Shown: in pieces, positions 1-42,624 of the stretch | Layout: each line of letters starts with the position of its first letter | How positions within the stretch are numbered: position 1 is the first letter of the stretch | Source: Aurantimonas coralicida | GTDB taxonomy: Bacteria; Pseudomonadota; Alphaproteobacteria; Rhizobiales; Rhizobiaceae | DNA: 42,624 bases | Assembly: GCA_011050685.1 (NCBI GenBank) | Contig: DRFF01000024.1 | Coordinates: 1-42,624, forward strand | Reading direction: 5' to 3' | The notes under the pieces: model-generated | The model's database searches: none | Seen by the model: only the letters and a program-made list of their open reading frames with translations | Told to the model about the DNA's origin: nothing | Position numbers and translations under genes: made by a program

Positions 1-1
1 C

Positions 2-649
2 GTCGAGGAGGCCGTCGGCAAGGACGTCGAGGTCCGCTATGTCCCGGTTAATCCGAAAACCCGCATCGCGCTCATGGCCAACGGCACCATCGACCTCGAA
101 TGCGGCTCGACCACGAACAACCTCACCCGTCAGGAGCAAGTCGAGTATCTGCCGACTACGTTTATCACCGGCACCAAAATTCTGACGCGCAAGGATTCGG
201 GCATCCAGTCGGTTGATGACCTGGATGGCAAGGCCATTGCGCTTGCCCAGGGCACGACGAACGAACGCGCCGTCAAGGCCGCGGTCGAGGAGAAAGGGCT
301 CGATGTCAAGATTCTCCCGGTGCGCGACCACGCCGAAGGGATGCTGGCGCTGGAGACCGACCGGGTAGACGCCTATTCGACCGACCACATCCTCCTTTTC
401 GGACTTATCTCGAACTCCAAGACCCCCGATGATTTCGCTGTGGTCGGCGACTTCCTCTCCTTCGATCCATACGCGATCATGGTGCCGCGCAACGACAGCT
501 CCTTCGAACTCGCCGGCAAGAAAGCCCTCGCCGAATTGTTCCGGTCCGGCGAAATCGATGCCATCTACGACAAGTGGTTCGGCCCGATGGGCGTGGAGCA
601 GACCGACCTGTTGAAGGCGGCGTTCCAGATCCAGGCGCTGCCTGAGTAA
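2..649 (+). CDS. gltI: Glutamate/aspartate ABC transporter substrate-binding protein (5' partial)
   Basis: Periplasmic amino-acid binding protein of the SBP family 3, cut by the left edge: 215 residues are present, so about 80-90 N-terminal residues including the signal peptide are missing. The reading frame is open from base 2. The motif NGTIDLECGSTTNN near residues 27-40 of the fragment and the FDPYAIMVPRNDS stretch are characteristic of GltI/AapJ-like proteins that bind acidic amino acids; the conserved Arg/Asp ligand region (LECGSTTNN) is intact. It lies 50 bp upstream of two permease genes and an ATPase in the same direction, the standard gltIJKL order. The substrate assignment is by family resemblance only. 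Confidence 0.88.
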   Translation, partial: VEEAVGKDVEVRYVPVNPKTRIALMANGTIDLECGSTTNNLTRQEQVEYLPTTFITGTKILTRKDSGIQSVDDLDGKAIALAQGTTNERAVKAAVEEKGLDVKILPVRDHAEGMLALETDRVDAYSTDHILLFGLISNSKTPDDFAVVGDFLSFDPYAIMVPRNDSSFELAGKKALAELFRSGEIDAIYDKWFGPMGVEQTDLLKAAFQIQALPE

Positions 650-699
650 GCAGGCAGTAGCGGCGCCACCGTGTCCATCGCCAGCGGGACGACCCGAAT

Positions 700-1417
700 A
701 TGAACTACAACTGGAACTGGGGCGTCCTGTTCGAGGAACCCTATCTGGAATGGCTCATTTCGGGCGTCCAGTGGACGTTCGCCGTGGCGCTCGCGGCTTG
801 GGTCATCGCACTCGTCGTGGGCGTCACCGTGGGGGTCGGACGGACGCTGCCCTCCCGCCCGATCGCGCTGATCTGCACGGTCTACGTCGAACTTTTCCGT
901 AACGTACCGCTGCTCGTGCAAATGTTCCTGTGGTACTTCGTCGTGCCCGAGATCGTGCCCGAAGATGTCGGCCGCTGGATGAAACGGGATATGCCGAACC
1001 CGGAATACGTGACGGCGGTCGTCGCGCTCGGCCTTTATACCGCGAGCCGCGTGGCTGAGCAGGTACGCGCCGGCGTCCAGTCGGTCGGCGACGGGCTGAC
1101 CAGCGCGGCTTACGCCAACGGTCTTTCCGTCGCGCAGACCTATCGTTATGTCCTACTACCCATCGCCTTCAGGCTGATCGTGCAGCCCCTTACGTCGGAA
1201 TTTCTGACGATTTTCAAGAATTCGTCGCTTGCGCTGACGATCGGGCTTCTGGAGCTCACCGCACAAAGCCAGCAGATTGCCGAGTACACGTTCCAGGGGT
1301 TTGAAGCCTTCACCGCCGCGACGGTCATCTACGTCTGCATCGCGCTTCTGGCCACGGTTGCCGCGCAGGCCATCGAGAAGCATACGCGCATTCCCGGCTA
1401 TGTCGGGGGGGGCGTGA
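700..1417 (+). CDS. gltJ: Glutamate/aspartate ABC permease GltJ, apparent frameshift at its 3' end
   Basis: Inner-membrane subunit of the polar amino-acid importer (HisM family). It starts MNYNWNWG like GltJ and carries the VELFRNVPLLVQ segment and the EAA-type loop (AYANGLSVAQTYRYVLLP, near residues 131-148) that docks on the ATPase. Homologues end right after a LPG/IPG-glycine tail. Here the tail IPGYVGGG falls on an eight-G run (1405-1412), and as written the frame stays open to 1935, reading the next gene out of frame with arginine-rich nonsense. Removing one G gives a TGA at 1415-1417, three bases before the gltK ATG, so I place the natural end there (about 238 aa). It is either a sequencing error or a real C-terminal lesion. 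Confidence 0.82.
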
Positions 1418-1420
1418 GCG

Positions 1421-2077
1421 ATGGGCGATTTCGACATCAGCGTCATCACGGACAACCTGCCGTTCCTTTGGCAGGGGCTGCAGCTTTCGCTGCTGCTGAC
1501 CGGTCTCGCGATCGTTGGCGGTATCGTTCTGGGAACGGTTCTGGCACTGATGCGACTATCCGGCATACTGCCGCTGGCGCTTTTCGCGGCGGGCTACGTC
1601 AACCTGATCCGGTCCGTCCCGCTCATCCTCGTGATCTTCTGGTTCTATTTCCTGGTGCCGCTGGTGCTGGGCCGCCCGATCGGCGGATTCTACTCGGCGC
1701 TGATCGCCTTTGTCCTGTTCGAGGCAGCGTACTATTCCGAGATCATCCGCGCCGGGATCCAGTCGATCCGCAAGGGGCAGGTCCACGCCGGTCAGGCGAC
1801 CGGTTTGTCCTATTGGCAGATCCAGCGCTACGTCGTGCTGCCGCAGGCATTTCGGAACATGATCCCCATCCTGGTGACGCAAGGCATCATCCTGTTCCAG
1901 GACACCAGCCTCGTGTTCGTCGTCTCCTTGCGTGATTTCATGACGGTCTCGTCGATCATCGCGCGTACCGAGGGCCGGCTGGCGGAAATGTATATCTTCG
2001 CCGCCCTGGTCTATTTCGCCATCTGTCTCGCCGGATCGCTGTTCGTCCGCCGGCTGCAAAAGGCAAAGCCCGCATGA
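1421..2077 (+). CDS. gltK: Glutamate/aspartate ABC permease GltK
   Basis: Second inner-membrane permease of the importer, 218 aa, the usual length for GltK. Hydrophobic segments lie near residues 17-40, 50-75, 86-107 and 183-210. The coupling loop around QATGLSYWQIQRYVVLPQAF (near residues 125-144) is the conserved EAA motif that contacts the ATPase. The start ATG sits just after the G-rich end of gltJ, and the gene overlaps the ATPase gene by 4 nt (ATGA), indicating translational coupling. The pair gltJ-gltK would form the heterodimeric channel. Confidence 0.92.
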   Translation: MGDFDISVITDNLPFLWQGLQLSLLLTGLAIVGGIVLGTVLALMRLSGILPLALFAAGYVNLIRSVPLILVIFWFYFLVPLVLGRPIGGFYSALIAFVLFEAAYYSEIIRAGIQSIRKGQVHAGQATGLSYWQIQRYVVLPQAFRNMIPILVTQGIILFQDTSLVFVVSLRDFMTVSSIIARTEGRLAEMYIFAALVYFAICLAGSLFVRRLQKAKPA

Positions 2078-2802
2078 TCGACCTTCAAAACGTCTCGAAG
2101 TGGTACGGTGACTTCCAGGTTCTGACCGACTGCACCACACAGGTGGCGCGGGGCGAGGTGGTGGTGGTTTGCGGCCCCTCCGGCTCGGGCAAGTCGACGT
2201 TGATCAAATGCGTCAACGGCCTCGAGCCGGTACAGAAGGGCTCGATCACGGTGGACGGTATCGAGGTCACCGAACGCAGGACCAACCTGACCCAACTGCG
2301 CGCGCGAATCGGGATGGTGTTTCAGCATTTCGAGCTGTACCCGCACATGACCGTACGGGAAAATCTCTGCCTTGCGCAGGAGAAGGTGCTGGGACGCAGC
2401 CGGGCCGAGGCCGTGGCCAAGGCGGAAAGTCTGCTCGAAAGAGTGGGGCTGGCCGAACACATCGACAAACATCCCGGCGCCCTGTCCGGCGGTCAGCAGC
2501 AGAGGGTGGCGATCTCGCGGGCGCTCGCGATGGACCCGATCGCCATGCTGTTCGACGAGCCGACCTCGGCGCTCGATCCGGAGATGATCAACGAAGTGCT
2601 CGACGTCATGGTGGAACTCGCGCGCGAAGGCATGACCATGATCCTCGTCACGCACGAGATGGGCTTTGCCCGCAAGGTCGCGGATCGGGTGGTCTTCATG
2701 GATGAGGGTAGGATCGTCGAGGACCGACCCACGGAAGAGTTCTTCGGCAATCCCGAAAGTGAGCGGGCGCAGGAGTTCCTGTCGAAGATCCTCAACCACT
2801 GA
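2074..2802 (+). CDS. gltL: Amino-acid ABC transporter ATPase GltL
   Basis: Cytoplasmic ATPase energising glutamate/aspartate uptake, 242 aa, full length for the GlnQ/GltL family. Visible motifs: Walker A GPSGSGKST at residues 34-42, Q-loop MVFQHFELYPH, signature LSGGQQQR, Walker B MLFDEP followed by TSALDPE, and switch histidine in VTHEM. All catalytic residues are present. It overlaps gltK by ATGA and closes the transporter operon. The next gene is convergent, 224 bp further on. Confidence 0.94.
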   Translation: MIDLQNVSKWYGDFQVLTDCTTQVARGEVVVVCGPSGSGKSTLIKCVNGLEPVQKGSITVDGIEVTERRTNLTQLRARIGMVFQHFELYPHMTVRENLCLAQEKVLGRSRAEAVAKAESLLERVGLAEHIDKHPGALSGGQQQRVAISRALAMDPIAMLFDEPTSALDPEMINEVLDVMVELAREGMTMILVTHEMGFARKVADRVVFMDEGRIVEDRPTEEFFGNPESERAQEFLSKILNH

Positions 2803-3026
2803 TGAACCTTCGGGCGTTGGAGCTTCTGCCTCCAGCTCATACCCACACGCCGACGCGAGCTTTTCTGCATAGCGCCCTCCGACATGCGTCTTAAACGGCT
2901 GCCTCAAATGCCTCGGCCCGGGCTTGCGCGAAGGGCGCAGAGGCCTCAAGGAACTGCTGTTCGCCGAGAACATCATCGGATCGGTTCAAGCTCAAAATGA
3001 CAATTGAAGATGAGTCTTGGGCGTGG

Positions 3027-4613
3027 TTACAGCAGTCGCTCGATCGGCATGTATCGTATCACGGCAGCCAGAACGGCCGCCGGACGTGTGATCCCGGGTT
3101 CTTGGCTGCGATTTGTGCGGCCGTCGTGCCAGAAGAGCCGCCGTCCTTCGCGCGTGACACGGTAGGCAACGCTCGGTGATCGTCCGTCCTCTAGAAATAC
3201 GGCCGTGCGTTCGGCGAAACCCGACCCGTGTATCAATAAAACGACCTCGCTATTGTCTAACGCGGAACGCGGGTCGAGGTTGTACGAACCGATCACGGAG
3301 AGACGATCGTCAATCACCATGACCTTGGAGTGCAAACTGGCTGCGACGTCATCATGTCTGTGACTGCCGGTGATGGAGCCGTGCAGCAGCGAGGCTACCC
3401 GGCGCACCGGTGCGTTGAGCTTGAGTTCGTGGATCGCGACACCGGCATCAAGCAAGGCAGGTCTGTATTTGGCGTAGCCTGCCTGTGCGGCGAGGACGTC
3501 GTTGGTGGCGAAGGAATTGGTCGTGACCCGCACCCTGACGCGGCGATCCACGAGCGCCGCGAAACGGCGCACGCCATCGCGACCCGGAATAAGGTAGCCG
3601 GATTCGATGTCGAGCGTTTGTTCGGCCGCGGCAGTCAGGTCGGCGATACGCCTTGCGACCTTGCGATGGTCGGGGCCGGCAATTCCCGGATGGTCGTCCA
3701 CAATGCTTGACGGGCACCAGACGAGATCGGCCAGCAACGCCCGGACCGAGGGAAGATCGGCGACCCGGGCGACGGCGCCAGGATCCGTCTCTCCGGCGTT
3801 TCCCAGGCGTTCGGCGCCGATCACCTCTTCAAGCATCTTCAGGTGTCGTTCGATCACGGCCGATCCGGCCCGTTCCTCCACACCGAATGCTGAGGACGGC
3901 ATGGCCAGGTCGCTGTCCCAGTATTGTTGTACCGACGCCCCCATGGCGGCTGCGGACGGACCGGCTATCAGCACGTCGCAGTCGCGGAAGTTCATGGTCT
4001 CCGCCAAACCGAAATACGCGTTGCCGATGTTGCGTCCGCCCGTGATCGCGACGACGTCGTCGACGACAAGAGCCTTGTTATGCATGCGCCTGTTGAGACG
4101 TGCGAAGGCAAAGAACCAGTGCAGGAAGTAGGCGCGACGTGTCAGTGAGGCGTTGTAGATGCGCACTGTCACCTGCGGATGCGCTGCCAGCGTCTTGACC
4201 AGGGTGCGTGTGCCGCTTGCATGGAGGTCGTCGAGCAGGACGCGCACGCGAACGCCGCGCCCGGCGGCTTCGATCACGTGACGCGCCATCAGATGTCCGG
4301 CCAGGTCGCTGTGCCAGGTGTAGTATTGAAGATCGATCGTGTCGGCCGCGGCTTCAATGAGCGCAAGCCGCGCGGCGAGGGCCTTGGGTCCATCCGGGAG
4401 AAGGTCGTGTCCGCTGTGACCCGCGTCGCGCGCGTTGTCTGGAGTGAGCGTCTTGACCAGGTCCCGCAGCGCTGACGGGCGTGCAGGGACGGCGCATGCC
4501 CCTTCGCGATTCAGGATGTCGCGCCGAATGTGGCGATAGCGCCGTTCGCCCAGCAGGACGAGACCGCCGAGTCCGAACAGGACGCCGAGGATCGCCAGAA
4601 GCCATTGCGTCAT
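3027..4613 (-). CDS. Phospholipase D-family / cardiolipin synthase-like protein
   Basis: A 528-aa membrane-anchored phosphatidyltransferase or phospholipase of the PLD superfamily. One N-terminal transmembrane segment (about residues 4-22) is followed by two catalytic domains. The first HKD motif is H178-x-K180-x4-D185 followed by GGRNIGNAYF; the second is H428-x-K430-x4-D435 followed by GSYNLDPRS. Two HKD motifs with GGRN/GSxN and a single N-terminal anchor resemble ClsC/YmdC-type cardiolipin synthases, which join phospholipids in the inner membrane. It shares a 4-nt ATGA overlap with the upstream EEP-family gene, so the two are probably one transcript. ClsB and secreted PLD-like proteins are alternatives. 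Confidence 0.85.
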   Translation of the reverse strand: MTQWLLAILGVLFGLGGLVLLGERRYRHIRRDILNREGACAVPARPSALRDLVKTLTPDNARDAGHSGHDLLPDGPKALAARLALIEAAADTIDLQYYTWHSDLAGHLMARHVIEAAGRGVRVRVLLDDLHASGTRTLVKTLAAHPQVTVRIYNASLTRRAYFLHWFFAFARLNRRMHNKALVVDDVVAITGGRNIGNAYFGLAETMNFRDCDVLIAGPSAAAMGASVQQYWDSDLAMPSSAFGVEERAGSAVIERHLKMLEEVIGAERLGNAGETDPGAVARVADLPSVRALLADLVWCPSSIVDDHPGIAGPDHRKVARRIADLTAAAEQTLDIESGYLIPGRDGVRRFAALVDRRVRVRVTTNSFATNDVLAAQAGYAKYRPALLDAGVAIHELKLNAPVRRVASLLHGSITGSHRHDDVAASLHSKVMVIDDRLSVIGSYNLDPRSALDNSEVVLLIHGSGFAERTAVFLEDGRSPSVAYRVTREGRRLFWHDGRTNRSQEPGITRPAAVLAAVIRYMPIERLL

Positions 4614-5380
4614 GTCGCTTCGTCCCCGATCCCAGACATCTCGGGCCCGAGAGCCGTCTGACCTGTGGAGAGAGGGTTCCGGTCACCGCTGATCTCGAAC
4701 TCCGCCCAAATAGGCAGGTGGTCGGAAGCGATCCGGGCGAGCCTGTCGGCGATGACGGCGCAGTCGGTGAGAGCGAGACGATCATTGTGGTAGATGCGGT
4801 CGAGCGGGGTCAAGGGCCGCCGGGACGGATAGCTGGGCCCGGTGGGAGTCAACGACATCTCTTTCTCGAACAGGCTCAGGCTGTTGGGAGTGCGCCCCCA
4901 CCCATTGAAGTCACCCACGATAATCGCCGCGCGTTTCGCGTCCAGTTCAACGGCGGCGAGCAGCGCCCGCGACTGCCGATAGCGGTATCGGGCGAGCAGG
5001 CCCAAATGTGTGGCAATCATCCGCAGGGGAAACTCTCCGGCGGTCAAATCAGCAAGGACCGCTCCTCTCGGCTCCAGGCCGGGCAGCTCGAGACAACGTG
5101 TCTGCCGCACGTCGATGCGGTCGCCAACCAGCACGACATTGCCATGCCAGCCGAGGCCTGGCTCATCGTGGTCAAGCGCGGCGAGCCGAAGGCCGGTGCG
5201 TTCGTGAATCTTGGCCGCGTCGAAAATCGCCCGTCGCTGGTTGAAACGATAATCGGCTTCCTGCAACGCGACGATGTCAGCGTCCAACGACGCGACCAGA
5301 TCGAGGATACGTTCCGGGTCCCGTCGTGCATCGCGACCGATCGCCTTGCGGATGTTATAGCTGGCAACCCTGATCCGCAT
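4610..5380 (-). CDS. Endonuclease/exonuclease/phosphatase (EEP) family protein
   Basis: A 256-aa metal-dependent phosphodiesterase of the EEP (DNase I-like) fold. Signature elements are in order: VASYNIRK at residues 5-12, ALQEAD with metal-binding Glu41, the internal IATHLG, GDFNGWG, and the C-terminal SDHLPIWAEF. The frame is open far upstream, but homology begins at the ATG whose first base is 5380, which has a GAGG about six bases ahead. A more upstream ATG (5479) would add a hydrophobic 33-residue leader and is less likely. It is coupled to the cardiolipin synthase-like gene; EEP and PLD genes are often paired, and a membrane-lipid role is possible. The exact substrate is unknown. Confidence 0.85.
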   Translation of the reverse strand: MRIRVASYNIRKAIGRDARRDPERILDLVASLDADIVALQEADYRFNQRRAIFDAAKIHERTGLRLAALDHDEPGLGWHGNVVLVGDRIDVRQTRCLELPGLEPRGAVLADLTAGEFPLRMIATHLGLLARYRYRQSRALLAAVELDAKRAAIIVGDFNGWGRTPNSLSLFEKEMSLTPTGPSYPSRRPLTPLDRIYHNDRLALTDCAVIADRLARIASDHLPIWAEFEISGDRNPLSTGQTALGPEMSGIGDEAT

Positions 5381-5616
5381 CGTAACCTCGTCGCATTGCG
5401 TCCCCGCCGGCCTCCAGACATGTAGAACGAGGCAAGTCAAAACCAGGGCAACCGACGAAATCCCTGAATCGGTCGCCATCGCATGAAAGAGTCGTTGGAC
5501 CTCACTGACGTCCATGCCGCCGTGCCAGCCCGTGAGATATCTTGCGCATGTGGTCACTGCTTGATGGTTGCTTGGCTCGAGCCGTCGCCAGGGATCTTCC
5601 TGTCGACACTTGCGTC

Positions 5617-5775
5617 CTATTCGGCCGGCTGCCCCGCAGGCTTGTCGTCTTGGGCTGCGACGTGGTGCGCATCCGGCGCATCCGGGGTAAACCGCGAGAC
5701 GAAATGGCCCAGTTGATCGAGATAGGTCAGGATCACTGGCACCTTGTGCGCGAGGAAGAGATGGGCTTTGGGGAA
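5617..5775 (-). pseudogene. Minus-strand coding relic (C-terminus of an unrecognised protein)
   Basis: The 525-bp gap between the EEP gene and the acyl-CoA dehydrogenase contains 52 codons on the minus strand that read like a genuine protein end: a leucine/valine-rich stretch (HLFLAHKVPVILTYLDQLGH) followed by a soluble acidic-proline tail and a TAG at 5617-5619. Upstream in this frame the sequence turns into arginine-rich nonsense with no start codon, so this looks like the remaining 3' end of a deleted gene. I do not recognise the family. The rest of the gap (5381-5616 and 5776-5905) shows no convincing gene. A short imperfect inverted repeat (CACAAAATC / GATCTTGTG, 5778-5797) lies at the relic's 5' edge. 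Confidence 0.35.
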
Positions 5776-5905
5776 CCCACAAAATCTTGATCTTGTGGTG
5801 AATCGGCTCCCGCGAACGCGGCGGACTGCGACAAATACACCGTGGCCGGGGTTCGCTTTTTGGCGGGGTCGGAAGCCGCAATACAGACCGATATGGAGAA
5901 TGAGA

Positions 5906-7072
5906 ATGGACAGCAGGGTCGAGGGCGACGATCATCAGGATCTTCGGGACGCGCTGCGCGCGCTGTGCGCGGAATTTCCGGCGGAGTATCACCGCGCGCA
6001 CGGCGCCGCCGAGACCTATCCCGAGGAATTCGTCGACGCCCTGACCAAAGCCGGCTGGCTCGCCGCGATGATTCCCGAGGAGTATGGCGGCTCCGGCCTG
6101 GGCCTCCTTGAAGCGTCGATCGTCATGGAGGAGATCAACCGGGCAGGGGGAAATGCCGGCCACTGCCACGGTCAGATGTACAATATGGGCACCTTGCTGC
6201 GGCACGGCTCGGAGGCCCAGAAGGGCAAGTATCTTCCGAAGATCGCGTCGGGAGAGTTGCGGTTGCAGTCGATGGGCGTCACCGAACCCACGACCGGCAC
6301 CGACACGACCAAGCTCAAGACCACCGCCGTGAAGAAGGGGGATCGCTACGTCGTCAACGGACAGAAGGTCTGGATTTCCCGCATCCAGCATTCGGACCTG
6401 ATGATCCTTTTGGCCCGCACTACCCCGCTGGCCGACGTCAGCAAGAAGTCGCAGGGGCTGTCGATCTTCCTCGTCGATCTGCGGCAGGCGATCGGCAACG
6501 GCATGACCGTCACTCCGATCCGCAACATGGTGGGTCACGAGACCAACGAATTGTTCTTCGACAACCTGGAAATTCCGGCCGATAGCCTGATCGGCGAGGA
6601 GGGGCGGGGCTTCAAATACATCCTCGACGGTCTCAACGCCGAACGCACGCTGATCGCGGCCGAATGCATCGGCGACGGCTATTGGTTCACGGAAAAGGCC
6701 TCCGCCTATGCCAGGGAGCGCGTCGTGTTCGACCGCCCGATCGGCCAGAACCAGGGCGTCCAGTTCCCGATCGCAAGGGCCTATGTGAACATCGAGGCGG
6801 CCAACCTCATGCGCTTCAAGGCGGCGCGGAAATTCGACGTCAACCAGGATTGCGGAGCCGAGGCCAACATGGCGAAGCTGCTGGCGGCGGATGCGTCCTG
6901 GGAGGCGGCCAACGTCTGCATGCAGGTCCATGGCGGTTTCGGGTTCGCCGAGGAATACGATATCGAGCGCAAATTCCGCGAGACGCGACTTTATCAGGTC
7001 GCGCCGATCTCGACGAATTTCATCCTCTCCTACGTCGCCGAGCACGTGCTCGGCTTGCCGCGGTCGTTTTGA
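5906..7072 (+). CDS. Acyl-CoA dehydrogenase family protein
   Basis: FAD-dependent acyl-CoA dehydrogenase, 388 aa. The N-terminal helical domain contains the PEEYGGSGLG signature, the middle domain MGVTEPTTGTDTTKLKT (the flavin/substrate MxVTEPxxGSD-type motif), and the C-terminal helical domain HGGFGFAEEYDIERKFRETR. The usual C-terminal catalytic Glu (in YEGT) is replaced: the sequence reads YQVAPIST. Glu246 in NAERTL lies where isovaleryl-CoA dehydrogenase places its base, so it probably serves instead. ATG 5906 is preferred over ATG 5900 because GGAG at 5895-5898 is seven bases from it. The gene stands alone, with no CoA ligase or hydratase nearby, so the substrate is unknown. Confidence 0.9.
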   Translation: MDSRVEGDDHQDLRDALRALCAEFPAEYHRAHGAAETYPEEFVDALTKAGWLAAMIPEEYGGSGLGLLEASIVMEEINRAGGNAGHCHGQMYNMGTLLRHGSEAQKGKYLPKIASGELRLQSMGVTEPTTGTDTTKLKTTAVKKGDRYVVNGQKVWISRIQHSDLMILLARTTPLADVSKKSQGLSIFLVDLRQAIGNGMTVTPIRNMVGHETNELFFDNLEIPADSLIGEEGRGFKYILDGLNAERTLIAAECIGDGYWFTEKASAYARERVVFDRPIGQNQGVQFPIARAYVNIEAANLMRFKAARKFDVNQDCGAEANMAKLLAADASWEAANVCMQVHGGFGFAEEYDIERKFRETRLYQVAPISTNFILSYVAEHVLGLPRSF

Positions 7073-7300
7073 GCGGCGGCGGCAACAGGTTCGCACGCTG
7101 GGCCGTCTCGATTCGCCATGGGCTTCTCTGTGCTCAGTTTAAAGGAAAGCAGCCTAGCCTTGGCCGGAAGGTCCGCCAGCGCAGCCGGCCAAGTCACGGC
7201 GTGGCGCCACTGCACCGTTCCACATTGGCATATTCGGTGTGACCGGTTCTCGGCCATCCGAAGTTTGCGCTTGAACAAAAAAATGAATGTGGCAATCTGA
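7073..7300. other. Non-coding stretch before the LacI-type operator pair
   Basis: This stretch follows the acyl-CoA dehydrogenase stop. Short open frames exist on both strands but none resembles a protein family or has a good ribosome site. Its right end is A-rich (7275-7284) and leads into the operator pair at 7301. It may be the former promoter region of a deleted plus-strand sugar operon. Confidence 0.3.
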
Positions 7301-7327
7301 GTAAACCGGTTTAGTAAAGCGGTTTAC
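7301..7327. promoter_or_regulatory. Tandem LacI-family-type operator
   Basis: Two palindromic 12-mers stand one base apart: TAAACCGGTTTA (7302-7313, perfect) and TAAAGCGGTTTA (7315-7326, one mismatched pair). Together they also form an 8-bp inverted repeat GTAAACCG / CGGTTTAC. AT-rich arms around a central CG or CCGG are typical of LacI/GalR-family operators. The site sits at the broken 3' end of the PfkB gene (7324), not upstream of any intact gene, so it is probably left from a deleted sugar operon. No LacI-family gene is present in the window. Confidence 0.6.
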
Positions 7328-7941
7328 CTGCATGCCATCGACGCCCCCCCTGCCTCGCGGTTGCGCCCGGTGAAGAATTCGGCCTCGCCGTCATTGGCGA
7401 CCAGCAGGTCGACCAATGACCAGAGTTCGGCGAAATCGGCATGGGCCGGGAAGGGATTGAAGACGGTCGTCAAGCCCTTCGCTCGTCCATGCGCGAGCGC
7501 GAAAGCCGTGACATCGGTCGCCAGATTGCCCTGCAGGAGCAGGATGTCACCAGGTTCTGCGTCGGACAGCGCGGCGACGATATCGTCGCGCACGAGACTT
7601 TCCGCCGCCTGTGTGGTCGTCACAATCGAATTGTCGCCGCTCGCCGTGGAGAGGATGATGGAGACGTCGGTCGGCACGGACGCCTCGCACAACAGGTCGA
7701 GCGGTACGCATTCGCTCTCGAGTTCGCCCTTTAGCCACTGCCCTCGTTCGTCGTCGCCGATGGCGGCCAGCAGTCTGACGGGAAGGCCCGCGCGGGCAAG
7801 AACGATCGCCTGGTTCGCGCCCTTGCCGCCGATATCGCGGGAGATCTGCCGCCCGAGGATGGGTTCCCCGATTTTTGGCAGGACCCCGATCTTGAACGTC
7901 TCATCGGCCGCGACATTGCCGATAACATAAACAGTCATCAT
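7324..7941 (-). pseudogene. PfkB/ribokinase-family sugar kinase, C-terminally truncated
   Basis: Sugar or nucleoside kinase of the PfkB family, 205 residues instead of the usual 290-320. The N-terminal fold is intact: IGNVAADETF at residues 7-16, the GGKGANQA signature at 38-45, GDDERG, and the mid-domain QGNL and NPFPAH segments, ending at NDGEAEFFTG. The C-terminal third with the catalytic DTxGAGD anion hole and the ATP-binding loop is absent. The last residues are unrelated and the stop codon falls inside the operator sequence at 7324. It was probably inactivated by a deletion that fused its 3' part to a distant operator. It is divergent from the BtpA-family gene. Two in-frame ATGs (7941, 7938) are possible starts. 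Confidence 0.75.
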
Positions 7942-7994
7942 GATCTCAAGTTGGAATCAATATGCAGATTATATCTACAGAAAAATGAAGTGCA

Positions 7995-8816
7995 ATATCC
8001 GAAATCTTCAAAAGAAATAAAGTAATAATCGGAGTTGTTCATTGCGAAGCCTTTCCCGGCGCACCCAATTTCCGGAATGGAAACATCACATCTGTCTATG
8101 ACGCGGCGATGCGCGATGCCGAAGCTTACGTCGCCGGCGGTGTGCACGGGTTGATTATCGAGAACCACAGCGACATCCCGTTTCTGAAGCCGGATCTGAT
8201 CGGCCCGGAGACCGCGGCCTTCATGAGCGTCGTCACCGATCGGGTCAGGCGAGAGATCGGCGTGCCGCTCGGGATCAACGTGCTTGCCAACGCCGCTATC
8301 CCGGCTCTGGCGATCGCCTTGGCCGGCGGCGCCGACTTCATCCGAGTCAACCAGTGGGCCAACGCCTATGTCGCGAACGAAGGAATCGTCGAGGGCGCCG
8401 CGGCGACCGCGCTGCGTTATCGTGCCCAGCTTCGCGCCGACAATGTCCGCGTCTTCGCCGACAGCCACGTGAAGCACGGCAGCCACGCCATCGTCGCCGA
8501 CCGGTCAGTACCCGAACTGACCCGCGACATCGACTTTTTCCAGGCCGACGCGGTGATCGCGACCGGCCAGAGGACGGGCAACACCGCTACGCTGGAGGAG
8601 ATCGACGAGGTGCGCTCCGCGACGCGGCTGCCGCTATTGGTGGGAAGCGGCGTGACCGAGGCGAATGTCGACACGATTCTTGCGCGCACCGAGGGCGTGA
8701 TCGTCGCGAGTTCCCTGAAGGAGGGAGCCGTTTGGTGGAATCCCGTCGAAAAAAGCCGGGTGGAAGCTTTCGTTAACGCTGCGAGGAGGCAGATCGAGGC
8801 AGGGGAGCAGGCGTGA
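7995..8816 (+). CDS. BtpA/SgcQ-family TIM-barrel protein with defective or non-standard start
   Basis: Member of the BtpA family (photosystem I biogenesis protein BtpA, SgcQ of sugar operons), a TIM-barrel-like fold of unproven enzyme activity. Conserved blocks in order: IGVVHCEAFPGAP, GLIIENHSDIPF, GINVLANAA, RVNQWANAYVANEG, FADSHVKHGSH, ATGQRTG, VGSGVT and VASSLKEGAVWWNPV. The first ATG in frame is 8109, but that would cut off the conserved HCEAFPGAP strand. Reading upstream, homologous sequence continues to an ATA at 7995 (273 aa in total) and then hits TGA at 7986-7988, with no ATG, GTG, TTG or CTG in between. So the start is either AUA or a mutated ATG. It is coupled to the TenA-like gene. 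Confidence 0.8.
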   Translation: MSEIFKRNKVIIGVVHCEAFPGAPNFRNGNITSVYDAAMRDAEAYVAGGVHGLIIENHSDIPFLKPDLIGPETAAFMSVVTDRVRREIGVPLGINVLANAAIPALAIALAGGADFIRVNQWANAYVANEGIVEGAAATALRYRAQLRADNVRVFADSHVKHGSHAIVADRSVPELTRDIDFFQADAVIATGQRTGNTATLEEIDEVRSATRLPLLVGSGVTEANVDTILARTEGVIVASSLKEGAVWWNPVEKSRVEAFVNAARRQIEAGEQA

Positions 8817-9472
8817 CGCGACAGAGTCTCGATTTTGGCGATCAACTGATCGCCGATCATACGGTTCTCTGGGACAGGATGCAGTCGCACCGATTCGTCA
8901 TGGATATCATGGCCGGGCGGCTGCCTGCCGCGGTGTTCGCCCGTTACCTCGTCTACGAGGCGGGATTCGTTGCGACGGCCGTCAGGATCTTCGCGCTCGC
9001 GGTCGCCAAGGCGCCGACGCTCCGCGAGCAGACTTGGCTCGTCGGCGTTCTCAAGGCGTTGACAGAAGAGCAGATGGAGTACTTCCGGGCGGCCTTCGAT
9101 CATCTCGGCATCGATCCGGAGCGATACGACCCTGACGACCCCAGGGTGACCGACTTCGACCGGGGCATGCTGGAGATCGCCGAGACGGGAGGTTTCGCCG
9201 ACATCATCACCGCAATGTTCGCCGCCGAATGGATGTACTTGCATTGGTGCAGACGTGCCGTGCGGGCGGAGATCGCCGACCCGGTGCTGAAACAGTGGAT
9301 CGACCTTCACGCGGCGGAAAGCTTCGGGGATCAGGCCCGTTGGCTCAAGGCCGAGGTCGGCCGGCACGGGGCAACCGCCTGCGAGAGCGAACGGGAACGG
9401 CTATCGCGGCTGTTCGGTAACGTTCTGAAGCTCGAGATCGCTTTTCATGACGCCGCGTATGGCGACGGTTGA
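8813..9472 (+). CDS. TenA/THI-4-family protein, likely TenA_E type
   Basis: Helical-bundle protein of the TenA/PqqC family, 219 aa, full length. TenA enzymes hydrolyse thiamine breakdown products such as aminopyrimidines in thiamine salvage. In the motif where classical TenA has its catalytic cysteine, this protein reads AAEWMYLHW, aligned by eye with LPCYWLYAE; the cysteine is missing and a glutamate stands in the same turn, as in the TenA_E subgroup. It begins with GTG overlapping the BtpA stop (GTGA) and has AGGGGAG just upstream, so it is co-translated with the BtpA gene. The role in a PfkB/BtpA sugar-type locus is unclear. Confidence 0.78.
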   Translation: MTRQSLDFGDQLIADHTVLWDRMQSHRFVMDIMAGRLPAAVFARYLVYEAGFVATAVRIFALAVAKAPTLREQTWLVGVLKALTEEQMEYFRAAFDHLGIDPERYDPDDPRVTDFDRGMLEIAETGGFADIITAMFAAEWMYLHWCRRAVRAEIADPVLKQWIDLHAAESFGDQARWLKAEVGRHGATACESERERLSRLFGNVLKLEIAFHDAAYGDG

Positions 9473-9536
9473 TGCCGGCATGAGACGGCAAAGGCGAGAC
9501 GCGGTCCTTGGAACAGACCCTTCGTTCCGCCTTGGG

Positions 9537-9647
9537 ATGGGCGTCCCGGCCAGCGCACCCTTCGTCACGAGACGCGGATCGGTCTTCTGGTTTCGCAAAC
9601 CGGTTCCGGTCGAACTGGTGCCGCGCGTCGATAGGCCGGATATCTGA
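9537..9647 (+). pseudogene. Integrase N-terminal relic (tyrosine recombinase, DUF6538-like)
   Basis: A 36-codon remnant reads VTRRGSVFWFRKPVPVELV, the typical first strand-rich segment of many alphaproteobacterial phage-type integrases (consensus: L-T-R-R-G, then an aromatic-rich YYFRRxVP, then LxxxxGRxEI). It continues RVDRPDI and then meets TGA at 9645-9647; the following sequence in any frame does not continue the domain. Only the arm-binding N-terminus survives. It lies between the TenA-like gene and the DUF2383 gene, marking a former integration site. The rest of 9473-9757 shows only a hairpin. No att repeat was found by eye. Confidence 0.5.
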
Positions 9648-9707
9648 AACTCGTCGTGCCGCTGACAGCCCACTCCGGTCATTGGACGGAGGTGCTCGTT
9701 TGTGCAA

Positions 9708-9732
9708 GGGCGAGGGCGATGTGCCCTCGCCC
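9708..9732 (-). terminator. Perfect 10-bp hairpin downstream of the DUF2383 gene
   Basis: GGGCGAGGGC (9708-9717) and GCCCTCGCCC (9723-9732) form a perfect GC-rich stem with a five-base loop, 25 bp beyond the stop of the minus-strand DUF2383 gene. There is no T-run on either side, so classic intrinsic termination is uncertain. It may act as a processing or pausing structure. Confidence 0.45.
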
Positions 9733-9757
9733 ACGCGGCTCCTAGGAGAGCCTCATG

Positions 9758-10201
9758 TCAGTCGAACTGCTTTTCAAGCCGGTCGGCGAGCCGCTCGCCG
9801 GCGCTGATCTCGGCATGCGCGCGTTCGACCACGCTCCGACTTTCGGGGGTGAGATCGGCATGTTCGAGCGCCTCCCGAAACTTCTTCGCGATGTAATCTT
9901 CGCCTTCTTCCACCCGCTCTGTCGCCGCTTTGTTGCTGTCTTGGAACGCGTCAGACAGGCTGGTGAAGGCACGGTGTGCAGCCCCCAGGGTGCTGCCGTT
10001 TTCACGTCTATCGCCACCGAGACGAACAATCTCGTCGTTCAGCATACGCACAGTCTCACGGCGTTTAGCCGCCTGTGCGTGCAAAGTCTGTTTCAGTCCC
10101 GGGTTCTTCGCCTTCTCCGCAGCAGTCTCATACCCCAACGCGCTGTCTACAGCGGTATCGGTGAGTGTCTCGAGCGTCGAAATTGCGTTGGTCACTGTCA
10201 T
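9758..10201 (-). CDS. DUF2383 / PA2169-family four-helix-bundle protein
   Basis: A 147-aa soluble, all-helical protein of the ferritin-like PA2169/DUF2383 family. Recognisable features are the N-terminal ISTLETLTDTAVDSALGYETAAEKA, the central QAAKRRETVRMLNDEIVRLGG, and the C-terminal GEDYIAKKFREAL helix. Members are often found with stress-response genes, but their biochemical function is not established. AGGAG precedes the first ATG by only one base, so a GTG two codons later (10195, seven bases from AGGAG) may be the true start. It is a single-gene unit in an accessory patch between mobile-element relics. Confidence 0.8.
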   Translation of the reverse strand: MTVTNAISTLETLTDTAVDSALGYETAAEKAKNPGLKQTLHAQAAKRRETVRMLNDEIVRLGGDRRENGSTLGAAHRAFTSLSDAFQDSNKAATERVEEGEDYIAKKFREALEHADLTPESRSVVERAHAEISAGERLADRLEKQFD

Positions 10202-10484
10202 ACTCCTTGGATTTTTTCAGTTCGATTACGTGAACGATTGAGAAGACGGAACGATCCCGTCTGCGTAGCGGGGAGGCTGGCAGAGAGAGGCGGGAGGACC
10301 CGGCTCGTCCGGCGCTGCGCGCTGAAAAGACCTGAATAGCCCCGATTTTCGTGGACGCCCTCGGGTTAAATTTCTTGCTGCGGTTCGAAATCGACAGGAG
10401 ACAGCATCCCCTTTCTGGCGTGCTTTCGCTTCCGGTTCGCGGAGCAGATTCTTGACCTCCCCCGTGGTGGCGTCACGAGTTGAA
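10202..10484. other. Gap with no convincing gene
   Basis: The sequence between the DUF2383 gene and the transposase relic. The part next to 10201 is T-rich (10212-10218) and probably carries the promoter of the minus-strand DUF2383 gene. No open frame has family resemblance or a plausible ribosome site. Confidence 0.3.
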
Positions 10485-10625
10485 GGACAAGCCGCGCAGG
10501 GGGCGCCCGCAATCCGGGAGCTCTTGCTCAGGAAGCGTGCCGGCGACGTGCGCATCCCGGCCGCGAGCGCCGTGCATGCGGTCATGGATCAGCATGGGCT
10601 TGCTGCGCGTAGAGGCCGGCCGGAT
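10485..10625 (+). mobile_element. IS481-like transposase relic
   Basis: About 46 codons on the plus strand read GAPAIRELLLRKR, then GDVRIPAASAVHAVMDQHGL, then ARRGRP. This matches the segment of IS481-type (rve integrase core) transposases that precedes the DDE domain: WGxxKIRELL, then PAxSTIHxVLxRHGLV, then a basic linker. The tryptophan before GAP is lost, there is no start and no DDE domain, and the similarity stops about 40 bp before the 3' end of the BLUF gene. It is a degraded fragment; terminal inverted repeats were not found. Confidence 0.5.
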
Positions 10626-10660
10626 CGAAAGTCCCGCATAGGAAGCGATCACCAGCGGTT

Positions 10661-11113
10661 TCAGCGGGCGTCGTCGCGCGGCTCGGCTGCCCAGAAATCC
10701 TTGAGAAACTCCAGCGAGCGATGGGCCTCGCCGGCTTGGCAACGGGCGTAGAAATGATCGCTCCCCAGATCCGCAAAGGCCGGATACCCGGCGAGGCTTT
10801 CGGCTGTGGCGCTCTGGAAGGCCATCGACCAGTCGGCGAAGTCGCGTTCGGGTTTCTCGCCCTGTTCGATGACGATCTTGGTGTGATGACGCGGATCGGC
10901 AAAGATCGTCGTGCGCAGGGTTTCGATCGCGCCACGGTCGCCCTCGAGAAGCTGCATGAAGCTGCCGCGCCGACCGTCCCTGCCGCCGGCGAACAGCAAC
11001 ATCCCCGAAATGCCGTGAAGCGGATTGTAGCTTCGGCTCTTCGACAGGATCGCCTCAAGGTCCGCTGTGCCGAGCCCCTTCCGCGCCTGGCTGACATAGA
11101 CCAGATAATTCAC
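10661..11113 (-). CDS. BLUF-domain blue-light sensor
   Basis: A single-domain BLUF (FAD-binding blue-light receptor), about 150 aa. Expected elements are visible: the first strand LVYVSQAR, the Asn of RSYNPLHGISGML that contacts the flavin, the photoactive Gln of FMQLLEGDR, the DPRHHTK segment and the DWSMAF end (Trp/Met switch). There is no attached GGDEF/EAL output domain, so it would signal through protein contacts. No ATG starts the frame: GTG 11113 (chosen, V-NYLVYVS) or TTG 11116 fit the domain boundary, with GGGGAG 8-11 bases upstream; a TTG at 11179 would add a poorly conserved leader. It stands alone. Confidence 0.85.
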   Translation of the reverse strand: MNYLVYVSQARKGLGTADLEAILSKSRSYNPLHGISGMLLFAGGRDGRRGSFMQLLEGDRGAIETLRTTIFADPRHHTKIVIEQGEKPERDFADWSMAFQSATAESLAGYPAFADLGSDHFYARCQAGEAHRSLEFLKDFWAAEPRDDAR

Positions 11114-11226
11114 CAACGCCCCAGCTCCCCGCTGATTTCCCGCCTCTGAGCCTCCGCCATTCCGGCGGAGTGGACGCAAAGTCTGTTACCCGGGCACGAT
11201 ATAGACCACAACAAAATCCGGTCAAA

Positions 11227-11274
11227 TTTCACATTGTGAAAAGCAATTTGACGATGTGGATTTTATTTGACGAT
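11227..11274. promoter_or_regulatory. Palindrome plus direct repeats upstream of the IclR gene
   Basis: A perfect 15-bp palindrome TTTCACATTGTGAAA (11227-11241) is followed by two direct copies of ATTTGACGAT at 11246-11255 and 11265-11274, 19 bp apart. The region is AT-rich against a GC-rich background and lies 60-110 bp before the IclR-type regulator. It is a good candidate for the promoter with autoregulatory operator sites; the TTGACG within each repeat also resembles a -35 element. Confidence 0.5.
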
Positions 11275-11335
11275 CAAGCGAGATCGCCCCTAGGCTGCGA
11301 CCAAGTTGAAGAGAGGGGCCGAGGGCCTTCCAAAG

Positions 11336-12193
11336 ATGAGCGAAGCCGGACCAATGTCGTCCTCTCCCGCCAAGCCGAAGGACAAGTATGAAGAGCCCGC
11401 TGGCGCCGGCAAAAAGAAGGCGGCGGAGGGGCGGGTCATTCAATCGGTGGACCGTGCCCTGAAGCTGATCGAAGTGATCGCCGGCAAGGACCGTCCGATT
11501 CTGCTGAATGAACTCGCCAGGGCGGCCGAGTTGAATCTGTCGACCTGCCATCATCTGGTGGCGACGCTGGTGGCGCGCGGTTACGTCATTCATGCGGGGC
11601 GGAGCCGCGGCTACATGCTCAGTTCGAAATTGGCGGATCTGGCGGCGCTCGCCAGCCGCGAGTTCGATCTTTGCGAGTTCGTCCACGACGAGTTGCAGGG
11701 GCTGAATGTCAGCTTGCGCGAAAGCGTCCAACTGGCGGTGCTGCGCGATTCCATTTTGATGACCCGGCTCAAGTTCGGCTCGCTGATGCCGACCCATGTG
11801 GAGCCGGACGAGGTGAAGAAGATGCGCGCGGCGCATGCGACGGCGACGGGCAAGGCGATCCTCGCCTGGCTGCCCGAGACCGAGCTGGCGCGCGTGGTCT
11901 CCAACAGCGGTCTGACGCCGTTCACGGCGAGCACGATCACTTCGCTGTCCGCGCTCATCGAGGAATTGCGCATCGTGCGTCGTTCGGGCTTCGCCGTCGA
12001 CGATGAGGAACTGGAGCCGAACGTCATCTGTTACGGCGCGGCGTTGCGCGACGGCAGCGGCGCGGTGCTCGGCTCGATCAGCGTGTCGATCCCGAAGAGC
12101 AGGGCAACCACCGAATACCGCGCGCACATGATCCGCGCAGTGATCGAGTGCGCCGGCAAGTTATCCAACAGGCTGCGTGTCGGCCAATTTTAA
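11336..12193 (+). CDS. IclR-family transcriptional regulator
   Basis: A 285-aa dimeric regulator with an N-terminal winged helix-turn-helix (about residues 35-95: QSVDRALKLIEVIA, then LNELARAAELNLSTCHHLVATLVARGYV) and a C-terminal IclR effector domain (AHATATGKAILAWLP, then a ligand-pocket strand). A basic, low-complexity 30-residue leader precedes the HTH. ATG 11336 has GAGGG about ten bases upstream; TTG 11306 and ATG 11354 are alternatives. It is the first gene of the catabolic locus, in the same direction and 44 bp before the alcohol dehydrogenase, so it most likely responds to that pathway's substrate or intermediate. Confidence 0.92.
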   Translation: MSEAGPMSSSPAKPKDKYEEPAGAGKKKAAEGRVIQSVDRALKLIEVIAGKDRPILLNELARAAELNLSTCHHLVATLVARGYVIHAGRSRGYMLSSKLADLAALASREFDLCEFVHDELQGLNVSLRESVQLAVLRDSILMTRLKFGSLMPTHVEPDEVKKMRAAHATATGKAILAWLPETELARVVSNSGLTPFTASTITSLSALIEELRIVRRSGFAVDDEELEPNVICYGAALRDGSGAVLGSISVSIPKSRATTEYRAHMIRAVIECAGKLSNRLRVGQF

Positions 12194-12237
12194 GAGCAAC
12201 CGTTTCAGTCAGTTGCGACGTCGTGGGAGGAAAAGAC

Positions 12238-13401
12238 ATGGCTATGGAACAAGGTGTGAAGACCCATCCGGACTATCCGGTTCCGGAGACCATGAAAGCC
12301 TGGGTTCTGGGCGATCCGGGTCAACTGACCTTTGTCGACAAGGCCGTCCCTTCGCCGAAGAAAGCGGAGGTCCTGGTCCGCATCGACGCCGTCGCCATCT
12401 GCGCCACCGATCTTGAGATCATTCACCACGGCCCGCCGGCGCAGATCGAGGGCGGCGCGCCGTTCAACAAGAACTTCACGCCGGGCCACGAGTATATGGG
12501 AACCGTGGTCGCGCTCGGGCAGGGCGTCGACGAATACGCCATCGGTGAGCGCGTGACGGTCGAGATTCACGCCGGCTGCGGCCAGTGCAAGCGTTGCCGG
12601 CAGGGCATGTATACGTCCTGCCACAACTACGGCAAGAACTACGGCGACGTCGACAAGGGCCATCGAGCCAACGGTTTCACGACCGATGGCGGCTTCTGCG
12701 AATACCAGGTGAACAACATCAACACCCTGGTGCATGTCGCCGATGACATGAGCGACGAGGAAGCGACGCTCGTCGTCACCGCCGGGACCGCGATGTACGG
12801 CCTGACCGAACTCGGCGGTCTCGTGGCGGGCGACAGCGTCGTCGTCAGCGGGCCGGGCCCGATCGGCCTGCTGGGTGCCGCCGTTGCCAAGGCGCTCGGC
12901 GCGCAGCCGGTGATTTTGACCGGAACCCGCGACAACCGGCTCGAGATCGGCAAGCGCCTCGGCGCCGACCACGTCATCAATGTGCGCAATGAAGACCCGG
13001 TCGAGGCCGTTCGCCGCCTCACCGACGGCAAGGGCGTCGACTATGTGGTGGAATGCTCGGGGGCACCGAATGCGGTCAACGAGGCGGCGCAGATGCTGAA
13101 CCGCGGCGGCAAGATCTGCCTGGCGGCATTCCCGAGCGCGCCGGTGCCCGTCGACGTGGCCTATCTGGTGCGCAACAACATCTACGTTTACGGCATCCGG
13201 GGCGAGGGCAAGGGGGCGACACACCGCGCCGAGGCATTCATGCGCCAGAAGCGCTTCGACGCGACCCAGATCCACACCCACACCTTCCCGATGGAAAACC
13301 TGCCTGAGGCGCTGCGCTACGCCAAGGACCGCGTGGAAGACGCGATCAAGGTGGTGGTCCGCAACAAGCAGGCGCAAGCCCAGTCGATCGCGGCGGAATG
13401 A
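12238..13401 (+). CDS. Zinc-dependent alcohol/polyol dehydrogenase (MDR superfamily)
   Basis: A 387-aa NAD(P)-dependent medium-chain dehydrogenase related to threonine dehydrogenase and polyol dehydrogenases. Catalytic zinc ligands: Cys55 (ICATD) and the H84-E85 pair in GHEYMG. The structural zinc site is complete (Cys114, 117, 120, 128). The Rossmann glycine motif is VSGPGPIGLLGAAVAKALGA. It oxidises a secondary or primary alcohol to the carbonyl compound. The start at 12238 has an excellent GGGAGG site. It is the first enzyme of the locus, 21 bp before the flavin subunit of the Mo hydroxylase. The substrate is not deducible; a sugar alcohol or cyclitol would fit the neighbours. Confidence 0.9.
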   Translation: MAMEQGVKTHPDYPVPETMKAWVLGDPGQLTFVDKAVPSPKKAEVLVRIDAVAICATDLEIIHHGPPAQIEGGAPFNKNFTPGHEYMGTVVALGQGVDEYAIGERVTVEIHAGCGQCKRCRQGMYTSCHNYGKNYGDVDKGHRANGFTTDGGFCEYQVNNINTLVHVADDMSDEEATLVVTAGTAMYGLTELGGLVAGDSVVVSGPGPIGLLGAAVAKALGAQPVILTGTRDNRLEIGKRLGADHVINVRNEDPVEAVRRLTDGKGVDYVVECSGAPNAVNEAAQMLNRGGKICLAAFPSAPVPVDVAYLVRNNIYVYGIRGEGKGATHRAEAFMRQKRFDATQIHTHTFPMENLPEALRYAKDRVEDAIKVVVRNKQAQAQSIAAE

Positions 13402-13422
13402 TCAGGATCGAAGGTCGAGATA

Positions 13423-14340
13423 ATGTTGTCCTTTGAGGAATACGTCACGCCGCGCGATCTGCGGGAAGCGCTGGAGACAGTCGGCAAGCTTCCCGCGGAC
13501 GGCAAGGTCATCGCCGGGGCGACCGACGTCCTGCCCTATGCCCGCGAGGGCCGGGGCGGAGACGTGCATTATTCGATCGTCGTCGATCTGAGCCGGGTCC
13601 GCGAGTTCCAGGGTTACGAACATGTCGGCAACCGGGTTCGGCTCAACGCGAATGTCGCCTTTCAGGCCTTTCTGACCGACGCCGTCCTGCGCGATCATCT
13701 ACCCTGTATGCCGTATTGCGCGATCTGGTTCGCCGACGACCAGGTGCGCGAGCAGGCGACGCTGGCGGGAAATATCGCCAATGCGTCTCCAGCGGCGGAC
13801 GGTGTGCCGCCGCTGCTCGCGATGAATGCGGATGTGGAGCTTGCGTCGCTGGAAAACGGCGAAATCCGCCGACGCACCATGCCGATCGGCGACTTCATCC
13901 TTGGTCCCGGCCGCACGGCGCTGCGAGCCGGGGAACTGATCACCGCCGTGATCTGTGAATCGATGCGGGGCTATGGCGGCTCATTTCAAAAAGTGGGCCA
14001 GCGACGCTCCCTCGTCATATCCAGGGTGTCGGCCGTCGCGCTGGTCAAAACCAACGCCGCCGGCGACGTCTTCGAAGACGTTCGGCTGGCGCTCGGTGGG
14101 GTCGGCCCCGTGCCCGTCCGGCTGCACGATATCGAGACCATGCTGATCGGCCAGCCCATCACCCGCGAGCTGGTGGCCGAAGCCAGCGTGTTGCCGGCCG
14201 AGCGCGTCGCTTCGCGCTCGCGCGTCGCCTATCGCCAGCGGGTCGTGCGGGGCTTTGTGGAGGCCGCGCTGGAAGACGCGCTCGTCGCGTGCGGCGCGCC
14301 GGTTCCGAATGCACAGCAGAGGGAAGCAGCTCATGTCTGA
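13423..14340 (+). CDS. Molybdenum hydroxylase FAD subunit (CoxM/XdhB-type)
   Basis: A 305-aa FAD-binding subunit of a xanthine dehydrogenase-family enzyme, which carries electrons from the Fe-S clusters to the acceptor. FAD-binding motifs are AGATD at residues 31-35 (usual AGGTD) and LAGNIANASPAADGVPPLL, the typical GNIANASPxxD loop, near residues 117-137. The CO dehydrogenase flavoprotein C-terminal domain follows (GGSFQKVGQRRSLVISRVSA, then LALGGVGPVPVR). It overlaps the next gene by 8 nt, so the subunits are translated together. Confidence 0.9.
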   Translation: MLSFEEYVTPRDLREALETVGKLPADGKVIAGATDVLPYAREGRGGDVHYSIVVDLSRVREFQGYEHVGNRVRLNANVAFQAFLTDAVLRDHLPCMPYCAIWFADDQVREQATLAGNIANASPAADGVPPLLAMNADVELASLENGEIRRRTMPIGDFILGPGRTALRAGELITAVICESMRGYGGSFQKVGQRRSLVISRVSAVALVKTNAAGDVFEDVRLALGGVGPVPVRLHDIETMLIGQPITRELVAEASVLPAERVASRSRVAYRQRVVRGFVEAALEDALVACGAPVPNAQQREAAHV

Positions 14341-16213
14341 CCGCGTCCTGACCATGACCGTCAACGGCCGCAAATTCGCCCGGCCGCTCAATGGCAGCTA
14401 CCGCCTGCTCGATTATCTGCGTGAGGAGATCAATCTCACCGGAAGCAAGGAAGGTTGCGGCGCCGGCGAGTGCGGCACCTGTTCGGTCTTCGTCGACGGT
14501 AAGCTGGTGAAATCCTGTCTCATGCCGGCGGTGAAGGCTGACGGGGCGGACATCCAGACGATCGAGGGGCTCGCGCCGCGCGGTGAGCTGACCACCCTGC
14601 AGCAGGCCTTTCACAAGACCGGCGCCAGCCAGTGTGGCTACTGCATCCCGGGCATGGTGATGGCGGCTACCTCGGCACTGCGCGAAAACCCGTTCGCTGA
14701 CCTGGAAGAGATCAAGGAGCGCCTCGGCGGCAACATCTGCCGCTGCACGGGCTACACGAAGATATTCGAGGCCGTTGAACTGGCCCGGGACGTTATGAAT
14801 GGCCGTCTTCCCGCCACCGCGCTCGATGAGGACGGTGCTGGCGCCTCCTATATCGGCAACAATGTCCGTCGGCTCGATGCGCCGAGCAAGGTTTCCGGCG
14901 CGCTGAAATACGCCGGCGACATGACGATGCAGGACATGCTGCACATGCAGGTTCTGCGCAGCCCGTATCCCCATGCGAAAATCCTCTCGATCGACACGTC
15001 CGCCGCCGAGGCGCTGGACGGCGTGGAATGTGTGATCACGCACGAGGATGTGCCCGGTCAGGACGGGTTTGGCGTCTTCGTCCACGACCAGCCGGTGATG
15101 GCGCGCGAAAAGGTGCGCTACGTCGGCGAGGCGGTCGCCGCGGTCTCGGCCGAGACCCAGGAGATCGCGCGCCGGGCGCTCGGGCTGATCAAGGTGGCTT
15201 ACGAGGAACTGCCGGGCGTCTTCGATCCCGAGGAGGCGATGCGGCCCGGCGCGGTCGTCGTGCACGACTATGCCAGCGACAACGTCGTCAAGCACATCCC
15301 CATCCGCAAGGGCGATGTCGAGCGCGGCTTTGCCGAGGCCGATCTCATCGTCGAGAACAGCTACGCGACCCAACAAGTCGAGCACGCCTATCTCGAACCG
15401 GAGGCGGGCCTTGCCTATGTCGATCACGACGGCGTCGTGACCGTCGTCTCCCCGAGCCAGAACATCACCCATCATCGCCACATGCTGTCGACCATCATCG
15501 ATAAGCCGATCAACAAGGTCCGCTTCATCATGAGCCCGGTCGGCGGCGGCTTTGGCGGCAAGGAGGACATGATCTACCAGGGCATGCTGGCGCTCTCCGC
15601 CATGAAGAGCGGACGCCCCGTCCGGATTGTCTTTACTCGCGAGGAATCGATCATCGCGACGGCCAAGCGCCACCCCTCGAAGGTGACATACAGGATGGGC
15701 CTGAAGAGCGACGGCACGATCACGGCCGTCTCGTTTAAGATGATCAGCGACGGCGGCGCCTATGGCATGTCCACCGAAGGCGTCATGCGCAAGGCCGCCA
15801 TCCTGTCGCTCGGCCCATACGACATCGCCAACACGCGGATCGACACGTTCGGCGTCTACACCAACAACACGCCGTCCGGCGCGTTCCGGACCTTCGGCGC
15901 CATGCAGGCGCAGTTCGCCACCGAGTCACACCTCGACATCTGCGCCGAAAGGCTCGGTCTCGATCCGTTCGAGATCAGGCGCCGGAACATGATGACGGTC
16001 GGGTCCCACACGCACACGGGGCAGCGGCTCGATACCGTTTCCATCGGCGAGGTGCTGAAAACCGCCGAGGCGTTCTGCCGGTGGGAAACGGGCGCGCCGA
16101 CGAGCCGCGGCGCCACGCGGTCGGATCTCGGCGGTTCCGACACGCGCCAGCCCTGCACCCTCGGAGCTCGTTTTCGCCAGACGGCGGCGGACGATAAGCA
16201 GGAGGTGGCGTGA
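14333..16213 (+). CDS. Molybdenum hydroxylase: [2Fe-2S] domain fused to the N-terminal half of the Mo-cofactor domain
   Basis: A 626-aa fusion. Residues 1-160 are the two-cluster Fe-S unit: plant-ferredoxin-type ligands Cys42, 47, 50, 62, then the second cluster Cys101, 104, 136, 138 (QCGYC and CRCTGY). From about residue 180 it is the first half of the molybdopterin-binding domain (LKYAGDM, VRYVGEAVAAV, the GGGFGGKE loop at 404-411, and AFRTFGAMQAQ at 517-527). It ends soon after VLKTAEAF with a poorly conserved tail. The second half of the domain is on the next ORF. The start ATG 14333 matches the ferredoxin N-terminus; the frame is open further upstream but that overlaps the FAD gene. Confidence 0.88.
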   Translation: MSDRVLTMTVNGRKFARPLNGSYRLLDYLREEINLTGSKEGCGAGECGTCSVFVDGKLVKSCLMPAVKADGADIQTIEGLAPRGELTTLQQAFHKTGASQCGYCIPGMVMAATSALRENPFADLEEIKERLGGNICRCTGYTKIFEAVELARDVMNGRLPATALDEDGAGASYIGNNVRRLDAPSKVSGALKYAGDMTMQDMLHMQVLRSPYPHAKILSIDTSAAEALDGVECVITHEDVPGQDGFGVFVHDQPVMAREKVRYVGEAVAAVSAETQEIARRALGLIKVAYEELPGVFDPEEAMRPGAVVVHDYASDNVVKHIPIRKGDVERGFAEADLIVENSYATQQVEHAYLEPEAGLAYVDHDGVVTVVSPSQNITHHRHMLSTIIDKPINKVRFIMSPVGGGFGGKEDMIYQGMLALSAMKSGRPVRIVFTREESIIATAKRHPSKVTYRMGLKSDGTITAVSFKMISDGGAYGMSTEGVMRKAAILSLGPYDIANTRIDTFGVYTNNTPSGAFRTFGAMQAQFATESHLDICAERLGLDPFEIRRRNMMTVGSHTHTGQRLDTVSIGEVLKTAEAFCRWETGAPTSRGATRSDLGGSDTRQPCTLGARFRQTAADDKQEVA

Positions 16214-17223
16214 TGAAGCGCTGGGCGAGGGGCCGCGGCATGGCCGCGTCCTGGTACGGCATTGCCCGCACCGCAACGATCGATCGGGCGGGCGCCTGGG
16301 TGGAAATGGATGATGGCGGCACTGCGAAGGTGGTCACCGGCGTCACCGAGATCGGCGAGGGCATCTTGACGGTGCTCGCGCAGGTCGCCGCCGAAGAACT
16401 CGGCATCCGGCCCGACGACGTGACGATCGGCGATAACGACACGGCGCGCTCGCCCGAGGCGGCGCATGCCGGCGCGACGCGCCAGACCTACATGATCGGC
16501 AACTGCGTCGCGATTGCATGCCGCGACGCCCGCGCCAAGCTCGACGCCGAACTGGCCGATCACTGGCAGGTCGACGCCGCGACGATCAAGGCGTTCGACG
16601 GCGAAATCTGGGCCGAGGGCTCCAACAACCGGATGACCGTCGACGAGGCGGTTGCTCTTTGCAAGAAGCGGGGGGTCGTCCCGGTCGGCTCCGGCTCGTT
16701 CACGGCGCACGGCACCGGTCTCGATCCGGTCGACGGTTCCGGCGCTCCCTGGCAAGCCTATGTCTTCGGCTGTCAGGTCGCGGAGGTGGAAGTCGACACC
16801 TTGACGGGCGAGGTTCAGGTGCTGGGCATGTGGGCCGTTCACGACGTCGGCCGAGCGATCAATCCTCGCGGTGTGGAGGGTCAGATCGAAGGCGGCATCG
16901 TGCAAGGGTTGGGCCAGGCGCTGATGGAAGACTATCAGCTCGATAAGGGTCACACGACTACCCACGGCTTCTCCAAATATATCCTGCCGACGTCGCTCGA
17001 CATTCCGCAGATCAACACGATGCTCGTGGAAGACCGCGACCCGCGCAGCCCGCTCGGCGCCAAGGGCATCGGCGAACCGGCGCTGGTGCCGACGGCGCCG
17101 GCGATCATGAACGCCATTTACGACGCGATCGGCGTGCGCATTACCGCGCTGCCGGCAACACCGGAATCCATCTTGCAGGGTTTGGAAGAGAAAAAATCCG
17201 CCAAACTGGAGATGGCCAACTGA
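16210..17223 (+). CDS. Molybdenum hydroxylase: C-terminal half of the Mo-cofactor subunit
   Basis: A 337-aa protein corresponding to the second half of a CoxL/XdhB-type large subunit: RGRGMAASWYG, VTGVTEIGEGILTVLAQ (usual GxxExGQG), a Mo-cofactor segment, HDVGRAINPRGVEGQIEGG, and the catalytic glutamate Glu289 in KGIGEPALVP. It has its own ribosome site (AGGAGG at 16199-16204) and begins with GTG 16210 or ATG 16213, overlapping the preceding stop, so this is a true separate chain. A split large subunit is known from nicotinate dehydrogenase of Eubacterium barkeri (NdhL/NdhM), but there the Fe-S unit is also separate. Confidence 0.88.
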   Translation: MMKRWARGRGMAASWYGIARTATIDRAGAWVEMDDGGTAKVVTGVTEIGEGILTVLAQVAAEELGIRPDDVTIGDNDTARSPEAAHAGATRQTYMIGNCVAIACRDARAKLDAELADHWQVDAATIKAFDGEIWAEGSNNRMTVDEAVALCKKRGVVPVGSGSFTAHGTGLDPVDGSGAPWQAYVFGCQVAEVEVDTLTGEVQVLGMWAVHDVGRAINPRGVEGQIEGGIVQGLGQALMEDYQLDKGHTTTHGFSKYILPTSLDIPQINTMLVEDRDPRSPLGAKGIGEPALVPTAPAIMNAIYDAIGVRITALPATPESILQGLEEKKSAKLEMAN

Positions 17224-17347
17224 CGGCCCCGCCAGTGCTCTCGGGCCGGCCGGACGGGATTCGTCCGGTTTGCCGAGTGTGCGTCCGGAGACGTTGAATT
17301 TCATCGCGGCGGGAGGTCGCCGAGCGCATTACTGGGAGGAGAACAAC

Positions 17348-18313
17348 ATGCATTCGTTCAAATTGAGCGGCGGTCTTATCGCCGCTGCACTGGCTGCCGT
17401 CACCCTGACCGGAAGTCTTCCTGCCCGGGCCGAATATCCGGAAAAGCCGGTCGAAATGACCGTCCTGTTCGGCGGCACCGCCAACACCACGGCGCAGCTG
17501 CTGGCGGAGTTGATGTCCCAGGAGCTCGGCTCCCCGGTCGTGCCCGTCGCCCGCACCGGCGGGGGTGGCGCGATCGGCTATGCCCACGTCCAGTCGACGC
17601 GTCCTGACGGCTACAATATCGTGTGGAACTCCAACTCCATCAACACGACGTATCACCTCGGAAATTTGCCGTTCAACTATGAGGAATTCGCACCGATCGC
17701 CCAGGTGTCGGTCGAAATTCCGGTCCTCGCGGTGAATGTCTCGACGGGCTGGAAAAGCCTCGACGAGATGGCCAAGGCCGTCAAGGAAGGCGGCAAGAAG
17801 ATCAATGTCGGCATCTCCGGCAAGGGCTCGTTCACGCATCTGACGTCGGCCGCCCTGTTCGACGCCATGGGCATCGCCGATCAGGTCAACTACGTCTCTT
17901 ACGGGGACGGCAAGGCGCCCGTGGAGTTGCTGGCCGGCCGCATCGATGCCGCCATCCAATGGCCCGGCCAGTTCCTTTCCTATGTCCAGTCCGGCGACCT
18001 GACTGTCCTCGGTTCGACCGGGGCAGAGCCGGTCAGCGTTCTACCCGATGTGAAGACGGCGAAGAGCCAGGGCTACGACATCGACATCTCGATGTGGCGC
18101 GGCTTGGCGGCGCCCAAGGGAACGCCGGACGACGTGCTCGCAAAGCTGGAGACGGCGGCCAAGGCAGCGGCGGAGTCGAACGAATTCATCGCGGCCTCCA
18201 AGAACATCGGCTTCGAGCCGGCTTTTAAGGGACGTGCGGAATTCGGCGATATCATCGCCCGCGATGACAAGTTCTACGCCGAGCTCCTCGGCGAACTGGG
18301 TATGACGAAATAA
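17348..18313 (+). CDS. Tripartite tricarboxylate transporter substrate-binding protein (TctC)
   Basis: Periplasmic binding protein of the TTT family (Bug/TctC), 321 aa. The signal peptide is clear: a hydrophobic core (GLIAAALAAVTLTG) ending ARA before EYPEKPVEMTV. The two glycine-rich substrate loops follow the family pattern (ARTGGGGAIGYAHV and the ISGKGSFTHLTSAALFDAMG region). TTT binding proteins capture carboxylates such as citrate, tartrate, terephthalate or sugar acids. GGGAGG precedes ATG 17348. The gene is followed in order by TctB and TctA genes, a complete transporter. Confidence 0.92.
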   Translation: MHSFKLSGGLIAAALAAVTLTGSLPARAEYPEKPVEMTVLFGGTANTTAQLLAELMSQELGSPVVPVARTGGGGAIGYAHVQSTRPDGYNIVWNSNSINTTYHLGNLPFNYEEFAPIAQVSVEIPVLAVNVSTGWKSLDEMAKAVKEGGKKINVGISGKGSFTHLTSAALFDAMGIADQVNYVSYGDGKAPVELLAGRIDAAIQWPGQFLSYVQSGDLTVLGSTGAEPVSVLPDVKTAKSQGYDIDISMWRGLAAPKGTPDDVLAKLETAAKAAAESNEFIAASKNIGFEPAFKGRAEFGDIIARDDKFYAELLGELGMTK

Positions 18314-18343
18314 ACCGGCAGATTCCGTTTCGAGGAGGGGCAG

Positions 18344-18859
18344 ATGTCGGAAAAAAAGCGTGATGTCGTAACCGGCATGCTGCTTCTGACCCTGTCTTTG
18401 GTCTGGATGCTGATTGTCTGGCGCACGATACCGCCGGGCACGGGAGGCGGGGACGTCGGTCCCCGCGCTTTCCCGCTCCTCCTGGGCGCGTTGCTGGCGG
18501 TCTTCTCGCTGTGGCTGACCATTGCGGCGCTGGGCAAGCGGCGTGACGACGCCGTGACGCCAGGGGCCGAGGGGGCGATCAATGAGCCTGAGGCGGCAGG
18601 CGTCAACGGAGCCGCCGGTCTCGTCGCGGCGATCCTGACCGTCGCGCATCTTCTTGCCTACGGATTTTTGATGCAGCGCATCGGCTTCGTTCTTGCCACG
18701 CTCGTCACTGTCGCGTCGATCATGCTGATTTGCACGAACGACCGGTCGCCGCTGCGCATCGGAGCCATGAGCGTCGGCATCACCTTCGCCTGCTGGCTGA
18801 TCTTCGGAAAGATCCTCGGCGTCTATCTGGCGACCGGTTCGTGGATCAATTTGGGTTGA
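18344..18859 (+). CDS. TTT small membrane subunit (TctB)
   Basis: A 171-aa protein with four predicted transmembrane helices (about residues 9-26, 41-64, 90-112, 119-137, with further hydrophobic sequence to about 160). Size, topology and position between TctC and TctA identify the small TctB subunit, which is required for transport but poorly conserved. An AGGAGG-like site (cgaggagggg) precedes the ATG. Confidence 0.85.
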   Translation: MSEKKRDVVTGMLLLTLSLVWMLIVWRTIPPGTGGGDVGPRAFPLLLGALLAVFSLWLTIAALGKRRDDAVTPGAEGAINEPEAAGVNGAAGLVAAILTVAHLLAYGFLMQRIGFVLATLVTVASIMLICTNDRSPLRIGAMSVGITFACWLIFGKILGVYLATGSWINLG

Positions 18860-18868
18860 TGGCCTGAC

Positions 18869-20383
18869 ATGGACAGCTTTCTGACAGCGGCGACAATTGC
18901 GCTTCAGCCCGAAAGCCTCGGCGCGGTGGCGCTCGGTTCGCTCATCGGTCTGATTTTCGGATCCATCCCCGGACTGACCTTCACGGTCGCATTGGCGCTG
19001 GCGCTCCCGCTGACCTTCGGCATGGAGTCGGTGCCGGCCATCGGCCTGCTTCTCGGCACCTATATCGGCGGCATGACAGGCGGGTCGGTTTCGGCGATTC
19101 TGCTCGGCATTCCCGGCACGCCGTCCGCCGCGGCGACCGTCATCGACGGTTATCCGATGGCCAAGACGGGGCGCGCATCGATCGCGCTCGGCATGGCCGT
19201 GATCGTTTCCACCTTCGGCGGCATCTTCAGCCTCATCGTGATGGTCGTGTCGGTGAATCTGGTCTCGCGCATGGCCATGTCCTTTGGCCCGGCCGAAATC
19301 TTCGCTCTGGTCGTGTTCGGACTGTCGACGATTTGCGGTATGGCCGGCAAGTCGATGTTACGCGGGCTGATCGCCGGGCTGCTCGGACTGATGGCCATGA
19401 CCATCGGGCTCGACGTCCTGGATGGTGTGCCGCGCATGACCTTCGGCACGACGAGCATGCTGCAGGGCGTCAACCTACTCGTCGCCATGATCGGTCTGTT
19501 CGCCGTCCCCTTCATCATCCAGGTCTTCGAGGAACACCGCAGGGGCGTCGCGCCTCCCGCTCAGATGAGCGATATCCGCGCCGAGCTGCCGTCCTTGCGG
19601 CTGATCGCCAGCAATTTCTGGCTGATGGTCCGCTGTTCGACCATCGGGACCGTCATCGGCGCCATCCCCGGTACCGGCGGCCCGATCGCCTCGTTCCTCG
19701 CCTACGATCACGCCAAACGCTTTTCCAAGGATCCGTCCCGCTTCGGCAAGGGAGCGATCGAGGGTGTCGTCGCGCCGGAAACCGCGAACAACGCCGTCAC
19801 CGGGGGAACCATGATCCCGCTCCTGTCGCTCGGCATCCCCGGCGATCCGGCAACGGCGATCGTGCTGGCCGGCATGCAGATCCATGGCATCGTGCCGGGA
19901 CCGGCGCTGTTTCTCAATCACCAGACGGAAGTCTACGGAATCTACGTTTCGATCGTCGTCGCCTATGTCGCGATCCTGTTCATGCAACTGCTCGGAATCC
20001 GGCTGTTCGTCCATGTGTTGCGTGTGCCGCCCCGATTGATGGCGGTTCTCATCATCGTCCTGTGCGGCATCGGAGCCTTCACCGTGCGCAATAGCATCTT
20101 CGACATCTACACGATGGCGATCGTCGGGTTGCTCGCCTACGCGGTGATCAAGGCCGAAATTCCCGTCACCCCGATCATCCTTGGGCTGGTGCTCGGGCCG
20201 ACGCTGGAAGGCGAATTCCGCACGGCCATGAACCTCTCCGGCGGTGATCTCGCCATCTTCTACACATCTCCAACCGCCCTGTTCTTCTTCGGTCTCGCTG
20301 CGTTCATCATCGCGCTGCAGGTATCGGGAGAATTTTTCGCGAAGAGGCGAGGGAAAATGAACGTCGGAGCCAGCAATGCTTGA
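18869..20383 (+). CDS. TTT large membrane subunit (TctA)
   Basis: A 504-aa polytopic permease with about 12 transmembrane helices. Diagnostic TctA features are the paired glycine/proline motifs GLIFGSIPGLTFTVALALALP in the N-terminal half and GTVIGAIPGTGGPIASFLAY in the second half, plus APETANNAVTGG and ALLSLGIPGDPATA-type loops. It forms the substrate-conducting unit driven by the membrane ion gradient. It ends 8 nt inside the following ThDP-enzyme gene. Confidence 0.94.
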   Translation: MDSFLTAATIALQPESLGAVALGSLIGLIFGSIPGLTFTVALALALPLTFGMESVPAIGLLLGTYIGGMTGGSVSAILLGIPGTPSAAATVIDGYPMAKTGRASIALGMAVIVSTFGGIFSLIVMVVSVNLVSRMAMSFGPAEIFALVVFGLSTICGMAGKSMLRGLIAGLLGLMAMTIGLDVLDGVPRMTFGTTSMLQGVNLLVAMIGLFAVPFIIQVFEEHRRGVAPPAQMSDIRAELPSLRLIASNFWLMVRCSTIGTVIGAIPGTGGPIASFLAYDHAKRFSKDPSRFGKGAIEGVVAPETANNAVTGGTMIPLLSLGIPGDPATAIVLAGMQIHGIVPGPALFLNHQTEVYGIYVSIVVAYVAILFMQLLGIRLFVHVLRVPPRLMAVLIIVLCGIGAFTVRNSIFDIYTMAIVGLLAYAVIKAEIPVTPIILGLVLGPTLEGEFRTAMNLSGGDLAIFYTSPTALFFFGLAAFIIALQVSGEFFAKRRGKMNVGASNA

Positions 20384-22274
20384 GAGTAATTTTGGATCCG
20401 GGACCCAGGAAAGCGAAATTCGGGAAAGGGCGGAGTTTGTCGCCCGCTACGACGACGTCGATGCGGCCCTTGCCGCGGGCGGTATCGAGATGCCGATCGA
20501 GACCAGCTTGTCCGAGGCGCTGGTCATCGGGCTGCTGAAGCAGGGTGTGACGCACTACTTCGCGATTTTCGGGCACGGGTCGACCGATCTGGGAAATGTC
20601 CTGAGAATTTACAGTGAGGCCGGCGTCGTCACGGTGATCAATTGCCGCAACGAGGTCGAGATGGCGCATGCGGCCACCGCGCATGCCTGGCAGTACGGCA
20701 AGACGCCGGCCGTCGTCACCTCGATCGGGCCGGGCGGCCTTCAGGCCATGGCCGGCTCGCTGGCCGCCGCGTCCAACGGCGTCGGCGTCTACCACATCTA
20801 TGGTGACGAAACGACGCGCGGCGAAGGCTACAACATGCAGCAGGTGCCGAAACCCGAACAGGGGATCTTCGGCAAGATCACGGCGCTGATGGGCCAGTCC
20901 CACACCTTGCATACGCCGGAATCCCTGCGGGAGTGCATGCGCCGCGGGACCAACTGCGTGCATCACCCCTACATGCCGGGGCCGTTCTTCATCTTGCTGC
21001 CCATCAACACACAGCCGCAATCGATGAAGGTGAATGTCGATACGCTTCCCGGCCGCATGGAGCTTCCGGCCGTGGCGCCGGCCGGTCTGGAAGTCTACGA
21101 GGCGGCGGCGGCGCTGCTTGCCCGTCACCGCAAGATCGTGATCAAGGCGGGTGGCGGATCCCGACGGCATGCTTCCGCGGTTCGCGACCTGGCCGAGGCG
21201 ATCGGCGCCGCGGTTGTGCTTTCGCCGGGTTCGACCGGCGTGTTGCCCGACGGCCATCCGCAGAACATGCATGTCGGCGGATCGAAGGGCACGATCAGCG
21301 GCAATTTTGCCATGGAAGAGGCCGATCTCGTCGTCTTCATAGGCTCGCGCGGTGTCTGCCAGGCCGATTGCTCCGGCGTCGGTTATCCCAATGCCAGGGC
21401 CGTCATCAACATCAACGGCGCGATCGGCGACGTCACCCATTACGCCAACACCTTGCCTCTGCCGGGCGATATCACTTGCGTCGCTGCGCGACTGCTCGAT
21501 GTCCTGCGCGAAAAGAGGGCCCTGAAAGACGATCGCGGCGAATGGCTGCGCCTTTGCGCCGACAAAAAGGCTGCCTGGAGCGCGTTCAAGCGCGAACGGA
21601 CAGGTGCCGCGCCACTCGATGACGCGGTCTGGAAGCAGGCCGTGCTGACGCAGCCGGCGGCGATTCATACCGTCGCAGAATTCGCCAAGCGGATCGGAGC
21701 CGCCAAGTTCTTCGATGCCGGCGATGTCCAGGCCAACGGCTTTCAGATCGTCGAAGACGACATCGTCGGCGATACGTTCACCGAAACCGGCGCGTCCTAC
21801 ATGGGCTTTGCCGCCTCGGCGTTGCTGGGGTCCGCCGGCGTGGAGGGGGCACGTTACGGCATAGCCTTCACCGGCGACGGCTCGCTCATGATGAACCCGC
21901 AGATCCTGATCGATGCGGTCGAGCACGGCGTGAAGGGCATGATCGCGCTGTTCGACAATCGCCGGATGGGGGCCATCACCAGCCTGCAATACGCCCAGTA
22001 TGGAGTGGAATTCCGCACCAACGACAGTGTCGCGGTGGACTATGTCGCGATGGCCGGCGCCTTTGCTGGCGTAAAGGCCCTGTTCGGCGGCACGACGCGG
22101 GATACTCTGCGCGCGGCGCTTGACGAAGCCCATGCGCATGACGGCCTGTCGCTGGTGCATATCCCCGTGTACGCCGGTCGTGACCCGATCGCGGAAATGG
22201 GAGCCTATGGCTCCTGGAATGTCGGCAACTGGGTCGATGACGTCCAGGCCCGCTATCTCGAACAGAAAATCTGA
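20376..22274 (+). CDS. IolD-like thiamine diphosphate-dependent enzyme
   Basis: A 632-aa ThDP enzyme. The pyrimidine domain has GHGSTDLGNVLRIYS and NCRNEVEMAHAATAHA, where Glu93 would be the ThDP-activating glutamate. A central domain follows (IKAGGGSRRHASAV, VVFIGSRGVCQADCSG). The diphosphate domain carries GDGS at 500-503 with Asp501 and Asn528 for Mg2+. The closest family I recognise is IolD, the hydrolase that opens a cyclohexane-dione in inositol catabolism (GHGN, ARNE, TSIGPG motifs), but no other inositol gene is present. It may cleave another cyclic or open-chain diketone or 2-keto acid. It starts 8 nt before the TctA stop. Confidence 0.8.
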   Translation: MLESNFGSGTQESEIRERAEFVARYDDVDAALAAGGIEMPIETSLSEALVIGLLKQGVTHYFAIFGHGSTDLGNVLRIYSEAGVVTVINCRNEVEMAHAATAHAWQYGKTPAVVTSIGPGGLQAMAGSLAAASNGVGVYHIYGDETTRGEGYNMQQVPKPEQGIFGKITALMGQSHTLHTPESLRECMRRGTNCVHHPYMPGPFFILLPINTQPQSMKVNVDTLPGRMELPAVAPAGLEVYEAAAALLARHRKIVIKAGGGSRRHASAVRDLAEAIGAAVVLSPGSTGVLPDGHPQNMHVGGSKGTISGNFAMEEADLVVFIGSRGVCQADCSGVGYPNARAVININGAIGDVTHYANTLPLPGDITCVAARLLDVLREKRALKDDRGEWLRLCADKKAAWSAFKRERTGAAPLDDAVWKQAVLTQPAAIHTVAEFAKRIGAAKFFDAGDVQANGFQIVEDDIVGDTFTETGASYMGFAASALLGSAGVEGARYGIAFTGDGSLMMNPQILIDAVEHGVKGMIALFDNRRMGAITSLQYAQYGVEFRTNDSVAVDYVAMAGAFAGVKALFGGTTRDTLRAALDEAHAHDGLSLVHIPVYAGRDPIAEMGAYGSWNVGNWVDDVQARYLEQKI

Positions 22275-23738
22275 ATGGAATCGGCCATGTATCGTGATCT
22301 GGAACTCTACATCGACGGCACTTGGCGTGGTGCGTCGAACGGCGCGACGCGGGCGGTCACCGATCCGGCCACGGAGGACACGCTCGGCTCCATCGCCGAG
22401 GCGACCGAAGCTGATATCGACGCCGCGTTGACAGCGGCTCGGGCCGGCTTTTCCGTCTGGCGCCGGGTCGGAACCTGGGAGCGCGCCAAGCTGATCCGCA
22501 AGGCCAGCGACCTCATTCGCGAACGCGCCGATGAGATCGCGACACTGATGTCGGTGGAAACCGGCAAGCCGCTGGCTGAAGCCAAGGGCGAGGTAAACGC
22601 CGCGGCCGATCAGTTCGAGTGGTATTCCGAAGAGACCAAGCGCATCTACGGGCAGATCATCGAGAGCCGCACAGCCGATAGCCGGATGGCGGTGATTCAT
22701 CAGCCCGTCGGAGTCGTGGCGGCGTTCTCCGCATGGAATTTTCCGGCCCTTTTGCCCGCCCGCAAGATCGCGGCCGCGCTCGCGGCGGGCTGCAGCATCA
22801 TCATCAAGCCGGCCGGCGAGGCACCCGCTTCTTGCGCGGCCTTGGTGCGAGCTTGCCACGACGCCGGCGTCCCGAGCGGGGTGGTCAATTTCCTGACCGG
22901 TCAATCCGACATGATCGCACGGCGCCTGATCGCCTCGCCGATCGTGCGCAAGGTGTCGCTCACCGGTTCGGTTCCGGTCGGCAAGCAGATCCTGCACCTG
23001 GCCGCCGACGGCGTGAAGAAGGTATCGATGGAACTGGGCGGCCACGCCCCGGTCGTCGTCTTCGACGACGTCGACGCCGAAAAGGCCGCGGAGGTCTGCG
23101 CCAATACCAAGTTCCGCAATTGCGGCCAGGTCTGCATCTCGCCGACGCGTTTCTACGTCCACGAGTCGAAATACGAGGCCTTTGCCCGCCGTTTCGCTGA
23201 AGTCGCAAAATCCCTGAAGGTCGGACGCGGCATGGAGGAGGGGGTCCAGATGGGCCCGCTCGCCAATCGGCGCGGACTGGAGACGATCCAGGAGCTCGTC
23301 GCCGATGCCAGGCAGCGGGGCGCCGAGGTGTTGGCCGGTGGCAACGTTCCGGCCGAGGCCAATCGCGGCTTCTTCTTCGAGCCGACCGTCCTTGGCCACG
23401 TTCCCGACGATGCCCGCATCATGCGCGAGGAACCGTTCGGGCCGGTCGCGCCACTGACTACCTTCACGAGCTATGACGAGGTGATGGAACGGGCCAATGC
23501 GCTGCCTTTCGGCCTCGCCGGCTACGTCTTCTCCAACGATCTGCGAACCGCGACGCGGGCCTATGAAGATCTCGAGGTCGGCATGGTCGGCGTCAACGAG
23601 ATGCTGCTCGCGACCGCGGAAGCGCCGTTCGGAGGCGTCAAGGAAAGCGGCATGGGGCGCGAGGGCGGCTCCTTCGGCATCGGTGATTATCTCGAGACGA
23701 AATACGTCAAGATCAAGCTGGAAGAGCGGGCGCGCTGA
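22275..23738 (+). CDS. NAD(P)-dependent aldehyde dehydrogenase
   Basis: A 487-aa ALDH related to succinate-semialdehyde and 2-oxoglutarate-semialdehyde dehydrogenases. Catalytic Glu253 (MELGGHAP) and nucleophile Cys287 (NCGQVC) are present; Cys283 sits four residues earlier. The NAD-binding SLTGSVPVGKQI and the C-terminal GGVKESGMGREGG are typical. It oxidises a (semi)aldehyde to the acid, probably the last step of the locus. It starts directly after the preceding stop; ATG 22287 is an alternative start (MYRDLELYIDG matches family N-termini). Confidence 0.9.
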   Translation: MESAMYRDLELYIDGTWRGASNGATRAVTDPATEDTLGSIAEATEADIDAALTAARAGFSVWRRVGTWERAKLIRKASDLIRERADEIATLMSVETGKPLAEAKGEVNAAADQFEWYSEETKRIYGQIIESRTADSRMAVIHQPVGVVAAFSAWNFPALLPARKIAAALAAGCSIIIKPAGEAPASCAALVRACHDAGVPSGVVNFLTGQSDMIARRLIASPIVRKVSLTGSVPVGKQILHLAADGVKKVSMELGGHAPVVVFDDVDAEKAAEVCANTKFRNCGQVCISPTRFYVHESKYEAFARRFAEVAKSLKVGRGMEEGVQMGPLANRRGLETIQELVADARQRGAEVLAGGNVPAEANRGFFFEPTVLGHVPDDARIMREEPFGPVAPLTTFTSYDEVMERANALPFGLAGYVFSNDLRTATRAYEDLEVGMVGVNEMLLATAEAPFGGVKESGMGREGGSFGIGDYLETKYVKIKLEERAR

Positions 23739-23740
23739 AC

Positions 23741-25453
23741 ATGAGTGAAGACGAGGCAAGAGGGTTCGCGCGCGGCCTGACCAACTACGGCGACAAGGAT
23801 TTCTCGCTCTATCTGAGAAACTCCTTCGCCAGTTCGATGGGATATTCCCGCGAGGTCCTGAAGAAGCCGATCGTCGGGATCGCGAACAGTTTTTCCGGTT
23901 TCAACAACTGTCACCGGCATTTTCCGGAGATGCTGGAGGCGGTGAAGCGCGGTGTCTTGCTCGGCGGCGCGCTGCCGATTGAGTTTCCGACAATTTCGCT
24001 CGGCGAGGTTTTTCTCAATCCGACAAGCCTCAAGTTCCGCAACCTGATGTCGATGGATACCGAAGAGATGATCCGGGCCCAGCCGATGGATGCCGTCGTC
24101 TTGATGGGCGGCTGCGACAAGACCGTGCCGGCGCAGTTGATGGGGGCGGCATCGGCGGACCTACCGGCGATCCAGATCGTTGCCGGTCCGATGATGACAT
24201 CGCGCTACGGCGAAGAGCGGCTTGGCGCCTGCACCGATTGCCGCCGGTTCTGGGGAAAATACCGCGCCGGGGAGATCTCCAGCGAAGCGATCGGCGACAT
24301 CGAGGGCCGGCTGGCGACCACCGCCGGCACCTGCGCCGTCATGGGCACGGCATCGACCATGGCCTGCATCGCCGAGACGCTTGGCATGTCGCTGCCCGGA
24401 ACGGCGGCCATCCCGGCGGTCCATGCCGATCGGCTGCGGGCCGCCGAGGCGACGGGTCTCGCGGCCGCGCGCATGATCGACAAGCCCATTCGTCCCAGCG
24501 AGGTGATCACCGAGAAATCGGTCGAGAACGCCTTGCGTATCCTGCTCGCTCTCGGCGGATCCACCAACGCCATCATTCACCTGACGGCGATTGCGGGACG
24601 TCTCGGCATTCCGGTTTCGCTGCGGCGGCTCAATCAGTTGTCCGACGAGACGCCGGTGCTGGTCAATCTCAAGCCGGTCGGCGCCAACTACATGGAAGAC
24701 TTCTTCTTTGCCGGCGGTGTCGGCGCGGTGCTGCGCGAGCTCAAACCGCTGTTGAACCTCGATTGCAGGACGGTGACCGGCGACACGCTCGGCGACCGGC
24801 TTCGCGAGGATGTCGGTCCCGTCGACCGCAAGGTCATCGCCAGCGCCGAGCAGCCGCTGGAACCCGAAGGCGGTCTCGTCGCGCTGTTCGGCAATCTCGC
24901 GCCGGGCGGCGCGATCCTGAAGCGTTCGGCGGCGGACAAGGCGTTGTTCGAAAAGGAAGGGCGCGCGGTGGTGTTCGATTCACTCGCCGATCTGGCGAAG
25001 CGCATCGACGATCCGGACCTCGATGTGGAGGAGGGCGACATTCTGGTCCTGCAGAATGCCGGACCGCGCAGCGATTCCGGCATGCCCGAGGCCGGCTATC
25101 TGCCGATCCCCAAGAAGCTCTCGGCCAAGGGCATCAAGGACATGATCCGCATTTCCGATGCGCGCATGTCGGGCACGGCCTTCGGCACCATCGTGCTCCA
25201 CGTCACGCCGGAAGCGGCGATCGGCGGACCGCTGGCGCTGGTTCGAACCGGCGACCGTATCAAGCTGTCGGTCAAGGACAAGACGATCGAGCTGCTGGTC
25301 GACGACGACGAGCTGGAACGGCGGCGTGGAACCTTCCGATCACCGTCGAAGCCGGCGTCCGAGCGGCGCGGCTACGATCGGATCTATGCCGAAGAGGTCC
25401 TTCAGGCGGATGAGGGGTGCGATTTCGCGATCATGCAGCCGATCAAGACATGA
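23741..25453 (+). CDS. IlvD/Edd-family sugar-acid dehydratase
   Basis: A 570-aa Fe-S dehydratase. The likely [2Fe-2S] ligands are in NSFSGFNNCHRHF, GGCDKTVPAQLMGA and GTCAVMGTASTMA. The serine-rich catalytic end of the family appears as SDARMSGTAFGTIVLHVTPEAA. It resembles L-arabonate/D-xylonate dehydratases more than valine-pathway IlvD by the GGCDKT and MEDFFFAGGVGAVLREL blocks. The reaction would be removal of water from a 2,3-dihydroxy acid to give a 2-keto-3-deoxy acid. It is the last gene of the locus, starting 2 bp after the aldehyde dehydrogenase stop. Exact sugar acid unknown. Confidence 0.9.
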   Translation: MSEDEARGFARGLTNYGDKDFSLYLRNSFASSMGYSREVLKKPIVGIANSFSGFNNCHRHFPEMLEAVKRGVLLGGALPIEFPTISLGEVFLNPTSLKFRNLMSMDTEEMIRAQPMDAVVLMGGCDKTVPAQLMGAASADLPAIQIVAGPMMTSRYGEERLGACTDCRRFWGKYRAGEISSEAIGDIEGRLATTAGTCAVMGTASTMACIAETLGMSLPGTAAIPAVHADRLRAAEATGLAAARMIDKPIRPSEVITEKSVENALRILLALGGSTNAIIHLTAIAGRLGIPVSLRRLNQLSDETPVLVNLKPVGANYMEDFFFAGGVGAVLRELKPLLNLDCRTVTGDTLGDRLREDVGPVDRKVIASAEQPLEPEGGLVALFGNLAPGGAILKRSAADKALFEKEGRAVVFDSLADLAKRIDDPDLDVEEGDILVLQNAGPRSDSGMPEAGYLPIPKKLSAKGIKDMIRISDARMSGTAFGTIVLHVTPEAAIGGPLALVRTGDRIKLSVKDKTIELLVDDDELERRRGTFRSPSKPASERRGYDRIYAEEVLQADEGCDFAIMQPIKT

Positions 25454-25648
25454 GAGGGCCGAAGCTAGTCTAGCGCTGGTCTGTGCCGCGGGCCTGTGCC
25501 CGATTTGGAGCCCTTGACCGACCATTCGGCTGGAGATGCGGATCTTCTTGCGATGCACGCATGACCAGAGCGCCGCCGCTTGCTCGCTACGGCGCTATCT
25601 AAGACGCCGGGTCGGGACAGCGTTCTAGTTCCACACCATGATGCCTCA

Positions 25649-25667
25649 AGGCGCCCCGACGGCGCCT
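25649..25667. terminator. GC-rich hairpin between convergent genes
   Basis: AGGCGCC (25649-25655), a five-base loop and GGCGCCT (25661-25667) form a perfect seven-base stem between the dehydratase gene and the convergent XRE-cupin gene, which ends at 25688. It has no T-run on the plus side. It may end transcripts from either side. The remaining gap 25454-25648 holds no convincing gene. Confidence 0.4.
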
Positions 25668-25687
25668 CTGCCTCCCGGCAGGGCTGC

Positions 25688-26341
25688 TCAACCGCCCTGC
25701 GGATAGGAGATGACCGAAAGATAGCGCGCGGGCAGGGAGACGAGGGTTTCCGGGCCGTGCGGCGCTTCTGCGTCGAAGAACAAACTGTCTCCCGGTTGCA
25801 GCAGGAAGACTTGCTTGCCGTGACGGTACTCGACCTCGCCCTCCAGCATATACAAGAGTTCGATGCCGCCGTGCTGGAAGGTGGGAAAGACATCGGATTC
25901 GTGCGTCAGTGTGATGAGGTAGGGCTCCACGGTCACGCCGCTGGCGTTGGGGCCAATGTGGCCCAACAGGTTGTATTGATGTCCGGCGCGGGTGCCCGCG
26001 CGCTCGATTTCGATCGCGTCGCCACTTTTGACGTGAACGACAGGGCGGTGCTCCTCGAACCGCGTAAAGAACGCCGTGATCGGGACATTCAACGTGTTCG
26101 ACAAGGTCTGGAGCGTCGTCAGCGACGGTGAGGTCAAGCCGTTTTCGATCTTCGACAGCATGCCGATCGACAGGCCTGTCAACTGGGCCAGTTCCGCTAC
26201 TGTCATCGACTTTTGCAGGCGAAAGTTGCGAAGCTCGCGGCCGATGGCGACTTCGAGCACTTTCTCACTGCGGTCGGTGACCCGATGTGGATCCTGCCCA
26301 AAGGTCGGCGCCGTGTGCGCGGCATTCTGACTCTCACTCAT
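25688..26341 (-). CDS. XRE-family regulator with C-terminal cupin domain
   Basis: A 217-aa regulator: helix-turn-helix at about residues 32-90 (IGRELRNFRLQKSMTVAELA, then LSIGMLSKIENGLTSPSLTTL) and a cupin at about 125-215 with the barrel strands HGGIELLYMLEGEVEYRHG and LQPGDSLFFDAEAPHGPE, an effector or metal-binding domain. Members such as PuuR and SutR control amine and sulfur metabolism genes. It is transcribed away from the membrane-protein/permease block, with 233 bp between, so it most likely controls that divergent operon and perhaps the methylamine genes. Confidence 0.9.
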   Translation of the reverse strand: MSESQNAAHTAPTFGQDPHRVTDRSEKVLEVAIGRELRNFRLQKSMTVAELAQLTGLSIGMLSKIENGLTSPSLTTLQTLSNTLNVPITAFFTRFEEHRPVVHVKSGDAIEIERAGTRAGHQYNLLGHIGPNASGVTVEPYLITLTHESDVFPTFQHGGIELLYMLEGEVEYRHGKQVFLLQPGDSLFFDAEAPHGPETLVSLPARYLSVISYPQGG

Positions 26342-26574
26342 CGTTTAATCCCCAGAAAACACACCGGCAATAATTTACTGCCAGGAAACAGTTTGTCCAG
26401 CCATCGTTCGGGAGATTGATAATCCACAACCGCAAAAAGCGTTGGATTCAATATCGGAATCCCTCTGTTGGTTTTCTTCTAAAGATATTTTGTTGCTTTT
26501 TAGGAAAAAATGATCCCAACTTAGTTCTGCACGAGAGACGCAACGAAACTTTCGGCGAATATGGGGGAGAATGC
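26342..26574. promoter_or_regulatory. Divergent promoter region of the regulator and the permease operon
   Basis: This AT-rich interval (notably 26400-26520) separates the minus-strand XRE-cupin gene from the plus-strand membrane-protein operon and must hold both promoters. I saw no strong palindrome; a weak ACTG / CAGT inverted pair around 26375-26395 is not convincing. Confidence 0.4.
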
Positions 26575-26868
26575 ATGACCCAAAAGATGGATGACCGGAT
26601 TCAGAAGATGTTCCGGGGCGACCTGCTGTTCGCCTGGACCTTCGTCGCTGCGCTTTGGGCGGCAGTGGTGTTCGTGTTTTTTAGCGTCAGCGCCCTGATC
26701 GACGACGCGACGATCCGGGCCGTCCTGCTGATCGGCGGCGGTCTGGTGCTGTTCTTCAACACGGCGGCGATCTTCGCGATGGGGCGGCATTACGCCCACG
26801 AAAAGCAATTCATCTACGGGCTCGACATCCGGCATCTCGACGAGATGCGGCGGATGCGCGGCAAATAA
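26575..26868 (+). CDS. Small two-helix membrane protein (unknown)
   Basis: A 97-aa protein of unrecognised family with two transmembrane helices (about residues 17-41 and 49-69), a basic N-terminus (DRIQKMFRGD) and a charged C-terminal tail (EKQFIYGLDIRHLDEMRRMRGK). The start at 26575 follows GGGGGAG with five-base spacing; an earlier in-frame start lacks a site. It is the first gene of a tight block of three small membrane proteins and an APC permease, so it may be an accessory subunit. The family is not known to me. Confidence 0.75.
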   Translation: MTQKMDDRIQKMFRGDLLFAWTFVAALWAAVVFVFFSVSALIDDATIRAVLLIGGGLVLFFNTAAIFAMGRHYAHEKQFIYGLDIRHLDEMRRMRGK

Positions 26869-26879
26869 GGGAGGGCACC

Positions 26880-27257
26880 ATGCGCAAACATTATGAGCCA
26901 CCGCGGCAAAGCGGATTCGGTCAATTTCTCGATTCGATCTTTCTGTTGGCGCTGGTGTACGTGGCGCTGTTTATTCCCTTGATACTCGGCCTGACCGGTG
27001 CCGGCAGCACGACCGTGATGCCCGCCGAGATCACCTGGGAAACCCTGAAGCAAAATCCGGTCATGCAGGCGCAGTGGGAGAAGCTTGGCTACACGGCGGA
27101 AACGGCCGCCGAGATGATTACCACGCGGTTCGACTACACCATCGATCCGCTGATGCTGGTGATCACCGCGGCGGTGATCCTGGGCTACTTCGTCTATCTC
27201 ATCCGGATGTCGGACAAGGAATATCGCGACGTTATCAGCGAAAAATTCGACCTCTGA
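26880..27257 (+). CDS. Membrane protein of unknown function with an internal soluble loop
   Basis: A 125-aa protein with transmembrane helices at about residues 16-38 and 90-108, separated by a ~50-residue polar loop (ITWETLKQNPVMQAQWEKLGYTAETAAEM) that may be periplasmic. The C-terminus is charged (DKEYRDVISEKFDL). It has an AGGGAGG site immediately upstream. I do not recognise the family. Its position suggests it belongs to the same transport unit as its neighbours. Confidence 0.75.
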   Translation: MRKHYEPPRQSGFGQFLDSIFLLALVYVALFIPLILGLTGAGSTTVMPAEITWETLKQNPVMQAQWEKLGYTAETAAEMITTRFDYTIDPLMLVITAAVILGYFVYLIRMSDKEYRDVISEKFDL

Positions 27258-27285
27258 AACGAGGCAATGGGGGAGGGAAAAACCG

Positions 27286-27471
27286 ATGTGGATTCTACTG
27301 GAATATGCGGCGTGGGCGGTGTCAGCAAGCCTGCTCTTGTGGATGGTAGTGGACGCCGTGCGCGTCAATCGCGAGTTCGATGAGGAAACCCTGATGTCGT
27401 CGCGCGAGGGGATCGACGAGCTTCTGGAGCATGGCGACGTGCCGGAAGCGCGCGGGGGGGCCGGGCAATGA
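27286..27471 (+). CDS. Short single-helix membrane protein
   Basis: A 61-aa protein with one transmembrane helix (about residues 3-23) and an acidic, soluble C-terminal half (EETLMSSREGIDELLEHGD). It has GGGAGGG upstream and overlaps the permease start by 4 nt (ATGA), so it is translationally coupled to it. The coupling and small size fit a regulatory or accessory subunit of the permease. Unknown family. Confidence 0.7.
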   Translation: MWILLEYAAWAVSASLLLWMVVDAVRVNREFDEETLMSSREGIDELLEHGDVPEARGGAGQ

Positions 27472-28877
27472 CCGATCAGACGGCGAATGGAATTGCGGCG
27501 GTTGCCGCGAAATCGGAACGAATTGGCCTCCTGCGCGTGCTGGGGCCGGTGCATGTCTGGGCGCTTGGCGTAGGCATCGTGCTCGTCGGCGAGTTCATGG
27601 GCTGGAACTTTTCGGTCGGCAAGGGGGGCGCGCTGGGCGCGCTGATCGCCTGCTGGGTCATCGGCCTGCTTTACACCTGCGTCGCGATGATCGACTCCGA
27701 GGTGACCTCTACCGTGGCCGCGGCCGGCGGCCAATACGCGCAAGCCAAGCACATCATGGGGCCGCTGATGGCCTTCAATGTCGGGCTCTATCTGGTCATG
27801 GCCTACACCATGCTGGAGGCTGCCGATGCCTTGATCGTGGGCGATCTCATGGCGATCCTGGCGGAGCAGACGGGTTACACGGATCTCGATCCGCGACCGT
27901 TCGTGGTGCTGATCATCGCGCTGCTGGCGTTTCTGAATTATCGCGGCGTGTTCATGACGCTGTCGCTGAATTTCGTCATCACCGCGGCCGCCTTCGTATC
28001 GATCCTCATCCTCTTCATCGGCGTTCAGCCATGGAATCCCGGCGCCGTATTGCAGCATGCCGGTCTGTTGACCGATTTGCCGTATGGTTGGATCGGGGTG
28101 ATCGCGTCGTTCCAGTTCGGCATCTGGTACTATCTCGGCATCGAGGGAACGTGTCAGGCGGCAGAGGAGGTGCGCTCCCCCAGCCGGTCGCTGCCGCTCG
28201 GTACGATGACCGGGATTATGACACTGCTGATCGCGGCGACCTTGACGTGGTACGTCTCGTCCGGGCTGCTGCCTTGGGAGTATCTCGGTCAGGCGGTCGT
28301 CCCGCTCTACGACGCGGCGCGAATGACCGGCAGCACGACGCTGCAGGTGTTCCTGTTCATCGGTACGATGTTCGCGGCGACGGCCTCTGCCAATGGCTGC
28401 ATCAACGACGCATCGCGGGCCTGGTTCTCCATGGGACGCGACCGCTACATGCCCAATTGGTTCGGGGCGGTGCACCCGCGCTATCGCACACCCTACCGAT
28501 CGATCCTGATCCTGATCCCGATCGCCGTGTCCTTCGCCTTCACCGGGCTCCTGGACCAGGTGATCACCTTCTCGATCCTGTCCGGTCTCCTTGGCTATAC
28601 CTTCATGCCGATCAACATGATCCTGTTCCGGCGCAAATGGCCTCTGGGCACGATCCGGCGGGGCTATGTGCATCCGCTGCACCCCTTGCCGGCGATCGTG
28701 TTGATGGTGTTGTGCGTGACCACCTTCTTCGCGACCTATCTCGGCTTTGGAGCCCAGCTGCTGGCGATGATGGCGTTCTACGTCGTGGCCTCGGTCTGGT
28801 TCACCATGCGCCGCTACAAATATGTCCGACGGTCCGACCAGTTCACCATGAACTGGCCGAAGCCGGTCGGCTACTGA
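27468..28877 (+). CDS. APC-family amino-acid/amine permease
   Basis: A 469-aa polytopic transporter (about 12 helices) of the amino acid-polyamine-organocation superfamily. Helix 1 carries the broken glycine motif region (GIVLVGEFMGWNFSVGKGGALG), and helix 6 the FGIWYYLGIEGTCQAAEE motif, the aromatic/Glu region seen in ethanolamine and amino-acid permeases of this group. Given the adjacent methylamine pathway, candidate substrates are methylamine, other short amines or glutamate-like amides; this is inference. It forms one transcription unit with the three small membrane genes upstream and the UspA gene 15 bp downstream. Confidence 0.9.
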   Translation: MTDQTANGIAAVAAKSERIGLLRVLGPVHVWALGVGIVLVGEFMGWNFSVGKGGALGALIACWVIGLLYTCVAMIDSEVTSTVAAAGGQYAQAKHIMGPLMAFNVGLYLVMAYTMLEAADALIVGDLMAILAEQTGYTDLDPRPFVVLIIALLAFLNYRGVFMTLSLNFVITAAAFVSILILFIGVQPWNPGAVLQHAGLLTDLPYGWIGVIASFQFGIWYYLGIEGTCQAAEEVRSPSRSLPLGTMTGIMTLLIAATLTWYVSSGLLPWEYLGQAVVPLYDAARMTGSTTLQVFLFIGTMFAATASANGCINDASRAWFSMGRDRYMPNWFGAVHPRYRTPYRSILILIPIAVSFAFTGLLDQVITFSILSGLLGYTFMPINMILFRRKWPLGTIRRGYVHPLHPLPAIVLMVLCVTTFFATYLGFGAQLLAMMAFYVVASVWFTMRRYKYVRRSDQFTMNWPKPVGY

Positions 28878-28892
28878 GGCGGGAGAAGAGCC

Positions 28893-29321
28893 ATGATGAA
28901 AAATGTGCTTTGCGCCATAGACGGTTCGCGCGCCTCCCAGCGGGCGGTGGATTTTGCGGTCGGCATGGCCGCAAACTTCGGGGCGGCGGTTCGGTTCATT
29001 ACCGTCACGGCCGTGACCCAGGCCAGTGCAGCCAAGAGCCCGTTCTGGGACACCCGGCTGTTCGACGCGGGCGAGACGTTGATCGCTCGCGAGCAAACCC
29101 ACGCGATGGAAGCGGCGGCCGCCAAGGGCGTGGCGAACGCCAGTTGCGCCACCGTTAATGGACGGGATGTCGCCACGGCGATCGTGGCCTATGCGCAGGA
29201 GCACGGGTTCGATCATATCGTCATGGGCACGTCAGGCCATTCGGTGCTGGAAAGGCTGTTGACGGGTTCGGTGGTCGACGACGTCCTGAACCAGCCGCAT
29301 CCACCCGTCACGGTCGTATGA
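28893..29321 (+). CDS. Universal stress protein (UspA family)
   Basis: A 142-aa UspA-fold protein with the ATP-binding motif G112-x2-G115-x9-G125-S126 (MGTSGHS then TGS) near its end and the N-terminal VLCAIDGSRASQRAVDFAV. UspA domains linked to APC permeases are often regulatory. It overlaps the next gene by 4 nt (ATGA), placing both in the permease operon. Confidence 0.9.
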   Translation: MMKNVLCAIDGSRASQRAVDFAVGMAANFGAAVRFITVTAVTQASAAKSPFWDTRLFDAGETLIAREQTHAMEAAAAKGVANASCATVNGRDVATAIVAYAQEHGFDHIVMGTSGHSVLERLLTGSVVDDVLNQPHPPVTVV

Positions 29322-29986
29322 TCGGGGCCGGCGCCTTTGCGGCGGCTGCCGCCGGGAGCGCGGCACTCGGCTGGATGTACCATCGCGACCGAACCCGTGT
29401 GATCGCCCATCGCAGATCGGTGTTCGAGGAGTGTCGGGGGCTGCTGGACGATGCCGAGCTGTCCCAGGATGGGGCGGACTATCCCCGACTGGCGGGCTGC
29501 GTCGACGGGGTACCTGTCGAACTGCGGCTGCTCGCCGACACCATCCAGCTGCGCAAGCTGCCGGTGCTATGGCTGTTGGTGACGATCCGGCAGCCGCTGA
29601 AGGTGGCGGGGGTCTTCGACATGATGATCCGGCCCGACAACTCGGAATATTATTCGCCGCACGACCGGTTGCGTACGGTGCTGCCCACGCCGGCGGGTTG
29701 GCCGGATGACGCGGTGGTTCGCTGCGACCGGCCGGATGCTGTCGCGCCGTTGCTCGATCGTCTCACCCCGCATGTGCGCGCCTTTACCGAGGAAGGGCGG
29801 GGCAAGGAGCTTTTCCTCGCCCCGCGCGGCCTGCGGCTGGTCTACCGTGTCGACGAGAGTCGGCGTGGACATTACCTGGCGACCCGCCAACCGCTGTTCG
29901 ACAATGACCGGCTGGCGCGTGCCACGGTCGAGGACCTCATTGCCCGCGGCTTCGCGCTGGCCGCTGATATGTCGCGCGAGCACTGA
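29318..29986 (+). CDS. Membrane-anchored protein of unknown function
   Basis: A 222-aa protein with a short Ala/Gly-rich N-terminal hydrophobic segment (about residues 2-20, a probable membrane anchor) and a soluble body. I recognise no family. Noticeable features are CVDGVPVELRLLADTIQLRKLPVLWLLVTIR-type beta structure around residues 60-90 and a C-terminal domain rich in LDRLTP and RRGHYLATRQPL. It is coupled to uspA by ATGA overlap and lies 5 bp before a small membrane gene. Confidence 0.75.
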   Translation: MIGAGAFAAAAAGSAALGWMYHRDRTRVIAHRRSVFEECRGLLDDAELSQDGADYPRLAGCVDGVPVELRLLADTIQLRKLPVLWLLVTIRQPLKVAGVFDMMIRPDNSEYYSPHDRLRTVLPTPAGWPDDAVVRCDRPDAVAPLLDRLTPHVRAFTEEGRGKELFLAPRGLRLVYRVDESRRGHYLATRQPLFDNDRLARATVEDLIARGFALAADMSREH

Positions 29987-29991
29987 GCCGG

Positions 29992-30291
29992 ATGGCTGCC
30001 CCCCCTCGCGATCGTCCCCCGCATCATCCCTACACCGTCCTCGCGGTGTCGCTGGTCCTGACGGGCATGGGGCAGGTGCTGAATGGAAAGGCGCAGCGGG
30101 GCCTGATGATGGCGTTCACCGCGCTGGGGCTCGCATGGGTGAGCTACAACCTGACCACGCCCGAGATCAGTTTCGTTGGACGCTATGCGGGCGGGCTCAT
30201 GATCCATGCCATCGCCCTGATGGACGCTTACAAGTTCGCCCGGTTGCGTTGGCGGCAATGGCAAGTGGCGCAAGGAAAACAAGACGCGTGA
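29992..30291 (+). CDS. Small membrane protein, TM2-like
   Basis: A 99-aa protein with two or three hydrophobic segments (about residues 13-29, 36-50, 66-80). The short motif GMGQVLNGKAQRGLMM resembles the G-x-G-Q-x-Y-N-G-x-x-x-x-G hairpin of TM2-domain proteins. Positioned five bases after the preceding gene, it is the last gene before the mgs operon. Function unknown. Confidence 0.65.
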   Translation: MAAPPRDRPPHHPYTVLAVSLVLTGMGQVLNGKAQRGLMMAFTALGLAWVSYNLTTPEISFVGRYAGGLMIHAIALMDAYKFARLRWRQWQVAQGKQDA

Positions 30292-30400
30292 ATGCGCGCG
30301 ATCTGTTTTCTATGATGAAAATAAATTTCCTAACAGTTGATTTCCGCTGGCGTTGGTGTTTATCTCCGCCTGGAACGTTTGCGAGAGAGGTGCGAAGCCG

Positions 30401-31297
30401 ATGTGCGGTATCGTTGGGCTATTTCTAAAGGACCGGTCGCTCGAGCCGAAGCTGGGCGAAATGCTGACCGAGATGCTGGTGACCATGACCGATCGCGGCC
30501 CGGATAGCGCCGGGATCGCGATCTACGGGAAAAACGGTGATGGGCACGCGAAACTGACGTTGCAGGCCGAAAACCCGGACGCCGAATTCGCCGATCTGGC
30601 AGCCGACATGGGCGCGGCGATCGACGCCAAGGTCGAGATCCGGTGCAAGGACACGCACGCGGTGCTGAAAATTCCGAGCGACAAGATGGCCGAGGCGCGG
30701 CGCGCGTTGGCCGAACTTCGCCCGAACGTCAGGGTGATGAGCGCCGGAGACAACATCGAAATCTACAAGGAAGTCGGGCTGCCGAAGGATGTCGCGGCGC
30801 GGTTCGACCTATCCGCCATGGCGGGAAGCCACGGCATCGGCCACACCCGTATGGCGACGGAATCCAAGGTCAATACGCTGGGCGCGCATCCCTATTCGAC
30901 CGGGCCGGACCAGTGCCTCGTGCACAATGGTTCGCTGTCGAACCACAATGGACTGCGGCGCAAGCTGGTGCGTGAAGGCATGTCGTTCGAGACCGAGAAC
31001 GATACCGAAGTTGCTGCCGCCTATCTGAGCCACAAGCTGCGGACCGGCAGCAATCTCAGGGAGGCACTGGAAGCCAGTCTGGACGATCTGGACGGGTTCT
31101 TCACCTTCGTGGTCGGGACCAAGGACGGGTTCGGCGTGGTGCGGGATCCGATCGCCTGCAAGCCCGCCGTCATGGCGGAAACCGACCAATACGTCGCCTT
31201 CGGCAGCGAATATCGCGCGCTGGTCAACCTGCCGGGCATCGAGGACGCCAAGGTGTGGGAGCCCGAGCCTGCCACCGTCTATTTCTGGGAACATTGA
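30401..31297 (+). CDS. mgsA: N-methylglutamate synthase subunit A (class II amidotransferase)
   Basis: A 298-aa protein with the class II glutamine amidotransferase fold. Mature N-terminal Cys2 (MCGIVGLF) is the nucleophile, and DRGPDSAG, GHTRMATES, HPYSTGP and VHNGSLSNHNGLR are the expected substrate loops. In the N-methylglutamate pathway, MgsA hydrolyses gamma-glutamylmethylamide and passes the amine to MgsC, which makes N-methylglutamate. The synonym is GlxB. The start ATG 30401 places Cys at position 2. It leads mgsB and mgsC in the same direction, 1-10 bp apart. Confidence 0.92.
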   Translation: MCGIVGLFLKDRSLEPKLGEMLTEMLVTMTDRGPDSAGIAIYGKNGDGHAKLTLQAENPDAEFADLAADMGAAIDAKVEIRCKDTHAVLKIPSDKMAEARRALAELRPNVRVMSAGDNIEIYKEVGLPKDVAARFDLSAMAGSHGIGHTRMATESKVNTLGAHPYSTGPDQCLVHNGSLSNHNGLRRKLVREGMSFETENDTEVAAAYLSHKLRTGSNLREALEASLDDLDGFFTFVVGTKDGFGVVRDPIACKPAVMAETDQYVAFGSEYRALVNLPGIEDAKVWEPEPATVYFWEH

Positions 31298-31298
31298 G

Positions 31299-31976
31299 AT
31301 GCAGACGATCGATCTTGCCGAGACCACTCTGCGCGAGCTGAATTCGACGTTGCAGGCGCAGCGCGAGAGCACCAACCAGACCGCCTGGACCGTCGAAAAT
31401 CCGCGCGGCGGCCATGCGGTGGCGGTGGGTCTCGACGCGCCGATCGAGGTGACGATCAAGGGTTCCACGGGCTACTACTGCGCCGGCATGAACAAGCACG
31501 CCACGGTCCGGGTCGAAGGTTCGGCGGGACCTGGCGTTGCCGAAAACATGATGTCAGGCAGCGTCATTATCGACGGCGATGCCAGCCAGTATGCCGGCGC
31601 GACGGGTCGCGGCGGATTGCTGGTCATCAAGGGCAATGCCGCCTCGCGCTGCGGCATCTCGATGAAGGGCATCGACATCGTCGTCCATGGCAATATCGGC
31701 CACATGTCGGCGTTCATGGCGCAGGCTGGCAACCTGGTGGTCTTGGGCGATGCGGGCGACGCGCTTGGCGACTCGCTTTACGAGGCGCGCCTTTTCGTGC
31801 GCGGCAAGGTGAAGAGCCTGGGCGCGGATTGCATCGAAAAGGAGATGCGCCCCGAGCATCTGGAGATCCTTCGCGACCTCCTGGAGCGTGCCGGCGCCGA
31901 CGCGCGGCCGGAGGAGTTCAAGCGTTACGGCTCGGCTCGACAGCTCTATAATTTCCACATTGACAATGCTTACTGA
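31299..31976 (+). CDS. mgsB: N-methylglutamate synthase subunit B (GltB-C-like beta-helix)
   Basis: A 225-aa protein that matches the C-terminal right-handed beta-helix domain of glutamate synthase (GXGXG family). Repeated G-x-G turns are visible: GSTGYYCAGMNKHATV, GSAGPGVAENM, GDASQYAGATGRGG, GNAASRCGISMKG, GNIGHMS and GDAGDALGDS. MgsB is thought to hold the complex together. It starts 1 bp after mgsA and ends 10 bp before mgsC. Confidence 0.92.
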   Translation: MQTIDLAETTLRELNSTLQAQRESTNQTAWTVENPRGGHAVAVGLDAPIEVTIKGSTGYYCAGMNKHATVRVEGSAGPGVAENMMSGSVIIDGDASQYAGATGRGGLLVIKGNAASRCGISMKGIDIVVHGNIGHMSAFMAQAGNLVVLGDAGDALGDSLYEARLFVRGKVKSLGADCIEKEMRPEHLEILRDLLERAGADARPEEFKRYGSARQLYNFHIDNAY

Positions 31977-31986
31977 GGAGACGGAG

Positions 31987-33327
31987 ATGAAAGACGCTCC
32001 CCCACACGCCGTGCCACGGACCGAGCCACGGCAATCCTGGACCTTCAGCAAAAGCGTCAATGCCGAGATTCGCCGCGCGGCGGCGACGGGCCTCTATGAC
32101 ATCCGCGGCGGCGGCTCCAAACGGCAGCTGCCGCATTTCGACGACCTCTTGTTTCTCGGCGCGTCGATCTCGCGCTATCCGCTCGAAGGTTATCGCGAGA
32201 AATGCGGAACCAGCGTCACCTTGGGCACGCGGTACGCGAAAAAGCCCATCGAGCTGAAAATTCCCGTTACCATCGCCGGAATGAGTTTCGGCTCGCTCTC
32301 GGCCCACGCCAAGGAGGCACTGGGTCGCGGCGCGTCCGCCGCGGGAACCTCGACGACCACCGGCGACGGCGGGATGACCGAGGAGGAGCGCGGGCATTCC
32401 GACAAGCTCGTCTATCAGGTTCTGCCGTCCCGCTATGGGATGAATCCCGACGATCTGCGCCGCGCCGACGCGATCGAGGTGGTCGTGGGGCAGGGTGCCA
32501 AGCCCGGCGGCGGCGGCATGCTCCTCGGGCAGAAGATCACCGAGCGCGTGGCTGGGATGCGGACGCTGCCAGTGGGTATCGATCAGCGCTCGGCCTGTCG
32601 TCACCCCGACTGGACGGGGCCGGACGACCTCGAGATCAAGATTCTCGAGATCCGCGAGATCACTGGCTGGGAGAAGCCGATCTATGTGAAGATCGGTGGC
32701 GCGCGGCCGTACTACGACACTACGCTGGCGGTAAAAGCCGGTGCGGACGTGATCGTGCTGGACGGCATGCAAGGCGGCACCGCTGCGACGCAGGACGTCT
32801 TCATCGAGCACGTCGGCCAGCCGATCCTTGCGTGTATTCGTCCAGCGGTACAGGCGCTCCAGGACATGGGTATGCATCGCGAGGTGCAATTGATCGTCTC
32901 CGGCGGCATTCGAACTGGCGCGGATGTCGCCAAGGCGCTGGCGCTTGGCGCTGACGCGGTTGCCATCGGCACGGCAGCCCTGGTCGCGCTGGGCGACAAC
33001 GATCCCGTCTGGGAGGATGAATACCGCAAGCTCGGAACGGTGGCGGGAGCCTATGATGACTGGCAGGAAGGTCGTGACCCAGCTGGGATCACGACCCAGG
33101 ATCCGGAGCTGATGGAACGCCTGGACCCGCTGGCGGCGGGTCGGAGGCTGCACAACTATCTTTCGGTCCTGACCCTGGAAGCCCAGACAATCGCGCGGGC
33201 CTGCGGACACAATCACGTTCACAATTTGGAGCCGGAGGATCTGTGCGCCCTGACCGTGGAAGCCGCCGCCATGGCGCGCGTGCCGCTGGCGGGGACTTCC
33301 TGGATACCGGGACAGTCCGGATACTGA
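31987..33327 (+). CDS. mgsC: N-methylglutamate synthase subunit C (FMN-binding synthase)
   Basis: A 446-aa TIM-barrel protein matching the FMN-binding synthase domain of glutamate synthase. Core segments: IAGMSFGSLSAHAKEALGRGA, the glycine-rich QGAKPGGGGMLLG, VKIGGARPYYDTT, and the C-terminal phosphate-binding IVSGGIRTGADVAKALALGA. It forms N-methylglutamate with the amine supplied by MgsA. The ATG 31987 follows GAGGAGACGGAG; the frame is open further upstream inside mgsB but that is not used. It is followed by gmaS after 35 bp. Confidence 0.92.
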   Translation: MKDAPPHAVPRTEPRQSWTFSKSVNAEIRRAAATGLYDIRGGGSKRQLPHFDDLLFLGASISRYPLEGYREKCGTSVTLGTRYAKKPIELKIPVTIAGMSFGSLSAHAKEALGRGASAAGTSTTTGDGGMTEEERGHSDKLVYQVLPSRYGMNPDDLRRADAIEVVVGQGAKPGGGGMLLGQKITERVAGMRTLPVGIDQRSACRHPDWTGPDDLEIKILEIREITGWEKPIYVKIGGARPYYDTTLAVKAGADVIVLDGMQGGTAATQDVFIEHVGQPILACIRPAVQALQDMGMHREVQLIVSGGIRTGADVAKALALGADAVAIGTAALVALGDNDPVWEDEYRKLGTVAGAYDDWQEGRDPAGITTQDPELMERLDPLAAGRRLHNYLSVLTLEAQTIARACGHNHVHNLEPEDLCALTVEAAAMARVPLAGTSWIPGQSGY

Positions 33328-33362
33328 ACGAGAAAATGATGATGGGGAGGGGACGGTAGAAT

Positions 33363-34670
33363 ATGGCTGCGGATCTCGCAAAATTCGCCAAGGATAAGGG
33401 CGTCAAATACTTCATGGTGTCGTTCACCGACCTGTTCGGTGGACAGCGCGCCAAGATCGTTCCGGCCCGATCAATCGCCAAGACGCAAAAGGACGGCGCC
33501 GGCTTTGCCGGCTTCGCCACCTGGCTGGATCTGACGCCGGCGCATCCGGACATGCTGGGGGTGCCCGATCCGGACGGCGTAATCCAACTCCCCTGGAAGC
33601 CAGACACCGCCTGGGTTCCGGCGAATTGCGTCATGGAGGATGCGCCGGTTGCTCACGCGCCGCGCAATGTTCTCAAGCGTTTGGTGGACGAAGCCGCCGA
33701 CGAGGGGTTGCGCATCAAGACCGGTGTGGAGGTGGAGTTCTTCCTGCTGACGCCCGATGGCCAGCAGCTGGCCGATTCCCACGATAGCGCAGCCAAGCCC
33801 TGCTACGACCAACTTGCCATCATGCGGCAATCGGACCTGATCGGCGAGGCGCTCGACCATATGGCCGAACTCGGCTGGGGACCTTACCAAGCCGACCACG
33901 AGGACGCGAACGGCCAGTACGAAATGAACTGGGATTTCGACGACGCCATCGCCACTGCCGACAAGCACTCCTTCTTCAAGTTCATGATTCGCTCGCTCGC
34001 CGAAAAAAACGGCATGCGCGCGACCTTCATGCCCAAGCCGATCGAAGGGCTGACCGGCAACGGCGCGCATGTGCACATCTCGGTCTGGGACTCCACCGGC
34101 AAGACCAACCTCTTTGCCGACGCGAGCAAGGAGATGGGAATGTCGGACACCTGCCGGCATTTCCTCGGCGGCATCATGAAGCACGCCTCCGCGCTCGCCG
34201 CGATCACCAACCCGACGGTCAACTCCTACAAGCGTATCAACGCGCCCCGTACCACATCCGGGGCGACCTGGGCGCCGAATACGGTCACCTGGTCAGGCAA
34301 CAACCGTACTCACATGGTTCGGGTGCCGGGACCGGGACGATTCGAGTTGCGGCTGCCGGACGGAGCGGCGAACCCGTACCTGCTGCAGGCGGTGATCATC
34401 GCGGCGGGTCTCGACGGGGTGCGGACCAAAGCCGACCCGGGCAAGCGCTACGACATCGACATGTACCAGAACGGTCATACGGTAAAGGATGCGCCGATAT
34501 TGCCGCTGAACCTTCTGGACGCGCTACGGACCTTCGACAAGGACGAGAGCCTGAAAGCGGCGATGGGCGAGGAGTTCTCCAACGCCTACATCAAGCTGAA
34601 GATGCAGGAGTGGAATTCCTTCGTGAGCCATTTTTCCCAGTGGGAACGCAAGAACACCCTGGATATCTGA
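33363..34670 (+). CDS. gmaS: Gamma-glutamylmethylamide synthetase (glutamine synthetase fold)
   Basis: A 435-aa ATP-dependent ligase joining methylamine to glutamate. It has glutamine-synthetase features: the N-terminal beta-grasp, GVEVEFFLL (metal-ligand Glu), YEMNWDF, NGAHVHISVWD (catalytic His/Asn region), and PGPGRFELRLPDGAANPYL (Arg and glutamate binding). The non-standard GlnT/GlnA3 sequence style and its position between mgsABC and mgdABCD separate it from true GlnA. GTAGAATATGG precedes the start; the ribosome site is moderate (GGGGAGGGG about 10 bases upstream). Confidence 0.92.
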   Translation: MAADLAKFAKDKGVKYFMVSFTDLFGGQRAKIVPARSIAKTQKDGAGFAGFATWLDLTPAHPDMLGVPDPDGVIQLPWKPDTAWVPANCVMEDAPVAHAPRNVLKRLVDEAADEGLRIKTGVEVEFFLLTPDGQQLADSHDSAAKPCYDQLAIMRQSDLIGEALDHMAELGWGPYQADHEDANGQYEMNWDFDDAIATADKHSFFKFMIRSLAEKNGMRATFMPKPIEGLTGNGAHVHISVWDSTGKTNLFADASKEMGMSDTCRHFLGGIMKHASALAAITNPTVNSYKRINAPRTTSGATWAPNTVTWSGNNRTHMVRVPGPGRFELRLPDGAANPYLLQAVIIAAGLDGVRTKADPGKRYDIDMYQNGHTVKDAPILPLNLLDALRTFDKDESLKAAMGEEFSNAYIKLKMQEWNSFVSHFSQWERKNTLDI

Positions 34671-34724
34671 GGCTGCGCGCCGGTTTGCCCAGACGTTCGG
34701 CTATTCGGACGAATTTCATCCCAC

Positions 34725-35765
34725 TTATCCAAGCTGCGTCTTTGCGCGCCCGGTGCCTTCCTGGGGAGGCCGGGCGCGCAAACTCGACGGGGCACGACCG
34801 AAAACGTCGCGGAACGCCGTGGAAAAATGGGCGGAATTCGCGAAGCCGGTCGCCAGCGCGATTTCGGTCAGCGACAGGGTGGACTGGGTCAAAAGATTGC
34901 CGGCCTTGCCCAGCCTGAGTTCGCGGTAGAACGTCATCGTGCTGCGGCCCAGCTTTTGACGGAAAAGCCGGTTGAGCTGCCGGGGGCCGATGCCCGAAAG
35001 CTGTGCCAGCTGTGCCAACTCCAGCGGGTCGGCCACATGGTTTTCCATCATTTCGATCGCCTGGATCAAGGCCGGATCGTTCGTCCCATAGCGTTCCACA
35101 AGACCGGCGCGTTGCGGCCCGCCGGAGGGACGGATTTCGGTGTGCATGAACCAGTCGCTGACCTGGCGGGCGAAGGCGGGACCATGATGCACGTTGATCA
35201 ATGCGTGCATCATGTCGAGCGGCGCGGTGCCGCCGGCGCAGGTGATCCGGTCGCGATCCATGACGTAGAGCGTACGTTCCACCATCAATGCCGGGGATAT
35301 TTCCGCCAGGGTTGGCGCATGTTCCCAGTGGACGGTCATGCGTCGGCCCTCCATCAGTCCGGCAAGCGCGAGAATGACAGGGCCTCCCGACACCCCGCCC
35401 AGACGAACGCCGTGCCGCGCGAGTTGCCGCAGCCAGTTGAACACCCGTTCATCGGCGAAGGTGCCCGGATCGCCGCCCGCCACGACGAGAACGAGATCGA
35501 AGTCGACGTCACGTCCAAGTTGGGCGGATGCCGCGACCATCGATCCGCTCGAACTGATGCCGTGCGCATCCCCGACGGTCAGGTGGCGAATGTCGTAAAC
35601 GGTTCGATCGGCCAGCAGATTCGCGGCCCGAAGCGGCTCGACCGCTGACGCGTAAGACATCAGCGCAAAGCCGTCGATCAGCAGGAATCCAATTCGGAAG
35701 GCGCCGAGCTGCTCCATTGTCATGACCATAATCTGTAATATTCCGTCTTTATGGGGAAAGTCCAT
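34725..35765 (-). CDS. AraC-family regulator, GlxA type (GATase1-like N-domain)
   Basis: A 346-aa regulator with an N-terminal DJ-1/PfpI-like domain (about residues 20-190: FRIGFLLIDGFALMSYASAVEPLR, VAGGDPG, VGGVSGGPVILA) and a C-terminal AraC helix-turn-helix (about 235-330: LAQLSGIGPRQLNRLFRQKLG, FANSAHFSTAFRDVFG). It is convergent with gmaS and divergent from mgdA, and this architecture matches GlxA of the glx/NMG clusters and GbdR. It probably controls the flanking operons. ATGs at 35765, 35729, 35723 and 35717 are possible; 35729 or later better matches family N-termini. Confidence 0.9.
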   Translation of the reverse strand: MDFPHKDGILQIMVMTMEQLGAFRIGFLLIDGFALMSYASAVEPLRAANLLADRTVYDIRHLTVGDAHGISSSGSMVAASAQLGRDVDFDLVLVVAGGDPGTFADERVFNWLRQLARHGVRLGGVSGGPVILALAGLMEGRRMTVHWEHAPTLAEISPALMVERTLYVMDRDRITCAGGTAPLDMMHALINVHHGPAFARQVSDWFMHTEIRPSGGPQRAGLVERYGTNDPALIQAIEMMENHVADPLELAQLAQLSGIGPRQLNRLFRQKLGRSTMTFYRELRLGKAGNLLTQSTLSLTEIALATGFANSAHFSTAFRDVFGRAPSSLRARPPQEGTGRAKTQLG

Positions 35766-35813
35766 CCAGCCGATGACGGCTCAGTATCGATCGGCAAGCA
35801 AGGGCGGAGACCA

Positions 35814-37064
35814 ATGCGATATTCGCTGCTGAAGATTCTCACCGAGGGACTGACCGGCAACCGGGGCTGGACGCCGGTCTGGCGTGAGCCCGAGCCGAAG
35901 ACCGACTACGACGTCGTTATCGTCGGCGCAGGCGGGCATGGGCTGGCAACCGCCTATTACCTTGCCAAGGAATTCGGCATCACCAACGTCGCGGTGCTGG
36001 AGAAGGGTTGGCTCGGCTCCGGTAATATCGGCCGCAACACGACGATCATCCGATCCAACTATCTGTTGCCCGGTAACGAGCCGTTCTACGAATTCTCGAT
36101 GAAACTCTGGGAAGGCCTGGAGCAGGATTTTAACTACAACGCGATGGTCTCGCAGCGGGGGGTTCTGAACCTCGGCCATAGCGACGCGCAGCGCGACGCC
36201 TTCGCGCGGCGGGGCAATGCCATGCGGCTCGCCGGTTCCGACGCGGTTCTGCTCGATACCGAGGCGGTCCGCGAAATGTGTCCCTTCCTCGACTTCGACA
36301 ACGCCCGCTTTCCGATCAAGGGCGGGCTTTGGCAGCCGCGCGGCGGTACGGTCCGTCATGACGCGGTCGCCTGGGGCTATGCGCGCGGCGCCGACAGTCG
36401 TGGCGTCGACATTATCCAGAACTGCGAGGTCACCGGTTTCCAGATCGAGAACGGGATCTGCCGGGGCGTCGAGACCACCCGCGGCAAGATCCGCGCCAAG
36501 AAGGTCGCCGTCTGTGTCGCCGGCTCGTCGGGCCGGGTGATGGCAAAGGCCGGCATGCGCCTCCCGATCGAAAGCCACGTCCTGCAGGCTTTCGTCTCGG
36601 AAGGGCTGAAGCCGGTCATCCCGGGCGTCATCACCTTCGGCGCGGGTCATTTCTACGTCAGCCAATCCGACAAGGGCGGCCTCGTCTTCGGCGGCGATCT
36701 CGACGGCTACAACAGCTACGCCCAGCGCGGCAATTTGCCGGTGGTGGAGGATGTCTGCGAGGGCGGCATGGCGATCATGCCGATGATCGGCCGCGCGCGG
36801 CTCCTGCGCATGTGGGGCGGCATCATGGACATGTCGATGGATGGCTCACCCTTCATCGACAAGACCGATATCGGCGGCCTCTATTTCAATGGCGGCTGGT
36901 GCTATGGCGGCTTCAAGGCGACGCCCGCCTCGGGCTACTGCTACGCGCATCTCCTGGCCCGCGACGAACCCCACCCGACAGCGGCCGCCTATCGGCTCGA
37001 CCGCTTCCGCCGTGGCGCGATGATCGACGAAAAAGGCCAGGGCGCCCAGCCCAATCTGCACTGA
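35814..37064 (+). CDS. mgdA: N-methylglutamate dehydrogenase subunit A (SoxB-like)
   Basis: A 416-aa FAD-dependent DAO-fold oxidoreductase homologous to the sarcosine oxidase beta subunit. The dinucleotide motif is VVIVGAGGHGLATAYYLAKEF (residues ~34-54); His182 in TVRHDAVAWG is in the place of the covalently FMN-linked histidine of heterotetrameric sarcosine oxidase. It oxidises N-methylglutamate to glutamate and a C1 unit. ATG 35814 has GGGCGGAGA upstream. The divergent AraC gene starts 49 bp away, so the interval holds both promoters. Its stop lies inside a tandem 16-bp duplication (37049-37080). Confidence 0.92.
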   Translation: MRYSLLKILTEGLTGNRGWTPVWREPEPKTDYDVVIVGAGGHGLATAYYLAKEFGITNVAVLEKGWLGSGNIGRNTTIIRSNYLLPGNEPFYEFSMKLWEGLEQDFNYNAMVSQRGVLNLGHSDAQRDAFARRGNAMRLAGSDAVLLDTEAVREMCPFLDFDNARFPIKGGLWQPRGGTVRHDAVAWGYARGADSRGVDIIQNCEVTGFQIENGICRGVETTRGKIRAKKVAVCVAGSSGRVMAKAGMRLPIESHVLQAFVSEGLKPVIPGVITFGAGHFYVSQSDKGGLVFGGDLDGYNSYAQRGNLPVVEDVCEGGMAIMPMIGRARLLRMWGGIMDMSMDGSPFIDKTDIGGLYFNGGWCYGGFKATPASGYCYAHLLARDEPHPTAAAYRLDRFRRGAMIDEKGQGAQPNLH

Positions 37065-37080
37065 GCCCAATCTGCATTGA
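37049..37080 (+). repeat. Tandem 16-bp duplication across the mgdA stop
   Basis: GCCCAATCTGCACTGA (37049-37064) is repeated as GCCCAATCTGCATTGA (37065-37080) with a single C/T difference. The first copy holds the mgdA stop codon. It is a simple slippage-type duplication and marks the start of the 100-bp mgdA-mgdB gap. Confidence 0.8.
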
Positions 37081-37090
37081 GGACGTGACC

Positions 37091-37168
37091 ATGCCGACGG
37101 TCGATACCCATCCATTCACGATCGGGAAGCAGGCGGAAGCGCCGAGCGGGAGGAGCAAAGCGAAATGA
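37091..37168 (+). CDS. 25-residue micro-ORF between mgdA and mgdB
   Basis: An ATG (37091) with GAGG eight bases upstream opens 25 codons (begins MPTVDTHPFTIGKQ, ends GRSKAK) and its TGA overlaps the mgdB ATG in an ATGA. The layout is that of a coupled leader peptide or small protein in the mgd operon. It is hydrophilic and basic at the end, and I recognise no family. It could also be a chance frame; only its position, ribosome site and 4-nt overlap support it. Confidence 0.4.
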   Translation: MPTVDTHPFTIGKQAEAPSGRSKAK

Positions 37169-37452
37169 TCATCGACCACCCCCTTCTCGGCCCCCGCGAT
37201 GCGGCGGAGTTCGTGTATCTCGGCGACGCCGCGTTGATCGGCCGGCCCGACCCGCAGGACGACGGCGCGAGCGAGAAATTCTATGATTATCTCTACTTGC
37301 GGGATAACCCGGCCGGTTTGCACCGCGAGCTTTGGTATCATGAACAGGGCGATCGCTCATGGCTGGTCCTGACCCGCAACACGCTGACACACGAGATCAC
37401 GTCGGTCGAACTGGCGCGCGACGTCGCCTTGGCACGGGGGCGGGGCGCATGA
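37165..37452 (+). CDS. mgdB: N-methylglutamate dehydrogenase subunit B (SoxD-like, zinc motif lost)
   Basis: A 95-aa small subunit corresponding to sarcosine oxidase delta. Sarcosine oxidase delta subunits have a Cys-Pro-x-Cys-Gly zinc motif at the start; here the same place reads HPLLGPRDAAEF with no cysteine at all in the protein, so zinc is probably not bound. The EFVYLGDA and YDYLYLRDNPAGLHRELWYH segments are conserved. It overlaps both neighbours by ATGA junctions (the micro-ORF and mgdC), so translation is coupled. Confidence 0.88.
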   Translation: MIIDHPLLGPRDAAEFVYLGDAALIGRPDPQDDGASEKFYDYLYLRDNPAGLHRELWYHEQGDRSWLVLTRNTLTHEITSVELARDVALARGRGA

Positions 37453-40400
37453 CCGACAGCCGATCACCCACCGCAACGCCCGGCCCGGTCGAAACCGGGA
37501 CCGGTACCGGGCAACCCTTTCGAGTCCAGGGCGGTCTGATCGAGCGGACCGGTGGCGTCCGTTTCAGCTTCAACGGGACATCGTTCCAGGGCCATGACGG
37601 CGACACGCTCGCCTCGGCGCTGCTCGCCAATGGTGTCCGCGTGGTCGGCCGTTCGTTCAAGTATCATCGGCCCCGCGGCATCTTTTCGGCGGGGTCGGAA
37701 GAGCCGAACGCGCTGGTCCAGTTGCGCCGGGGCGCCCATCAGGAGCCCAACACGCGCGCCACTACGGTGGAGTTGTTCGACAACCTGGAGGCCACCAGCC
37801 AGAACCATCGCGGCCCCCTCGGCTTCGACCTGATGGCGGCAAGCGACCTGCTGTCACCGTTCCTGTCGGCCGGCTTCTACTACAAGACCTTCATGTGGCC
37901 GAAGGCGTTCTGGGAGAAGTTCTACGAGCCGCTGATCCGCAATTCGGCCGGGCTCGGGCGGCTCTCCATGGGGCCCGATCCGGACCGCTACGACAAGGGT
38001 TTCCTGCATTGCGACGTGCTGGTGATCGGTGCGGGACCTGCGGGCCTCGCCGCGGCGCTGGCGGCCGGGCGCGCCGGCGCGCGGGTGATCCTCGCGGACG
38101 AGGATTTCCGGCTCGGCGGCCGGCTCAACGCGGAAACCCTGGAGGTCGACGGCATGTCGGGCTCGAACTGGGCCGACCGGGCCGGCGCCGAGCTGGCAGC
38201 CCTGGACAATGTCCGCGTGATGCCCCGCACGACCGTTTACGGCGCCTTCGACCACGGCACTTACGGCGCGCTCGAGCGCAAGACCGACCATCTTCCCGTA
38301 TCCGGCGGAAAGCCACGGCAGGTGCTCTGGCGCATTCACGCGAAGCGCGCGATCCTTTGCGCCGGCGCGACGGAAAGACCGATCGCCTTCGGCAACAACG
38401 ATCGCCCCGGCGTGATCATGGCGGGTGCCGTGCGGGCCTATGCGAACCGATGGGCGGTCGCGGCCGGCAAGCGGGTCGCCGTTTTCACCAACAATGACGA
38501 CGGCTGGCGAACGGCTGTCGATCTAGCCGCCAAGGGTGTCGAGATCGCCGCCGTGATCGATACCCGCCGCGGCGCGGCCCGCGCCAAGCTGCCGGGGACG
38601 GCAATCCATATGGGCGACGCGGTCATGGACACGTCGGGTCGCATGGGAATCCGCCAGATCAAGCTTGCCGGTGGCGCGAGCATATCGGCTGATTGTCTCG
38701 CCGTCTCAGGCGGTTGGAACCCGAACGTCCACCTGACCTGCCATCAGGGCGGGCGGCCTGAATGGCGGGACGACATCGCGGCGTTCGTGCCGGGGAAGAC
38801 TCTTCCCGTCGGCATGGCGGTGGTGGGCGCGGCGAACGGCTCCCTGTCGCTCGCGTCTGCCCTCTTGGAGGGAAGCCAAAGTGCCGATCAAGCGGTCGAG
38901 GCTCTCGGCTTCCCTCCCTCGCGCCAGAGACTCCCGGCAGCCGAAGACGAGGCGGTCGCGGTGTCAGCCTTCTGGCATGTCAGGCAAAGTCGCTCGCGCG
39001 CCTGGGTCGATCAGCAGAACGACGTGACCATCAAGGACGTGACGCTCGCCCATCAGGAGGGATTCCGCTCCGTCGAGCATCTGAAGCGCTACACTACCCT
39101 TGGCATGGCGACCGATCAGGGCAAGACGGCGAATGTTCTCGGACTTGCCATCATGGCCGAGATCGCCGGCCGGAGCATCCCCGAGACCGGCACCACGATC
39201 TTCCGTCCGCCCTACACTCCGGTGGCGATCGGCGCCCTGGCGGGCCGGTCGCGGGGTAAGGATTTTCGTCCCTATCGCCTGACCCCCAGCCACGATTGGG
39301 CCAAGGAGCAGGGCGCGGTGTTCGTCGAGACGGGCGCCTGGCTCCGCGCCCAGTGGTTCCCCCGCTCCGGTGAGACGCACTGGCGGCAGAGCGTCGACCG
39401 CGAGGTGGAGATGACGCGGGGCTCGGTCGGAATCTGCGACGTGACCACGCTCGGCAAGGTCGACATCCAGGGTCGGGACGCGGCGGAATTCCTCAACAAG
39501 GTCTACGCCAACGGCTTCGCCAAGCTGGCCGTCGGCAGGACCCGCTACGGGATCATGCTGCGCGAGGACGGCATCGTCATGGACGATGGCACCACTGCCC
39601 GCCTGTCCGAGACGCATTTCGTGATGACCACGACGACGGCCAACGCGGGCAGCGTATTCCGGCATCTGGAGTTCTGCCGCCAGTGCCTCTGGCCCGGTCT
39701 CGACGTTCATCTGATCTCCACCACCGACGGCTGGGCGCAATATGCGGTGGCCGGACCGAACGCCCGCAACCTCATCCGCAAGGTCGTCGATGCGGAGCAC
39801 GATGTCTCCAACGAGGCCTTCCCGTTCATGGCCTGCGGCGAGCTCACCGTGTGCGGGGGCACGCCGGCGCGGCTGTTCCGCATCTCCTTTTCGGGCGAAC
39901 TTGCCTATGAGATCGCGGTACCGACCCGCTTTGGCGACGCCATGATCCGCGCGCTGATGGCGGCCGGCGAGGAATTCGACGTGGTTCCCTACGGCACCGA
40001 AGCGCTCGGCGTGATGCGGATCGAGAAGGGCCACGCGGCAGGCAACGAACTGACCGGCCAGACCACCGCCCGCGATCTCGGCCTCGGCCGCATGGTTTCC
40101 AAGCAGAAGGATTGCATCGGCAACGTCCTGTCCGAGCGGCCTGACCTCAACCGCGAAGACGGCCTCCGCCTGGTCGGATTCCGTCCGGTCGATCGCGCTG
40201 AAAGCCTCACGGCCGGCGCGCATTTCCTCCAGCGGGGCAGCGCGGCGACGACGGAGAACGACGAAGGTTGGATGACGTCGGTGACCTATTCGCCATCGCT
40301 CGGCCATTCGATCGGTCTCGGCTTCATCAAGCGAGGCGAGGCGCGCGGGGGCGAGATCGTCCGCGCAATGGATTTCGTGCGCGGCAAGGAGATCGCGGTC

Positions 40401-40454
40401 GAAATCGTCTCACCGCATTTCATCGACCCTGAAGGAGAGCGGCTCCGTGTCTGA
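37449..40454 (+). CDS. mgdC: N-methylglutamate dehydrogenase subunit C (SoxA-like)
   Basis: A 1001-aa large subunit homologous to sarcosine oxidase alpha. In order: an N-terminal Fer2-like domain without cluster ligands (FSFNGTSFQGHDGDTLASAL, GRSFKYHRPRG), an FAD/NAD-binding module (VLVIGAGPAGLAAALAAGRAG), and a C-terminal aminomethyltransferase/GcvT folate domain (DVTTLGKVDIQGRDAAEFLN, then RIEKGHAAGNELTGQTT). The folate domain is where the released C1 unit is made into methylene-THF. The start overlaps the mgdB stop (ATGA); the end overlaps mgdD by 8 nt. Confidence 0.93.
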   Translation: MTDSRSPTATPGPVETGTGTGQPFRVQGGLIERTGGVRFSFNGTSFQGHDGDTLASALLANGVRVVGRSFKYHRPRGIFSAGSEEPNALVQLRRGAHQEPNTRATTVELFDNLEATSQNHRGPLGFDLMAASDLLSPFLSAGFYYKTFMWPKAFWEKFYEPLIRNSAGLGRLSMGPDPDRYDKGFLHCDVLVIGAGPAGLAAALAAGRAGARVILADEDFRLGGRLNAETLEVDGMSGSNWADRAGAELAALDNVRVMPRTTVYGAFDHGTYGALERKTDHLPVSGGKPRQVLWRIHAKRAILCAGATERPIAFGNNDRPGVIMAGAVRAYANRWAVAAGKRVAVFTNNDDGWRTAVDLAAKGVEIAAVIDTRRGAARAKLPGTAIHMGDAVMDTSGRMGIRQIKLAGGASISADCLAVSGGWNPNVHLTCHQGGRPEWRDDIAAFVPGKTLPVGMAVVGAANGSLSLASALLEGSQSADQAVEALGFPPSRQRLPAAEDEAVAVSAFWHVRQSRSRAWVDQQNDVTIKDVTLAHQEGFRSVEHLKRYTTLGMATDQGKTANVLGLAIMAEIAGRSIPETGTTIFRPPYTPVAIGALAGRSRGKDFRPYRLTPSHDWAKEQGAVFVETGAWLRAQWFPRSGETHWRQSVDREVEMTRGSVGICDVTTLGKVDIQGRDAAEFLNKVYANGFAKLAVGRTRYGIMLREDGIVMDDGTTARLSETHFVMTTTTANAGSVFRHLEFCRQCLWPGLDVHLISTTDGWAQYAVAGPNARNLIRKVVDAEHDVSNEAFPFMACGELTVCGGTPARLFRISFSGELAYEIAVPTRFGDAMIRALMAAGEEFDVVPYGTEALGVMRIEKGHAAGNELTGQTTARDLGLGRMVSKQKDCIGNVLSERPDLNREDGLRLVGFRPVDRAESLTAGAHFLQRGSAATTENDEGWMTSVTYSPSLGHSIGLGFIKRGEARGGEIVRAMDFVRGKEIAVEIVSPHFIDPEGERLRV

Positions 40455-41016
40455 CCTCACGCTTACGGCGAAGCCGGCGCTTGGCGGCTACCGGCAGGAT
40501 TTTGGCGGAATCACGCTCAGCGAACATCCGGATATCGCCATCGTGTCCATCGCCACGCCGCTCGGCGGCGAGACAGCCTTGGCGCAAGCGACGGCCGGCG
40601 GCTTTGGCGCAAGTCCGCCCCCGGTCGGCGGAACGACGCTGTCGAGCGATGGCCGGATCCGCTTGCTGGGCATGGCTCCGGGCCAGCTCTTCGCCGTCTT
40701 CGAACATGATGGCGCGAATGCCCGCGCGATCATCGACGGGAAGCTGGGTGGTGCCGCCTATACCACTGATCAGACCGATGTCTGGGTCGCGCTTCGGATC
40801 GAGGGGCAGCGGACGCGGGCGGCGCTGGAGCGGATCTGTCCGCTCGACCTTCATCCGGGCGCTTTTCCGGAAGGAAGGGTGGCGCGAACGGTGATGGAGC
40901 ATCTCGGGGTGATCATTCTCCGCGAGGGTCCGGACGCCTTCCTTCTGCTCTCGGCGCGATCCTCGGCGGGGTCGTTTCTTCACACGGTCGAGACTTCGAT
41001 CCAGAACGTGATGTGA
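40447..41016 (+). CDS. mgdD: N-methylglutamate dehydrogenase subunit D (SoxG-like)
   Basis: A 189-aa subunit related to sarcosine oxidase gamma, which has a fold like the GcvT C-terminal part. Typical elements are the TDQTDVWVALRIEG and CPLDLHPGAFPEGRVARTVMEH blocks and the C-terminal LLSARSSAGSFLHTV. It starts at GTG 40447, with AAGGAGAG ten bases upstream, overlapping mgdC by 8 nt. It completes the four-subunit enzyme. Confidence 0.9.
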   Translation: MSDLTLTAKPALGGYRQDFGGITLSEHPDIAIVSIATPLGGETALAQATAGGFGASPPPVGGTTLSSDGRIRLLGMAPGQLFAVFEHDGANARAIIDGKLGGAAYTTDQTDVWVALRIEGQRTRAALERICPLDLHPGAFPEGRVARTVMEHLGVIILREGPDAFLLLSARSSAGSFLHTVETSIQNVM

Positions 41017-41143
41017 GCCATCGCGACAACAGCAAACGCAGCGGCGGGCACGGTCTTGAGGCCGGCCCAGAGCAAACAAGCGTTGCACAACAACAATAAA
41101 ATCGGGCCACGGCCCAAGCACGGAATGGGAGGACAAACAGACC

Positions 41144-42624
41144 ATGGCGTTCAAGACCGACATTGAGATTGCCCGCGAGGCGAAGAAGCTGCCGATCCAG
41201 GAGATCGGGGCGAAGCTGGGGATCGGGCTCGAGGATCTGGTGCCTTACGGGCATGACAAGGCCAAGGTTTCGGCTGATTTCATCGCCCGTCAGGCGGGCA
41301 AGCCGAACGGCAAGCTGATCCTGGTGACGGCGATCAACCCGACGCCGGCCGGCGAGGGCAAGACCACGACCACGGTAGGGCTCGGCGACGGGCTGAATTC
41401 GATCGGCAAGAAGGCGGCGGTGTGTATCCGCGAGGCTTCGCTCGGTCCGTGCTTCGGCATGAAGGGCGGCGCGGCCGGCGGCGGCTATGCCCAGGTCGTG
41501 CCGATGGAGGAGATGAACCTCCACTTCACCGGTGACTTCCACGCCATCACCAGCGCGCACAACCTTCTGTCGGCGCTGATCGACAACCACATCTACTGGG
41601 GCAACTCGCTCGACATCGACATCCGCCGCGTCGTCTGGAAGCGGGTCATGGACATGAACGACCGGGCGCTGCGCGACATCGTCACGTCGCTCGGCGGGGT
41701 GGCCAACGGCTTTCCGCGCCAGGCCGGCTTTGACATTACCGTCGCCTCCGAGGTGATGGCGATCCTGTGCCTGTCGAACGACCTGGAGGATCTGCAGGAG
41801 CGGCTCGGTCGGATCATCGTGGCCTATACGCGTGATCGCAAGCCGGTGACCTGCAAGGATCTGAAGGCCGACGGCGCGATGACGGTTCTGCTCAAGGACG
41901 CCATGCAGCCCAATCTGGTGCAGACGCTGGAGAACAACCCGGCCTTCGTGCATGGCGGCCCGTTCGCCAACATCGCCCATGGCTGCAATTCGGTCGTCGC
42001 CACCAAGACGGCGCTGAAGCTGAACGACTATGTGGTGACGGAAGCCGGCTTCGGGGCCGATCTCGGCGCCGAGAAGTTCATGAACATCAAGTGCCGCAAG
42101 GCCGGTCTCGCCCCGGCGGCGATCGTCATCGTCGCCACCATCCGGGCGATGAAGATGAATGGCGGCGTCAAGAAGCAGGATCTGGCGGCGGAGAATGTGC
42201 AGGCGGTCAAGGACGGCTGCGCCAATCTCGGCCGGCACATCGAGAACATCAAGGGTTTCGGCGTTCCCGCGGTGGTGGCGATCAACCACTTCGCCGGCGA
42301 CACCGAGGCGGAGATAAAGGCCGCCAAGGACTATGTGGCGAGCCAGGGCTCGGAGGCGATCCTGTGCAAGCACTGGGCCGAGGGCTCGAAGGGGATCCAG
42401 GAGCTGGCGACGCGGGTGGCAGAGATCGCCGACAGCGGCGTGGCGCAGTTCCAGATGCTGTATCCCGACGACATGCCCTTGATGAAGAAGATCGAGACGA
42501 TCGCCAAGCGGATCTACCGGGCCGACGAGGTTCTGGCCGACAAGAAGATCCGCGACCAGCTGGCGCAATGGGAGGAGCAGGGGTTCCGCGATCTGCCGAT
42601 CTGCATGGCCAAGACGCAGTATTC
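41144..42624 (+). CDS. fhs: Formate-tetrahydrofolate ligase (3' partial)
   Basis: The frame is open from ATG 41144 to the right edge: 493 full codons of a protein that is normally about 555 aa. It shows the Fhs P-loop ([13 protein letters not shown] at residues 65-77), [40 protein letters not shown], and the C-terminal [13 protein letters not shown]. The enzyme interconverts formyl-THF and formate with ATP. In methylotrophs this allows C1 units from N-methylglutamate oxidation to leave as formate with ATP gain, or to enter for assimilation. A GGGAGG site lies ten bases upstream. The 127-bp gap before it may hold its promoter. Confidence 0.95.

Follow-up and report, generated by a model that had tools for sequence, protein, structure and literature searches.

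We found that eleven adjacent genes on the plus strand of an Aurantimonas coralicida contig (positions 11336 to 25453) form a gene set that, from its recurrence, appears to encode a genuine catabolic pathway that has been inherited repeatedly and acts on an imported compound. The set and its order recur in many alphaproteobacterial genera, which is beyond what chance would produce. Loci were located through the gene for a thiamine diphosphate (ThDP)-dependent enzyme, keeping the nearest 80 of 204 relatives, and 57 loci, our own included, had enough flanking DNA to be considered roomy. The three genes of a molybdenum (Mo) hydroxylase were present in all 57, an alcohol dehydrogenase (ADH) in 54, and all seven enzymes in 41; 37 of these 41 also carried IclR, TctC and TctA in identical order. 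The operon was also found in metagenome-assembled genomes titled Burkholderiaceae, Comamonadaceae and Ramlibacter and, complete, in a 1.24-Mb genome (G434), where the G+C content of the operon region is 33%. Two of the steps, those of the succinate semialdehyde dehydrogenase (SSADH)-type enzyme and of the IlvD dehydratase, may not be obligatory, since 12 of the 57 roomy loci, mostly from Rhizobiales, had neither above the thresholds in the search near the ThDP gene.

The window, i.e., the whole stretch of DNA analysed, comprises 42,624 nucleotides (assembly GCA_011050685.1, contig DRFF01000024.1, positions 1 to 42,624 of the forward strand). The eleven genes encode an IclR regulator, the ADH, the Mo hydroxylase trio, a TctCBA importer, the ThDP enzyme, the SSADH-type dehydrogenase and an IlvD/Edd dehydratase. 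Profile searches placed every family where, and on the strand on which, it had been reported, always above the Pfam cut-offs, and both ends of the locus (the ATG at 11336 and 25453) were correct on re-check. Gene spacing is indeed short or negative, as the end of TctA (20383) overlaps the ATG of the ThDP gene (20376) and the SSADH-type gene could start directly after the ThDP stop codon. Homologs of iolB, iolC, iolE and iolG are absent among the operon genes, as previously noted, and a pathway other than the classical inositol, Entner-Doudoroff or arabonate routes is supported. That it is undescribed agrees with our literature search for such an operon, which gave no description. Outside the operon, a PfkB-family open reading frame of 205 amino acids is located on the minus strand (7324 to 7941), with ribokinase as its best NCBIfam model (125 bits, below the cut-off of 300).

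The regulator gene (11336 to 12193, plus strand; IclR_C 108 bits, HTH_IclR 45 bits) is preceded by the palindrome TTTCACATTGTGAAA (11227 to 11241), a candidate IclR operator, in a promoter region that is shared with a divergent gene coding for a short BLUF-domain (blue-light, FAD) protein (10661 to 11179, minus strand, approximate start; PF04940, 83 bits). The motif TTTCA-N5-TGAAA has 21 exact sites in the 1,548,179 bases of the 81 loci, 20 of them in the windows upstream of IclR, which total 16.9 kb. It was exact in 20 of 61 IclR-bearing loci and within one mismatch in 40. Among 13 further loci, an exact palindrome preceded IclR in Salipiger L022 and in L118, which shares its contig with L076, and in neither Phaeobacter L021 nor the other ten; the complete operon of Phaeobacter L021 has none even within one mismatch. 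The motif marks the IclR promoter, and IclR probably binds there. The kept order and palindrome support the earlier view of a single catabolic locus under an IclR regulator of its own and, at sequence level, are as expected of a co-regulated operon. A BLUF homolog was found near the operon in 24 of the 81 loci; in 18 it lies upstream in divergent orientation and in 6 it follows downstream, on the operon's own strand. The one described here is the only BLUF match in its assembly.

The ThDP enzyme (20376 to 22274, plus strand; TPP_enzyme N, M and C domains) is a putative C-C lyase or hydrolase whose family groups with IolD. Its best curated match was IolD (TIGR04377) at 150.2 bits, while acetolactate synthase models reached up to 118 bits and a decarboxylase model 92. 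The previous label of "IolD-like" stands as far as kinship is concerned, but membership in IolD was rejected given the cut-off of 715. In a 23-row, midpoint-rooted tree the two grouped with a support of 99/98, with a very long inner branch (7.27). Both have the GHG loop and a Glu at the catalytic position (alignment A2), and all 28 rows of alignment A3, each from an operon of the window's type, had FGHGS and Glu93; acetolactate synthase and a Gcl-like protein differ from the family at the loop. The loop is no proof of IolD-type chemistry, since it also appears in a haloarchaeal ThDP protein placed outside the IolD group and 2 of 17 family rows have ILGHG, without the preceding Phe. When aligned to cyclohexane-1,2-dione hydrolase (CDH), Glu93 matched Glu52 and Ile117 took the place of the active-site histidine, which we take to be His76. 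The predicted structure of the protein had a pLDDT of 84.6. A genuine IolD is encoded on another contig of the same genome (G000:C67:66114-67952, 792 bits with TIGR04377), so the ThDP gene is not the IolD of this strain, and genuine copies were also present in four of four same-genus carriers tested.

The remaining genes are likewise all on the plus strand. The Zn-dependent medium-chain ADH (12238 to 13401, start preceded by GGAGGA; ADH_N, and ADH_zinc_N at 105 bits) resembles threonine 3-dehydrogenase (TDH, 221 bits, under the cut-off) and scyllo-inosose 3-dehydrogenase (IolM, NF041097, 207 bits, cut-off 450). TctC, the periplasmic binding protein (17348 to 18313, likely start at 17348 after GGGAGGAG; 137.5 bits), TctB, the small membrane subunit (18344 to 18859; 77.2 bits), and TctA, the large one (18869 to 20383; 454.7 bits), all exceed the Pfam cut-offs, as expected for a tripartite tricarboxylate transporter. 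The aldehyde dehydrogenase (22275 to 23738, start at 22275 or 22287; Aldedh 538 bits) is of the SSADH/KGSADH type, with 536 bits to the SSADH model TIGR01780 (cut-off 646) and 466 bits each to its closest solved relatives, aldehyde dehydrogenase 9zh8 and KGSADH 5x5t. By eye, it keeps both arginines aligned between GabD and KGSADH, presumably carboxylate binders. The dehydratase (23741 to 25453; ILVD_EDD_N 347 bits, C-terminal domain 197 bits) falls into subfamily PRK06131 (806 bits, cut-off 539). As an L-arabinonate dehydratase (PRK13016) it was rejected, with 665 bits against a cut-off of 882.

The "three-chain" Mo hydroxylase could be refined to an FAD subunit (13423 to 14340; FAD_binding_5 124 bits, CO_deh_flav_C 54 bits), a chain that joins the [2Fe-2S] domains with the first Mo half (14333 to 16213, likely start at 14333; Fer2, Fer2_2, Ald_Xan_dh_C and MoCoBD_1, 274 bits) and the second Mo half (16213 to 17223; MoCoBD_2, 245 bits), which has an AGGAGG site upstream. 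In 71 of the 81 loci both halves were matched on the plus strand, and they were split in 67 and fused in only 4, so that the division is not a frameshift artefact. The best solved relatives of the halves were the two Mo chains of nicotinate dehydrogenase, 3hrd_A (the large Mo subunit, 324 bits) and 3hrd_B (246 bits, the next best being 154), a structure that we take to be from Eubacterium barkeri.

Other contexts of the ThDP family bear on the substrate class. The ThDP-SSADH-IlvD trunk also follows a Gfo/Idh dehydrogenase with IolG as its best curated match, together with sugar ABC importers, or an enzyme resembling TSR and threonate dehydrogenase, together with a TIM-barrel isomerase and a TRAP importer. 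These IolG-like dehydrogenases, sugar importers and isomerase-type TIM barrels strengthen the cyclitol- or sugar-acid-derived class suggested initially, which remains the best one, although the sugar importers of the Gfo/Idh loci are evidence against an acid as the substrate.

From the genes, their families and order, the palindrome and the ThDP clade, all directly observed, we infer with moderate confidence a substrate-inducible operon in which a polyhydroxylated acid would be imported via TctCBA and broken down without phosphorylation. The step types listed in the initial annotation (import, oxidations, ThDP-dependent C-C cleavage, aldehyde oxidation and dehydration) hold as derived from the families, while the reactions, their order and the substrate are predictions. 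The ADH would turn a secondary hydroxyl into a keto group, yielding a ketol or vicinal dione; the ThDP enzyme, acting like IolD, would break the C-C bond next to it and set free one or more aldehyde acids; the SSADH-type enzyme would oxidise such an acid to a diacid or aldonate; and IlvD would dehydrate the 2,3-diol of that product to a 2-oxo acid that enters central metabolism. The Mo hydroxylase may oxidise another aldehyde or lactol carbon, which could belong to the substrate or to the second fragment of the cleavage, and IclR would control the operon through the palindrome. Support comes from the co-conservation of the seven enzymes, the palindrome, the IolD kinship, the SSADH arginines and the association of the trunk with other dehydrogenases; Ile117, the long inner branch and the Phaeobacter locus without palindrome count against it.

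Two versions were rated highest, each of them tentative. In an "oxidative inositol" route, a cyclitol-like ring dione would go to a uronate, an aldarate and a 2-keto-3-deoxyaldarate, which is favoured by below-cut-off matches (ADH to IolM, ThDP enzyme to IolD, and the Gfo/Idh enzyme of L080 to IolG at 127 bits) and by an RraA-like protein (by eye; best NCBIfam PRK08245, only 39 bits) encoded 16 bases downstream of IlvD in L076. Alternatively, a 5-ketohexonate would be cleaved to tartrate semialdehyde and glycolaldehyde, with tartrate going to oxaloacetate and the Mo enzyme making glycolate. The 5-ketogluconate-to-tartrate precedents described below support this version, as does G434, which has the whole operon, glcDEF-like genes (named by eye) and no match to the KDPG-aldolase family, found in 8 of 14 control genomes. 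G434 does not favour it over the cyclitol-like route, since an HpaI-family aldolase is present, and the ADH, which scores 106.5 bits to idonate 5-dehydrogenase as opposed to 221 to threonine 3-dehydrogenase, is evidence against it. Equally speculative is a light-linked catabolism of an abundant, unrecognised plant or algal polyhydroxy acid, in which the novel ThDP enzyme would cut the ketol or dione, the split Mo hydroxylase would oxidise the second aldehyde and the BLUF photoreceptor, from the promoter region it has in common with IclR, would tune the operon to blue light.

Among other explanations, in a tetronate or 2-ketoaldonate decarboxylase route, the ADH could make a 2-oxo aldonate, which the ThDP enzyme would decarboxylate to an aldose one carbon shorter, for the SSADH-type or Mo enzyme to convert into an aldonate and IlvD into a 2-oxo-3-deoxy acid (in the C4 case, glyceraldehyde, glycerate and pyruvate). 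Every enzyme would be used and no partner is missing, and further observations point the same way: the Salipiger dehydrogenase had below-cut-off scores with TSR (145 bits) and L-threonate dehydrogenase (137), the class II aldolase beside the 63% identical ADH of Thermus scored 109 bits to OtnC (cut-off 250), and a 35% identical Enterococcus relative of the c12 TIM-barrel protein adjoins a Gcl-like enzyme, a 2-hydroxyacid dehydrogenase and a glycerate kinase. We nonetheless consider this route unlikely, as the Mo hydroxylase would be redundant with the SSADH-type enzyme, the latter keeps arginines presumably typical of, though not unique to, aldehyde-acid enzymes, and decarboxylase-type models score below IolD, the best curated match of the ThDP protein, although the tree included no 2-oxoacid decarboxylase.

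Quite improbable is a heteroaromatic-acid pathway, with TctC binding a nicotinate-like acid, the Mo hydroxylase hydroxylating the ring and later steps opening it. The kinship of both Mo halves to nicotinate dehydrogenase would fit, as would a 39% identical Pseudosulfitobacter relative of the second half near a gene annotated as 6-hydroxynicotinate reductase, and TctC relatives that include Bug27 and a terephthalate-binding protein; but the operon has no gene for an amidase, a ring reductase or nitrogen handling, and the trunk is shared with contexts that have sugar-type dehydrogenases and importers. A divergent myo-inositol operon is less probable still. The ThDP, ADH, Gfo/Idh and TIM-barrel proteins have IolD, IolM, IolG and IolO models among their nearest curated matches, but all score far under their cut-offs, iolB, C and E are missing from the operon, and the genuine second IolD, in this genome and in the same-genus carriers tested, already weakens the idea. 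That unrelated genes are chance neighbours has a negligible probability and is refuted as far as sequence goes: we found nothing in its favour, and the identical order in 37 of 57 roomy loci, the conserved palindrome and the retention of the full set even in the small, low-G+C genome speak against it.

The substrate of the proposed polyhydroxy-acid operon is probably common in nature, judging from the order kept across many alphaproteobacterial genera, the MAGs whose titles are given above and the 1.24-Mb genome. The 5-ketohexonate version, if true, would assign a specific enzyme to the C4-C5 cleavage, a step still listed as open in the tartrate literature (PMC12016104, PMC7970118). The locus also contributes a new ThDP clade beside IolD and a conserved split Mo hydroxylase, and the BLUF link offers a case in which an association of light with carbon catabolism could be tested directly.

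Compared with known systems, the ThDP protein resembles IolD, the 3D-(3,5/4)-trihydroxycyclohexane-1,2-dione hydrolase, in fold and domains, GHG loop, catalytic Glu and a C-terminal WNVG-like motif (by eye), but it is only 25 to 28% identical and its operon is devoid of iolB, C and E; it differs from CDH at the active-site histidine. As in nicotinate dehydrogenase, the Mo subunit is divided between two chains that carry one Mo-binding domain each, but here the first of them also bears the [2Fe-2S] part, which is a separate small subunit in the other enzyme, and profile searches of the window ORFs scanned gave no nicotinate-pathway families. A Thermus plasmid operon (GntR-ADH-CBS-TIM barrel and creatininase-UPF0261-class II aldolase-TctCBA) shares the ADH relative, a 55% identical relative of the c12 TIM-barrel protein and the importer, whereas the stretch shown has no ThDP, Mo hydroxylase, SSADH or IlvD genes and C-C cleavage there may fall to the class II aldolase. 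Kinship to the IolM-IolN-IolO inositol route of Thermotoga is weak (ADH to IolM, and the Thermus TIM barrel to IolO at 27 bits, all under the cut-off), and that route uses a creatininase-type hydrolase, unlike the ThDP enzyme found here. For the conversion of 5-ketogluconate to tartrate, the literature describes a transketolase (ThDP) and SSADH suggested in Escherichia coli, with mechanistic validation called lacking, an engineered transketolase that makes tartrate semialdehyde (PMC12016104) and, in grape, a sorbitol-dehydrogenase-like L-idonate dehydrogenase acting before the cleavage step (PMC7970118). As far as those sources go, our operon differs in its ThDP family and in the additional IlvD and Mo enzymes, and the substrate match is putative, but it has the same series of secondary-alcohol dehydrogenase, ThDP-dependent C-C cleavage and SSADH-type oxidation (PMC12016104, PMC7970118).

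The locus at 11336 to 25453 consists of eleven genes on the plus strand (a regulator, seven enzyme genes and TctCBA), in the order IclR regulator, zinc-dependent medium-chain alcohol dehydrogenase (ADH), Mo hydroxylase trio (FAD chain, [2Fe-2S] plus Mo chain 1, Mo chain 2), TctC, TctB, TctA, ThDP enzyme, SSADH-type aldehyde dehydrogenase and IlvD/Edd dehydratase. The single direction and the gene families named in the initial annotation were recovered, and so was its short or negative spacing, the intergenic distances being small and several gene pairs overlapping. We rate this set as an uncharacterized sugar-acid-type catabolic operon containing an uncharacterized clade of ThDP enzymes. The pathway had been proposed as possibly undescribed, and no account of this operon was found in the open-licence PubMed Central literature, searched by gene families, IolD-type pathway, tartrate route and nicotinate dehydrogenase. 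An ascorbate route reportedly has a gene set unlike that of the operon. An Rfam scan of the whole window found no RNA element; promoter patterns in the window were at chance level (3 versus 2.5 expected), and terminator patterns numbered 14, versus 9.4 +/- 2.7 in shuffles.

Two other groups of genes in the window were recognizable. The region from 30353 to 40454 encodes glutamine-amidotransferase, GXGXG and glutamate-synthase-like proteins, a type III glutamine synthetase (648 bits) and SoxB/SoxA-like oxidase subunits, which we take to resemble a locus of the gamma-glutamylmethylamide/N-methylglutamate type. At 8109 to 9472, a BtpA/SgcQ-family gene (186 bits) is followed by one of the TENA/THI-4 family (74 bits).

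To evaluate the conservation of the operon, genome contigs were scanned with the ThDP alignment, giving 227 matching stretches, 204 of which encoded a relative. The best 80 of the 204 were kept, making 81 loci with the window, a sample that leans to the window's own type, as the more distant 124 fall outside it. Within these best 80, and with records of the window's own genome possibly omitted, the nearest named relatives of the ThDP gene were four Aurantimonas species (81 to 96% identity), in line with a window from an Aurantimonas-type genome. Genes were counted by tblastn, with bit thresholds set by hand, in the 57 loci (window included) that had at least 8.9 kb before and at least 3.6 kb after the ThDP match, the other 24 having too little flank; the ThDP gene is present in every locus by construction. 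All three Mo hydroxylase chains were detected in 57 of 57, so that no other genes accompanied ThDP as consistently in these loci; ADH came next (54), then IclR (51), TctC (48), TctA and SSADH (44 each), IlvD (43) and TctB (28). The seven enzymes were found together in 41 of the 57, and 37 of these 41 add IclR, TctC and TctA on one strand and in the order of the window, with TctB detected in 27 and undetected in 10.

SSADH and IlvD were both missing from the surroundings of the ThDP gene in 12 of the 57 loci (L067, L072, L074, L077 to L080, L082, L087, L096, L104 and L105), all of which kept the Mo trio and, except for L105, ADH. Several of them adjoin amidohydrolase, SDR, 3HCDH or "cyclase" genes on the opposite strand, and these loci perhaps use a different downstream route. 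The transhydrogenase genes pntA and pntB lie directly 3' of IlvD in L021, L029, L030, L033, L039, L042, L051, L054, L065, L085 and others (pntA in 12 and pntB in 10 of the 81 loci), hinting at an issue of NADPH/NADH balance in the pathway.

The Mo subunit is split at 16213, between two Mo-binding domains, and its second half has its own ribosome site. Since the halves were separate in 67 of 71 loci and fused in four, a frameshift artifact was ruled out. The best solved relative of both halves is nicotinate dehydrogenase 3hrd (324 and 246 bits).

The initial annotation had set the locus apart from classic inositol catabolism, and a classical inositol locus was indeed ruled out, as the ThDP protein scores 150.2 bits with the IolD model, under the NCBI cut-off of 715, and a genuine IolD is encoded elsewhere in the same assembly, as it is in all four same-genus carriers tested; the carrier genome G434 had none above the cut-off. 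In a tree of 23 rows (midpoint rooted, without a 2-oxoacid decarboxylase, with a long inner branch and three long end branches), the 17 sampled family members formed one clade (100/100) that grouped with three IolDs (99/98), leaving acetolactate synthase, a Gcl-like protein and a haloarchaeal enzyme outside. Three features are common to the family and IolD: a GHG loop, in most cases IFGHG; the residue Glu93; and, judged by eye, a motif of the WNVG type at the C terminus. The loop reads IPGG in acetolactate synthase and IPGAG in the Gcl-like protein; GHG is also found in the haloarchaeal enzyme outside the IolD group. Glyoxylate carboligase was ruled out by the Glu at the catalytic position, which is Val in E. 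coli Gcl, and by the tree position apart from the Gcl-like protein, which itself scores under the Gcl cut-off. A cyclohexane-1,2-dione hydrolase (CDH)-type enzyme was not supported, His76 being absent from the window protein by alignment. An AlphaFold model (pLDDT of 84.6) gave the general fold only, and acetolactate synthase, Gcl, 2-hydroxyacyl-CoA lyase and CDH matched it at similar scores, so that the fold does not tell the reaction. On a Haloarcula plasmid (L156, 1856 to 9680), a gene for a ThDP enzyme whose loop reads IPGHGS lies together with genes for IclR, alcohol dehydrogenase, glucose 1-dehydrogenase, methylmalonate-semialdehyde dehydrogenase and an aldolase, a set that may represent archaeal catabolism related to the inositol type.

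The distribution of the ThDP family is sporadic. A Sinorhizobium-type ThDP query (E value of 1e-120) matched 7 of 385 sampled genomes in the class and 18 of 394 in the family to which the window belongs, and the window protein (1e-100) matched 4 of 398 sampled genomes in the phylum; each count includes the window's own genome. One carrier, G434, is a single-contig genome of 1.24 Mb with 33% G+C in the operon region; retention of the operon in so small a genome suggests that its substrate is worth keeping the genes for.

Upstream of the operon, a short BLUF protein is encoded on the minus strand (10661 to 11179; PF04940, 83 bits), divergent from IclR. BLUF homologs were found near the operon in 24 of the 81 loci, 18 of them divergent upstream, with 148 to 573 bases between matches, and six downstream on the same strand, 105 to 5,424 bases past the IlvD match. 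The existence of two arrangements argues for a functional link to the operon rather than leftover synteny. The window BLUF gene is the sole match in its assembly. Among 60 relative genomes, 23 had a BLUF match anywhere and seven carried the operon's ThDP gene; in six of these seven a BLUF match lay about 9 kb from the ThDP gene and in five it was the genome's only one. For the seventh (G003), whose ThDP contig starts just before the gene, no upstream view is available, and the genome's single BLUF match lies on a different contig. Sixteen of the 53 genomes without the ThDP gene also had a match.

Between BLUF and IclR, at 11227 to 11241, lies the palindrome TTTCA-N5-TGAAA. Its exact form occurred at 21 sites in 1,548,179 bases, 20 of them inside the IclR upstream windows, which total 16.9 kb. 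The exact palindrome was present in 20 of 61 IclR-bearing loci, and in 40 of 61 with up to one mismatch; the count over all bases covers the exact form only. Among 13 further loci, the exact form preceded IclR only in Salipiger L022, a locus with a different enzyme set around the same ThDP gene, and in L118 (contig shared with L076); it was missing in the other 11, including G434 (L120) and Phaeobacter L021, the latter lacking it even at up to one mismatch.

The ThDP family was also found in other contexts, with neighbor maps drawn in part by a greedy ORF-picking procedure, which missed some real genes when antisense ORFs were chosen instead. In Labrenzia and two Sinorhizobium plasmids an IolG-like Gfo/Idh dehydrogenase precedes the ThDP gene, with ABC importer genes nearby, and the same Gfo/Idh-ThDP context appears in stretches L143, L144, L147, L148, L149 and L151 from the window's family (L151 is seemingly the same plasmid region as L024). 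SSADH and IlvD were both present in seven of the nine Gfo/Idh loci, with IlvD alone picked in L143 and L149. In L122 the ThDP gene, again with SSADH and IlvD, comes after genes that were identified by eye as ABC genes of the Rbs type, a Gfo/Idh enzyme and a TIM-barrel protein. A Salipiger locus combines it with a TSR/threonate-dehydrogenase-like enzyme, a protein annotated as heme-binding, TRAP genes, SSADH, IlvD and a TIM-barrel protein whose best model is hydroxypyruvate isomerase at only 40 bits. In L116 and L117, Gfo/Idh and ThDP were the sole parts of the trunk found. These varied contexts indicate that the general unit is a dehydrogenase plus the ThDP enzyme, usually followed by SSADH and IlvD, served by different importers; in the window-type operon the unit is fed by TctCBA together with ADH and the Mo hydroxylase.

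In the scheme that we propose, the substrate would be imported, a secondary alcohol oxidized to a ketol or dione, and a C-C bond cleaved by the ThDP enzyme; the resulting aldehyde acid would be oxidized and a 2,3-diol acid dehydrated, with the Mo enzyme oxidizing a second aldehyde or lactol carbon. We give this scheme as a whole an even chance. The two specific versions that we rate highest, each with a low probability, are a cyclitol-like "oxidative inositol" route and cleavage of 5-ketohexonate to tartrate semialdehyde and glycolaldehyde. Kinship to IolD, IolM and IolG, with every score under its cut-off, speaks for the cyclitol-like route, and the carboxylate type of the importer speaks against it. 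For the 5-ketohexonate route, one source reports a precedent whose mechanism it calls unvalidated (PMC12016104), and another describes a parallel in grape (PMC7970118), but the ADH is nearer to threonine 3-dehydrogenase. The repertoire of G434 fits either version alike: there was no KDPG-aldolase match, one DHDPS-family and one HpaI-family match, and two FAD-oxidase_C matches, one within a glcDEF-like set.

A parallel is offered by Thermus plasmids (L158, 3394 to 12440; also L161 and, only partially, L157), which encode an enzyme 63% identical to the window ADH together with a TIM-barrel protein 55% identical to c12, our working label for a TIM-barrel protein present in 18 of the 81 loci. When 249 genomes were screened for the c12 isomerase (E value of 1e-50) without a positive control, no match was obtained, a result that carries no weight. 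In Enterococcus, a 35% identical c12 relative is flanked by a Gcl-like ThDP enzyme on one side and, on the other, by a 2-hydroxyacid dehydrogenase together with glycerate kinase, adjoining allantoinase, which suggests a hydroxypyruvate-isomerase-like role for c12. The Thermus stretch adjoins genes for a creatininase-family protein, UPF0261, a class II aldolase and TctCBA (TctC 33% and TctA 42% identical to their window counterparts), and may serve the same or a similar substrate. The Thermus and Enterococcus contexts point to polyhydroxy acids as the probable substrate class.
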